IMG/VR virus record: IMGVR_UViG_3300043772_004025
Span: 1 to 46,310 of that record
Strand: one strand, 5' to 3'
DNA length: 46,310 nt
Source: a virus
Positions 1 to 46,310 of this stretch are shown one piece after another. A model generated the notes under the pieces. The model searched no databases. It was not told where the DNA came from and saw nothing but the letters and a program-made list of their open reading frames with translations. The number at the start of each line of letters is the position of its first letter. Position 1 is the stretch's first letter. The position numbers were made by a program, and so were the translations under genes.

Positions 1-238
1 CATTTTTAAAATTTTTAAAAGTTTCATTTAACTTATCAAAATTGTAAGATATCGGTTCAAATAAATGATATTCGGAATTTTGATTTAAAAATGGTATTGT
101 AGTATCTCTGGCACCAACATCAAATATAATTGAATTATCTTTTATAATATTTTTAATTATTAAATTTTCACCATTAGTTTCTTCGTCCGAATTATTGGTG
201 ATTAAATTATTTAAACTTATATTAGATCTTATCATCAT
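1..238 (-). CDS. FkbM-type methyltransferase, partial (C-terminus beyond window)
   Basis: The reading frame opens at the first of two adjacent ATG codons (238) and stays open to the window edge, giving 79 residues of an unfinished protein. Residues 38-43 read IFDVGA, the glycine-rich SAM-binding loop of FkbM-type O-methyltransferases, and residues 59-62 read LFEP, matching the acidic residue that follows strand 2 in that family (compare HIGAHFG and FFEP in the complete FkbM protein at 3628-4263). By family it would methylate a sugar hydroxyl in the cytoplasm. It is the most downstream gene seen of the minus-strand glycan cassette, 8 bases after the next methyltransferase. The catalytic C-terminal half is not visible, so the family call rests on the N-terminal third only. 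Confidence 0.55.
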   Translation of the reverse strand, partial: MMIRSNISLNNLITNNSDEETNGENLIIKNIIKDNSIIFDVGARDTTIPFLNQNSEYHLFEPISYNFDKLNETFKNFKN

Positions 239-246
239 TACAAATA

Positions 247-921
247 TTATAATTTTTTAGTTATAAATGCCATCATAGAATAAAAAGAAATATTTTGTAT
301 ACTACCTGTTTTTTTATCCATATCCCAAATCATTTTATTGAAAAAATTATCCATATCTTCCCTTTTATTTATAAACCATTCACTATAGGTATCACCAAAT
401 GATATACCTCCAAGAACACCTTTAACTGTTGGTTCAGAGTTATACCTCATACCTGGCCATAAAATTTTGTTTGCTGGTTCATAAGTGCACAATAAATCTT
501 CTATCACATAAATTCCACCCGGCTTTAAATTATTATAAAACAAATGGTTATAACTATTGATTATCATTTCATTTACATGTGCACCATCGTCAATAATAAT
601 ATCAAATTGGGTATCACCGTATGTTTGTTTTAAAAATTCAATGTCGTTTTGACTTCCTATGTTAATTTTTATTCTTTCTTCTTCAAATTTTCTAGAAGGG
701 TCTATATCTAATCCATAAATTTCACCATTATGAAAATATTCTTTCCATGTTTTAATTGATTTTCCAGTAAAAACACCAATTTCTAAAACTTTAACTTTTT
801 CATTTCTTAATTTTTCAAAATGGTATTGATAATTATCTAAATAACAAACACCATTAAAAGAATGATCGTGGTCTGCCTTATCTGTCCCGTGTTTTATTCC
901 AATTTCTTTTAAACTTAACAT
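247..921 (-). CDS. Class I SAM methyltransferase, MycE/TylE-like sugar O-methyltransferase
   Basis: A 224-residue protein with the arrangement of macrolide-sugar O-methyltransferases such as MycE and TylE: HGTDK at 11-15, SAM-binding LEIGVFTGKS at 46-55, YGLDID at 69-74, the metal-binding type DDGAH at 111-115 and GGIYVIEDL at 135-143. In that family the enzyme transfers a methyl group from SAM to a sugar hydroxyl, usually with Mg2+. It lacks a signal peptide or membrane segment, so it should act in the cytoplasm. It sits between an FkbM-type methyltransferase and a sugar aminotransferase, pointing to late trimming of a glycan. Its start is preceded by an A/T-rich tract containing five TTTTA repeats (plus-strand reading). 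A second copy of the family lies at 5039-5701. The acceptor is unknown. Confidence 0.75.
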   Translation of the reverse strand: MLSLKEIGIKHGTDKADHDHSFNGVCYLDNYQYHFEKLRNEKVKVLEIGVFTGKSIKTWKEYFHNGEIYGLDIDPSRKFEEERIKINIGSQNDIEFLKQTYGDTQFDIIIDDGAHVNEMIINSYNHLFYNNLKPGGIYVIEDLLCTYEPANKILWPGMRYNSEPTVKGVLGGISFGDTYSEWFINKREDMDNFFNKMIWDMDKKTGSIQNISFYSMMAFITKKL

Positions 922-930
922 TTTTTTAAT

Positions 931-955
931 TTTTATTTTATTTTATTTTATTTTA
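931..955. repeat. Pentanucleotide tandem repeat (TTTTA)x5
   Basis: Five exact copies of TTTTA (TAAAA on the coding minus strand) fill the gap between the aminotransferase stop codon and the start of the MycE-like methyltransferase. The tract lies 10-34 bases upstream of the methyltransferase ATG. Changes in copy number could alter initiation efficiency, but that is inference; such low-complexity spacers can also arise by chance in AT-rich DNA. Confidence 0.8.
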
Positions 956-2050
956 CTACCAACCACTTTTTATTATTTCTGTTATTTTGTGTGCGTCGGA
1001 TTCACTAATTTTATCATGTATTGGTATATGAATTTGATTATCATCAAAAAACCTTTGATTTGCCAATGTAAAATCCTTACCGCCAAAAATTGAGTTTTTA
1101 TCAATACCTAAATGAACCACTGAGGTTGGGATGCCTTCTGATTTTAATTTATTTATAAAATCAACTCTATTTTCCACAAACAAAGGGAATAACCAGTAAG
1201 AAGAAGTTCTATCGTTTTTATATGGTAGTAATTTTAATCCTTTAACTTTTGATAACTCTTCCTCATATTTTTTAGCAATTTTTTTGATGTAGTCAAGTTT
1301 TTTATCAATAACTTCCAAATTACCCAACCCAATTGATGCCGCAATATCGTTCATATGATATTTAAATCCAATATTAGTTATATCGTATTCTCTTTCCCCT
1401 AATATTGATGGTTTTGAATTTTCTCTATCTATATCAAACCATCTTAATCTTTTGATAAATTTAGAATCTTGTTCGTTTTTGCATGTAAGTAAACCACCAT
1501 CACCTGTGGTTAAATGTTTTATTGCTTGAAAAGAAAATGAAGTAAAATCGGATATTGTGCCAATATTTTTATTTTTATAAACAGAACCAAAAGCGTGTGC
1601 AGCGTCTTCTATGACTTTTAAATTATGTGTTTTAGCCAAGTCATTAATTTCGTCCATATCACAAGGATAGCCTGCCCAATGAACAGGTATTATAACTTTT
1701 GTTTTTTCTGTGATTTTATTTTTTATAGACTCTATCGATATGTTACCGTCTAAATTTATATCGGCAAAAACCGGTTTAGCACCACATTGTAAAATAACAT
1801 GACCTGTTGCCACAAAAGTTTGTGCCGGTAAAATAACTTCATCACCCTCTTTAACCCCTGAGGCTATTAAAGCCAGTCTCATGGTTACAGTACCACTATT
1901 TAAACTTACTGTGTTTGGAAAACTGTATTTTTCAGACAATTTTTGTTCAAATAAATCAGCCTTTTTACCGGCCGATATTACAGTACTTTGTAAAGTTTCG
2001 TTAACTATTTTTATAGATTCCTCAGATATTGTAGTAGAAAAAAAATCCAT
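956..2050 (-). CDS. DegT/DnrJ/EryC1/StrS-family sugar aminotransferase
   Basis: A 364-residue, full-length PLP-dependent nucleotide-sugar aminotransferase. The visible marks are NSGT at 51-54 (PLP phosphate pocket), EDAAHAFG at 148-155 (Asp that contacts the pyridine ring), and SFQAIKHLTTGDGG at 173-186, where Lys178 is the predicted Schiff-base lysine. Members convert a keto-deoxysugar nucleotide into an amino sugar, usually with glutamate as donor. No NDP-sugar dehydratase that would supply the keto substrate is present in the window, so the phage either borrows the host's intermediate or encodes the partner to the left. It lies 2 bases downstream of a GT2 gene in the same minus-strand operon. 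Confidence 0.88.
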   Translation of the reverse strand: MDFFSTTISEESIKIVNETLQSTVISAGKKADLFEQKLSEKYSFPNTVSLNSGTVTMRLALIASGVKEGDEVILPAQTFVATGHVILQCGAKPVFADINLDGNISIESIKNKITEKTKVIIPVHWAGYPCDMDEINDLAKTHNLKVIEDAAHAFGSVYKNKNIGTISDFTSFSFQAIKHLTTGDGGLLTCKNEQDSKFIKRLRWFDIDRENSKPSILGEREYDITNIGFKYHMNDIAASIGLGNLEVIDKKLDYIKKIAKKYEEELSKVKGLKLLPYKNDRTSSYWLFPLFVENRVDFINKLKSEGIPTSVVHLGIDKNSIFGGKDFTLANQRFFDDNQIHIPIHDKISESDAHKITEIIKSGW

Positions 2051-2052
2051 TT

Positions 2053-2847
2053 TTAAAATATCAAAAATTCTTTATTTAATTTATTATTATCATCCCTAAG
2101 TTTAGCAGTACACTCGTCTAACTCTTTCTTGAAGGAATCGTCGTTTATTTTAAAATTTTTATTAACTTGGATTATGTCAGAATTCTCTAGTTTACCGCCG
2201 TATAGTAAAGTGTTTGATTTCTGATTTAATATTCTAACCCACGTTAGTACATTTGTTGTAGACCCCAAATAATTTGATTTAGTTAATTCTAAAGATATTT
2301 GCCTATCGGTCCTGGCCCCATACTTATTACTAAGTAAATCTAAGTTTTTGGTTATATCTCTTTTAATTAAAAAACCTAACCCACACAAACCTTCTTGTAA
2401 ACCATTTATTTCAGGGTTTGTAGAATTTTTTTCTTTCATAATATTATGATAACCCGAATAATGCATGGCATTAAACTGTCTACTATAACCTTGTGACATT
2501 AACCAGTCTACATTTTTATTATTTTCTAAAAATTGTAAACATTTTTCTATGGCAAAATAATCAAAAGCATCGTCATCGGTTATAAATTTAATGTATTCAC
2601 CTGAGGCTATTTCTAAGGCCTTTTTATAGCCATGCCATTCACCTAAATCTTTTTCTTCAGACAAAATAATCTTATCTATTAAATTATTAAATTTTAAATT
2701 TTTCAAATACTCAACAGTACCGTCATTACTAAAACCGTCAGCCACTATTATTTCCGTATTAGGGATTTTATTTTTAATAAAATTTTCTAAAATGGGTTTT
2801 AAGGTTTCTAACTTATTGTATGTAGTTAATAAAAAAGAACATCTCAT
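2053..2847 (-). CDS. Glycosyltransferase family 2 (GT-A fold)
   Basis: A 264-residue single-domain GT2 protein. Residues 8-11 (TTYN) form the first strand motif, DGFSNDGT at 37-44 is the usual nucleotide-binding segment, and TDDDAFD at 90-96 carries the metal-binding DxD-type motif. These enzymes are inverting transferases that move a sugar from an NDP-sugar to a growing glycan. There are no transmembrane helices, unlike polymerising GT2 synthases, so a single-sugar transfer in the cytoplasm is more likely. Its start codon overlaps the stop of the upstream GT10-like gene by one base, which indicates translational coupling. The donor and acceptor sugars cannot be read from the sequence. Confidence 0.82.
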   Translation of the reverse strand: MRCSFLLTTYNKLETLKPILENFIKNKIPNTEIIVADGFSNDGTVEYLKNLKFNNLIDKIILSEEKDLGEWHGYKKALEIASGEYIKFITDDDAFDYFAIEKCLQFLENNKNVDWLMSQGYSRQFNAMHYSGYHNIMKEKNSTNPEINGLQEGLCGLGFLIKRDITKNLDLLSNKYGARTDRQISLELTKSNYLGSTTNVLTWVRILNQKSNTLLYGGKLENSDIIQVNKNFKINDDSFKKELDECTAKLRDDNNKLNKEFLIF

Positions 2848-3644
2848 TATTTAATATAATTTAAAAACATGTAATCTTCAGAAATAGGCCAATTTAAAAC
2901 CCTTTCTAAATTATCTTTAACCGCATCTATTTTAGATTGGTATAAATCTATTGATATTTGGTCTATATTAAAATCTTCTAACATAATAATACCATCTTTG
3001 TTAAAAAATTCACCGATATTGGGCGTACCCCAAAAAACAGGTATTGTACCTGTGGCAAAACAGTCCGTTATTTTTTCACAAAAAATATTTGGGTAATTAT
3101 CATTTTCCATTGCTATAGAAAAATGGTAATTTATTAAACCATCTTCTTTTTTGTGTATAGGCCTAAAACCAAAGCCGTAATGGTCAACAACTTTTTTGTA
3201 TTTTGAAATAATTTCTTGCCTATATGTATGTCCAGGACACATATTTTTAGAAGAAGCTATCATAGATATTAATTTAGATTTTTGATATACTTTGCGGTCG
3301 TTTACCCATGGTACCGCATTAGGTATTAAAAATTTAAACTTTGGTGATAATCTTAACAGCCTAATATCATGTGTAAAAATTAATTCAAAATTAGATTCAA
3401 CCGATTCTATATTATTTTTTACCCATTCTATAACATTTTTTATTATAGCTGAAGATTCGGCAATCCATGCGTAATTTTTTTTTGACCCATCAACTTTAGC
3501 ATCTATTATAGAATTGTCTATATAAACACTTATAGGTGCCGTAAATTCATTTTTAACCCACTCAACATGTTCAGGTACGGACCACCCAGAAGATGAATAA
3601 GCGTGTTGGAATCCTCCTCCTATTAAATTAATTTTTTGCTTCAT
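2847..3644 (-). CDS. GT10-like (alpha-1,3-fucosyltransferase-type) glycosyltransferase
   Basis: A 265-residue protein whose C-terminal half resembles the GT10 fucosyltransferase signature: HFSIAMEN at 174-181, then FCEKITDCFATGTIPVFWGT at 188-207, the equivalent of the family's EN..DY.TEK....L..G.VPVY.G segment that binds GDP-fucose. It is shorter than typical bacterial FucTs (about 350-480 residues) and the N-terminal acceptor-binding part is diverged, so exostosin-like or other GT-B proteins are alternatives. If GT10 is right, it adds fucose in alpha-1,3/4 linkage, as in Lewis X. It overlaps the upstream FkbM gene by 17 bases and belongs to the same operon as a GT11 fucosyltransferase-like gene. 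Confidence 0.62.
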   Translation of the reverse strand: MKQKINLIGGGFQHAYSSSGWSVPEHVEWVKNEFTAPISVYIDNSIIDAKVDGSKKNYAWIAESSAIIKNVIEWVKNNIESVESNFELIFTHDIRLLRLSPKFKFLIPNAVPWVNDRKVYQKSKLISMIASSKNMCPGHTYRQEIISKYKKVVDHYGFGFRPIHKKEDGLINYHFSIAMENDNYPNIFCEKITDCFATGTIPVFWGTPNIGEFFNKDGIIMLEDFNIDQISIDLYQSKIDAVKDNLERVLNWPISEDYMFLNYIK

Positions 3645-4263
3645 TGTTCTTTATGTAAAAAGCATCTCCCCATGTACCACCATCCCAAGTAGTTTCTACA
3701 CGAACAAAATTATAAACTGATAAAAAACTATCTAACTCATTTATTTTAGCACAGTTTTTATAAACTTCATCCCGATTAACCTCGGTCATAATGTAATCAA
3801 TGTTTTTTAAAAATTCAGAAGCACCTTTAAAAACTTCTAACTCATAACCCTGAACGTCAATGTTAATAAAATTATAATCTTCTTTTTCTTCAATAAAATT
3901 ATCTAACTTAGTTATTTTAACTTTTATTTTATTATTAAATCTTATGTGTGGATATTGTTGTAGATGTATGTGTGGTTCTAAAATGGAACTTGATTGTCCC
4001 TGATTGGCCGATTCAACGTTCATTTCAATTTCACCAACTGTGTTACCTAGAGCTGTGTTAACTAATATTGCGTTTTTATTTTTTCCATGTATATTTTCTT
4101 TTAACTTTTCAAAAGTGTGAGGTAATGGTTCAAAAAACATTACATTTTTAATATTTAAATTTTCATATACCGAAAATTCTTGGCCAAAATGAGCTCCAAT
4201 ATGTAAAACACCTTTAATGTTTAAGTTATATTTTTCTTTTAATTTTAATAAATCTAATAACAT
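3628..4263 (-). CDS. FkbM-family methyltransferase
   Basis: A 211-residue protein from the ATG at 4263, chosen over the ATG at 4287 because it lies 3 bases beyond the upstream gene's stop codon, the normal spacing here. HIGAHFGQE at 21-29 is the SAM-binding loop, FFEP at 43-46 contacts the SAM ribose, and NIDVQGYELEVFKGA at 134-148 is the FkbM hallmark in its usual place. The family O-methylates sugars and polyketides; in polysaccharide clusters it caps or decorates glycans. No membrane segment is visible. It is the second FkbM-type gene in the cassette, alongside two MycE-type methyltransferases, so at least four methyl transfers may be possible. Confidence 0.85.
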   Translation of the reverse strand: MLLDLLKLKEKYNLNIKGVLHIGAHFGQEFSVYENLNIKNVMFFEPLPHTFEKLKENIHGKNKNAILVNTALGNTVGEIEMNVESANQGQSSSILEPHIHLQQYPHIRFNNKIKVKITKLDNFIEEKEDYNFINIDVQGYELEVFKGASEFLKNIDYIMTEVNRDEVYKNCAKINELDSFLSVYNFVRVETTWDGGTWGDAFYIKNNEAKN

Positions 4264-4265
4264 TT

Positions 4266-5042
4266 TTAAAAATTTATATTTAAACAATTATTTTTTATAT
4301 AGTTAATCATTTTTATATCATTTGTAACTATTTTGTGATACATTAATTTTGGGTCGTCGATTATTTTTTGATATATCATAGGAAAATCCCTTTCAAAAAA
4401 ATACCTGTCTAAGGTATCTCCGTATTTATCTTTAATCAATCTTTCAAAAGAAGTTATTTTTTCTGTAAAAAATTTTGGGTTACAGTTATCGATAAAATAA
4501 TTTATAACTTGTCCATCGTTAACCCAAAAAGTGTAATAACTAGCTAAATTATTTATGTTAGGTTTACCATAAATAATTAAAGGTAAAGTTGTATTTAAAT
4601 AATTTTCCGCAGTTATACCAATATAGGGGGTGTATATAGATATTTTATTATCTACCATATTTTTTTCAATACTTTCTTTTTTGTCCCAAAAAATATTAAA
4701 AACTTCTTTTCTAAAATCATGTGAATTACTAGTCACACCTTTAGTGTGACCAAACCAATATATATCGTATTTTTTACCAGAATTTTTTAATACTCTTAAG
4801 GCTGTTTGAAAAGCCGAAACGTCACTATCAATTAGTAACTCTTTTGGTGTAATTTCGTAATTTATTTTTAATTTATTTGAATAATCATTTAACGTATCAA
4901 TCCATTCAGAACAGGAGTTATTGACACCTACATATAAGTCATAGTTTTTAAAAGATTCTAAAAACTTATCTAAAAATTCTTTACCTACGGATATTTTATC
5001 TTTAGATGGTATGTGTGATGCAAATATTATACAACCTTTCAT
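4266..5042 (-). CDS. Unknown cassette protein, possible glycan-acting enzyme
   Basis: A 258-residue soluble protein that I do not recognise with confidence. The most distinctive segment is YWFGHTKGVTS at 95-105, reminiscent of the HTKG patch found in some rhamnan-synthesis-like and capsule-cluster glycosyltransferase proteins. It also has an N-terminal strand (GCIIFASHIPS, 3-13) and YDLYVGVNNS at 34-43, which could be the start of a GT-A-type Rossmann fold. It is embedded between two methyltransferases in the glycan cassette with a 4-base start/stop overlap upstream. A role in sugar transfer is inference from context; no catalytic DxD motif is evident. Confidence 0.6.
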   Translation of the reverse strand: MKGCIIFASHIPSKDKISVGKEFLDKFLESFKNYDLYVGVNNSCSEWIDTLNDYSNKLKINYEITPKELLIDSDVSAFQTALRVLKNSGKKYDIYWFGHTKGVTSNSHDFRKEVFNIFWDKKESIEKNMVDNKISIYTPYIGITAENYLNTTLPLIIYGKPNINNLASYYTFWVNDGQVINYFIDNCNPKFFTEKITSFERLIKDKYGDTLDRYFFERDFPMIYQKIIDDPKLMYHKIVTNDIKMINYIKNNCLNINF

Positions 5043-5701
5043 TTTTTGTAAATCAACGCAATTTCAGAAGACCTTGCCATACCAACTTCAATTTTTTCTA
5101 TATTTTGGTTTAGATATAATGATTCTTCTTGTGTTATATAATCAGAAATTATTTCTCCTTTTTTTTGGAATTCGTATAATATATCTAAAGTTTTTTTATC
5201 ATTACCTACATAATGTGGTATATGACAAGTGTGTAAATCTTCGATAATGTAAATACCACCATTTTTAAGGTATTTAAAAAGTATTGATAAACTTATTTGG
5301 TGTTGTTTCATAGTATGTCCACCATCGTCGATAATAACATCAAAATTACCACCTGTTAAATTAATTAAATTAGTCAAATCTTCTTTTGATTCTTGGTTAC
5401 AGATAAAAGTTTTAATTCTATCATTATCAATATCAGTAAAATTATATAAATCAATACCGTATATTTCACTATTTGGTAGGTAATCGTACCAAGTTTTTAA
5501 AGAAGCTCCAGGTAATCTCCTACCCTCATTTTCTCCTCTTTGTTGTTCCACCAAAGAAGGCCTGTAAATACCTATTTCTAAAATTTTTAATTTTTCATTT
5601 TTTTTATTAGAAAATATTTTTTCATAAAAAGGCACGTAATTATGGTCACTTTCCATTTTATCAGTACCATACTTTTTCATTATTTTATTTAAATCACTCA
5701 T
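5039..5701 (-). CDS. Class I SAM methyltransferase, MycE/TylE-like (second copy)
   Basis: A 220-residue protein of the same family as the one at 247-921: YGTDK at 11-15, LEIG at 41-44, YGIDLY at 81-86, DDGGH at 125-129 and GGIYIIEDLHTCH at 148-160. The IEDLHT.H stretch is even closer to the macrolide-sugar methyltransferases than in the other copy. An insert after the SAM-binding loop (about residues 46-67, with RPSLVEQQRG) is not present in the other copy and may shape a different acceptor pocket. It would methylate a sugar hydroxyl using SAM and a divalent metal. It overlaps the downstream unknown gene by 4 bases, typical of translational coupling. Confidence 0.76.
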   Translation of the reverse strand: MSDLNKIMKKYGTDKMESDHNYVPFYEKIFSNKKNEKLKILEIGIYRPSLVEQQRGENEGRRLPGASLKTWYDYLPNSEIYGIDLYNFTDIDNDRIKTFICNQESKEDLTNLINLTGGNFDVIIDDGGHTMKQHQISLSILFKYLKNGGIYIIEDLHTCHIPHYVGNDKKTLDILYEFQKKGEIISDYITQEESLYLNQNIEKIEVGMARSSEIALIYKK

Positions 5702-5707
5702 ATTTTT

Positions 5708-6493
5708 TTATATTTTTATCCAATTATTAGGTATCGTATCTTCTTGATCTTGTGGTCCGCTTGGTCCAAACCATTTTTTAGGTCCGATAATAATTTTATA
5801 TGGATTTTGGTTCAGGTAAGCACCCCACCAGCTGAAAGAACTATTTGCTATTATATTTGAATCACAATTCATCATTAAAATAAAATCTTCCACTTCATCT
5901 TCAAAAGGTGAAATTATATGATTAATATTTTTAAAAGTTTCAATACACCAGTTTTTATCGTCTGAAATGAAAACAGGTGTAAATTTACCAATTTTTTCTT
6001 CCATTAAAGATAAGGCTTTTTTATAATAATCTAAACCACAAGGTGTGTGTACGTGTGGGAATTTTAAATAATCACCTCTTCTAACGTGAATTGAGACTAG
6101 TTTTTGTCCTTGAACCCAATGTAAAACCTTTTTCCATTTTTCTTCTTCTGATTTAAAACCTTTTAACAGTTTTTCTACAATATCTTTTTTATTTTCCTCA
6201 AAAAATTTTTCTGACTGAAAAAAACCTTGTAATTGTAAATTTTTTTTATAAGGAATGATTTCAAAAGAATGCCCTTTTTGTGTGAATGTGTTTTCTATTT
6301 TAGAAATTTTACTGTCTGTAAATTCTTTAAAAATAGTGTTTTTATATTTTATAGATTGGTGACCTTGGTGGGGGGTATGGCAAACGTCAAAATTAAATTC
6401 AGCTGTGTCATTATTTTTTTTAGCCAAATTATATGTAGCAACGACTTGAAATATTTGATTTCCTAAACCTCCGGCTAAATAAGTTGTAACCAT
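5708..6493 (-). CDS. GT11 alpha-1,2-fucosyltransferase-like
   Basis: A 261-residue protein with the GT11 motifs in order: GGLGNQIFQ at 8-16, the GDP-fucose-binding HVRRGDY at 136-142, FISDD at 175-179, and NSSFSWWGAYL at 217-227. This combination is diagnostic for alpha-1,2-fucosyltransferases such as Helicobacter FutC and Escherichia coli WbsJ, which add fucose to a terminal galactose. Length is slightly below the usual 280-300 residues but no motif is missing. The gene lies one base downstream of the GT25 gene, so a galactosyltransferase-like protein and a fucosyltransferase are made together. GDP-fucose would have to come from the host, as no synthesis genes are seen. Confidence 0.9.
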   Translation of the reverse strand: MVTTYLAGGLGNQIFQVVATYNLAKKNNDTAEFNFDVCHTPHQGHQSIKYKNTIFKEFTDSKISKIENTFTQKGHSFEIIPYKKNLQLQGFFQSEKFFEENKKDIVEKLLKGFKSEEEKWKKVLHWVQGQKLVSIHVRRGDYLKFPHVHTPCGLDYYKKALSLMEEKIGKFTPVFISDDKNWCIETFKNINHIISPFEDEVEDFILMMNCDSNIIANSSFSWWGAYLNQNPYKIIIGPKKWFGPSGPQDQEDTIPNNWIKI

Positions 6494-7147
6494 TTATTTT
6501 TTTAAAAAATCATAATCCATTACGGTATTTTGAATATCAGAAAAACCTGTTCTTTGCCAAGCTAGATGAGGTCTGAAACAATACCAATTACTTATTCTTT
6601 GTAAATCCGCCATGAAGAAATCGGCTGCCACTGAAGTTTTAATAACATCTTTACCGTTATCAATTACGTTTTGTATTCTACTATTCATATAATCTATAGT
6701 TTCATTAAAAACTTTAGAGTTCAAACCGTAACAATGTAGAGCGTAAGATCTATTAACCTTTATTAGGTTATTATTAATCATCGTACCCCCACCAACATGA
6801 TTACCACCAAAAAGTATTCCGTCCCAATTTTGGGGTAAATTTGTTGTGAATTCTGTAAATAGATTCTCCAAATTTTCTATAAAATCAACATCATCTTCTA
6901 ATATCAATACGTTTTTAAGTTTTAATTCTTTAGCTTTTTCAATGACTTTTGTGTGACTAATAGCTCCGGCAAGTTCACTATCATATGGGTACCCTAAATT
7001 ATAGGTTTTTTTACTACCGTCAAATGCAGAAAAACGCTCAACTTTTAGATTTAATTTAGAAAATATTTTTTCACATTCTTCCCACCTATCGGTTCTTCTA
7101 TCTAAATTTATACAATAAATTTTATCAAAATATTCGTTTAATTTCAT
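6494..7147 (-). CDS. Glycosyltransferase family 25 (LPS galactosyltransferase-type)
   Basis: A 217-residue GT25 protein: CINLDRRTDRW at 12-22 is the family's opening motif, followed by SAFDG at 40-44, AISHTKVI at 62-69 and the metal-binding LEDDVDF at 83-89. Bacterial GT25 enzymes such as LgtB and LpsA commonly add beta-1,4-linked galactose to lipooligosaccharide; the same fold also serves collagen galactosyltransferases. It has no membrane anchor. It overlaps the next gene's end by 4 bases (ATGA). Together with GT10 and GT11 genes it completes a set that, in other bacteria, builds fucosylated N-acetyllactosamine; the specificity here is inference. Confidence 0.85.
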   Translation of the reverse strand: MKLNEYFDKIYCINLDRRTDRWEECEKIFSKLNLKVERFSAFDGSKKTYNLGYPYDSELAGAISHTKVIEKAKELKLKNVLILEDDVDFIENLENLFTEFTTNLPQNWDGILFGGNHVGGGTMINNNLIKVNRSYALHCYGLNSKVFNETIDYMNSRIQNVIDNGKDVIKTSVAADFFMADLQRISNWYCFRPHLAWQRTGFSDIQNTVMDYDFLKK

Positions 7148-7917
7148 ATAAATAAATTATTAATTTTTTTTACATTATGTAATGTACTAGGTAACCCACC
7201 CCATAAAACCTTCTCAGGGTATTTCCAATTATTATAGTAGCTTACAATCCTATCAATATCATTTGTAAAATTAACTGAAGCTGAACTATTAGTTAATTTA
7301 GTTCTTATATTATTTCTAATGTAAGAACCGTGGTGCATTTGGATGTCTTTTCTTTCTAAAACAACATCCTTGTTACTCGGAGTCATCCTTCTTGTTGGGT
7401 CCACCAAAACTGGTGAAGGTGCCATTAAGACAAAGTTAGAATCGTTTTTAATTTTAAAAATTAAAGAAACATAATATGTTTCAGGTGGATCTAAAGAATA
7501 TTCCCAAGATTTATAATAGGTCTGCATTTGACAATAAGATGAATCGTAATCACCTTCTATTATAATCTTTTTAAGATTTTCAAACTCTGAACTTAAATAA
7601 TATTCATCAGAATCCATTGACATGTGATGGGTACACCCAGCTCCTTGTGATAAGGCTAACCCTATATTTCTTTTTTGAATTTCGTTAAAGTGACCACCTT
7701 TATTAACTTTAGGTGAGTATTCAAATAATTCATCTATTAAACCTTCTGATTTTAATTTTTCCAAAAGACGGATTAATTCTGGACTACAAGTGTTACCAAA
7801 ATTGGATATTGTTTGGTAAACAACACTTACATAATCAACATGTTGTCTTATTTGTTTTATCGAACCCTCTAACAGTTCTTCTCCGTCAAATAGATTGTAT
7901 GATATTCCTAATTTCAT
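7144..7917 (-). CDS. GT2-like glycosyltransferase of the cassette
   Basis: A 257-residue protein beginning MKLGISYNLFDGEE, a pattern seen in GT-A-fold transferases that handle remote GT2-like reactions. The metal-binding motif DSDEYY is at 102-107, where a DxD is expected, and a Gly-His-Phe segment (75-77) precedes it. No transmembrane helix is present. I can place it as a glycosyltransferase but not give it a linkage. Its start is separated from the upstream two-domain transferase by 76 bases containing an 8-bp hairpin, the largest internal gap in this cassette, so it may have a separate transcript level. Confidence 0.55.
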   Translation of the reverse strand: MKLGISYNLFDGEELLEGSIKQIRQHVDYVSVVYQTISNFGNTCSPELIRLLEKLKSEGLIDELFEYSPKVNKGGHFNEIQKRNIGLALSQGAGCTHHMSMDSDEYYLSSEFENLKKIIIEGDYDSSYCQMQTYYKSWEYSLDPPETYYVSLIFKIKNDSNFVLMAPSPVLVDPTRRMTPSNKDVVLERKDIQMHHGSYIRNNIRTKLTNSSASVNFTNDIDRIVSYYNNWKYPEKVLWGGLPSTLHNVKKINNLFI

Positions 7918-7930
7918 AAATTAATTTTAA

Positions 7931-7950
7931 TTAGATTTAAAAAAATCTAA
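7931..7950 (-). terminator. Perfect 8-bp hairpin with A4/T4 loop between cassette genes
   Basis: TTAGATTT and AAATCTAA pair perfectly around a four-base loop. On the minus strand it follows the two-domain transferase gene and is trailed by a T/A-rich stretch. It could be an attenuating terminator or an mRNA-processing/stability element. The stem is almost pure A/T, so its thermodynamic strength is low and the terminator call is tentative. Confidence 0.35.
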
Positions 7951-7993
7951 AGTTAAAAATAATTAATTTTTTACTATACAAACCAAAATTATT

Positions 7994-9610
7994 TTAATTA
8001 CGATAAAATTTTTTAACTTCTTTTAGTTTTTCATTTTGTTGTTCTAACAACTTTTCAAAATCTTTGGCTTTAACGTTGGTAAAATAATTATAAGTTTTTT
8101 TATTTTTAAGTATAAAAGGTATGATTCTTTTACTATAATCCTCAGATTCTCTTTTCATTTTTTCTTCACTCTTATTTCTGGTTTGACTTTCATAATGATA
8201 ACAAACCGCGTCACCAACAAATATATTATCTTTATTTCTGTTAATACATTCCACATTTAGTTGAACGTCTTCAAAACATTCACGATACTCAGTATTGAAA
8301 CCACCAATTTCATTAAATAAGTTTTTAGATATCATCATAAAAGCGGCGGTGTTACCAAAAACATCACGTTTAATTTCTTTATGATAATTATAGTACGAAC
8401 GTAAACCATAATGTGATAAATGTATATTCATTAAATGGCTTTGACCGTTCATGTTGCCTTTTGGGGAGATAAACATTACAATACCAGAATGTTGTACGGT
8501 ATTATCACCATAATGTAAACGACAACCAATCGTACCAACACTTTTTTTATTTTTAACATAAACATCCATCATTAGGTTAATAGCGTTATTAACAACTTTA
8601 ATATCGTTATTACAAAACAATAAAACCTCAGTATCTTTTTCAATATGATGTTCTACAACGTCATTATTGATAGCAGCAAAGTTATAAAAATCATACTCTA
8701 CTAATTTTATATGATGGTTATCATCAATAAATTTTAAGTTATTAATAAATGATTTAACCTCTTCTAATTCATCTGGCGTAGAACCTGTATCAGCGACAAT
8801 TATTTTTATAAGATTTTTAATGTACCCACCATTTTTATATATAGAATTGATGCATTGTTTTAACAATTCAACGTTACCTTTTGTTGGAATTATTACACTT
8901 AACTTAGGAGTTTCTTTAAGAATTTTGTGTTTTATTTCATACCTTAAAATAGGTTTGATGTTATGTGGTAATTTACCTTTATATTTTTCAACAAACTGTT
9001 CACGATTTTTTTCCCATTCATCGTTAGTCATACCAATAGATTTATGTGTAATTTTAACATCAAACATAACACCAACTTTAACACCATTTAAATGATTATT
9101 AAACGTAAAATCTACATCATAAAAGTGAAACCCTTTAAAAGCCTCGTCAAATCTTGTTTTAATTTTTTCTTTATTGGCAACAAAAAAAAGACCGTCTAAC
9201 ATAACAGTCTCTATTACTTCATCTTCAAAATTAGCTGAATATCTATTTTCCCAAGTTTTACCTTCATGGGAGTGAGAAACAATACCTATCATCTTAGTAC
9301 TATCTTGCCACCAACGACCAATTTCAGAAATGTCAGTCGTACCTGCCATACCCAAAATACCATATTCTGTTTCTTTAAAATGTTTTAAAACTTTTTTACC
9401 CCAACCTTCTTTTAAGATAATATCATCATGACAAAAAACAACTATTTTATTCTTAGTTTTATCTAAACCTTCATTATAACACTCAGTCAAAGACTTACTA
9501 CCATTATTAACAATTTCATAAATTTCATATTCTTTAACACCAATACTTTTTTTAATGTGTTCTTGAAATTGTTTATTAGGTGTACGGGTTGAGTAAACTA
9601 TACTAATCAT
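7994..9610 (-). CDS. Two-domain glycosyltransferase (GT-A-like plus GT2)
   Basis: A 538-residue fusion of two transferase modules. The first (about 1-215) has FCHDDI at 59-64 as its acidic motif and DVDFTFNNH at 165-173, typical of glycosyltransferase-like domains of capsule clusters. The second (about 235-500) is a standard GT2 domain: LSVIIPTKGN at 237-246, VADTGST at 272-278, CNNDI at 333-337 as the DxD equivalent, and GGFNTEYRECFEDV near 435-450, which carries the catalytic-base type ED. Two active sites in one chain suggest addition of two sugars in sequence. It is the most upstream gene of the glycan cassette, so it may act early. A coiled C-terminal tail rich in Lys and Glu follows. 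Confidence 0.83.
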   Translation of the reverse strand: MISIVYSTRTPNKQFQEHIKKSIGVKEYEIYEIVNNGSKSLTECYNEGLDKTKNKIVVFCHDDIILKEGWGKKVLKHFKETEYGILGMAGTTDISEIGRWWQDSTKMIGIVSHSHEGKTWENRYSANFEDEVIETVMLDGLFFVANKEKIKTRFDEAFKGFHFYDVDFTFNNHLNGVKVGVMFDVKITHKSIGMTNDEWEKNREQFVEKYKGKLPHNIKPILRYEIKHKILKETPKLSVIIPTKGNVELLKQCINSIYKNGGYIKNLIKIIVADTGSTPDELEEVKSFINNLKFIDDNHHIKLVEYDFYNFAAINNDVVEHHIEKDTEVLLFCNNDIKVVNNAINLMMDVYVKNKKSVGTIGCRLHYGDNTVQHSGIVMFISPKGNMNGQSHLMNIHLSHYGLRSYYNYHKEIKRDVFGNTAAFMMISKNLFNEIGGFNTEYRECFEDVQLNVECINRNKDNIFVGDAVCYHYESQTRNKSEEKMKRESEDYSKRIIPFILKNKKTYNYFTNVKAKDFEKLLEQQNEKLKEVKKFYRN

Positions 9611-9616
9611 ATATTT

Positions 9617-9820
9617 TTATATAATTTTTGAAGAACCGATTTTTTCGATTAGTTTATTAATATCTTTACTAGAAAAAACAACAACATCTTCAATACCGCC
9701 CATATACCTATTAGATTCGGTTCTGAGAATAGCATTCCATTCTTTAGTATAAATGTTATAATGTAAAAAATAATCGTATAAGTTTTCTATTTTTTTATTT
9801 TCTATAAAGTTAAATTTCAT
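9617..9820 (-). CDS. Small hypothetical protein (67 aa)
   Basis: A 67-residue protein, strongly acidic and basic mixed, with no motif I can name. It lies 1 base downstream of the HslV-like gene and 6 bases upstream of the two-domain glycosyltransferase, fully in register with the minus-strand operon, which is the main reason to believe it. It contains the segment NRYMGGIEDVVVFSS, suggestive of a small alpha/beta fold. It marks the boundary between the glycan cassette and the nucleotide-metabolism genes. Confidence 0.5.
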   Translation of the reverse strand: MKFNFIENKKIENLYDYFLHYNIYTKEWNAILRTESNRYMGGIEDVVVFSSKDINKLIEKIGSSKII

Positions 9821-9821
9821 T

Positions 9822-10319
9822 TTAGTTATTTTTAGTTATTGATATTATGTTTACAGGTTCTTCACAAAGAATTGATAAATGACAAGCAGTTTTAATAGCA
9901 TCTTGTACTGATGACCCTAAATAAAGGGCCGCTAAAGCAAAATCCATCCCAGCTCCAATTGCCATGTAATCAGTAATTTCTTTAACATAGAATTTTTCCA
10001 CTAAAAAGGCTTTACCGTCATAAACAATAATATAATCGTTTACTAATTCTGTACTTTCAGTTTTTTCTTTTTTCCATTGATAAAAATCAAAAAGAAATTC
10101 TGTTAATGCCTCAACTGTTGCTTCTCTAGGTTTTCTTGTTTTAGTGTAGATTTGGAATAAAGCGCCTTCTTGAGCCTCACCCACATCACCAACAACGGCC
10201 CATTCATTTTGGAATAATTTGGCCATTTTATCTTTTTCTTGTGTATAACCGTTTACTAAGATACTATCGGAGCCGATAGTAATTTTATTTTTTTCTACTT
10301 TTACTGCTACTACCGACAT
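9822..10319 (-). CDS. HslV-like Ntn-hydrolase (proteasome beta-type fold) with N-terminal Ser
   Basis: From the ATG at 10319 the protein has 165 residues, close to HslV (about 175). I prefer this start to the ATG at 10352, which lies inside the dUTPase gene, because SVVAVKV then aligns with the mature HslV N-terminus TTIVSVR. Other matching points are IGSDS at 15-19 (active-site Asp), Lys31/Lys34 in KDKMAKLF (active-site Lys region), the VVGDVGEAQ turn near 42-50 and IGAGMDFALAAL near 120-131. In HslV the N-terminal Thr is the nucleophile; here Ser2 would be exposed after Met removal. It may be a phage-encoded protease or another Ntn hydrolase. No HslU-like ATPase is seen in the window. Confidence 0.7.
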   Translation of the reverse strand: MSVVAVKVEKNKITIGSDSILVNGYTQEKDKMAKLFQNEWAVVGDVGEAQEGALFQIYTKTRKPREATVEALTEFLFDFYQWKKEKTESTELVNDYIIVYDGKAFLVEKFYVKEITDYMAIGAGMDFALAALYLGSSVQDAIKTACHLSILCEEPVNIISITKNN

Positions 10320-10323
10320 AATT

Positions 10324-10968
10324 TTAATTTTTACCTGTACTACCAAACCCACCAGAACCTCTTTCAGTTTCAGAAAGTTCTTTAACAGATTCTAATTTAA
10401 TTAACTTACCAAACTCAGTGCTAACCCTTGAAGCCACAACACCTTGTGCTACTCTTTCACCAGCTTCAATTTTTTGTGGTTCATTACTTAGGTTAATCAT
10501 GATAACTTTAATTTCACCACGATAACCTGTATCTACAGTGCCTAATATTGCCATAAGACCTGTTTTAAATGAGTGACCACTTCTTGGTCTAATTTGTAAT
10601 TCGTATCCCATAGGCAACTCAAAATAAAGTCCTGTAGGTATTAACATTCTTTCAAGTGGTTGTAAAATTACTTCTTTTTCACTTTTTGGTAAACAAGCTC
10701 TTAAATCAAAACCTGAATCACCTTCTTTTGCCCAAATAGGGTCTGGATTATCGGAAGTATTTACAAATTTTATTTGTAACTTGTGTAAATCGTTTGATTC
10801 TACATTAACATATGGGGTCGGTGTTTGATTATTATCTTCTATATAATGGTTTTCTAATGATTGCATAATTTTAACTAAACTATCCAATTCAGCTGATTGT
10901 TCGTCATCAAGAACACCTGTGTTCTTCAATTGTTGTAATTCTTTAAGATATTCTTTTATATCGTTCAT
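10324..10968 (-). CDS. dut: dUTP pyrophosphatase (dUTPase)
   Basis: A 214-residue trimeric-type dUTPase that hydrolyses dUTP to dUMP and pyrophosphate, keeping uracil out of DNA and feeding dTMP synthesis. All five motifs are present: DSGFDLRA (84-91), RPRSGHS (128-134), GTVDTGYRGEIKV (143-155) with the catalytic Asp, GERVAQ (170-175), and RGSGGFGSTG (203-212). Motif II reads RPRSGHS instead of the usual RSGLA. About 62 extra residues at the N-terminus form a Leu/Glu/Lys-rich probable helix that is not part of the catalytic core and could mediate partner binding. It lies 1 base from the exonuclease gene and 4 bases from the HslV-like gene. Confidence 0.95.
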   Translation of the reverse strand: MNDIKEYLKELQQLKNTGVLDDEQSAELDSLVKIMQSLENHYIEDNNQTPTPYVNVESNDLHKLQIKFVNTSDNPDPIWAKEGDSGFDLRACLPKSEKEVILQPLERMLIPTGLYFELPMGYELQIRPRSGHSFKTGLMAILGTVDTGYRGEIKVIMINLSNEPQKIEAGERVAQGVVASRVSTEFGKLIKLESVKELSETERGSGGFGSTGKN

Positions 10969-10969
10969 T

Positions 10970-11677
10970 TTATTTTAATTTATTAAATTTTACTATTATA
11001 TCTATAAGGGCTTTAACATCCTTTTCACAATATTCTTTAATTTCTTCATGATTGTTATTCCAAAAATTAATATTAACATTGTCACCTTTAACATTACCGT
11101 TTTTAGGTGAATCTATTTTCAACGAAGAACATATTAAATCTAAAGAACTTAATCCGTATTTACCACCAAAAGACCAAATTTCTTTAGTATCTAAAACTTT
11201 CATTTCCCAAGGTTTGGTATCATGTTTAGGAAAAATTGTCGGAATTTTTAAACCGTTGATGACGTATCTTTTAGCTAAAAAAGGTATGTCAAAGTTTTTG
11301 ATATTTTGACCACATAAATCAAAATCCATAGAATCTATTTTATTAAAAATATCTCTAACTTTTTTAAGTATATCTATTTCATCTACACCATAAAAAGATT
11401 CAAATTTTGTTTTATTATCTTTCATTACAAAGCCTAAAGACACACATACCACTTTTCCAAATTCAGGGAATAAAGCTGCTGTTTGTCTATAAACTTCTTT
11501 TTTGGTTAAATGAGATTCTGGGGTAGGTAGTTTTGATTTATCGGTAACCCTTTCTTTAAAATTATCGTAATATGATAACCATAATTTTAATTCTTCCTTT
11601 GGTAATTCGTCTAAATCTTTGTATTGACTTACCGTTTCAACATCAAAGAATAATAATTTTTCAATATTAAATTGCAT
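10970..11677 (-). CDS. 3'-5' exonuclease, PolB-proofreading/RNase H-like (DnaQ-fold)
   Basis: A 235-residue stand-alone DEDD exonuclease. FFDVET at 10-15 supplies Asp12 and Glu14, CGQNIKNFDIPFL at 122-134 supplies the second Asp region (Asp130), and EYCEKDVKAL at 215-224 gives the last Tyr/Asp motif (Asp220) of the DEDDy type. These enzymes remove nucleotides from DNA or RNA 3' ends using two metal ions. The proofreading domain of the phage DNA polymerase at 15891-18752 also has these motifs, so this protein is an additional nuclease, perhaps for repair or host DNA breakdown. It overlaps the upstream glycosyltransferase gene by 11 bases. Confidence 0.83.
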   Translation of the reverse strand: MQFNIEKLLFFDVETVSQYKDLDELPKEELKLWLSYYDNFKERVTDKSKLPTPESHLTKKEVYRQTAALFPEFGKVVCVSLGFVMKDNKTKFESFYGVDEIDILKKVRDIFNKIDSMDFDLCGQNIKNFDIPFLAKRYVINGLKIPTIFPKHDTKPWEMKVLDTKEIWSFGGKYGLSSLDLICSSLKIDSPKNGNVKGDNVNINFWNNNHEEIKEYCEKDVKALIDIIVKFNKLK

Positions 11678-12989
11678 TAACTTCTTTAATTACTTGTTTA
11701 ACTTCTTTTTCTTTACCACTTAAAATAGATTTATAAAATTCTGCTCTTGTGTTAGTTACAACATCAATATGATATTTTTTAACCACAGTATTATATAAAT
11801 TATTACCTAAGATTTCAATACATTCAGGATTTTTATGAAGAAATTTAATTCCTTTTAACCAATCTTTGTGGTTTTTATTTGGGTCAACTAAAATAGCATT
11901 CCCATTTTCGTTAAATCCTCCTCCGTATTTAATAGAATCCACCAAATCTATAGTATAAGGACCAAAATTTTGAGCTATTAAAGCTTTTTTATGAAAACCA
12001 GCTTCAATTACTTTTAACTGTGATTTAGCCTTATTAAAAATATGTTCTTTTAACGGTGCTAATGAAACTTCAAAATTATTATAATTAGAAGCGTAAGTAG
12101 TAATAGGTTTTGTCCAAACTCTACGGTAAGGTTCATTTAAATCATTATAAGAGTTGTCCTCATCTTGTGAGTATTTTAAAAGGTGTTTTTTATACTCAGG
12201 AGAAATAGTAGTGTAATTATTAGTAAATAATTCTTCATAACGACACCAAACACTTTCGTGAGGTAAAATTTTTCTAGTTTTTTGTTCTTTTGTTTCTGGG
12301 TTTGTTTCAGTAATACTACCTCTTAAGTCAAAACCACAAACTACTAATTGTGTGTCTTTACCTTCTTCTGAAGACGACCAATTATTTAAACCTTGTCTTA
12401 TTATATTTAAATCTTGTAAATGTGAAGAACCACCTAACCAACCTATACGTAATTTTTTATCACTTTTAACTTCTTTCTTTTGGAATTGTGGTTCAGAAGG
12501 ATCTATTGCATTAGGTAATATAACTACATTTTTATTAAATTTACGAATTTCGTTCGCAAAAATTTCAGTAGTAGTTGTTACATAATCAACATGTTTAAAA
12601 TTAGATTTAATAAGTTCATCTATTTTAGATTGTTTTAATAAAGGGTAGGCTGGGTGATCAACAGTAGGCATCCAATAATCGTCGATATCCATTATGGTTA
12701 TAATTCCCATACCTTTAAGTTTATCAAAAACTCTTTTAGCTTGGTCTCCGTAAATTGGTTGTAACTGACCGTTAATTATATCGTTTATTGTTCTATGAAA
12801 ATGTACGATATGAAATTGTTTTAAATAATTTTCATCATTCCAACTAATACCGTCGGTACCTGCTGTTACAATATCAATAAAAAAATCTTTAGGAAATAAT
12901 TCTTGTAATTTTAAATGTGGGTCAACTGACCTAAACTTAGAAACTCCACTTCTATCTGAAGGTATAACTAAAACTTTAATTTGGCTCAT
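11667..12989 (-). CDS. GT4/GT-B-type glycosyltransferase, phage family
   Basis: A 440-residue protein from the ATG at 12989 (MSQIKVLVIPSDRSG); an upstream ATG at 13061 is possible but would run into the terminator hairpin. The N-terminus PSDRSGVSKFRSVDPHLKL is typical of glycosyltransferase-like proteins of large phages, and the middle carries IMDIDDYW, VVILPNAID and LRIGWLGGSSHLQD, the last matching the donor-binding turn of GT-B enzymes. The C-terminal half holds AGFHKKALIAQNFGPY, resembling the E/G-rich nucleotide-sugar pocket. It sits apart from the cassette, next to DNA metabolism genes, so it could modify DNA bases as T4 glucosyltransferases do, or virion proteins. Specificity is unknown. 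Confidence 0.7.
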   Translation of the reverse strand: MSQIKVLVIPSDRSGVSKFRSVDPHLKLQELFPKDFFIDIVTAGTDGISWNDENYLKQFHIVHFHRTINDIINGQLQPIYGDQAKRVFDKLKGMGIITIMDIDDYWMPTVDHPAYPLLKQSKIDELIKSNFKHVDYVTTTTEIFANEIRKFNKNVVILPNAIDPSEPQFQKKEVKSDKKLRIGWLGGSSHLQDLNIIRQGLNNWSSSEEGKDTQLVVCGFDLRGSITETNPETKEQKTRKILPHESVWCRYEELFTNNYTTISPEYKKHLLKYSQDEDNSYNDLNEPYRRVWTKPITTYASNYNNFEVSLAPLKEHIFNKAKSQLKVIEAGFHKKALIAQNFGPYTIDLVDSIKYGGGFNENGNAILVDPNKNHKDWLKGIKFLHKNPECIEILGNNLYNTVVKKYHIDVVTNTRAEFYKSILSGKEKEVKQVIKEVNAI

Positions 12990-13051
12990 GTTTATATATT
13001 TGTAACCAATATAATTATTTATTTCAATAAACTCAACCATAATAAAATAAA

Positions 13052-13075
13052 AAAGACCCACATAAGTAGGTCTTT
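13052..13075 (-). terminator. Rho-independent terminator
   Basis: AAAGACC and GGTCTTT form a 7-bp stem with a 10-base loop. Read on the minus strand the right arm is followed by TTTTTTATTTTATT, a proper U-tract, so it ends transcripts coming from the gene block upstream (13102 and above). The plus-strand side is also T-rich, so it may work in both directions. It separates the putative structural block from the glycosyltransferase/dUTPase block. Confidence 0.75.
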
Positions 13076-13101
13076 CTATTTAATTTTTTGAAAGGTTAAG
13101 A

Positions 13102-13155
13102 TTACTTCCCTTTAGGGGTTCCTTTGTTACCTTTACATCCACATCCTTTTTCCAT
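13102..13155 (-). CDS. Tiny Cys/Gly/Lys-rich peptide (17 aa)
   Basis: A short frame encoding 17 residues, MEKGCGCKGNKGTPKGK. It lies 19 bases downstream of the 208-residue gene and about 27 bases ahead of the terminator stem, in the same orientation, so it is transcribed as the last gene of that block. The CGC pair could bind a metal or be modified, but a peptide this short can occur by chance. The A-rich stretch before its ATG resembles that of neighbouring genes. Confidence 0.35.
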   Translation of the reverse strand: MEKGCGCKGNKGTPKGK

Positions 13156-13174
13156 TGTTTCTTTTTTTTTAACG

Positions 13175-13801
13175 TTAAATGTTATTCTTTCCTTTAACTT
13201 TTGGCATTGGCATTACGGTACCGGAAAAGATTGTGTTACCTGCCTTAAATTGTACATTTTCTTTAACCAATCTGTTATCAAAATAATTCTCAATAATTTT
13301 TGGTAAAGCCTTAGTTAGTTCTGATGCGATTAATTTTCTTAAATATTTTTCATCAATATTTATAACTTCTGAAGAAACATTTTCATTAATAGGTCTTTTA
13401 CTTTGTGTTTCAGCCCTTCTAACAGGTTTTTTGTACATATCAACTTCATCATCTTCACGGTAAGAAGGTCCGTCATTTTCCCTTAAAGCTCTTATAGCTT
13501 CTTCATCTACGTCAAACCCACTACCACTTGGTTGAGGAATTGGGTTTTCCAACATAGCTTTTTGTATTGCTGGTGGTAATTTTGAACTTTTAACAGCTTG
13601 ATTATAATTTTCAGAACCAACATCTTTTCTCACTGTCGGTAATGGTGCACTATACCCTTCGTCCAACATCATTGCCGAACCACCCATACTGTCCATTAAA
13701 CCACCAACATTAGATCTTTTAATAGCTCCAGTATCAAATTTTTCTGCCGCTTTATCTATTTGTTTAGCTTTTTTTAATATCTCTAATAATTTAGGATCCA
13801 T
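13175..13801 (-). CDS. Hypothetical protein, probable virion component
   Basis: A 208-residue protein with a low-complexity, Pro/Ser/Asp-rich middle (about 40-145) between a basic N-terminal helix and a C-terminal part rich in beta-branched residues. The C-terminal segment VQFKAGNTIFSGTVMPMP (about 185-203) looks like a conserved strand pair. There is no enzyme motif. It is the last large gene of a co-directional set of four uncharacterised genes (13175-15838) that start 0-2 bases from, or overlap, each other. Because these sit with polymerase, baseplate-like and fibre genes, a head or assembly role is plausible, but this is context only. Confidence 0.5.
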   Translation of the reverse strand: MDPKLLEILKKAKQIDKAAEKFDTGAIKRSNVGGLMDSMGGSAMMLDEGYSAPLPTVRKDVGSENYNQAVKSSKLPPAIQKAMLENPIPQPSGSGFDVDEEAIRALRENDGPSYREDDEVDMYKKPVRRAETQSKRPINENVSSEVINIDEKYLRKLIASELTKALPKIIENYFDNRLVKENVQFKAGNTIFSGTVMPMPKVKGKNNI

Positions 13802-13802
13802 T

Positions 13803-14189
13803 TTAAAACTTTGCTTGTTTATATATTGTTATCATACTTTTATCCCCATTTGGGTTATATTTTGGTACGTTTGAAATTCTATCTGAAATCGGTGTTCTAA
13901 ATGGTACCTCACCTACTTCGTCCCAATCTCTTATTTTATCAAGTAAAAAGGTTTTCCACCCTGGTTGTTCAGTATCAGTAGCTCCTGCATATTGATATGC
14001 TCTAAGTATTGGATTTCCAGCTTTTGAAAGTCCTAAAACATAAGGTTCCACAAATCTTTCACCAGGGGTTTCAGTTTCATCTCCCTCATAATAAATTCTT
14101 ATTCTATCATGATTTGTGATTGCTCTTTCAACCTCTGTCCTACTTGCAAACTCTAAAATAAGTTCATTTAGGATAGAGTAAAGTTTCAT
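13803..14189 (-). CDS. WYL-like domain protein without DNA-binding domain
   Basis: A 128-residue protein from the ATG at 14189, one base after the upstream stop codon; an alternative ATG at 14225 would overlap the neighbour by 35 bases. After an N-terminal helix (MKLYSILNELILEFASR) it has the WYL pattern: a strand with RIRIYYEGD, then FVEPYVLGLSKAGNPILRAY and WKTFLLDKIRDW, which mirror the VEPY.L and FrLDRI elements of WYL domains. WYL domains bind small ligands or nucleic acids in bacterial regulators such as CRISPR-associated and PIF1-linked proteins. No helix-turn-helix is fused here. Its neighbours are uncharacterised genes of presumed structural type. Confidence 0.55.
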   Translation of the reverse strand: MKLYSILNELILEFASRTEVERAITNHDRIRIYYEGDETETPGERFVEPYVLGLSKAGNPILRAYQYAGATDTEQPGWKTFLLDKIRDWDEVGEVPFRTPISDRISNVPKYNPNGDKSMITIYKQAKF

Positions 14190-14190
14190 A

Positions 14191-14538
14191 CTACCAATAT
14201 TGTTCAGGGAAATTAAAGTTATCATAACCCATACCTGGCTTATATTTGTTACCAGATGAGTAAAGTAATTTGTTTTTTTCTAATTGGTCCACTCTTGTAC
14301 CAACTTGATTGCTATTTTCACCACGACCAAAATCATCACCATCACTTGTTGCTCTAGGGTGACTTGCTCCGTATTTATCCGAATCATTATCTTTATAGTC
14401 GTTAAGTACGGTTAGTTTTAATCTTTCGGCATCTGCAGTTGCTTTTAAACTAGGTAGTTGGTTTAGTACCCCACCAGGGCCCATATCCATAACACTTCCT
14501 GGGTTTGTTAGGATTGGAGAGATTGTTTGTGCTGGCAT
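14191..14538 (-). CDS. Hypothetical protein (115 aa)
   Basis: A 115-residue hydrophilic protein with no recognised domain. The N-terminus (PAQTISPILTNPGSVMDMG) is Pro/Gly/Thr-rich and the remainder carries many Asp, Asn and Gly, suggesting an extended or disordered protein. It overlaps the upstream 185-residue gene by 31 bases and ends one base before the WYL-like gene, so it is clearly part of the same transcription unit. A virion or scaffold role is possible from context only. Confidence 0.5.
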   Translation of the reverse strand: MPAQTISPILTNPGSVMDMGPGGVLNQLPSLKATADAERLKLTVLNDYKDNDSDKYGASHPRATSDGDDFGRGENSNQVGTRVDQLEKNKLLYSSGNKYKPGMGYDNFNFPEQYW

Positions 14539-15065
14539 AATTCTTTGTTTTTATCAAAAATGTTTATTAGAGATTCCATTAATTTAACCTCTTTGCTAAT
14601 ATAAATATCACTGTAACTTTCTTTTTTAATTTTAATATCACTTGTTGAGTGTGGCATAACTGAACTTGTTGATATACCTTTAGTATGTCTGATACTATCT
14701 TTTTGGTATTGGTTTGTCATACCGATACTATGTTTAGCCTTTTTAGGTGCTTCTACACCTTGTCTAGCACTATCTAAAGTACCATTAACCCAATCTTTCA
14801 TTTTACGACCACCGTTTAATATAAATTGTGTATCTTGTTTTCTATCATCCATGTAGTCGGTGTTAGAGGTACTATGAGTATCAAAAAAGTTTTTAATTCT
14901 TTTTAATTGTTCATAACTAACTTTAGGTTCATTTATTAACCCTTCTAATCTTTTATAACCCTCAACATTTTTATCACCTTTGTAAGCATTCATAGTACGT
15001 CTCAAGTGACTATGTAATTCTCCAGGAATGTCCCAACTATAACCTTGTAGTGAACTGTTCGCCAT
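14508..15065 (-). CDS. Hypothetical protein (185 aa)
   Basis: A 185-residue protein, Lys/Asp/Ser-rich, with helical segments near 15-70 (GELHSHLRRTMNAYKGDK) and a C-terminal tail rich in Ile and Lys. I recognise no family. It starts one base before the end of the 257-residue gene upstream and overlaps the following gene by 31 bases. Within its coding sequence, at 14600-14609 on the minus strand, lies an exact TGATATTTAT motif 61 bases upstream of the next gene's start, which may be an internal promoter. The gene belongs to the four-gene uncharacterised block between the polymerase and the terminator. Confidence 0.5.
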   Translation of the reverse strand: MANSSLQGYSWDIPGELHSHLRRTMNAYKGDKNVEGYKRLEGLINEPKVSYEQLKRIKNFFDTHSTSNTDYMDDRKQDTQFILNGGRKMKDWVNGTLDSARQGVEAPKKAKHSIGMTNQYQKDSIRHTKGISTSSVMPHSTSDIKIKKESYSDIYISKEVKLMESLINIFDKNKELCQHKQSLQS

Positions 15066-15838
15066 TATCTTAACTTTTTCAACATTTCTTGTTTATATTC
15101 GGTAGGTATATCAACCGTACCGATATTATTAATTAAAAAGTTTAATATCACACCTTTTTGTTCTCCTGTTGCTTGGTTTTTTTCAATAATATCTATTAAG
15201 TTTTTAACTTTTCTAACTAATAAAGGATTTTCATCAGAAATGATTTCAATATCAGGAACACCATTTTTTCTAATGTCACCATATTTTTTAATTTTATCAA
15301 CAACTTCTTTAGGGAATTTTTTATCAACAATATCTTCAACCATATTTTTCATTTTCTTTTTTGGAGATTCTTCCACTACACCCTTATTGTCCCACCAATT
15401 TATAAAAGCCTTCTCAAACTCTTCTTTTGATTGCCAATAAGGATACCCCATAAATTCCTCAAAATCTTGTAAATTTTCTAAATTAATTTCTGTATCTAAT
15501 CTATCACTTAAACCCATAACTAAGTCATCAACATCTTCTATAAAATCAGACTCATCTGACATATAATCAATATTGTTCATGTAATTATAAACACTTGCGG
15601 TCGGAGTTCTAACTGCTGGCATAGGTACCAATGAGTAGTAACCACGATACCCTTGTTGACGTGTACTTTGTACAACAGAATTTCTTATTTGGTCACCGTC
15701 AATATCATACATAGGGTCCATAGTACTGTTTGAAGCGGATTTAGAGTTGTCTCTACTTAATTTAACATTGTTACCACCAATTCTAGTACCATCACTATTA
15801 ACTAACTCATTTAATATATTTTTTGGGATAATAGGCAT
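15065..15838 (-). CDS. Hypothetical protein, putative structural (257 aa)
   Basis: From the ATG at 15838 (MPIIPKNILNEL) the protein has 257 residues; the longer frame to 15916 runs back into the DNA polymerase gene and lacks support. The first 95 residues are Asn/Ser/Tyr-rich (RGYYSLVPMPAVRTP near 68-82), then an acidic stretch and a helical C-terminus. No family recognised. A perfect TGATATTTAT motif lies 15 bases upstream of this start, at the 3' end of the polymerase gene, so late transcription of the block 13102-15838 may begin here independently of the polymerase. Confidence 0.55.
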   Translation of the reverse strand: MPIIPKNILNELVNSDGTRIGGNNVKLSRDNSKSASNSTMDPMYDIDGDQIRNSVVQSTRQQGYRGYYSLVPMPAVRTPTASVYNYMNNIDYMSDESDFIEDVDDLVMGLSDRLDTEINLENLQDFEEFMGYPYWQSKEEFEKAFINWWDNKGVVEESPKKKMKNMVEDIVDKKFPKEVVDKIKKYGDIRKNGVPDIEIISDENPLLVRKVKNLIDIIEKNQATGEQKGVILNFLINNIGTVDIPTEYKQEMLKKLR

Positions 15839-15853
15839 AATCACTTTTTCTTT

Positions 15854-15863
15854 ATAAATATCA
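15854..15863 (-). promoter_or_regulatory. TGATATTTAT late-promoter-like motif before the structural block
   Basis: Exact minus-strand TGATATTTAT with 15 bases to the ATG at 15838. One of five exact copies in the window lying just upstream of genes. Promoter role is inferred from recurrence and orientation. Confidence 0.45.
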
Positions 15864-15890
15864 AATAAAAATGATTTGTTTAACCTTTTA

Positions 15891-18752
15891 TTAAATAGAT
15901 TCTTCCAATTTAACAAAACGGTCTTTAATCATATATTCGGAAGATAAACCTTTTTGTCTCCAAAATTCAATTTCACCGTCACTCATAGTCATTAATTCTT
16001 CTAAAGTATCTTGGTCTTCTGGATTTGTTGCCACACCACCAATAAGTTCCAATTCTCTTGAAGTAAAAAATTGTTTTAATTCAGGATTATCAATAATTAA
16101 AGATTCTCTAACGTGAAGTGGAAATACAACTAAAAGTGGTTCTACTTTTTTGTTAAAAGCATCTATATATTTTGGTACATTATATTCACCTGTTAAATCA
16201 GGATTCTTTTTAATTTGGTCTTCTGTGATTAAATAACAATTAAACTTTAATTCCCCTTCAGGTGTTTTTTTAGTTTTACTAAAAGAAATATCTCCGTGTG
16301 ATTTACGAGTACCGTTATTAACATAATACAAAGTATCACCTAAACTAACATTAACTTTATCACGAATAACTAATTCCATATGAGCTTGTCTTGGTAAATC
16401 ACGTCCGTTTTTATCTGAACCTCTTTTAAGGTAAGATTGTATGGTTTTTTTAACTTTAGATTTATTCGCTATCTCAACTAATGGAACTTGTTTATTATAG
16501 ATTTTTTCTAAATACTCATAATAGTAATCAACAAATTCTTTACCCTTACCATCCAACAACATTCTAATTGCTTTAGCTAAAAACTTTTCTATGTATTTTG
16601 GGATGGTTTTACCTTTAATGGTATTACCTGTTAATTTTACTTTACCACCTGGTTTTAAGATTGCGTAATTTTTTCTTGAAAGGTTAATAGTTGCATCCAT
16701 AATATCATCAACGTCCAATCCCATGGCTCCAAACATATATCTTTCATTATATTCTGAAACATCAGCCTCTATACCCGTATAAACAACATCTTTTTTAACA
16801 AAACGGTGTAAACCTTTACCTGTATAAGTTCTTGTTTCAGCATCTTCAGGACAAGAAAAGTTAACACCGTCAGTATCTAACACTAATGGGGTATAACCTC
16901 TTTCTCTAAAAAATTTAATCATTAAACGAAGATACTGCCTACCTGTACAAGTAATTTGTTCACCAATATCAATATCACCCCAAGGGAAAATATATGGTGC
17001 TGAAATTGAACCAAAAGCTGAGTTATTCAAAATCTTAATCGGTAATTGTTTCTTATCATACATTGACGATAATTTCATATTACCCTTTGCTGCCTCCTCA
17101 TTCATCAAGGCCTTATATTTGTTACGAGTATCGGATAGATATTTCAACATTGCTCGTAAAGCACCTGTAATATCACAATCAGGGAATACTTCATGTGTTA
17201 ATTGTATCGAAGGATAAAGTGACGCGTAGTCAAACTTAGCAACTTTTTTACTATAACCTAAATGTAAAAGACGAGATAAACCACCTACGAAATCACGTTT
17301 TGGTAAGATATCAGGTAGTGCTAATTTATTCTCGTAAGACCAAGACATCATTAATAACTTCCACATTGTTGCCGTACCCATAGTAATAGAACGACCAAAT
17401 GTTGTTGGTACCAAAGCTGCCGTTAAGAAACCAGCTTGTGTGTATATATCATCTACTTGTTCAGTCTCTAATAAGTCATCCGTTAGATATTCTGTAATTA
17501 AAAATCTACCATCAACAACTTCCCATTTATCTTCATAACCATCAACAATAACTATATTACCTTTTTTATCTTCCATTGTTTTAGGTTCAGGCTTTATACC
17601 ATCAATATCATACCATTGACCACTTGTTGGGTTATAATTGTAACTTTTATTTTCAGTCCATATTTTACCCAATTTAGCACCATCAACATAAACACGAGTT
17701 GGTCTTTCTACCTTTGCTTCTTTAGCGATATATTTCAAACCAGCTTCTTTTAGGTTAGAATTTAAAGCTTGTGCTTGTCTAACTCTGTGTAAAGTATCTA
17801 AAATATTAATACCCCACATAACTGTTTGTTCGTAATTCTCTAATTCAGCACCTAACTTAAGTGATGCTGTCTTACGTACCATTGAAATTTCTGGGTGTCT
17901 AGTTTTAATAATATTCTTGGTATTAACAGTTGTTGTTTTGTCACCACGTTTACTAATCGAAATAGATTCATCACTAATACCTAATATTCTCATTCGACCT
18001 AAAATATAATGCCAGTCAAAGTTTTCAGAATTATATCCTGTAATAATTGAGGCATTACGTTCATGAAGTATTTGAAAAAACTCTTTAATCATTTTACGTT
18101 CAGTTTCTTCAGACCAATTACCACTTTCATCATAAGAATCAATAATCTTACGATAACCACGATTATCTTTAATTCCTATCAAAAATATATGCCCATCATT
18201 AGGGTCTAACGAAGTAGTCTCAATATCAAATACAAGTTTATGTACTTCCGTATAATCATCAAAACCTTTAAACAAACGTTTACCAGTTTGAATCATAAAC
18301 TGTTCAATAGGTTGTACCATTTGAATCATATCTTTTCTTTTCCAAGGGTCTAAACCACCTTTCTTAAAAAAATTAACTAAATCACGATAAGTACCTGTTG
18401 ATTTAACAATATATTTAAAACCATCTTCAAGACGTTCATTATCATCTGTTCTAAGTTTTTCAGTAAAAATACCATGTTTCTTAGCCTCTACACGCATACG
18501 TTCAACGTCATCATTATAAAAACCACTGTCTTTAAGTGATTTTGTCCATAAGAATGGGGTAAACTTTTGGGTTTTAATCATCTTGCCCTTTTTAGGGTCA
18601 TCAATGAATGTGTAAACTCGGTTGGATTCATCTACCGACCAATCTCCTGTTTGGTCAAGTTCTACTGCCACAATGTATTTTTCAGAGTCGTGGCCTTCTA
18701 AGAACACCTTAATATCTTCAGGTGTTGCCTGTTGGATTTGTTTCTTGCTCAT
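15891..18752 (-). CDS. gp43: Family B DNA polymerase with 3'-5' proofreading domain
   Basis: A 953-residue replicative polymerase of the T4 gp43 class. Proofreading motifs: FDIETT at 175-180 and GYNSENFDW at 239-247, with a Tyr/Asp-type third motif near 422-437. Polymerase motifs: DYASLYPS at 508-515 (A), KKQLPIKILNNSAFGS at 567-582 (B) and DTDG at 626-629 (C). Motif C reads LDTDGVNF, where YGDTDS is standard; both metal-binding Asp residues are kept. A segment at about 355-415 between the exonuclease and palm is longer than in T4 gp43 (898 residues). It copies the phage genome in the replisome. Its 90-base upstream gap lacks the TGATATTTAT motif, consistent with earlier expression. Confidence 0.95.
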   Translation of the reverse strand: MSKKQIQQATPEDIKVFLEGHDSEKYIVAVELDQTGDWSVDESNRVYTFIDDPKKGKMIKTQKFTPFLWTKSLKDSGFYNDDVERMRVEAKKHGIFTEKLRTDDNERLEDGFKYIVKSTGTYRDLVNFFKKGGLDPWKRKDMIQMVQPIEQFMIQTGKRLFKGFDDYTEVHKLVFDIETTSLDPNDGHIFLIGIKDNRGYRKIIDSYDESGNWSEETERKMIKEFFQILHERNASIITGYNSENFDWHYILGRMRILGISDESISISKRGDKTTTVNTKNIIKTRHPEISMVRKTASLKLGAELENYEQTVMWGINILDTLHRVRQAQALNSNLKEAGLKYIAKEAKVERPTRVYVDGAKLGKIWTENKSYNYNPTSGQWYDIDGIKPEPKTMEDKKGNIVIVDGYEDKWEVVDGRFLITEYLTDDLLETEQVDDIYTQAGFLTAALVPTTFGRSITMGTATMWKLLMMSWSYENKLALPDILPKRDFVGGLSRLLHLGYSKKVAKFDYASLYPSIQLTHEVFPDCDITGALRAMLKYLSDTRNKYKALMNEEAAKGNMKLSSMYDKKQLPIKILNNSAFGSISAPYIFPWGDIDIGEQITCTGRQYLRLMIKFFRERGYTPLVLDTDGVNFSCPEDAETRTYTGKGLHRFVKKDVVYTGIEADVSEYNERYMFGAMGLDVDDIMDATINLSRKNYAILKPGGKVKLTGNTIKGKTIPKYIEKFLAKAIRMLLDGKGKEFVDYYYEYLEKIYNKQVPLVEIANKSKVKKTIQSYLKRGSDKNGRDLPRQAHMELVIRDKVNVSLGDTLYYVNNGTRKSHGDISFSKTKKTPEGELKFNCYLITEDQIKKNPDLTGEYNVPKYIDAFNKKVEPLLVVFPLHVRESLIIDNPELKQFFTSRELELIGGVATNPEDQDTLEELMTMSDGEIEFWRQKGLSSEYMIKDRFVKLEESI

Positions 18753-18824
18753 ATTTCTTTCTGTTTGGGACGGGTACAGATAACCTCTCGTTAATAATTT
18801 CTAACTAACAAAAAATATGAAAAT

Positions 18825-18849
18825 AAAATAAGATTGTGAACCTTATTTT
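18825..18849 (-). terminator. Weak A/T-rich hairpin before DNA polymerase
   Basis: AAAATAAG pairs with CTTATTTT over a 9-base loop, overlapping the stop codon of the 112-residue gene. On the minus strand it is followed by TTTTATTTTCATATTTTTT. It could limit read-through from the fibre/baseplate genes into the polymerase. The stem contains a single G-C pair, so it is weak. Confidence 0.35.
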
Positions 18850-19181
18850 TGCTTGATAATTAATTCACCTAAAACTTCTATAAGACCAACTAACTTTTGG
18901 AATTCAGTTTGTGACATTTCAACATTTTCGGATAGTTTACAAAGTTGGTCTAATTTTTCTTTAAATTCTATTTTGGATTCTTCTATATCAAGTTTACCTT
19001 CCATAGCTTTTTTATAGTAAGGAAGTTTCACTCTAAAGTGGTGGTAAGTTAACATTGCTGGACCACCTTTTTCTTTTGCATTGTTTGTGATTTTTTCAGC
19101 ACCAGCCAATCTTTTTTCAGCGAAAGTTTTAAAACTCTCACGAGTTTCAAGCTCTTCTTTTATAAGTTTTTTAATATCCAT
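18843..19181 (-). CDS. Conserved phage hypothetical protein (112 aa)
   Basis: From the ATG at 19181 (MDIKKLIKEEL) it has 112 residues; the start lies beyond the upstream stop codon by 2 bases. It is almost entirely helical and Lys/Glu-rich, with the segment LTYHHFRVKLPYYKKAMEGK (about 44-63), and ends with a heptad-like stretch. I recall similar small helical proteins in T4-like phages near structural genes, but I cannot name a function. No catalytic motif. It lies between the polymerase and a BppU-like baseplate gene. Confidence 0.5.
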   Translation of the reverse strand: MDIKKLIKEELETRESFKTFAEKRLAGAEKITNNAKEKGGPAMLTYHHFRVKLPYYKKAMEGKLDIEESKIEFKEKLDQLCKLSENVEMSQTEFQKLVGLIEVLGELIIKQK

Positions 19182-19183
19182 AT

Positions 19184-19573
19184 TTAACAAACTATTTTAC
19201 TTTTTGTAAAACTGTCTAAGACGTTTACATATAAATCTTCTCTAATTGGTACAATTAAAGAAACGTTATTATCTAAAAAATTAATTTTAAATTCAGCTTT
19301 GAAAGTTCCGGCTAGATTAGTATCTTTTTCAGTAAATTGATACCCTAAATAATATTCACCATCTTCTTTACAAAGTTCCTTATCAACAGGCAATAACAAA
19401 CCTTGTTTGTTAAATACTTTATAACGGCCCTCATCATCAACCATTGAAAAAGTTATAACAGCGTTTTCTAACATGTCATATATTGTACGATATGTATTTC
19501 TACCATCATTAATAACTTTAAGTTTTAATAAAGGTAAGTTTGAATTTTTACGTATAAAAAAGTTTTGTGCCAT
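19184..19573 (-). CDS. Baseplate/fibre-attachment protein, BppU-N-terminal-like
   Basis: A 129-residue beta-rich protein resembling the N-terminal domain of baseplate upper proteins: a basic start, then RNTYRTIYDMLENAVITFS (about 25-43), a strand pair around FNKQGLLLP, a central YQFTEKDTNLAGTFKAEFK (about 73-91) and a closing VPIREDLYVNVLDSF. In that family the domain links a receptor-binding protein to the baseplate. Its partner would be the 797-residue fibre protein encoded 2 bases upstream. It is a short version, so it is more likely a separate connector than a full fibre. A TGATATTTAT motif sits 5 bases upstream of its start. Confidence 0.5.
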   Translation of the reverse strand: MAQNFFIRKNSNLPLLKLKVINDGRNTYRTIYDMLENAVITFSMVDDEGRYKVFNKQGLLLPVDKELCKEDGEYYLGYQFTEKDTNLAGTFKAEFKINFLDNNVSLIVPIREDLYVNVLDSFTKSKIVC

Positions 19574-19575
19574 AT

Positions 19576-21969
19576 CTAATAAATATCATCATACGAATTA
19601 TAAAATGTAACTCCAGTTGTTAAAGTTGTAGATGGTCTGGTAATTGTTGTGGTATATACTGTACCACTAATAGAATTAATACTGCTGATACCACCAACAC
19701 CTACAATGTGTGAGTTATATACTTTATTTAAAATAATATCGCCACCATATGGGTTGTATGTGACATCGTAAAGAGAACCCAATTCAACATAAGAATTTTC
19801 TATTACAAAAGGCACTCTACCTATAATACCGTAACCACTAATAAACGGGTTTAATGATTGATAGTCAAAAGGCATGTTAGAATTATATATGTAAATAGGT
19901 TTTGATAATTTACCGTCTATTGTGTTTAAACTAGGATCTAACCCACCGTTTATAAAATTTGTTCCATACATAAAACTTGGTGTGAGTCCGGCTGAGTTAT
20001 TTTTAACATTACAATTTTCAATTCTATAATTAAAATTACCATAACCAGAATAAAATTCTGCAGCATTTGTGGTAGAGTTATAAACATAACAATTAACAGT
20101 TAAACCGCTGTTAGGTGATGTCACTGGATCTAATCCTGCTATACCTAAATAACCTTTAATATTAATATTATCTAAAATAATTGGTTGATTTGTAATCATA
20201 AACGGAACTGTCGATGCCGAGTATAAATTATAATCACCGTTAGTTTCATTTATGTTGATTAACAAAGAACCATAAGCGTCATCAGAAGACCCTATACTTG
20301 TTGCAAATGCTTCGTCTGATAAGTAATTTTTAATCATAAAATTATTATAACTAACGTCATAATTTACTATTCTAAAAACAAAGTCATTACCGTAAAGATT
20401 TTGTTTACAATTTTGAATAAAGACACGATTAGGGCTCGGGTTTGTACCGACTTGTGAACTTATAGGAAAATTCCATAAATAAAAATAAGTAAAAGTACAA
20501 CTTTCCATATCTAAATTTTTTAAAAAACCACCATACGGTTCAAGAAATCCTCCGTTAATGTCCAGTCCTCCTATAAACTCAGAGTTATACAATCTAACCC
20601 ATAAACTAACATTTGCTCTATTTGTATTTATAGACCCACCTAAAGATAGACTACCACTAAATAATATAAATTTATTTGTCCTGTCTATATTAAAGTTAAT
20701 ACTACCCCCAGTTAAATTTTGGCCCAAAATATTTTTTGTGTTAAAAATATTCGTCGTTGAAGCAAACCTTACATTATTACAGTTTGTCATTGAAAAATTG
20801 CCCATTGATACAGTGTTTGTTAGAGGAGTTGTTCTTCTATCCAAAGCCCCTACAAAAAAAATGTTTGGGCAGTTAGACATTGTAAAAGTCCCACAATTAC
20901 CAGTTGCTGCTTGTGAAAAAGCACCAATAATTAAGTTACTACAATTAGTCATAGAAAAATTACCAGAATTACCAGAACTAGATGTCATCACAACCCCCCC
21001 TAAACCAGTTCCTTGTATAACAGTGGAAATGGTTGAGTTAAATGAGTTACTAACAGTTACATTTCCTGAATTACCGATATTATTAATTTTTTTAGTAGTA
21101 ATCTCTCTATTTATAAAACTATTTTCTAAAGTTAAATTTAAACCAGCTAACGATATTATACCACTATTAGAATTGTTGTATATATTAAGGTTACCTCTAC
21201 CTACGGTTAAATTTTGTATAGATATTGTTGGTACCGTATTTCCTGTAACAACTATACTACCTACACTACTTACATTTCTATTTATACCAGCTAAACTAAC
21301 ATTGTTATTCCAAGAAGTTACGTAACAATCACCCACAACTGTAGTCGCACTAACATTCCCAACTGTAATAACAACTCGACCACCATTTGTTGTTTGTAAT
21401 GTGTTAGCTGCATCATAAGCTGATTGAAATGTGGTGTAAGTATTTGAGGGGTTACCTCCCATTCTAATAGCATCAGAATTATCTTGTACTAAGTAAACAT
21501 TTCTAACAATAGGTAGTGAAGATCCAGATATACTACTAGTAGTACCGGTTAAAAAACCAGATATTAAAATAATCCCATTTGTTTGATTTAAAGTTAAAGT
21601 ACCATTAGAATAAGACCCACCCGTAATATAAAAATCTGTGTATCCAGTTAAAAAACCCGTAACGTTAAAAGTACCCCCACTGTTATTTACAAAAGTAGCA
21701 ACACCAGTAGTTGGGTTATAAAAACCGGAAACAATGTTCATGTCACTAGATAATATAGCTAAACTCTGAGTTAAATTTAAACCTTTATCACCTGTTAAGG
21801 TTAAATCATAATTAACTGTATTAAAACTAAAACCTGTAACAACACCATAGTTTTGCCAATATGGTAAACTATATGTTGTACCACCATATTCTGTAACAAA
21901 TAAAGCATTAGAATCTAAAGGTGATGTTAGTGTTGGTAATTGACCTATTGTTTTTCCTGTTAGTGCCAT
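19576..21969 (-). CDS. Tail fibre/adhesin with parallel beta-helix
   Basis: A 797-residue fibre protein. The N-terminus (ALTGKTIGQLPTLTSPLDSN) is the usual attachment-type leader of phage fibres. Two short beta modules follow (about 42-75 and 109-141, the second with DFYITGGSYSNGTLTL). From about 200 to 700 it forms a right-handed beta-helix recognisable by repeated rungs ending in NC-N turns: MTNCSN, MSNCPN, MTNCNN. Such helices bind or degrade surface polysaccharide; no lyase catalytic set is evident. The module D-x-Y-x-T-G-x-x-Y is shared with the plus-strand fibre at 36736-39156, evidence of module exchange. It is 2 bases upstream of the BppU-like gene. Confidence 0.72.
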   Translation of the reverse strand: MALTGKTIGQLPTLTSPLDSNALFVTEYGGTTYSLPYWQNYGVVTGFSFNTVNYDLTLTGDKGLNLTQSLAILSSDMNIVSGFYNPTTGVATFVNNSGGTFNVTGFLTGYTDFYITGGSYSNGTLTLNQTNGIILISGFLTGTTSSISGSSLPIVRNVYLVQDNSDAIRMGGNPSNTYTTFQSAYDAANTLQTTNGGRVVITVGNVSATTVVGDCYVTSWNNNVSLAGINRNVSSVGSIVVTGNTVPTISIQNLTVGRGNLNIYNNSNSGIISLAGLNLTLENSFINREITTKKINNIGNSGNVTVSNSFNSTISTVIQGTGLGGVVMTSSSGNSGNFSMTNCSNLIIGAFSQAATGNCGTFTMSNCPNIFFVGALDRRTTPLTNTVSMGNFSMTNCNNVRFASTTNIFNTKNILGQNLTGGSINFNIDRTNKFILFSGSLSLGGSINTNRANVSLWVRLYNSEFIGGLDINGGFLEPYGGFLKNLDMESCTFTYFYLWNFPISSQVGTNPSPNRVFIQNCKQNLYGNDFVFRIVNYDVSYNNFMIKNYLSDEAFATSIGSSDDAYGSLLININETNGDYNLYSASTVPFMITNQPIILDNINIKGYLGIAGLDPVTSPNSGLTVNCYVYNSTTNAAEFYSGYGNFNYRIENCNVKNNSAGLTPSFMYGTNFINGGLDPSLNTIDGKLSKPIYIYNSNMPFDYQSLNPFISGYGIIGRVPFVIENSYVELGSLYDVTYNPYGGDIILNKVYNSHIVGVGGISSINSISGTVYTTTITRPSTTLTTGVTFYNSYDDIY
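19579..19588 (-). promoter_or_regulatory. TGATATTTAT motif before the BppU-like gene
   Basis: Exact minus-strand copy overlapping the end of the fibre gene, 5 bases from the ATG at 19573. The short distance would make a transcript nearly leaderless, so its promoter role is less sure here than at 15854. Confidence 0.35.
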
Positions 21970-22205
21970 TATGCATATTTTAAGTATTCGTTAATCCCTA
22001 CTTGTAGATAAATACCGCTGTCTACGAGTATAGCGTTCAATAATGTTTGTTCTCCACCTCCGCCACCGCCAACTTCTTCGGCAAGTTCTAAACCTGTTTT
22101 TATATCATAAACACCAGTACCGTAAGGTGCATCGTTTTCACAAACAATAGGGCAAGGAGTTTTAACTTGTAATATTTTGGTCAATAAATCTTCTCTAATC
22201 CCCAT
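21969..22205 (-). CDS. Small Gly-rich protein, fibre-associated (78 aa)
   Basis: A 78-residue protein overlapping the downstream fibre gene by one base (TAATG arrangement). It contains two Cys near the N-terminus (PCPIVCEND), a segment YGTGVYDIKTGLEL, a run of six Gly (about 47-52) and a C-terminal VDSGIYLQVGINEYLKYA that looks like a beta-hairpin. Position suggests an accessory or chaperone for the 797-residue fibre, but this is inference. A related upstream motif (AATATTTAT) is 7 bases from its ATG. Confidence 0.5.
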   Translation of the reverse strand: MGIREDLLTKILQVKTPCPIVCENDAPYGTGVYDIKTGLELAEEVGGGGGGEQTLLNAILVDSGIYLQVGINEYLKYA

Positions 22206-22296
22206 AACATCTATAAATATTAGGTGACTTAAACATTTTTAATAAACTTACAAGTTCTTTTCTTTCTTCTTTAGTGATTAGTTTACTTTTAGACAT
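22195..22296 (-). CDS. Short protein (33 aa), partial duplicate of the 80-aa gene upstream
   Basis: A 33-residue frame starting MSKSKLITKEERKELVSLLK. It matches the last 22 residues of the gene at 23184-23426 (MFKSKPMSREEKKELLNLLK) at about 13 of 20 positions, and the DNA is also visibly similar. It overlaps the next gene by 11 bases and has an AATATTTAT motif 3 bases upstream. It may be a functional small protein or the remnant of a duplicated gene. Confidence 0.45.
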   Translation of the reverse strand: MSKSKLITKEERKELVSLLKMFKSPNIYRCYGD

Positions 22297-22311
22297 ATTA
22301 TAAATATTTTA

Positions 22312-22944
22312 TTATTGGAAGTATTTTTCAATTCTTTTACTTAGCCTTACCCTTGGGTCATTGTTGTTTCTATTTAAGTTTTCATACTTTAATAGAAACC
22401 CAAAACTTAAAAAAACTCTTCTCGAATTAAACTCATTTGTCCAATGTTTATATAAAGAGGCTTCAAAACCATACAAATCTGTTTGTTCGACTTTTATTAA
22501 CTTTTTGTCTATGAAAAAATCATAATCTTCGGATAAAACACTAATATTACATTTGTAATTAATATACCCATCAATTGAAGCATCATAGTGTGGGTTTATT
22601 TTTCCACCTTTATTCATATCAACCGCTTGTAAAAAAATATTATCTTTTGGGAATAGAAATTCCTTAGATATTCTGTCAATTATGTCGTAAATAAACTCAG
22701 GTAATGTATCATGAGATACATCAGAAATTGATTGAAATTTAGTAATGTAACTTGTTAAAGGAGTTTTGGAAATGTCAAACATATAAGATTTACCATTAAG
22801 TTTTTTAGATAATTCTGTTAAGTGATGATTACTACCATCACCTTTGTGGTTAACAGATTCAATCCAATTTACTATTTGGTTTACTTCATCTTTTGAGATA
22901 AACTTTTTTTTTATCTTATAGATTTCCAATCCCGTATTTTCCAA
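22312..22944 (-). CDS. 2-oxoglutarate/Fe(II)-dependent oxygenase
   Basis: A 210-residue protein with the double-stranded beta-helix dioxygenase signature: HxD at His119-Tyr-Asp121 (in INPHYDAS), distal His167 (YKHWTN), and Arg175/Arg176 (NSRRVFLSFGF) to hold the 2-oxoglutarate carboxylate. The spacing fits the 2OG-Fe(II) oxygenase superfamily, prolyl-hydroxylase-like branch. Such enzymes hydroxylate proteins, nucleobases or small molecules using O2 and Fe(II). Set between fibre genes and small hypotheticals, it could hydroxylate fibre proteins or serve nucleotide modification; the sequence does not decide. It overlaps the upstream gene by 29 bases. Confidence 0.78.
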   Translation of the reverse strand: MENTGLEIYKIKKKFISKDEVNQIVNWIESVNHKGDGSNHHLTELSKKLNGKSYMFDISKTPLTSYITKFQSISDVSHDTLPEFIYDIIDRISKEFLFPKDNIFLQAVDMNKGGKINPHYDASIDGYINYKCNISVLSEDYDFFIDKKLIKVEQTDLYGFEASLYKHWTNEFNSRRVFLSFGFLLKYENLNRNNNDPRVRLSKRIEKYFQ

Positions 22945-23182
22945 TTTTTTTTAGGTTGTGTTTTTCCAAAAACTCTTTTGGGTTCATAGCCTCAATTATT
23001 GTTAATTCAGCCGAGTCCATAAGTTGTTTTGCCTTTTCTTCAGGAACTGCCATAACACACAATTTATGGGTTGCAGGTAATTCTCCTGTTGGTGATAAAT
23101 CTATTTTTAAGATATTATCATTTTTCATTTTTTCTCTTGCTTGAAGAACTTTAGATTCTTCACATAATATACAGATTCTCAT
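22916..23182 (-). CDS. Conserved phage hypothetical (88 aa)
   Basis: An 88-residue protein of simple alpha/beta look. It begins MRICILCEESKV, has ILKIDLSPTGELPATHKLC (about 24-42) and ends with a helix containing EFLEKHNLKK. The LSPTGELPATH segment is what I would expect to be most conserved, as I recall it from uncultured tailed phages, but I cannot assign a function. It overlaps the oxygenase by 29 bases and lies 1 base from the 80-residue gene, forming a three-gene unit. Confidence 0.5.
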   Translation of the reverse strand: MRICILCEESKVLQAREKMKNDNILKIDLSPTGELPATHKLCVMAVPEEKAKQLMDSAELTIIEAMNPKEFLEKHNLKKIGKYGIGNL

Positions 23183-23183
23183 A

Positions 23184-23426
23184 TTATCTATTTTTTAATA
23201 AATTAAGTAGTTCTTTTTTTTCTTCTCTTGACATTGGTTTACTCTTAAACATATTAACAACTTCCGTAATTTCTTCAGAAGTATATGTGTTAAGTAATGT
23301 GGTCTTTGTATCCTCACATTCTTTATATGTCATTTCATAAGCATCCTTTGTGTTACTAACCCAAACATCGTTTTCTAGAGATTGTAGAAACTTATTATCA
23401 CTTTTTCTTTTAATATATTTTATCAT
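23184..23426 (-). CDS. Conserved phage hypothetical (80 aa)
   Basis: An 80-residue protein with N-terminal MIKYIKRKSDNKFLQSLEND, an aromatic/acidic middle, and a helical tail KSKPMSREEKKELLNLLKNR. The tail is the part duplicated in the 33-residue frame at 22195-22296. Small proteins of this look accompany structural genes in several T4-like phages, to my recollection; function unknown. It starts 23 bases downstream of the 407-residue fibre gene. Confidence 0.5.
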   Translation of the reverse strand: MIKYIKRKSDNKFLQSLENDVWVSNTKDAYEMTYKECEDTKTTLLNTYTSEEITEVVNMFKSKPMSREEKKELLNLLKNR

Positions 23427-23449
23427 TTTTTTCTGTTTTAATTTTTTTA

Positions 23450-24673
23450 TTAATCATTGAAAACATAAAATGTTAATGTACTATTAGCACAAAATTGAGT
23501 TTCAAGGTTTTTTGCCATAGTTAAAATTATGTTTCCTCCATCATCAGAAAACGTACCAAGAAAACTTGTATTAGTATCTGTATTCAATATGGTAACAACT
23601 TCAGATATGTTATTAACAATAGTACCACCACTTGTGTAAAAAGATTGAATAAACATATCCCCACAATAAAAATCAATACTTACATTTGTAAAAGGAAATG
23701 TTGTTGTAGTTCCACTAATTACAGTTGGTGTTGTGTCTGTATCTTGTAGAATTTGAATCTCAATTGGGAAATAATATAAACTATCAGCAATAGGTGTAGG
23801 TCCAGGTCCACTTAAATCAAAAACCGCAATAAGAATACCATCATCCTTCTCATTAAAATTAAAAGGTAATATAAAAGTATCTGTTAGGATAGGACTAAAA
23901 AACGGTATTTGATTTCTACCTTGAATGAATGTTGAATTTCTATTAAAAGTATTATACAGTGGTCCTGTGGTTTTATTAAACCCTAAATAAAAACCTGGTG
24001 ATATAATATCAGTAATCCACTCAATATCATAACCCAAATTATTTTCTAATACTTTTACCACTAAATTACCCCTAGATTCTAAAGTAGAACCATTATCCCA
24101 ATTTGTTGGTAATTCTCCTGTTGTGATAAAAATAGAACCTGTTTCATTTGGATTGTCTGTAGTTGCACTATCAATAGTTATTGTTATGTCGTTATCTGGA
24201 CTGATACCCCCAACATTAGTACCCAATATCGTTATTGTTTCACCACTTACATAACCATAACCAATGGTATAGATGTTGACTGATTCATAAACATCATTGT
24301 TTACTACGATTTCAAACTCAATACCAGAACCTTCACCACTTGTAACTCCACCAGAAGTATATGTATTGGTTATCCCAGTTACCGATGTTCCGCTATAAGT
24401 ATATGTAAGAACAACTCCGCTCAACACATTCGCAATATTACTGAAATCATCACCACTCTGATAATTTAATATTTCATAGGTTTCACCTATAATTAAACCG
24501 TCATTAAAATCATTTAAGTCAGTACCACTTTGAACCCCTAACTGAGTTAATAATGCCTTATATGTTACAAACCCATTTGCTGGGCCTGTTATGGTCATAC
24601 CACCATTAATTGTAATGTTACCATCTATGACTTGGCCTGATGCGTTATTTACTATGTATTTTGTTGTTGCCAT
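23450..24673 (-). CDS. Tail fibre/structural protein (407 aa)
   Basis: A 407-residue beta-rich protein. The first 35 residues carry a trimer-like strand (GQVIDGNITINGGMTITGPA). Residues 112-168 hold a module of the form G-x-x-x-F-x-I-V ... YGYVSGETITILG ... DITITID that occurs twice more in the 1076-residue protein next door (741-801 and 968-1022). The C-terminal third resembles an immunoglobulin-like sandwich but is not identified. No enzyme motif. It starts 3 bases after the large PA14-containing fibre's stop codon, so both are probably co-assembled. Confidence 0.6.
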   Translation of the reverse strand: MATTKYIVNNASGQVIDGNITINGGMTITGPANGFVTYKALLTQLGVQSGTDLNDFNDGLIIGETYEILNYQSGDDFSNIANVLSGVVLTYTYSGTSVTGITNTYTSGGVTSGEGSGIEFEIVVNNDVYESVNIYTIGYGYVSGETITILGTNVGGISPDNDITITIDSATTDNPNETGSIFITTGELPTNWDNGSTLESRGNLVVKVLENNLGYDIEWITDIISPGFYLGFNKTTGPLYNTFNRNSTFIQGRNQIPFFSPILTDTFILPFNFNEKDDGILIAVFDLSGPGPTPIADSLYYFPIEIQILQDTDTTPTVISGTTTTFPFTNVSIDFYCGDMFIQSFYTSGGTIVNNISEVVTILNTDTNTSFLGTFSDDGGNIILTMAKNLETQFCANSTLTFYVFND

Positions 24674-24675
24674 TA

Positions 24676-27600
24676 TTATTCGTTTATATTTTTAATTGTT
24701 AATATGTCTGAACTATCATAATATGATAATCTTTTATCACCACCTTGTCTTTCAAAAATCTGACAAGTGTAATGTTCATAAACAGATGGGTTAACACCAA
24801 TACCTGTAACCGTAACAATAACATCATCAGAATAAACTGAATCAACAGTTATTGTTATGTCTTCCGTGCTACCAAAAGCACTTCCAGGTATTGTTAATAT
24901 TTCTCCAACCAAATATGAACCACCACCATTACTCAATACCACACTATCAACGACTCCATCAATAACTGTGACATCAAAGGTTGCGTTTTCACCACCTGTA
25001 CCTGTGGCAAATATATTAGGGTATGAACCTGTAGTGCCCGTTATATTAAGTGGGAACCAATTATCTGGTATTATATTCCAAGTGTTACCAGAGTTTGAAC
25101 TATATAGTAAACTTACAATATCTTGACCATTTCTTTCTTGTAATCTAACTTTAACAGAATATGTCCCAGCGGTTAATGTTATAGGATATTGATTTCCATC
25201 AGGGATATTTCCATTATCACCGTGAGCACCATACCAATCAGCAACTTTAACCCCATTAATGAATGCGTCTGAACCATCATCACTACTTAATCCAAAATAA
25301 TATGTATTACCAGAAGGTATTTTTATATAACCATCTATTACCATTCCATATTGATTTTGGTCAACACCTGTTTTTGTTGTGTATGAAACACCTTGAGTAT
25401 TAGGAGAATAGTAGGTATCAAAAAGAGGACTATTATCTATTAAATAATCCATTTCTGTTTCATTGTTTGGAAATTCGTATGTTGAATCAGCTGGTTTATA
25501 AATTTTAACACTTAATTTGTTAGTCGTAAATCCACTTATGACACCCGTCACACCACCAATTTGGTTTCCTAATATCGTTATAGTGTCATTTATGTTATAT
25601 AATTTACCCGATGTATTACCACTAACACCTATAACAGTATTTCCTGAAACTTTAATATTAAACGATGCGTTAACACCATGACCATTTGTTGTTCCAGTTA
25701 AATTAGTGTAAATACCATCGGTTGTACCAGTACCTAAAGCATTATATGTAAATGCGGTTATATTACCATAATTAGGTGTAAAATCAACAAGATTAACGTC
25801 TGTGTCAATAACATTCCATTGGAAATAATCACCAAGAGTGTTATTTCGGAAGTAATTACTAACTCTATTATTATAGAAGTATTCACCAACAGTATTATTA
25901 TAGAATTCATCACCAATATAATTTTTCTGTGTACTAAAACCCCCAAACCCAAAACCTTCACCTATTGTGTTGTCAGTAAAGAAATTACCAATTTCATTAT
26001 TTGTGAAATATTGGGCAATTGTATTACTTACAAAATCAGAACCAATATTGTTATTACTAAATCCATCACCGATAGTATTACCAATAAAATCACCTTTAAT
26101 CACATTTCCATAAACATCACCCAAAAAGTCATTACTTACAGTAAAAGGACCAAAGGAATTACCACCACAAGACCCACTAACTTCATTTGCTGAAAATCCC
26201 CAATCTACTTTATTAGTATTAAAGTCTCCATATGTTATGTTACCCTTAAATTCATTGAATATTTGGTTATCATAAAAATCTCCATATATTGTATTGTTTT
26301 CAAATTGTTCACCGATTCTATTGGTAGATGTATCTCCACTTATATTATTATTATAAAATCCATGCCCTATATCATTTTTACGGAAATCTTGGGTTATTAC
26401 ATTACTTTCAAAATCAGTTCCAATTCTATTTCCATAAAAATCGTAATTACCGATGTCCTCTAAGGTTGAAATAGTGTTATATTGAAAAACATGACCGATT
26501 TCATTTTCGTAGAAATATGAATATATGGTATTATTATTATATCCGTTACCAATTAAATTACGATAAAATTCTCTGTAAATGTCATTATTATTATACCCAT
26601 TACCAATATCGTTATTATAAAAATCATTATAAATTTTATTATTATTAAATTGATTTCCTATTTCATTATTTTGAAAATCATTATTAGTCCAAACATTACT
26701 ATTAAAGTCGTTCCCAATATTGTTTCTGTAAAAAGAACCGCCAAGTAAAATATTATCTTCAAAATTACTACCAATTCGATTATTATTGAAATTAGACGTG
26801 ATATAATTGTTATTAAAATAATCCCCAATTATATTCCCATCAAAATCATCATTTGTAGAGTTGTTATAAAAACTATCACCTATTTGATTACTATCGCAAT
26901 CATCATTAAATGTGTTATTATATGAATTATTACCAATAGTATTATTTATGAATGAACCATCAAGAAAAACGTTGTTTGCCAAAATAAATGGGTTTCCATT
27001 CCAGTCATATAAATTTGCGTAGTTACCAACATAGTTGTTGATTGCGGTTGCGTCACCAAATGTCGTATATTCAAAAACTTCACTATCTCTTACATTAGGT
27101 TGGTAATAACTCATTACACCATCCTGATTTGCCAAATAATAAAGTGAGTCACTAGTTTCACTTATTGATGTACCAGATATAATTGCCAAAGAATCACTCT
27201 CAATAGAAATAACCTCAAAAATTGATGGGGATATATTTGTCACCGCAACAAATGACCCTGTTGAAAGAGTCGAATTAAATGTTGTACCTGTATTACCATA
27301 TAACACACCTGTAGTTCCTGTTAATCCACTTATACCTACAAGTCCACCTAAGAGGCTTGATTCATTATATGAATAACCATAATATCTTTTAAATAAAATT
27401 GTTCTATGGTCATAATCGGTTCTATTATTTAATTCATCAATTCTTTCAGTGATTCTACCTTTTGCAGGACTTGATGTTACTTCAGTTGTATCCCAAGTTA
27501 TGTCATAAGTAATTTTATCTTGTGGGTATAATGTTGAATATACTGTTGGTGAAAATCCAGTTGTTGAAGTTGCCAATAACAACAATGGTTCAATATTACC

Positions 27601-27906
27601 TGTTTTATAGTTACCTGTAGTTATTGGGTCTCCATTATTATTAAAATTTGGTTGGTCGTAACAAGTTTGAAAATCGGTAATTAAATAATAACCCCCAGCG
27701 TTTAATGATGAACCTGTGATCATAGAACGTAGTTCATCATAGTTTGTTGTAAAAACAGTGGTGGTTATATTATTTTGCACATATTCAGTTATTGCACTTA
27801 ATGATATTTTTTGTGTAAAAAAATTATTATCAATAGGTATTGTGTTATTAGATGTATTACCTGAAGGTACCCATGAAGGTAGTTCCCATATTTTTTTATT
27901 AGCCAT
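24676..27906 (-). CDS. Giant tail fibre with nonapeptide beta-solenoid and PA14 domain
   Basis: A 1076-residue protein. After an N-terminal attachment region (1-310) comes an array of about 40 nine-residue units, F/Y-x-x-N-x-I-x-x-x, at about 315-705; alternate units carry Ile-Gly, giving an 18-residue super-repeat that would form one coil of a beta-solenoid. Next is a G-x-G beta module (741-801), then a PA14 domain at about 828-945 with YYFGLSSDDGSDAFING and GTYSVKVRLQERNG, the calcium/sugar-binding fold of yeast adhesins and bacterial glycosidases. A second copy of the beta module (968-1022) and a short tail finish it. It is probably a long receptor-binding fibre; glycan binding by PA14 is inferred. 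Confidence 0.72.
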   Translation of the reverse strand: MANKKIWELPSWVPSGNTSNNTIPIDNNFFTQKISLSAITEYVQNNITTTVFTTNYDELRSMITGSSLNAGGYYLITDFQTCYDQPNFNNNGDPITTGNYKTGNIEPLLLLATSTTGFSPTVYSTLYPQDKITYDITWDTTEVTSSPAKGRITERIDELNNRTDYDHRTILFKRYYGYSYNESSLLGGLVGISGLTGTTGVLYGNTGTTFNSTLSTGSFVAVTNISPSIFEVISIESDSLAIISGTSISETSDSLYYLANQDGVMSYYQPNVRDSEVFEYTTFGDATAINNYVGNYANLYDWNGNPFILANNVFLDGSFINNTIGNNSYNNTFNDDCDSNQIGDSFYNNSTNDDFDGNIIGDYFNNNYITSNFNNNRIGSNFEDNILLGGSFYRNNIGNDFNSNVWTNNDFQNNEIGNQFNNNKIYNDFYNNDIGNGYNNNDIYREFYRNLIGNGYNNNTIYSYFYENEIGHVFQYNTISTLEDIGNYDFYGNRIGTDFESNVITQDFRKNDIGHGFYNNNISGDTSTNRIGEQFENNTIYGDFYDNQIFNEFKGNITYGDFNTNKVDWGFSANEVSGSCGGNSFGPFTVSNDFLGDVYGNVIKGDFIGNTIGDGFSNNNIGSDFVSNTIAQYFTNNEIGNFFTDNTIGEGFGFGGFSTQKNYIGDEFYNNTVGEYFYNNRVSNYFRNNTLGDYFQWNVIDTDVNLVDFTPNYGNITAFTYNALGTGTTDGIYTNLTGTTNGHGVNASFNIKVSGNTVIGVSGNTSGKLYNINDTITILGNQIGGVTGVISGFTTNKLSVKIYKPADSTYEFPNNETEMDYLIDNSPLFDTYYSPNTQGVSYTTKTGVDQNQYGMVIDGYIKIPSGNTYYFGLSSDDGSDAFINGVKVADWYGAHGDNGNIPDGNQYPITLTAGTYSVKVRLQERNGQDIVSLLYSSNSGNTWNIIPDNWFPLNITGTTGSYPNIFATGTGGENATFDVTVIDGVVDSVVLSNGGGSYLVGEILTIPGSAFGSTEDITITVDSVYSDDVIVTVTGIGVNPSVYEHYTCQIFERQGGDKRLSYYDSSDILTIKNINE
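25792..26964 (-). repeat. Coding array of about 40 nonapeptide units
   Basis: Codes for units of F/Y-x-x-N-x-I-x-x-x in phase for roughly 390 residues. Example pair: FYNNDIGNGYNNNDIYRE. Codon use in the copies is varied (ATT/ATA, AAT/AAC), so the DNA repeats are degenerate, which suggests old duplications under protein selection. The Asn-rich units explain the spurious long frames seen on the opposite strand here. Confidence 0.8.
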
Positions 27907-27922
27907 TTTTATTTTTTAATTA

Positions 27923-29812
27923 TTACCATGTTATGTTAAAGTCATCGTCAGTTACTATTGGGTTGCCGTTTTCGTCTACAATATAAAAAGTTTCAGTAAA
28001 ACCAGTATTACAAGGTATGAAAATATAAGGTGGTAAAGGGTTTTTACAACTACCACAACCGCTGTAATTTGGTTGGATTGTTTGGATGCCTCCAAAAGTA
28101 TCAGGACGACAATACCTTCTACAATCAACAAAAAAGTTATTTCTTATTTCTAAAACATCTAATGTTTTATCATAAAATCTAAGTTGTGATAATTCACCTT
28201 CAAAAGAACCGGCAAAGTTAGTTTGTAATAACATATCCCTGTCATTATAATCAGGCCCGTTGAAAGTTTGACTTTCAGCCAAACCTTGTGTACCACCACC
28301 CCAACTCATATTAAAAGGAACACCTATTTGTTTATCACTCCATTCATTTAAAGCTCTTAATTGTAAACCAATAAAGTTTTCTACCCTATATTTTACTAAA
28401 CCATTAATCCAAAATTTTAAAGTTCCGGCAGGTAAAGTGTTTTTAAAACTACCTGGTGTATAAGTTACAGCAATATGTGTCCAAGTATCCCCAGTCGGTA
28501 TTGTATTAGGTTCGGAATAACCTTCTTCCATAACAGTACCCGTTATTCTATATTTGTTGTTGTAACAATCACCTGTTACAGTCATTTTTCTATAACCGAT
28601 TCTACCGTCATTGGTGATTCTAAATCCTAAAGCGTTTTCAGATAATTGGTCACAATAACTGTATGAAGTACCTGTCACAACTGTTGTTTCTGTATTACCA
28701 GAACATTTGTGACAACAACCTATATCATCCGAATTTATATTAAACCAATTTTGACCGCCTGTAATAATATTTGGGTCTATGTATTCGTCAGTTAAACAAG
28801 TACTATGACAAGAACATCCACAACCAATACTTGAACTCTTGGTAAACCAGCTTTGTCCGCTATTTGGTTCTACAATATTTTCGTCATAAATTAAAGTTTC
28901 AGTTAAAGACAAAGGAATACCTTTAGATGTTTTAATACCCGTTTCACCCGAAAAATTATTCCAAAATTTATTTTCAGCTCTTGTACCAATATAAAAGAAA
29001 AAGTTTTTATTATTTGGGTAAAAATTATTTAAAGTTGTTGCACTTGTAGAACCTGTTATCCCACTAGTACAAAAAGTATTATCCCATTTGATCCAAGTTT
29101 CCATAGACCAACCGTCTTTTAAATCAGTTGGCATAACTTGCCATTTTGTATCACCAGAAGTATAAGTTAAAGTATAACCTGTTTTTTTACATTCAACATA
29201 AGGTTCTGATATTGGTGCTGGTCTATCTGTATCTAATTTAAAAAATCCTTGATAAAAACCACCATCTAAACAAATAGTATTTCCAACTGGACAACCTTCA
29301 ACAGTTGTTGTTCCTGAATGAAAAGTCCATGGATAAGTATATAATCCTGGCCCTACTGTACAACCCGAGGTACAACCTGAAGATGAACCTGACGTACAAC
29401 CTGAAAAATTATATACAATTGTGTAACCTGTAACAGGATATAAAACTAATCTTGTGTCTGCAGAAGTAATAACTAATGTTCTACCTGACAAACAATCAGT
29501 ACGACCATTATCTACCCCCGTTAATCCCCAATCGTTTAATGTAAAACCTGTTAAAGGAATTATAGTAGTTCCTGACCATTGTATCAAAGAAGTTAAAGAA
29601 GAACCGTCTAAAGTAGTACCACTTTTATTAATATCAAACCAAGCTGCCAAACCATCTGTAACAATACCGTATTTACAGGCATCTTTACAATTTGTTGCAT
29701 AAGGAATATAGTTACCTAACCTATCAGGAATTAAATTAAAATCCCAATATTCGTTATAAACTAAGTTTATACCTTCAAAACTTTTAAAAAAATAATTATT
29801 TCTAATATCCAT
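27923..29812 (-). CDS. Cys-rich tail protein with LamG/concanavalin-like domain
   Basis: A 629-residue protein. The C-terminal half has the laminin-G-like lectin layout: GWSMETWIKW at 234-243, LGFRITNDGRIGYR, then DTWTHIAVTYTPG, GTLKFWINGLVKYR and GSFEGELSQLRFYDK. Such folds often bind carbohydrate. It also carries about 24 cysteines, including GCGCSCHSTC and GCCHKC, far more than other phage proteins here, so metal binding or disulfide formation is possible. The N-terminus (1-60) has a DACKYGIVTDGLAAWFD segment leading into the sandwich. It is 2 bases from the 737-residue fibre and 16 bases from the giant fibre, so probably part of the same appendage set. Confidence 0.68.
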   Translation of the reverse strand: MDIRNNYFFKSFEGINLVYNEYWDFNLIPDRLGNYIPYATNCKDACKYGIVTDGLAAWFDINKSGTTLDGSSLTSLIQWSGTTIIPLTGFTLNDWGLTGVDNGRTDCLSGRTLVITSADTRLVLYPVTGYTIVYNFSGCTSGSSSGCTSGCTVGPGLYTYPWTFHSGTTTVEGCPVGNTICLDGGFYQGFFKLDTDRPAPISEPYVECKKTGYTLTYTSGDTKWQVMPTDLKDGWSMETWIKWDNTFCTSGITGSTSATTLNNFYPNNKNFFFYIGTRAENKFWNNFSGETGIKTSKGIPLSLTETLIYDENIVEPNSGQSWFTKSSSIGCGCSCHSTCLTDEYIDPNIITGGQNWFNINSDDIGCCHKCSGNTETTVVTGTSYSYCDQLSENALGFRITNDGRIGYRKMTVTGDCYNNKYRITGTVMEEGYSEPNTIPTGDTWTHIAVTYTPGSFKNTLPAGTLKFWINGLVKYRVENFIGLQLRALNEWSDKQIGVPFNMSWGGGTQGLAESQTFNGPDYNDRDMLLQTNFAGSFEGELSQLRFYDKTLDVLEIRNNFFVDCRRYCRPDTFGGIQTIQPNYSGCGSCKNPLPPYIFIPCNTGFTETFYIVDENGNPIVTDDDFNITW

Positions 29813-29814
29813 AA

Positions 29815-32028
29815 TTAAAGTATTTCAGGTCCATACCACCATTTTATTAATACCACATATTCACCGTCTGTAATTGAAGTTGCTACCCCAAAACTGTCGT
29901 AAAAATTAACATATAAGGTATCGCCTGTCACAAAGTAGTTAGTCATTTTAGTACGACTAATAGCACCGTCATAAATATCAATCATACTTAATATGTTATA
30001 ATTAACTGAATTTGTATTTATTTTGGTTTCTGGGTCAAATATTCCACCCGCAGTTGTAACAGAAGCTAACCTAATAGTAGTGTCTATTGTTTTAACATAA
30101 ATTTTAATATCTTCAATAACCCAACCTTCCGGTATATTAATATCATAAACACCTGTACTAAAAACTAGTGTTCCACTATCTAAATTTAATCCATAATTAG
30201 GTCTAATATTACCGTAAGAATTATATTCATTTACAGCAAAATTCGATCTATTTCCTGAAACTAATGTATTAGCACCTGCTAATAAGTTTGGTGTGTACAC
30301 TGTGTTGGATTCATCGATTAATTTATCATTTAAATTTAAAACCGTGGTTTTTGTCACGTTCGGGTTTATTGTAATACCACTAGAGCCTATAATACTAACG
30401 TGAGTTACGTACTCATTTACGGTACTATTAATTGAACTTAAAATAAAGTTATAATTTGTATCTGAACCTGGTGGGGTTACATTGTCACCGTAAGCATATA
30501 TTGTACTATAGTCACTGTTAATAATTACGTTAGAACCATTACTTGTAAAAGAGGCTAAATTATTACCAATGATTTTGTTATTGCTACCTAAAAATATTAA
30601 AGAATAATAAACACTATCACTGACATCAGTATTGTTAGTAAAAATTGTTGCCAAATTATTTGAGTTGGTTGTGATAGTATCGTTTGAAAAGACGTTAAAT
30701 AATCCACTACTAGTATCAGCACTTATACCTGTTGAATTTAAAGCTACCGTCATTGTGTTGTTACTTATACCGTTAGAATTAAATAAAATGTTATTATCTG
30801 AATCTTGTAAAATTACGTCTGAATTTAAACTAAAAGTATGGTCACTTCTAACAATTGATCCACCTCCTTGGCATGAAATTATAGAATTAGCTGAATCCTC
30901 TGCTGTAATATCATATGAATTTAAAATAATTGTTTTAAAACTACCACCTAAAATTTTATTATTATACCCACCTAATATACTTGAGTATGAAACTCCAGTA
31001 CCAGAAATAATATTATTGTTACCACCTATTATGGTTTCATGTAAATTTGGTGGGGTTGGTCCGTGTATTATATTATTAACACCACCTAGTATTGTAGAGT
31101 AAGCGTGACCATCTATAAGATTATTATAACCACCAATTATTACAGAACTGTCACCACTAAATATCTTATTTTGTGAACCAGCTATTATACCTGAATTAAT
31201 GCTATTGCCGGAAATAATGTTTCTATTACCACCTAGTATTGCTGAATAATCATCTTTTACTGTAGATTGGTTGCTAAAAACAAAAGAGTTAAGTCCAGAA
31301 GCCTCTGAACCATAAGATTGTACAGGATCCCATATAGTTATTGGCGAACAACCATGAATATTTGTAACGTATAAATCTGTAATACAAGAACCTGTACCAC
31401 CTGTAAAACAACACCCGTTATTTAAAGTAACAAGATAAGTACTACCAGACCCAACTATAGAACCACCACTTAAGATTAAATTACCGTTTAAAATAACTAA
31501 CTGAGCGTTTGATTGCAAATCAACAGTACCTAAAACATAAACATCACCATAAACAAAACTTTGATGATTGTTCGGTACAGTTAAAGTATAACCATAAGGT
31601 ACATACCACATATTACCACTATTTGATACGTATGGTAATGTTCTAACAAATCCGTTATTATCAAGAACTAATACATCATCGGTGTTAGTCCCAGCAGATA
31701 AACTAATTAAAAATCTAAGTTCACTATTTAAATCTAAACTACCTGAATCAACCTGTATTGTACCACCAGAACTTGGGCAAGAAACTAAATTATTAACATA
31801 TAAAGGTGATGTACAGGCCGAAATAGACCAACTAATACCACTAATAGGTCCCCACCCAACAGTTCCGTCATTGTCTAAAGATGTTGCAACTAAACCAGGA
31901 AAGGCATTTTTATGTATTCTAAAATAACCTATTTGGTCTATATTTGTATCACCAGATAACGTAATTGAACTTCCGCTATGTTGTACTATTTGTCTATCTT
32001 GAAATTTGGGTCTTGTAAAAAATGTCAT
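29815..32028 (-). CDS. Tail fibre with YadA/Hep-Hag-like head repeats
   Basis: A 737-residue fibre. It opens with TFFTRPKFQDRQIVQHSG, followed by short beta modules. Residues 215-231 contain CITDLYVTNIHGCSPIT, shared with residues 107-124 of the plus-strand fibre (CITDLFVSNVNSCSPLHI). Residues about 260-370 carry repeats like ILGGNRN, IAGSQNK, IIGGYNN, ILGGVNN, IIGGNNN, the pattern of left-handed beta-roll heads of trimeric autotransporters (YadA/Hep-Hag). A long Asn/Ser-rich beta region and a compact C-terminal domain (about 620-737) follow. Probably trimeric and receptor-binding. It lies directly downstream of the gp13-like neck gene by one base. Confidence 0.72.
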   Translation of the reverse strand: MTFFTRPKFQDRQIVQHSGSSITLSGDTNIDQIGYFRIHKNAFPGLVATSLDNDGTVGWGPISGISWSISACTSPLYVNNLVSCPSSGGTIQVDSGSLDLNSELRFLISLSAGTNTDDVLVLDNNGFVRTLPYVSNSGNMWYVPYGYTLTVPNNHQSFVYGDVYVLGTVDLQSNAQLVILNGNLILSGGSIVGSGSTYLVTLNNGCCFTGGTGSCITDLYVTNIHGCSPITIWDPVQSYGSEASGLNSFVFSNQSTVKDDYSAILGGNRNIISGNSINSGIIAGSQNKIFSGDSSVIIGGYNNLIDGHAYSTILGGVNNIIHGPTPPNLHETIIGGNNNIISGTGVSYSSILGGYNNKILGGSFKTIILNSYDITAEDSANSIISCQGGGSIVRSDHTFSLNSDVILQDSDNNILFNSNGISNNTMTVALNSTGISADTSSGLFNVFSNDTITTNSNNLATIFTNNTDVSDSVYYSLIFLGSNNKIIGNNLASFTSNGSNVIINSDYSTIYAYGDNVTPPGSDTNYNFILSSINSTVNEYVTHVSIIGSSGITINPNVTKTTVLNLNDKLIDESNTVYTPNLLAGANTLVSGNRSNFAVNEYNSYGNIRPNYGLNLDSGTLVFSTGVYDINIPEGWVIEDIKIYVKTIDTTIRLASVTTAGGIFDPETKINTNSVNYNILSMIDIYDGAISRTKMTNYFVTGDTLYVNFYDSFGVATSITDGEYVVLIKWWYGPEIL

Positions 32029-32029
32029 A

Positions 32030-33175
32030 TTATATAACTGTTAAACCTAAAGGTCTATATTGTAATGTTTTATTTAATTGTTCAGCTTCAGTTGCCTTAC
32101 GTGTTAACATATTGTCAGGACGTAATCTTTCTAACCTTTCGTTAAGCCTTTCCATTAAAGTTGTTCTATCTTCTCTAGACTCACTTAAAAGTGATTCATA
32201 ATCCATAGTAACTTCAGCATCTGTAACTCCAAGAGCACCACCAAATTTACCACGAACACGACCAAGGGTTTCTTTACATAAAGCGGTAAACCAATCCCTT
32301 ACCCATTGTTTTGAAGGTGTATTTAATTCGGTAAAATTTACAACGTCGATTGGAACATCGGAAGGTAATTTAACAATATCTTTATTTGCATTTAAACATC
32401 TTTGTCTATCTTCATCAGAAGTAGTTTCATAATACCAATACCAAACTCTTGAGCCACCTACGTTTATTGACTGTCCACCAGCAAAACCACCGCGACCAAA
32501 AGATAGTCTACTACCTGGGGGTGGTGATAAATGTAATAATCTTGTACCATTAGGACCTGCTGTTAACCAATAAGTTAATTCTGAACTAACTAATCTTTGT
32601 TTTAAATTATAATCAGCGTTTCTTAATACAATATCAAATGCTGGAGCCAAATAAAAACCACCATAACCAAACCCACCACCTGCAGCACCATAGGGTAATT
32701 GAGCCACACCTCCACCAAAACCATAATCACCAAAACCATAATTTGAGTATAACGCGTAATCTACTGTTGGTGGTTGAAAATATAGGACTTCACTCATTTC
32801 ACGTCCAGCAGGTATTTGATATACTTGTCGACCGTTTTCTAAAGTAACGTAATCTTGTTTTAATTCCCAAGGACCACGTGCTTGTAAACCTACAATTTTT
32901 GAATAGGCATAAGTAAATGAATCTTCATATCCTTGAGACCTTGTTGTTAAAGCTTTTGCTAAATCCGTTGTATCTAAATTAATCCCGTCCAATGATGCCC
33001 ATTGAGCCTCGATTAACCACTCATTAATATATGATGAATGATCTTCAACCGCAATTTCTAATAAAGTACACATTTGTTCGTCAGATAATTCCACTTTTCT
33101 AAGTGGAGCACCTAACCTATGTCTTACTTGACGAAATAATTTTTGTTTTTCCGCTTCTTCTATTACTAGTGCCAT
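32030..33175 (-). CDS. T4 gp13-like neck (head-completion) protein
   Basis: A 381-residue protein. The start RQVRHRLGAPLRKVELSDEQ (15-34) matches the opening of T4-like gp13 neck proteins (RLGAP followed by an acidic D/E-Q helix). The C-terminal WVRDWFTALCKETLGRVRGK (291-310) matches the family's W...YT.A..KE..G..R.KF element. A Tyr/Gly-rich insert (about 146-174, with YGFGDYGFGGG) is not usual and may be surface-exposed. In T4 gp13 forms the collar that seals the filled head for tail attachment. The gp14-like and gp15-like genes follow on the opposite strand after the helicase gene, which supports the call. Confidence 0.58.
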   Translation of the reverse strand: MALVIEEAEKQKLFRQVRHRLGAPLRKVELSDEQMCTLLEIAVEDHSSYINEWLIEAQWASLDGINLDTTDLAKALTTRSQGYEDSFTYAYSKIVGLQARGPWELKQDYVTLENGRQVYQIPAGREMSEVLYFQPPTVDYALYSNYGFGDYGFGGGVAQLPYGAAGGGFGYGGFYLAPAFDIVLRNADYNLKQRLVSSELTYWLTAGPNGTRLLHLSPPPGSRLSFGRGGFAGGQSINVGGSRVWYWYYETTSDEDRQRCLNANKDIVKLPSDVPIDVVNFTELNTPSKQWVRDWFTALCKETLGRVRGKFGGALGVTDAEVTMDYESLLSESREDRTTLMERLNERLERLRPDNMLTRKATEAEQLNKTLQYRPLGLTVI

Positions 33176-33189
33176 TGTTGCTTTATTTC

Positions 33190-33199
33190 ATAAATATCA
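33190..33199 (-). promoter_or_regulatory. TGATATTTAT motif before the gp13-like gene
   Basis: Exact minus-strand copy with 14 bases to the ATG at 33175, in the 50-base gap after the helicase gene. It probably starts the long fibre operon that runs left. Confidence 0.5.
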
Positions 33200-33225
33200 A
33201 CAACGGGGATAATAATTACGGTGAT

Positions 33226-35043
33226 TTACTTTTTTAGTAAAGAACTTACTAAATCATCCATTATGTCAATAGAATCATTTTTTTCACCCATAACTGTTGA
33301 AATAATTTCTTTTTTCTTTTGGAGGGTTTCATAGATACGTTCTTCTATTGTATCGTTAAAAATTGGGTAATATATATTAACAGTTTTGTCTTGACCGATG
33401 CGGTAATTTCTATCCTCCGCTTGTTGGTGATTGGCTGGAACAAAATCTAAATCATGAAATATTGTTGTATCTGAGGCTGTTAAAGTAATAGCCGAACCTG
33501 CGGAAATAATATTACCAATAAAAACTCTAACCTTTGGGTTATTTTGGAACTCATCAATAGATTTTTGTTTTTCTTTATCACTTAATTCACCATTATGACA
33601 AACCGCTAAATCACCAAATTCTTTTTTTAAAGCCTTTAGTGAATCAGTAAAAACTGTAAATACAATAATTTTTTTATCATCAGATTGTTCTAAAAAATTA
33701 TGAACCATGTCTACTGTCATTGGAACTTTTTCTTTTGAAATAAATTTTCTAAGAACACCCATTTCAACCATTTGTCTACCTGCACTTAATTTTTTACCTT
33801 CAACTTCTAACCAAAATAAATAATCTTCAAAAGCTTCTTTATAACCTTTACGATTTTCTAAGTCTAAATAAAAAGGTGAAATAATTTTTGGTGGTAAATC
33901 TAAATGGTCTTCTTTTTTCCTACGAAGAATATAATTTTTAGTTTTTTGGTGTAGTTCTTCTAAATTAGATGCTCCATCTGTTAGCCAAATTCTTTTAACC
34001 TTACCTGATTTAAGTTTTTTATTAAAAGATTTTGCTGCACAATATCTATAAGCAAAGTGCTGGAAGTTGTCTGCCACAGGAATATTACATACCTTTAATA
34101 AGTTATAATAATCCATTGGTCTATTAGCAATAGGTGTACCAGTTAACAACCAAATTTTTTCAATATTTTCTGAAATTTGGGCAACAACTTTACCACGAAT
34201 AGAACCTTTGTTTTTAATCATATGTGCCTCATCAACAATTAATAAATCAAATTTTTCTTCATTAATATAACTTTTAGGTTCGGTTTTTTTTCTTTTATCT
34301 TCTATTTCGTGAAAACGATTTAAAATATCATAATTAATAATAGTGAAAAACTTAGGTTGCCAAAAACCTGATTTTACAATTGTCACGTATTCCTCATCAA
34401 TATACTCGGTAATTTCACGAAACCAATTGATTTTAGCATTTGCGGGACAAATAACCAATATTTTTTCCGCTCCCGATAATAAAGCTGCCGCAATAGCGGA
34501 TTTAGTTTTACCAAGACCCATGTCATCAGATAAAATTGATTTATCTTTTTTTAATAAAAACTTTACTGCGTTTTCTTGGTGTGGGAATAAACTTCTTTTC
34601 TTTTTATTTATTTTATTAACCGAATCAAAATTAACTTCTAAATCTTCATACGGTTCATAAAACATATCGGTTAAAATTTGTGTTTTAGGTATATGAAATA
34701 AAATAGATTCTTTTTGATTTTTATAAAGTTTACCTTTTACATGATAAGATTTTTCACTATCAGCTAATAATACTTCCACAAAAACACGTTCGGGAATATT
34801 TTTTAATTCATATTTTTCTTTTAACTGTTCACCCAAATAAGGTGTAATATCAACAACTTTATTAATTGTTGTTGGTTCCCTATCAAAATTATCTGTAATG
34901 TATTGAATTTGATTAGGTGTAAGCACAAAGAAACCTTCACGTTCTAATTTATTTTTTATTTTTAGAATATGTTCATTGGTTCCGTTGTAAGAACGAATTT
35001 TTTCTAAAGTATTTCTATTCTTTAGTTTGGTTAAATCCACCAT
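33226..35043 (-). CDS. SNF2-family DNA helicase/translocase
   Basis: A 605-residue superfamily 2 ATPase of the SNF2 type. Motif I DMGLGKT (174-180), Ia VICPANAKINW (197-207), II DEAH (271-274), III LTGTP (300-304), and in the second RecA-like lobe IIVFTVFTD, SAGSAITLT and RNYRIGQ (near 545) for motifs IV-VI. An N-terminal part (1-150) has no named domain. SNF2 proteins translocate on dsDNA and remodel protein-DNA or branched DNA; phage versions (compare T4 UvsW) may serve recombination or branch migration. It is the first gene left of the strand switch, and its upstream region carries a TATATTTAT element. Confidence 0.9.
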   Translation of the reverse strand: MVDLTKLKNRNTLEKIRSYNGTNEHILKIKNKLEREGFFVLTPNQIQYITDNFDREPTTINKVVDITPYLGEQLKEKYELKNIPERVFVEVLLADSEKSYHVKGKLYKNQKESILFHIPKTQILTDMFYEPYEDLEVNFDSVNKINKKKRSLFPHQENAVKFLLKKDKSILSDDMGLGKTKSAIAAALLSGAEKILVICPANAKINWFREITEYIDEEYVTIVKSGFWQPKFFTIINYDILNRFHEIEDKRKKTEPKSYINEEKFDLLIVDEAHMIKNKGSIRGKVVAQISENIEKIWLLTGTPIANRPMDYYNLLKVCNIPVADNFQHFAYRYCAAKSFNKKLKSGKVKRIWLTDGASNLEELHQKTKNYILRRKKEDHLDLPPKIISPFYLDLENRKGYKEAFEDYLFWLEVEGKKLSAGRQMVEMGVLRKFISKEKVPMTVDMVHNFLEQSDDKKIIVFTVFTDSLKALKKEFGDLAVCHNGELSDKEKQKSIDEFQNNPKVRVFIGNIISAGSAITLTASDTTIFHDLDFVPANHQQAEDRNYRIGQDKTVNIYYPIFNDTIEERIYETLQKKKEIISTVMGEKNDSIDIMDDLVSSLLKK

Positions 35044-35124
35044 GACAAAATAAATATAATATCTAACTGTGTAAAATAAAGAAAATAGAAATTATTGAAA
35101 TATTTATTAAAATAAAACTGTGTT
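35044..35124. promoter_or_regulatory. Divergent promoter region at the strand switch
   Basis: An 81-base A/T-rich gap between divergent genes. Minus-strand TATATTTAT (35050-35058) is 6 bases from the helicase ATG; plus-strand AATATTTAT (35099-35107) is 17 bases from the gp14-like ATG. Both match the motif family seen elsewhere. No other element was recognised. Confidence 0.5.
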
Positions 35125-35643
35125 ATGGCTAAGAAAAAATTCCCAATAAGCAGAATTGGAAAATTCTACGATGAGATAGACTTTGGTATTGAAAATGAAA
35201 TGGCCCGTGAATATGTGGAGGGTGATTTAAATTTTGTTATAGTTCTTTTTCAAGTCGATAGAACAGAAACTCAAGTAGACGATGTTTACGGTGAGGCAAA
35301 ATCGGGTGAAATTAGATTTAAGGCACCTAAAGAATTAAGAGTTAAATTAGCTTTAGATGTTGCTGAAAATAAATCTTATTCTGGTGGTATGAATAGAATA
35401 TTAGATTACGGTCAATTAACATTTCATGTATTTCAAGACCAATTAAATGAAATGAGTTGTGATATATCTTATGGTGATTATATTGGTTACTCAGATAGAG
35501 AAGATAATATAAAATATTTTACAGTAACAAATGATGGTAAAATATTTTCAGATAATGCACATACAAGAGTTGGTTATAAAGGTTACTACAGAACCATAAC
35601 TTGTGTAACAGCAGACTCAAATGAGTTCTTACCAAATTATTAA
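35125..35643 (+). CDS. T4 gp14-like neck protein (tentative)
   Basis: A 172-residue protein. The segment FQVDRTETQVDDVYGEAKSG (67-86 region) followed by a beta block and a C-terminal GYKGYYRTITC resembles the V-DR-T..DD.YGE pattern of T4-like gp14 and related neck/connector proteins, where the segment reads like YIPRT...DDIYGE. It is shorter than T4 gp14 (256 residues). The gene order gp13-like, gp14-like, gp15-like, sheath mirrors T4's 13-14-15-18 and is the strongest support. It would help seal the head and join the tail. A plus-strand AATATTTAT lies 17 bases upstream. Confidence 0.45.
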   Translation: MAKKKFPISRIGKFYDEIDFGIENEMAREYVEGDLNFVIVLFQVDRTETQVDDVYGEAKSGEIRFKAPKELRVKLALDVAENKSYSGGMNRILDYGQLTFHVFQDQLNEMSCDISYGDYIGYSDREDNIKYFTVTNDGKIFSDNAHTRVGYKGYYRTITCVTADSNEFLPNY

Positions 35644-35677
35644 TTAAATAATGATAGTTGGTTATAATAGAAAAATT

Positions 35678-35686
35678 GATATTTAT
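35678..35686 (+). promoter_or_regulatory. TGATATTTAT motif before the gp15-like gene
   Basis: The exact 10-mer TGATATTTAT occupies 35677-35686, 6 bases from the ATG at 35693, within a 49-base gap. It is the one plus-strand exact copy found, showing that orientation follows the gene. Confidence 0.5.
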
Positions 35687-35692
35687 TAATAA

Positions 35693-36739
35693 ATGGCATT
35701 ACCTAAAAAAATAAAAAAAGATATAAATTTACTAACACCTAAACCAGGTATAAATCCTTATTTAGGTGGTGGTGAACAATTTATTGAACAAAATCCGGCA
35801 AATTTACCACGTGGTGTTGATTTTGCTGATTTGGATAATGGTTTTGTTGATTGGGTAGGTAAAGATTTAAACGTAGTGGTTGAGGGTGAGTTGGTTCCAG
35901 TTTCATTTTTAACAGCTCAAAGATGGTCTGAATTTACAAGAACTTGGCAAAATTCTGATAAATATAAAAACATTAAAATACCGTTTATATCTGTTGTTAG
36001 AAACCCAGATGTACAAAAAGGTACAAACCCTGAAGATTTTAATATTCCATTAAAAGATTATCGTATACCTTATATGACTGTTCCTACTTGGGATGGTAGT
36101 AAAAAAGGTGCTGATGTTTATTTAATCCCACAACCTGTAAAGGTTGATGTTACGTATACTTTAAGATTTTTCACTTATAGAATGAGTGAATTAAATGTTT
36201 TAAATCAAAAAGTTTTATCGACATTTGCTGCAGCACAATCTTATGTTAATATTAAAGGGCACTATTTCCCAATAATGTTAGAAAGTATTGGTGACGAATC
36301 TACTGTTGATGATTTAGACGGTAAAAGATATTATGTCCAAACTTATGAGTTAAGAATGATGGCTTATATTTTAGATGAGGAAAAATTTGAAATTAGACCT
36401 GGTTTAGAAAGAGCTATTCTTTCTTATGAAGTTGAGTCGAAAAGACCTAAAGTTGTAACTAAGTTTATTAAAGATGAAAGTCAAAACGATAAAACAATAA
36501 ATTTAATTATACAATTTTTAGTTGGTTCACCCACAACTGTAACTTTTGTTGCCGATTCTTTAGCCAATTTTGTTTCAATTGATATGTCTAATGTTTCAAA
36601 TATTACTATTTATGTTAATAACACACCAGTAACATTACCTTTCTTTTTAAATTTAGATGATGTTGTCGGTATTAGTATTGTTAGAAATAACTCAGCAGAA
36701 ATGTCTGAGATAATATTAAGAGGAACTGTACCATTATGA
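35693..36739 (+). CDS. T4 gp15-like tail-terminator/sheath-stabiliser (tentative)
   Basis: A 348-residue protein. The middle is beta-rich: VDVTYTLRFFTYRMSELNVL (151-170) then a helix NQKVLSTFAAAQ, GHYFPIML (189-196), DDLDGKRYYVQTYELRM (206-222) and AYILDEEKFEIRPGL. This order, including the helix between strands and the later acidic-Asp/Arg segment, resembles T4-like gp15 tail-terminator proteins, which cap tube and sheath and bind the neck. It is longer than T4 gp15 (272 residues), with a C-terminal beta extension of about 80 residues. It overlaps the following fibre gene by 4 bases. Position between the gp14-like and sheath genes supports the call. Confidence 0.45.
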   Translation: MALPKKIKKDINLLTPKPGINPYLGGGEQFIEQNPANLPRGVDFADLDNGFVDWVGKDLNVVVEGELVPVSFLTAQRWSEFTRTWQNSDKYKNIKIPFISVVRNPDVQKGTNPEDFNIPLKDYRIPYMTVPTWDGSKKGADVYLIPQPVKVDVTYTLRFFTYRMSELNVLNQKVLSTFAAAQSYVNIKGHYFPIMLESIGDESTVDDLDGKRYYVQTYELRMMAYILDEEKFEIRPGLERAILSYEVESKRPKVVTKFIKDESQNDKTINLIIQFLVGSPTTVTFVADSLANFVSIDMSNVSNITIYVNNTPVTLPFFLNLDDVVGISIVRNNSAEMSEIILRGTVPL

Positions 36740-39156
36740 TAAACATGTCCAATTTTTGTGGTGGGGGTGATATAACCAAAATTTATATTGTGGGTGCCGG
36801 TGGCACTGGTTCCACAACAAATACAGATATTTATGTCACAGGTTTTACTTATGATAACGGTATTTTAACAATAAGTCAAAACGGTGGACAACCAAATTTA
36901 AGTGTTATTTTACCAACATTTATTACTGGTAACACTGATTATTATGTAACTGGTGGTACGTATTCTAATGGTGTTTTAACTTTAAATAGACAAAATGGTT
37001 CTTTAACTATAACAGGATTTACCACAACATTTACAGGAAACACTTCAGGTGATTGTATTACAGATTTATTTGTTAGTAATGTTAATTCTTGTTCACCATT
37101 ACATATTCAACCAATAAATAATGGAGATGTTTATATTTCTGAAAGTGGCGGTAATGTAGGTGTTGGGACTACAAATCCATTATCAACATTAGATGTTAAT
37201 GGTAAAATTACTACCACTAATTTCCAAATGACCTCTGGGTCGACTTATGGGTATGTATTAACTTCTGATGTAAGTGGTAACGCATACTGGGCTCCTCCTT
37301 TTTCTGGTACTAGTGTCGATACTTACGTAACTGGTTTTACCTATTCAAATAATAATTTTGTAATATCTCAAAACCAGGGTCAAACAAATTTAAGTGTTAA
37401 TATATCTACAATAACAGGTCTAACCTCAACGGGTAATATTTATTATTCTTTTGGATCTGGTTGGACTCAAAATCAAACCGTTGATTATATTTCTGCGGCA
37501 ACTGGTAATATTTTAGTTACAAAAGAGTGGGTAGAAAGTTTATCTGCAGATTTATCTTCTTCTATCGCAGTTAATGTTGCCACAACAACGGCCTTACCGG
37601 CCTCAACTTATAACAACGGTGTTAATGGTGTAGGTGCAACACTTACAAGAAACACAAATGGTACAACTGGTACCATAGATGGTATAACTGTTGGGTTAGG
37701 TGATAGAATTTTGGTTAAAAATCAGGCCTCACAAATTCAAAACGGTGTTTATGGGGTTACCGTATTAGGTACTGGATCAACAGCCTTTGTTTTAACACGT
37801 ACAACCGATTCTGACACAACTGTCGAATTTGACCCTCAAATTGTTATAGCAAGTAGAGGTACTCAAGCTGGTTTAAGATTTGCTCAAACAACAGCCGACC
37901 CAAATATCGGTGTTAGTAATATTGTTTATACAAGTGTTGGTAGTTCTTTTGTGACACAAAGTGCTGCAGGTACTCAAACAAGTGGTAATATCCCTTTTTG
38001 GACAAATGTTGCAAGAGACCTTAGTAAAGGATCTAACACCCAATTATTTTGGAATAACGTTAATAAAAGATTGGGAGTTGGTATTGGTTCACCTACCGCA
38101 AGTTTACACATTAAGGGTTCTGGAACAACTAATGCAACTTATAGTTTAAAAGTTGAGGATGGTTTAAATAGAAATATATTATCAACAAGAAATGATAATT
38201 TTGTTGTTGTTGGTGATGCAGCTGTTAATAGTTATTTATGGGTTAGTGGTCCAAGTGGACAATTTGGTTTTACTAATGAAAGTGGTAACCCGTATCTGTA
38301 TTTAAATTCAAATATTACTAACAATAAATTTTTTATCTCAAATGGTGGTGCTGGTAGTAATGTATTTGGACAAATCAACACTAATAACGGTAATTGGTTA
38401 TTTTCTGACCCTAATTCAAATGCTAACCTTGCTATATTAACAGATACTAAAGTCACTATTAACGGTGCTGATTCAAGTTCCACCAAATACGGTTTAAGAG
38501 TGACTCAAAACAATGACCCTGGTTTAACTAATGTTACTACTGATGTTTTTGTTGTTAGAAATGATAGTAAAGTAGGTGTCGGGACTTCAAACCCTACTGA
38601 AAAATTTGAGGTTAGTGGGAAAACAAAAACTATAACCTTACAAGTTACGTCGGGAGCTACCACAGGTTATGTTTTAACTGCTTTAGATTCTAATGGTAAT
38701 GCTTATTGGGCTCCATCATTTTCTGGTGGTAGTTCTTCTTCAGTGGATACATTTGTAACGGGTTTCACATACTCAAATAATAATTTAACAATATTACAAA
38801 ACCAAGGTCAATTACCTTTAACAGTTAATATCTCGTCAATGACAGGTCTAACTATTAATGGTGGTTTAACTGCTACAACAATAACATCTACTGATTTATC
38901 AGGTAATGGCGATAGAATTGTTATAGCATCTTCAGTAGGTACTTTATCAGCGTCTAGTCAATCAATAATACAAACATACATCGATCCAACTGGTACTGTT
39001 GCAGGTTATTTAGATAACACTTCTAATTGGGACATTAACGGTATTTACACAGGTCCAACAATATCGGGTACATATCAAGGACAAAAACATTATAATTTAA
39101 ATTATTTTTTTGAAGCAGTTGACGATAACCTTTGGATAAGATTAATAAGAGGATAA
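36736..39156 (+). CDS. Tail fibre with duplicated GVGT-NP module
   Basis: An 806-residue fibre. Tandem beta modules (about 31-58 and 67-95) are followed by CITDLFVSNVNSCSPLHI (107-124) and VGVGTTNPLSTLDVNGK (141-157), a segment typical of phage fibre shafts. About 90 residues (140-230) recur near 612-707, with GYVLT, GNAYWAP, TGFTYSNNN and QNQGQ in both copies. Residues about 275-400 form a separate domain resembling the shared fibre segment with LPASTYNNGVNG and GDRILVKNQASQIQNGVY. No C-terminal intramolecular chaperone (peptidase S74) was seen. Probably a trimeric shaft or tip; the start ATG overlaps the gp15-like stop (ATGA). Confidence 0.72.
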   Translation: MINMSNFCGGGDITKIYIVGAGGTGSTTNTDIYVTGFTYDNGILTISQNGGQPNLSVILPTFITGNTDYYVTGGTYSNGVLTLNRQNGSLTITGFTTTFTGNTSGDCITDLFVSNVNSCSPLHIQPINNGDVYISESGGNVGVGTTNPLSTLDVNGKITTTNFQMTSGSTYGYVLTSDVSGNAYWAPPFSGTSVDTYVTGFTYSNNNFVISQNQGQTNLSVNISTITGLTSTGNIYYSFGSGWTQNQTVDYISAATGNILVTKEWVESLSADLSSSIAVNVATTTALPASTYNNGVNGVGATLTRNTNGTTGTIDGITVGLGDRILVKNQASQIQNGVYGVTVLGTGSTAFVLTRTTDSDTTVEFDPQIVIASRGTQAGLRFAQTTADPNIGVSNIVYTSVGSSFVTQSAAGTQTSGNIPFWTNVARDLSKGSNTQLFWNNVNKRLGVGIGSPTASLHIKGSGTTNATYSLKVEDGLNRNILSTRNDNFVVVGDAAVNSYLWVSGPSGQFGFTNESGNPYLYLNSNITNNKFFISNGGAGSNVFGQINTNNGNWLFSDPNSNANLAILTDTKVTINGADSSSTKYGLRVTQNNDPGLTNVTTDVFVVRNDSKVGVGTSNPTEKFEVSGKTKTITLQVTSGATTGYVLTALDSNGNAYWAPSFSGGSSSSVDTFVTGFTYSNNNLTILQNQGQLPLTVNISSMTGLTINGGLTATTITSTDLSGNGDRIVIASSVGTLSASSQSIIQTYIDPTGTVAGYLDNTSNWDINGIYTGPTISGTYQGQKHYNLNYFFEAVDDNLWIRLIRG

Positions 39157-39162
39157 AAAATT

Positions 39163-40338
39163 ATGCCAATTTTAGCAAATAAAAGTAATATATTAATAAG
39201 TGACAGTTTAAAAAGAGGTTGGGTTAGACCTTTAGGGTGGCTTGAATTACCTACCGTAACTTCTGCCGATACTAAAATAGTTGGGTTAGTTGCAATATAT
39301 GAAACAGAAGAAAACGCGATATCAATACAAGCACCAGCGGGTACCTCACAAAATTATACAATAAATTGGGGTGATGGAACCTCACAAACCGGTACTACGA
39401 CAAACATATATACAAAAAGATACGATTATAACTTAATATCGAGTATTGTTTTAAAAGACGATTTTGGGTATAACTATAAACAAGTAATTGTAACCATTAC
39501 TAATAATAGTGGTACAGTAAGTGTTTGGAATTTAGGGGCGTCTATAACTCAAGGGGGTTCAAATAATTGGTTAGATATTAGTTATAGTTGGGCATCTGAT
39601 GTTTATTTTGGTGCAAGATATGCTCCATATCTACAGAGATTACAAATATTTAAAGCAACAATTACTGGTAATAGAAATCAATTTCTAGAATTACTATCGG
39701 CATTAAGATTTCTTAGGTGGGAAAATGTAACCTATTCTAGTGTAACATCTGCAACTGGTTATTTAGGTTTTATAGGTAATATTGATAGAATAGATTTTAC
39801 ATTCACTCCTGTAGTATTAGCTAATTTATTCTTCCAATATAGTCGAATGAAAGCTTTAGGTAATTTAGTCTTTCCAGGAACATCAACTATCAATAGTATG
39901 TTTTTTCAATCAACTATTGAGGAAATTGGGTCTGTAGATATTACAAATGCTACAATAGGAACACAAGCTTTTTATGGTTGTTCAACTTTAGAAAAAATAG
40001 GTACATTAACCACACCTGCAATGACAACAATTACAAATATGTTTTTTAACTGTACAAAACTAAAGGAAATAGTATTCACCTCTTGTTCCGCAGTAACAAC
40101 AACCACGTCAGCCTTTTCAAATTGTTTTAGTCTTAGAAAACTTAGAATGCCAGGAATGGGAGCGACTTTTTCAATTGCTAGTTGTAATATGCAAAGACAA
40201 GAATTAATAGAGTTATTTAGAGATTTGGCAACAGTAAGTGTGAAAACAATAACAATAACAAATAACCCAGGGGTGGCAGATTTAACGGCCGCGGATTTAT
40301 TAATCGCGACTAGTAAAGGTTGGACAGTAACACAATAA
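39163..40338 (+). CDS. Adhesin-like protein with PKD-like domain and BspA-type leucine-rich repeats
   Basis: A 391-residue protein. Residues about 53-110 look like a PKD/Ig-like sandwich, with YTINWGDGTS (65-74) as the family's DGT motif. From about 200 to 350 there are irregular leucine-rich units such as ALGNLVFPGTSTINSMFF, IEEIGSVDITNATIGTQAF and LEKIGTLTTPAMTTITNMFF, the BspA/LRR_5 pattern found in surface proteins of Bacteroidetes and oral spirochaetes. These modules bind other proteins or glycans. A signal peptide is absent, as expected for a virion protein. It follows the duplicated-module fibre by 6 bases and precedes a 60-residue gene by 1 base. Confidence 0.68.
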   Translation: MPILANKSNILISDSLKRGWVRPLGWLELPTVTSADTKIVGLVAIYETEENAISIQAPAGTSQNYTINWGDGTSQTGTTTNIYTKRYDYNLISSIVLKDDFGYNYKQVIVTITNNSGTVSVWNLGASITQGGSNNWLDISYSWASDVYFGARYAPYLQRLQIFKATITGNRNQFLELLSALRFLRWENVTYSSVTSATGYLGFIGNIDRIDFTFTPVVLANLFFQYSRMKALGNLVFPGTSTINSMFFQSTIEEIGSVDITNATIGTQAFYGCSTLEKIGTLTTPAMTTITNMFFNCTKLKEIVFTSCSAVTTTTSAFSNCFSLRKLRMPGMGATFSIASCNMQRQELIELFRDLATVSVKTITITNNPGVADLTAADLLIATSKGWTVTQ

Positions 40339-40339
40339 T

Positions 40340-40522
40340 ATGGAAGATACAAGTGGATTTTATAAATGGGATGATGAACAACAAGAATGGTTGTGGGGTC
40401 CAAATAGAGTAACAAACATAAACTATGTGTTAGAAAGAGAATTAAAAGATATTTATACGTATCCGGTTGATGGATGGTACTGGTATGATGAAAAGCCTAA
40501 TTTGAAAAATACGTTAATTTAA
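40340..40522 (+). CDS. Small aromatic-rich protein (60 aa)
   Basis: A 60-residue acidic protein rich in Trp and Tyr, with WLWGPNRVTNINYVLE and DGWYWYDEKPN as the visible segments. It is held tightly between the LRR adhesin (1 base) and the next gene (1 base), so translation is likely. The aromatic, Asp-rich C-terminal resembles WW-like or short fibre-tip peptides seen next to tail genes, but I cannot name a family. Confidence 0.55.
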   Translation: MEDTSGFYKWDDEQQEWLWGPNRVTNINYVLERELKDIYTYPVDGWYWYDEKPNLKNTLI

Positions 40523-40523
40523 G

Positions 40524-40901
40524 ATGGCAACAAAAAATATAAACGCAGAGAAAATACAAGGTAATTTAGCAATTACTTCGGTTTCTGCCACAACTTATTA
40601 TAATTTACCCCAAGACATTTATACAACCACACATATTACAACATCCGCAGCAACTTTAAATATTAATATAAATTACTATGGTGTGAATCATAATGGTAAT
40701 GTAGATATCTCGTTACCAAATCCAAGTGGTTATGATGGATATAATATTAATATTAAAGACGAAAGTGGTAATGCAGGTATTTATAGAATAAGATTAACAC
40801 CTTTATCAGGGTTAATAGATGGTAACAATTATGTTGATATGAATATAAATTATATGTCACTTCATATTGTTGCAAGAAATAATAATTGGTGGATAATTTA
40901 A
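40524..40901 (+). CDS. Small beta-structured virion protein (125 aa)
   Basis: A 125-residue protein beginning MATKNINAEKIQGNLAITSV, an opening like the attachment segment of phage fibres (compare the 407-residue fibre's MATTKYIVNNASGQVIDGN). The rest is beta-rich with ATLNININYYGV and DGYNINIKDESGNAG and ends WWII, suggesting a trimeric mini-fibre or fibre cap. No enzymatic motif. It lies between the 60-residue gene and the DAFGRLR protein. Confidence 0.55.
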   Translation: MATKNINAEKIQGNLAITSVSATTYYNLPQDIYTTTHITTSAATLNININYYGVNHNGNVDISLPNPSGYDGYNINIKDESGNAGIYRIRLTPLSGLIDGNNYVDMNINYMSLHIVARNNNWWII

Positions 40902-40909
40902 ATTAAAAT

Positions 40910-42130
40910 ATGTCTTATATATACAACAATAAAATAGCTTACTCCGACAGTGCAAATTTAGACGCGTTCGGAAGATTAAGAACCGCAGCAGTACAAAATT
41001 TAGTAGATATTAAACATGTCTACGATAAAAATCCGTTACAAATAAATGAAGTTACGGCAGGAACTGCAACATCTATTTTTAATCAAGAATATGCCAGAGT
41101 TAGAATGTCAACTTCATCAAATAATGATTTCGTAATTAGACAAGGTAAAACACACCCAATTTATCAACCAGGGAAAAGTCAATTATTTCAAGCAAGTTTC
41201 TCAAATTTTCAATTAGAAACAAATGTAATAAAAAGGGTTGGCGCTTTTACATCAATAACAGGGTCACCATACAATTCGGTTTTTGATGGGTATTTTTTGG
41301 AAAGTAATGGAGTTACAAATGAAATTAGTTTTCAGATATGGAGGTCGGGTACGACAATCTATACCGCATCAACAACCACATGGAATAGTAATGAATTTGA
41401 CCCAATAAATTTAGATTGGTCTAACACTAATTTAATGTCGGTTGATTATCAATGGTTAGGTGTTGGTAGAATGAGATTTGGTTTAGATTTAGCGGGAATA
41501 TTAATTTACTTTACAGAACATAATTGTGCAAATAATGAACCAAATGTTTATATGTCATCACCAAATCAACCTATAAGGTACGAAATAAGACAGGTTGGGG
41601 TTGGTTCTGGATATTTTGATATGATATGTTCACAAGTGTGTTCAGAAGGAGCGTTAAACGGGTTGTATTCAACCGTAGGGGTTATAAATTCAACGGTAGC
41701 AAATTTAGATTTGTCAGGTACAAAATATCCGTATATTGGTTATAGACTTAAACAAAGTTATAAATCAGTAACATCACAATATAGTAGTTTAAGTATTTTA
41801 AATACCTCAAATGATAATTACTTAGTGACTATTGAATATAACCCCACATTATCTGTAACCCCAAATTGGACAGACATACCAAATTCCCCATTTCAGTATT
41901 CAGTTTATACTGGGACTGTTACTACAACGATAACATCACCAGGTCACATTATGTCATCCTTAATTGGTGAAGCTGGGACATCAGCACTTACAACAATTAA
42001 AGTGGACGATAACCAAATTAGAGTTGGCTCTAATGTTAATGGAACACTTGATGAAATGTGGGTATGTATAACACCACTAACTGCAAATGCAACATTTTTA
42101 GGGACCGCTGAAATACTATATTATTTATAA
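40910..42130 (+). CDS. DAFGRLR-type phage structural protein
   Basis: A 406-residue protein with the phage structural signature DAFGRLR at 18-24 and YQPGKSQ at 85-91, followed by a long beta-sandwich. I recall proteins of this kind as virion or tail-appendage components in large and marine phages; it is not an enzyme by any motif visible. The middle has PNVYMSSPNQPIRYEIR and a C-terminal beta domain (VTIEYNPTLSVTPNWTDIP). It ends the fibre group; the sheath gene lies 437 bases further on. Confidence 0.68.
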   Translation: MSYIYNNKIAYSDSANLDAFGRLRTAAVQNLVDIKHVYDKNPLQINEVTAGTATSIFNQEYARVRMSTSSNNDFVIRQGKTHPIYQPGKSQLFQASFSNFQLETNVIKRVGAFTSITGSPYNSVFDGYFLESNGVTNEISFQIWRSGTTIYTASTTTWNSNEFDPINLDWSNTNLMSVDYQWLGVGRMRFGLDLAGILIYFTEHNCANNEPNVYMSSPNQPIRYEIRQVGVGSGYFDMICSQVCSEGALNGLYSTVGVINSTVANLDLSGTKYPYIGYRLKQSYKSVTSQYSSLSILNTSNDNYLVTIEYNPTLSVTPNWTDIPNSPFQYSVYTGTVTTTITSPGHIMSSLIGEAGTSALTTIKVDDNQIRVGSNVNGTLDEMWVCITPLTANATFLGTAEILYYL

Positions 42131-42133
42131 AAT

Positions 42134-42226
42134 ATGACAATAAATTTTCCGTTGAGTCAAACGGACAATTATATTATTTTAATTAGATTTTTATTACCAA
42201 AGAAATATAAGAAGTCACACCACTAA
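42134..42226 (+). CDS. Possible 30-aa frame, uncertain
   Basis: A frame of 30 residues (MTINFPLSQTDNYIILIRF...) that begins 3 bases after the DAFGRLR gene's stop. The start INFPLSQTDNY looks like a normal phage-structural beginning, after which the sequence turns hydrophobic and basic and ends. It overlaps the hairpin at 42148-42165. It may be a remnant of a truncated gene, or chance. Confidence 0.2.
   Translation: MTINFPLSQTDNYIILIRFLLPKKYKKSHH
42148..42165 (+). terminator. Hairpin after the DAFGRLR gene
   Basis: TCCGTT pairs with AACGGA over a 6-base loop, followed by CAATTATATTATTTT. Placed 18 bases after the stop codon it could end the plus-strand fibre transcript. Moderately weak stem. 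Confidence 0.4.
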
Positions 42227-42245
42227 CAATTATTACTAGTTGGTG
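42218..42245. terminator. Second hairpin between convergent genes
   Basis: CACCACTA and TAGTTGGTG pair with one bulged T around an 11-base loop. It lies immediately beyond the stop codon of the minus-strand RHH-like gene (42247) and downstream of the plus-strand fibre block, so it may act as a bidirectional terminator between convergent genes. The T-tract on either side is poor. Confidence 0.35.
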
Positions 42246-42246
42246 A

Positions 42247-42420
42247 TTAATTTTCTCCGTATATATCTTTTTTAGATTTTGTAACGGTAGGTTTTTCTTT
42301 ACAACTTTCACGAATTAACTTTTCCACAAAGGAAAACATTTTAAGACCATTTTCTTCACAATAGTTTTTTAATAACTCATGTGTTACGGAAGTTATTTTT
42401 ATGTTCTTATCTCTTTTCAT
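42247..42420 (-). CDS. Ribbon-helix-helix-like regulator (57 aa)
   Basis: A 57-residue protein read against the surrounding plus-strand genes. KNIKITSVTHELLKNYCEENG (about 5-25) looks like the RHH beta-strand and first helix, MFSFVEKLIRESCKE (28-42) like the second helix; the remaining 15 residues are a basic tail (KPTVTKSKKDIYGEN). This matches MetJ/Arc/CopG-type repressors in length and layout, which bind operator DNA as dimers in tandem. Behind its start lies a TGATATTTAT motif and two 12-bp direct repeats, the arrangement of an autoregulated repressor. The fold call is from pattern only, since no database search was possible. Confidence 0.6.
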   Translation of the reverse strand: MKRDKNIKITSVTHELLKNYCEENGLKMFSFVEKLIRESCKEKPTVTKSKKDIYGEN

Positions 42421-42434
42421 GGCGTTAGTATTAC

Positions 42435-42444
42435 ATAAATATCA
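42435..42444 (-). promoter_or_regulatory. TGATATTTAT motif before the RHH-like gene
   Basis: Exact minus-strand copy, 14 bases from the ATG at 42420. The first of the 12-bp direct repeats begins at its last base (42444), so a protein bound to the repeats would touch this putative promoter. Confidence 0.5.
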
Positions 42445-42477
42445 CACTAGTCATATAAAAGTATTACACTAGTCATA
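42444..42477. repeat. Two 12-bp direct repeats, candidate operator
   Basis: ACACTAGTCATA occurs exactly at 42444-42455 and 42466-42477, a 22-bp period, about two turns of the helix, so both face the same side. The second is enclosed by GTATTA and TAATAC, an imperfect inverted repeat (42461-42484). Located between the RHH-like gene and the sheath gene's start, it could control both. Confidence 0.65.
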
Positions 42478-42525
42478 CTAATACGGATTTATTCTTTACT
42501 TTAAAAAACTTTTGAAAAAACTGAC

Positions 42526-42534
42526 AATATTTAT
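42526..42534 (+). promoter_or_regulatory. AATATTTAT element before the tail sheath gene
   Basis: Plus-strand AATATTTAT, a one-base variant of the recurrent motif, 33 bases from the sheath ATG at 42568 and 49 bases downstream of the direct repeats. Confidence 0.4.
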
Positions 42535-42567
42535 ATTAAAAATAACATAAAGAAAAAAAATAATTAA

Positions 42568-45363
42568 ATGGCTTCACAAAAAATATTTGTATCACCAGGT
42601 GTTTTCACATCAGAAAAAGACCTGACCTTTGTAGCACAGCAAGTTGGTGTGACTACTTTAGGTCTAGCAGGTGAAACTCTTAAAGGACCAGCTTTCGAAC
42701 CAATTTTTATCACAAACTATGATGAGTTTTTGACAATATTTGGTGGTTTGAGTCCCGTAAAATTTGGTAACGATAAACCAAAGTATGAATTACCTTACAT
42801 AGCTAAAAGTTATCTAACTGAATCAAATCAGTTATTTGTAACTAGAACATTAGGTTTAACTGGTTTTGATGCTGGTTCTGGTTGGGCCATAGTTTCAAGA
42901 GCAAATTATGATCCTTCAACAATTGTTACTGGTATAACAACATCTACTTTTACAGCTGATTTTACTGGTAGTACTTACGCTAATATTACAGATGTAAATG
43001 CACAATATTTATACAACATAGGTTTGTTTCCAAACGGACCAACTTTAACAACAGCTGATGTACCTGGCGTAACAACAACATACCCCCAAGGTATTGTTTT
43101 TGATAGAACCACAGGTGTTAGTTTTACTGGTGTTTCAGCAACAATAACTCTTGTATCAGGAGCCTCTTTAACTGGTATAGTTTCTGGTACAGTAATAACT
43201 TACAGTGCTAGTGCTTACACACAATATGAAGGTATGGTTTTAGCCCTTTTAAGGTCTAGAGCTAATTACATAAATGATGTATTATATTGGTCTACTTACC
43301 AAGGTGGTGCTACAGGTTTAATTGGTGGATTGACTCCAACTTTAACTAATCCTTTAGCTCAATTTAGTTTATCAGCTTATACAGATATAGCTTTATCAGC
43401 CGTTTCGGTATACGATGTTTCTTTAGATAGAAATAGTAGAAACTATATAACAGGTTTATTAGGTGAAGATTGTCATGATAGAGGTGCTAGAGTTTATGTA
43501 GAAGAAATTTATCCTAACATGTTACAAGACTTATTAGATAATGACTATATTCTTGGTTTAAAACAAGAATTAGTTTATATGGATAATATTGAAAACTACA
43601 AACAACAATATCAAACACCTGAAACTCCTTGGGTAGTATCTGAACTTCGTGGTAATGAAGTAATTAAATTATTTAAATTTATTTCAATATCTGATGGTAC
43701 AGCTGCTAACACTGAGATTAAAATTTCAATACAAAATATTGACCTTGATAACAAACAATTTGATGTAATAGTTAGACAGTGGAATGATACTGACGCTAAC
43801 CCTTCAATACTTGAAAGTTACCCTAAATGTAATTTGGACCCAGCTTCTAATAATTTTATAGCTAGAAGAATTGGTACCGCTGATGGTGAATTTACTTTAA
43901 ACAGTAGATTTATTATGATGGTTATGAATGACAACGCACCTACCGACGCTTTTCCAGCTGGTTTTGAAGGTTATATTGTTAGAGATTACTTTGGTAACAC
44001 TGTTACTTCAGCAACGGATGTTTTATACATACCACCTTTTATTGACTATAAAACTTCTTACGACCTTACAAATGAAAGACTTAAAAAAGTATACTTAGGT
44101 ATTAGTAATACTAAAGGTATTGATTCTGACATGTTCCAATGGAAAGGTTTAACTGAAGCTGACACTTATTGGACCGCAACAACTAAAGGTTTCCATATGG
44201 ATAGTGGGGCCACAATAGCTGGTAATTTTAGTGTTGGTCAGTTTGGTTTCACAGACTTATTAGCAATTCAAGGAACTACTTATGAAAGTGCTGTAGCCAG
44301 AAAATTCACTTTAGTACCTTACTTTGGTTTTGATGGATGGGATTGTCATAGACGTTCTAGAACTAATACGGATAGATACCGTGTAGGTAAACAAGGATTT
44401 ACAACTGGTTTAGCTAACGGACAATTTATTCAACTTGGGCCTCAAGACGGTACTTCTGACTTGTACGCTTATTTTAACGCTATTAAAACTTTCGCTAATC
44501 CTGAGGCCGTTAACATTAACGTGTTAGCAACACCTGGTATTGATTACGGTGATAACGCTTATTTAGTTCAAGAAACTATTGACATGGTTGAAGAACAAAG
44601 AGCTGACTCTGTTTATATCTTAACTTCACCAGAGAATGTAACTTATGATACATCTGATGATACAGTTGGTTTTGGATTTAACTCCGTGTCAATTAACGAC
44701 GCAGAATCTTTAGTTGATTTGTTAGACGCAGCGGACATTGATTCTAACTACACCGCCACATATTGGCCATGGATTCAAGAAAGAGATACTGAAAATAATG
44801 TTAACGTTTGGTTACCAGCAACTCTTGAAGTTTGTCGTAATATCGCTTTAACAGATAACGTAGCTTTCCCATGGTACGCAGTAGCAGGTTACACTAGAGG
44901 TTTAACCAACGCACTTCAAGCTCGTATCAAACTTACTGAAGATGATAGAGATACACTTTACGAAGGACGTGTTAATCCAATGGCTACTTTCACTGATGTT
45001 GGTGTTGTAATTTGGGGTAACAAAAACTTACAAGTTAAAGATTCTGTTCTTGACAGACTTAACATTAGAAGATTGTTGTTACAAGCTCGTAAGTTAATTA
45101 CAGCGGTTGGTATTAGATTGTTATTTGAACAAAATGACCAAATCGTAAGAAACCAATTCTTAAACTTAGTTAACCCAATCTTAGATAATATTAGAAAAGA
45201 AAGAGGTTTAGCTGACTTTAGAGTTCAGTTATCTAATGACCCTGAAGAAATCGACAGAAATGAAATGAGAGGTAAGATATTCTTAAAACCAATACCTACC
45301 TTAGAATACATTATTATCGAGTTCAATGTTACTCCTACAGGAGCATCTTTTGATAATGTTTAA
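42568..45363 (+). CDS. gp18: Contractile tail sheath protein (T4 gp18-like)
   Basis: A 931-residue sheath protein. The N-terminus SQKIFVSPGVFTSEKDLTF and the following GLAGETLKGPAFEPIFI are the classic sheath opening that pairs subunits into the hexameric handshake. The C-terminus keeps the conserved sheath core: TLYEGRVNPMATFTDVGVV, IWGNKNLQVKDSVLDRLN and IRRLLLQARKLI, then the closing FNVTPTG. It is much longer than T4 gp18 (659 residues); the extra material lies in the middle (about 120-650) as outward-facing domains. It forms the contracting outer tail. A strong terminator follows, and the gene is probably the last of its transcript. Confidence 0.93.
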   Translation: MASQKIFVSPGVFTSEKDLTFVAQQVGVTTLGLAGETLKGPAFEPIFITNYDEFLTIFGGLSPVKFGNDKPKYELPYIAKSYLTESNQLFVTRTLGLTGFDAGSGWAIVSRANYDPSTIVTGITTSTFTADFTGSTYANITDVNAQYLYNIGLFPNGPTLTTADVPGVTTTYPQGIVFDRTTGVSFTGVSATITLVSGASLTGIVSGTVITYSASAYTQYEGMVLALLRSRANYINDVLYWSTYQGGATGLIGGLTPTLTNPLAQFSLSAYTDIALSAVSVYDVSLDRNSRNYITGLLGEDCHDRGARVYVEEIYPNMLQDLLDNDYILGLKQELVYMDNIENYKQQYQTPETPWVVSELRGNEVIKLFKFISISDGTAANTEIKISIQNIDLDNKQFDVIVRQWNDTDANPSILESYPKCNLDPASNNFIARRIGTADGEFTLNSRFIMMVMNDNAPTDAFPAGFEGYIVRDYFGNTVTSATDVLYIPPFIDYKTSYDLTNERLKKVYLGISNTKGIDSDMFQWKGLTEADTYWTATTKGFHMDSGATIAGNFSVGQFGFTDLLAIQGTTYESAVARKFTLVPYFGFDGWDCHRRSRTNTDRYRVGKQGFTTGLANGQFIQLGPQDGTSDLYAYFNAIKTFANPEAVNINVLATPGIDYGDNAYLVQETIDMVEEQRADSVYILTSPENVTYDTSDDTVGFGFNSVSINDAESLVDLLDAADIDSNYTATYWPWIQERDTENNVNVWLPATLEVCRNIALTDNVAFPWYAVAGYTRGLTNALQARIKLTEDDRDTLYEGRVNPMATFTDVGVVIWGNKNLQVKDSVLDRLNIRRLLLQARKLITAVGIRLLFEQNDQIVRNQFLNLVNPILDNIRKERGLADFRVQLSNDPEEIDRNEMRGKIFLKPIPTLEYIIIEFNVTPTGASFDNV

Positions 45364-45380
45364 TCTTTAAATAATAAATA

Positions 45381-45404
45381 AAAAGTCCACTTCGGTGGAC
45401 TTTT
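45381..45404 (+). terminator. Strong rho-independent terminator after the sheath gene
   Basis: AAAAGTCCAC and GTGGACTTTT form a perfect 10-bp stem closed by a TTCG tetraloop and run into TTTTTTGTTTTT. It lies 17 bases after the sheath stop codon. The best terminator in the window. Confidence 0.93.
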
Positions 45405-45458
45405 TTGTTTTTAATAACTATTTATATATGTAGGAATAACTTATATAAATATTTTACC

Positions 45459-46310
45459 ATGAAAATAGAGTTAACATGTCAATGTTGTAATAAACCTTTT
45501 GAAACCGAATTTAAATTTAGAGATAAAAAATTTTGTTCTAGGGATTGTTATTTTGAAGACGTTAGAAACGGTAAGACAAAAATGGGCCGAAAAAAAGATG
45601 AAACCATTAGAGAAGTTAGAGAATGTAAAGTTTGTAATAAAGAGTTTGAGGTTAAGAAAAAACACTCCAAAGAAATTTGTTCGGACGAATGTAGATTAGT
45701 ATGGGGTGAAAAAGATAGTGTTAAAGAAAAAAGATTAAGCTCTATTAAAAAAACTGTACAAGAAAAATATGGTGTTAATCATATTTGGCATATAAAAGAT
45801 ATACATCAAAAAACAATTAATAGTCGGGACATGGGATTGGTTGTTGAAAAGCAGAAGGAAACTGTTCGTAAAAAAACTTTATCAAAATTAATACCAAAAT
45901 TAGAATCCAATAATTTAAAATTACTCTCTAATTATATGACAAATAAAAATGGTAACACATCACTGTCATATGAATTTGAGTGTTCAGTTTGTGATCATAA
46001 ATTTACAAGTACTTTATTAGAGTGTGGTATCATACCAAGATGTAGTAAATGTCATCCATCACAGAAAGATTCTAAACCACAGTTATTTATTCAAGAATTT
46101 TTAAATCAAAAAAATATAAAATATATCCAAAACAATAGAAAAATTATTTCTCCTTTTGAAATAGATTTTTATTTACCTGATTATAATTTAGGGATAGAAG
46201 TTCATGGACTTTATTATCACAGTGAATTAAATGGTAAGGATAAAAATTATCATATTAATAAATCTAAAATGGCAGAAAAAAATAGTGTTAAATTAATTCA
46301 AATATTTGAG
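45459..46310 (+). CDS. Homing endonuclease, Vsr/EDxHD-like, partial (C-terminus beyond window)
   Basis: The frame is open from the ATG at 45459 to the window end, 284 residues so far. Three Cys-pair zinc-finger-like segments are visible: C7/C10 with C26/C30, C56/C59 with C74/C78, and C175/C178 with C195/C198. A KYGVNHIW segment (103-110) resembles the short DNA-binding elements of phage homing enzymes. The nuclease part reads FEIDFYLPDYNLGIEVHGLY (233-252), with YYHSE right after, then YHINKSK and VKLIQIFE, the pattern of EDxHD enzymes such as I-Bth0305I. It would cut DNA in phage genomes lacking it. A TATAAATA element (45444-45451) just before the start may be its promoter. Confidence 0.72.
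   Translation, partial: MKIELTCQCCNKPFETEFKFRDKKFCSRDCYFEDVRNGKTKMGRKKDETIREVRECKVCNKEFEVKKKHSKEICSDECRLVWGEKDSVKEKRLSSIKKTVQEKYGVNHIWHIKDIHQKTINSRDMGLVVEKQKETVRKKTLSKLIPKLESNNLKLLSNYMTNKNGNTSLSYEFECSVCDHKFTSTLLECGIIPRCSKCHPSQKDSKPQLFIQEFLNQKNIKYIQNNRKIISPFEIDFYLPDYNLGIEVHGLYYHSELNGKDKNYHINKSKMAEKNSVKLIQIFE

Follow-up and report, generated by a model that had tools for sequence, protein, structure and literature searches.

Many sugar genes are found in large environmental phages. Whether they work, and on what, is a standing question: Sullivan (2010) did not decide between working genes and stuffer DNA for the LPS genes of cyanophages (PMC3037559), and the moraphage paper asks what occupies that group's variable islands (PMC12619734). 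The question is raised again by the window studied here, the whole stretch of 46,310 nucleotides that was analysed, whose phage identity is given by its genes for DNA polymerase, helicase, virion structural proteins and tail sheath. The sugar-gene cassette at its start occupies a conserved slot whose contents differ among members of a jumbo-phage lineage: the flanks are conserved, while the contents are exchanged between phages and are under purifying selection. For this one island the genomic position is fixed, the first gene is constant and a recombination junction has been mapped, and both exchange and purifying selection are evident, which makes the question testable.

The cassette in the window

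Twelve tightly packed minus-strand ORFs, separated by −22 to +76 bases, occupy positions 1–9610 (Table 1), just as an earlier note on this DNA had described, and its reading of them as a phage-encoded glycan cassette was borne out by HMM and PDB family matches. The first ORF is truncated at the contig end and the cassette is partial; a longer version is seen in a colinear relative, G003, where it continues with an acetyltransferase, an unclassified gene, a GFS-like SDR, GMD and a clear GDP-L-fucose synthase (GFS) before PhoH is reached. The GMD, GFS, GFS-like and acetyltransferase genes of G003 complement the cassette of the window.

The family calls of the earlier note stood up to the same searches. 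GT10, GT11 and GT25 each passed the Pfam cut-offs, Pfam matches were found for DegT, two GT2-like and two FkbM-type proteins (the cut FkbM gene via its G003 orthologue, 16502–17209, which matches PF05050 at 2.8e-13), and both MycE-type proteins matched, besides MycE itself, the demethylmacrocin O-methyltransferase PDB 8ia9 (1.3e-19 and 9.3e-21). GT10 scored 33.0 bits against a gathering score of 23.9, with H. pylori FucT as its top PDB match (1.9e-9); GT25 scored 52.9 bits to Glyco_transf_25 against a cut-off of 24.0, the match spanning residues 8–105 only; and GT11 has both the Pfam Glyco_transf_11 domain and the HxRRxD motif (HVRRGD), with no PDB relative found by sequence search. The DegT protein retains its PLP lysine, in FSFQAIKHLTTGDGG, and was left unnamed by NCBIfam, its top match, PseC, falling far under that model's cut-off. 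Bacterial homologues (up to 59% identity) adjoin GFS-like, GMD and acetyltransferase genes. These bacterial relatives are scattered across many phyla, so that no host can be assigned from them.

Two cassette genes lie outside known families. The product of 4266–5042, unclassified by Pfam search, is a probable GT-A-fold enzyme, as its AlphaFold2 model (pLDDT 71, pTM 0.78) gave GT-A enzymes as top matches in a Foldseek search of the PDB, albeit weak ones (best E 1.8e-3). The gene at 7144–7917 gave no Pfam match, no PDB match by profile search and a poor predicted structure (pLDDT 44); it is present in 8/8 nearest relatives at 61–88% identity.

Table 1. Genes of the cassette and its left flank, by window position.
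Position	Strand	Product	Evidence
2–238	−	FkbM-type methyltransferase, truncated at contig end	62.7% over 67 aa to G003 16502–17209
247–921	−	MycE/TylE-type sugar O-methyltransferase	PDB 3ssm MycE 5.7e-25; phrog_21658 1.5e-30
956–2050	−	DegT-type NDP-4-keto-sugar aminotransferase	PF01041 5.4e-91; PDB 4zwv/4xau 4e-55
2053–2847	−	GT2 glycosyltransferase	PF00535 2.6e-18
2847–3644	−	GT10 glycosyltransferase	PF00852 5.9e-8; PDB 5zoi/2nzw 2e-9; EN...EK
3628–4287	−	FkbM-type methyltransferase	PF05050 4.7e-21
4266–5042	−	Probable GT-A-fold glycosyltransferase, outside known families	AlphaFold2 and Foldseek
5039–5701	−	MycE/TylE-type sugar O-methyltransferase	PDB 3ssm MycE 5.6e-22
5708–6493	−	GT11 glycosyltransferase (fucosyltransferase family)	PF01531 3.2e-23; phrog_2644 1.5e-47; HVRRGD
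6494–7147	−	GT25 glycosyltransferase	PF01755 5.6e-14
7144–7917	−	Conserved inner-core gene, candidate glycosyltransferase	HHMSMDSDEYY; conserved in relatives
7994–9610	−	Two-domain glycosyltransferase	PF13712 (GT2_5) 2.1e-30 and PF00535 (GT2) 5.3e-15
9822–10352	−	Left flank: conserved gene without assigned function	63–90% in relatives having one
10324–10968	−	Left flank: dUTPase	PF00692 6.7e-22; in 34/34 slot loci
10970–11677	−	Left flank: 3′-5′ exonuclease, anchor of slot	PF10108 3.8e-12
11667–13061	−	Left flank: GT4-like glycosyltransferase	34/34 loci, median identity 55%; Pfam weak

A fixed slot, its junction and exchange

What is new here is that the cassette fills a fixed slot, with exonuclease/dUTPase on one side and PhoH on the other, in jumbo phages for which no isolate was found (polymerase identity to isolates ≤31%). 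The slot was empty in five contigs (L096, L097, L098, L101 and L108) and held 4 to 20 genes where filled and complete; since the window contig, like most of the relatives, is a fragment and several slots are cut, absences could partly reflect assembly. Even where the slot is empty, the flanking GT4-like glycosyltransferase is retained. Contents were highly individual: 375 slot genes fell into 165 families, 117 of them confined to a single phage, gene labels in relatives denoting BLAST homology at E values up to 1e-5. Slot GC was below flank GC in 31/31 filled slots, which fits acquisition and is not specific to it.

The two-domain glycosyltransferase is the first gene in all 31 filled slots analysed. 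Its residues 1–215 are conserved while residues 235–500 are replaced between phages (median identity 0.51 for the N-domain vs 0.14 for the C-domain), and the C-domains fall into discrete types. The left recombination junction of the island falls within this gene.

Exchange between phages was evident from conflicting trees. By polymerase, the window grouped with relative G002, and a grouping with G003 was rejected (p 6e-29); by GT10, it grouped with G003 (100/99), and a grouping with G002 was rejected (p 2.5e-4). This conflict being significant, cassettes have been exchanged between phages. Cassette identities can be set beside it: G002, with a polymerase 95% identical, had 4/12 cassette genes at ≥60% identity, and G003, with a polymerase 70% identical, had 8/12. 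GMD and PhoH evolve slowly, and their high identity in distant phages was therefore set aside as proof of transfer; the argument rests on the tree conflict instead. Most shared cassette genes had a dN/dS of about 0.08–0.15, and values near 0.1 indicate that the cassettes are functional.

What the enzymes may build, and on what

The island is probably a serotype-like locus, in which soluble enzymes would decorate virion proteins with phage-specific glycans. A soluble system is favoured because no multi-pass membrane protein was found among 377 slot genes across 34 phages, extending to the relatives the earlier note's remark that Wzx/Wzy-like and other membrane proteins are absent from the cassette; a single weak hydrophobic stretch occurs in 12 of the 377. 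Capsule or O-antigen export would call for Wzx/Wzy, an ABC transporter or a polyprenyl-phosphate glycosyltransferase, and none was found in this gene set.

In the proposed scheme, infection would be accompanied by assembly of a short branched glycan in the host cytoplasm. Its first sugars may be attached to a surface protein of the virion by the conserved N-domain of the two-domain enzyme together with the conserved flanking GT4-like enzyme, and the chain would then be extended and capped by the products of 7144–7917 and the GT25, GT11, GT10 and GT2 genes. DegT, acetyltransferase, GMD and GFS-type enzymes would supply GDP-6-deoxy and amino-dideoxy sugars, and the FkbM and MycE-type enzymes would O-methylate them. 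Each phage type could thus bear its own glycan, altered by recombinational swapping of the outer genes, and the coat might hide virions from recognition or adjust how they attach. A fuller version, in which jumbo phages have a true serotype-like system, can be offered only tentatively. A constant initiating domain would add a core sugar to a virion protein in almost all members, and the exchangeable island, whose junction lies inside that gene, would specify a glycan of rare methylated amino-deoxy sugars particular to each phage; cassettes would circulate among diverged phages, with antigenic or receptor diversity under selection.

It is possible, if unlikely, that the island instead alters the host surface, either its polysaccharide (LPS core or O-chain) or the protein O-glycans of Bacteroidota, so blocking superinfection by competitors. 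The glycosyltransferases of a comparable pelagimyophage island were read by its authors as modifying the host O-chain (PMC7029224), and the predicted hosts of moraphages are Bacteroidota, a group with O-glycosylation loci. However, the 377 slot genes include no flippase, polymerase, polyprenyl-phosphate transferase or other multi-pass protein, and a pathway of 10–20 genes working in dying cells would presumably give a lytic jumbo phage little.

Glycosylation of modified bases in phage DNA, as protection against restriction, has precedent in phage glycosyltransferases acting on DNA, and the slot adjoins dUTPase, exonuclease and DNA polymerase genes; it is nevertheless very unlikely. To our knowledge, 10–20 variable enzymes, including methyltransferases and amino-sugar synthesis, exceed any known DNA modification. 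Moreover, the PF00303 proteins of four large relatives (G025, G027, G028 and G056) are all thymidylate synthases, with Asn in PFNIA, and none is a dCMP hydroxymethylase, which argues against hydroxymethylcytosine of the T4 type; a dUMP hydroxymethylase would retain the same Asn, so hydroxymethyluracil is still compatible.

The earlier note had also proposed a specific product: GT25, GT10 and GT11 would make a fucosylated N-acetyllactosamine of the Lewis X/Y type. That all three families pass Pfam cut-offs and are present together in several nearest relatives accords with this, but membership of these families fixes neither linkage nor acceptor, and a Pfam search of the window proteins found no GlcNAc-transferase for a lactosamine backbone. 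The link to fucose itself fared better. GT10 and GT11 co-occur above the expectation under independence (Fisher p=0.0012, a value that ignores kinship and is supportive only), and GDP-fucose synthesis is encoded in G003, through GMD and the synthase. Against the Lewis reading, in an alignment of 19 phage GT10s, the donor motif of the window protein reads NIFCEK, unlike the canonical Y-V-T-E-K, with EN and EK kept and Y-V-T changed to I-F-C. A DegT aminotransferase lies within two genes of GT10 in 7/18 GT10-bearing phages, and in several GT10 occurs together with GMD, a GFS-like SDR and an acetyltransferase. The frequency of this amino-sugar module beside GT10 makes an amino-dideoxyhexose donor plausible, and suggests an N-acylated amino-dideoxyhexose as an alternative as likely as fucose. 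Distant GT10 copies also substitute for one another between close relatives, the nearest relative carrying a non-orthologous GT10 in place of the window's copy. A Lewis-type product is, on these grounds, highly improbable.

That the island is non-functional, host-derived filler DNA occupying the capsid, a possibility raised earlier for the LPS clusters of cyanophages (PMC3037559) and one that its variable content and absence from some relatives might suggest, is barely credible given intact overlapping ORFs, a dN/dS of about 0.1, a constant first gene and complete sugar pathways.

Comparison with known systems

Moraphages resemble the present lineage in several traits. These jumbo phages, uncultured and from aquatic habitats, carry PolB, dUTPase, PhoH, a tail sheath and four core glycosyltransferase orthogroups (PMC12619734); the first four of these features occur here too, along with four conserved glycosyltransferases. 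Their variable islands are of unexamined content, with no glycan island described, and they reach 307 kb, compared with up to 380 kb for a relative here (PMC12619734). The pelagimyophage host recognition cluster is likewise a hypervariable island at a fixed genome place and with glycosyltransferases, but it contains tail fibres and is found among the structural genes, between VrlC and gp14 (PMC7029224), whereas the slot holds almost only sugar genes and no recognised fibre gene. Cyanophage LPS clusters (S-SM2, S-SSM7 and P-SSM2; S-SCSM1 and S-SCSM2R) bring GT10, GT11, GMD, GDP-fucose synthase and epimerases into one myovirus stretch, one P-SSM2 cluster lying near phoH. They belong to another phage family, their GT10 is only 35–46% identical, and neither a constant first gene nor a junction has been described for them.

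Near analogues are also found in viruses of eukaryotes. Chloroviruses encode GMD, GDP-fucose synthase, soluble glycosyltransferases and a methyltransferase for a capsid N-glycan with a conserved core and virus-specific periphery (PMC5408694, PMC7826918), although their hosts are algae, their enzyme families are other, and their glycosyltransferase genes are not described as one exchangeable island. The fibril clusters of Megavirinae comprise 6–33 genes of clade-specific content, keep the same place in the genome in several clades, and include rare amino-dideoxy sugar genes: aminotransferase, N-acetyltransferase, MycE-type methyltransferase and glycosyltransferases (PMC10117803). That enzymes of like kinds serve virion fibril glycans there was counted in favour of a virion coat here. 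These are eukaryotic giant viruses in which the virion acceptor is known by experiment, whereas here it is inferred, and the sugar nucleotide route here is, where known, GDP-based (GMD). Swapping within the slot resembles bacterial exchange of surface-sugar genes and, if the coat does sit on the virion, phages would possess an equivalent of O-antigen variation in bacteria and of the capsid glycans of giant viruses.

A genome slot for sugar genes

Eighty loci were taken from IMG/VR, with the neighbouring exonuclease as anchor. In loci of the same lineage the left side read GT4-like gene, exonuclease, dUTPase, sometimes the Ntn-labelled gene and then the slot, followed on the right by PhoH, a HAD/NT5C-like gene, a small gene and two more glycosyltransferases. 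Loci L096, L097, L098, L101 and L108 had PhoH directly after dUTPase, the slot being empty. The number of genes in complete filled slots ranged from 4 to 20; almost all lay on the same strand, with overlapping ends. BLAST grouping placed 375 slot genes in 165 families, 117 of them in a single phage only; GT10 was present in 26/48 records, GT11 in 24/48, and strong GMD matches in 12/48. Empty-slot phages L187, L189 and L190 had a second sugar-gene cluster (a GT10 of 327–332 aa and others) adjoining large, probably structural genes on the far side of the polymerase region, and related contig G047 had a further cluster.

The two-domain glycosyltransferase was the first gene in 31/31 filled slots analysed and was absent at that position in 3/3 empty slots. 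Among its 31 copies, median pairwise identity was 0.51 over residues 1–215, above dUTPase (0.43), and 0.14 over residues 235–500. C-domain types were discrete and independent of N-domain relationships: the window had N- and C-domain identities of 0.54 and 0.14 with relative G027, and 0.45 and 0.48 with G033. This pairing of a conserved N-domain with discrete C-domain types that do not follow it puts the left boundary of the exchangeable region most probably within this gene.

The window's cassette and exchange between phages

The window, a 46,310-base IMG/VR viral contig, is probably a fragment, since both its ends cut genes. As the earlier note had described, its cassette comprises twelve close-packed minus-strand genes; their intergenic gaps are −22 to +76 bases. 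The note's GT25, GT11, GT10, DegT and FkbM calls held in an HMM search against Pfam, which also matched one GT2 and one two-domain GT2_5/GT2 protein; PDB sequence searches backed both MycE-type methyltransferases and placed the GT10 with H. pylori FucT. The remainder holds phage genes: DNA polymerase, helicase, head-tail and structural proteins, and tail sheath.

Features of the window and, in the last row, of G047
Position	Feature	Observation
1–9610 (−)	Sugar-gene cassette	
4266–5042	Probable GT-A-fold glycosyltransferase	
7144–7917	Candidate glycosyltransferase	
7994–9610 (−)	Two-domain glycosyltransferase	
9822–10352	Ntn-labelled gene	
13803–14225	WYL-domain gene	Kept near polymerase in relatives
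24676–27906	Asn/Ser/Thr-rich protein, 1076 aa, possible fibre	PA14 domain (PF07691 2.8e-12); no match found in G002 or G003
36736–39156	Structural protein, Ser/Thr-rich (25%)	Only short stretches (~30–64 aa) common with several different G002 and G003 proteins, as if a common module were joined to variable parts
39163–40338	BspA-type leucine-rich-repeat protein	Amid virion genes (PF13306 5.5e-10)
42568–45363	Tail sheath protein, 931 aa	PHROG sheath match spans residues 607–929 only; ~600 extra N-terminal residues conserved in G002 (80%) and G003 (63%)
45405–46310	HNH homing-endonuclease-like gene	Immediately behind tail sheath; truncated by contig end
L188:11458–19420	Further cluster of G047	Two GT11-like genes

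Sister phage G003, whose polymerase is 70% identical to the window's, holds the cassette genes in the same order bar one GT2 and one methyltransferase, then an acetyltransferase, an unknown gene, a GDP-fucose-synthase-like SDR, GMD, a clear GDP-L-fucose synthase and PhoH. The window's cassette thus extends past its contig end. GMD and the clear synthase indicate that G003 encodes GDP-fucose synthesis, as the window's phage presumably does.

The polymerase tree groups the window with relative G002 (95% identical; support 92) and its data reject a window+G003 clade (p 6e-29); the GT10 tree groups it with G003 (81% identical; support 100/99) and its data reject window+G002 (p 2.5e-4). Cassette genes at least 60% identical to the window's number 4/12 in G002 and 8/12 in G003. 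Values of dN/dS near 0.08–0.15, both for genes common to window and G002 (two GT2, 7144, GT25, GT11) and for the block recently shared with G003 (DegT, GT10, FkbM, 4266), show purifying selection on these shared cassette genes.

The probable sugar product and its putative acceptor

GMD, the synthase-like SDR and DegT are clustered in G003 (with a hexapeptide acetyltransferase) and in relative G017, GT10 adjoining DegT in both. Bacterial homologues of the window's DegT (up to 59% identical) neighboured GDP-fucose-synthase-like genes in 22/80 loci, GMD in 26/80 and an acetyltransferase in 13/80. From the pathway, such a module would yield a GDP-4-acylamino-4,6-dideoxyhexose. GT10 lay at most two genes from a DegT in 7/18 GT10-bearing phages, and the window GT10 has an altered donor motif; together these make the amino sugar no less plausible than fucose as the GT10 donor. 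The earlier proposal of a Lewis X/Y product is thus not supported. A fucosylated glycan remains a likely product. GT10 relatives (31–36% identity) also occur in published uncultured huge-phage records of 636–735 kb (LR756501, LR756504; hits H16, H18).

Virion proteins rank first as putative acceptor and are somewhat favoured. Enzymes of the same kinds build the glycans of virion fibrils in Megavirinae (PMC10117803) and those of the capsid in chloroviruses (PMC5408694). Decoration of the host surface is rather unlikely; none of the slots examined encoded a flippase, a polymerase or any other protein with several membrane passes, which counts against surface polysaccharide export and agrees with the absence of membrane proteins noted earlier. 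DNA is a very improbable target, the true thymidylate synthases of four large relatives counting against hydroxymethylcytosine, but not against other bases.

Within partial literature coverage, no earlier account was found of this dedicated glycan slot, its constant first enzyme, the junction within that gene or the exchange seen here. The lineage may belong to the moraphages, in which variable islands have been noted, their content unknown (PMC12619734); relative L069 (IMGVR_UViG_3300030102_006934), at 380 kb, exceeds the largest size reported for that group (307 kb). Cyanophages are known to carry glycosyltransferase clusters that combine GT10, GT11 and GDP-fucose synthesis (PMC9602691), and pelagimyophages to carry a hypervariable island bearing glycosyltransferases (PMC7029224).
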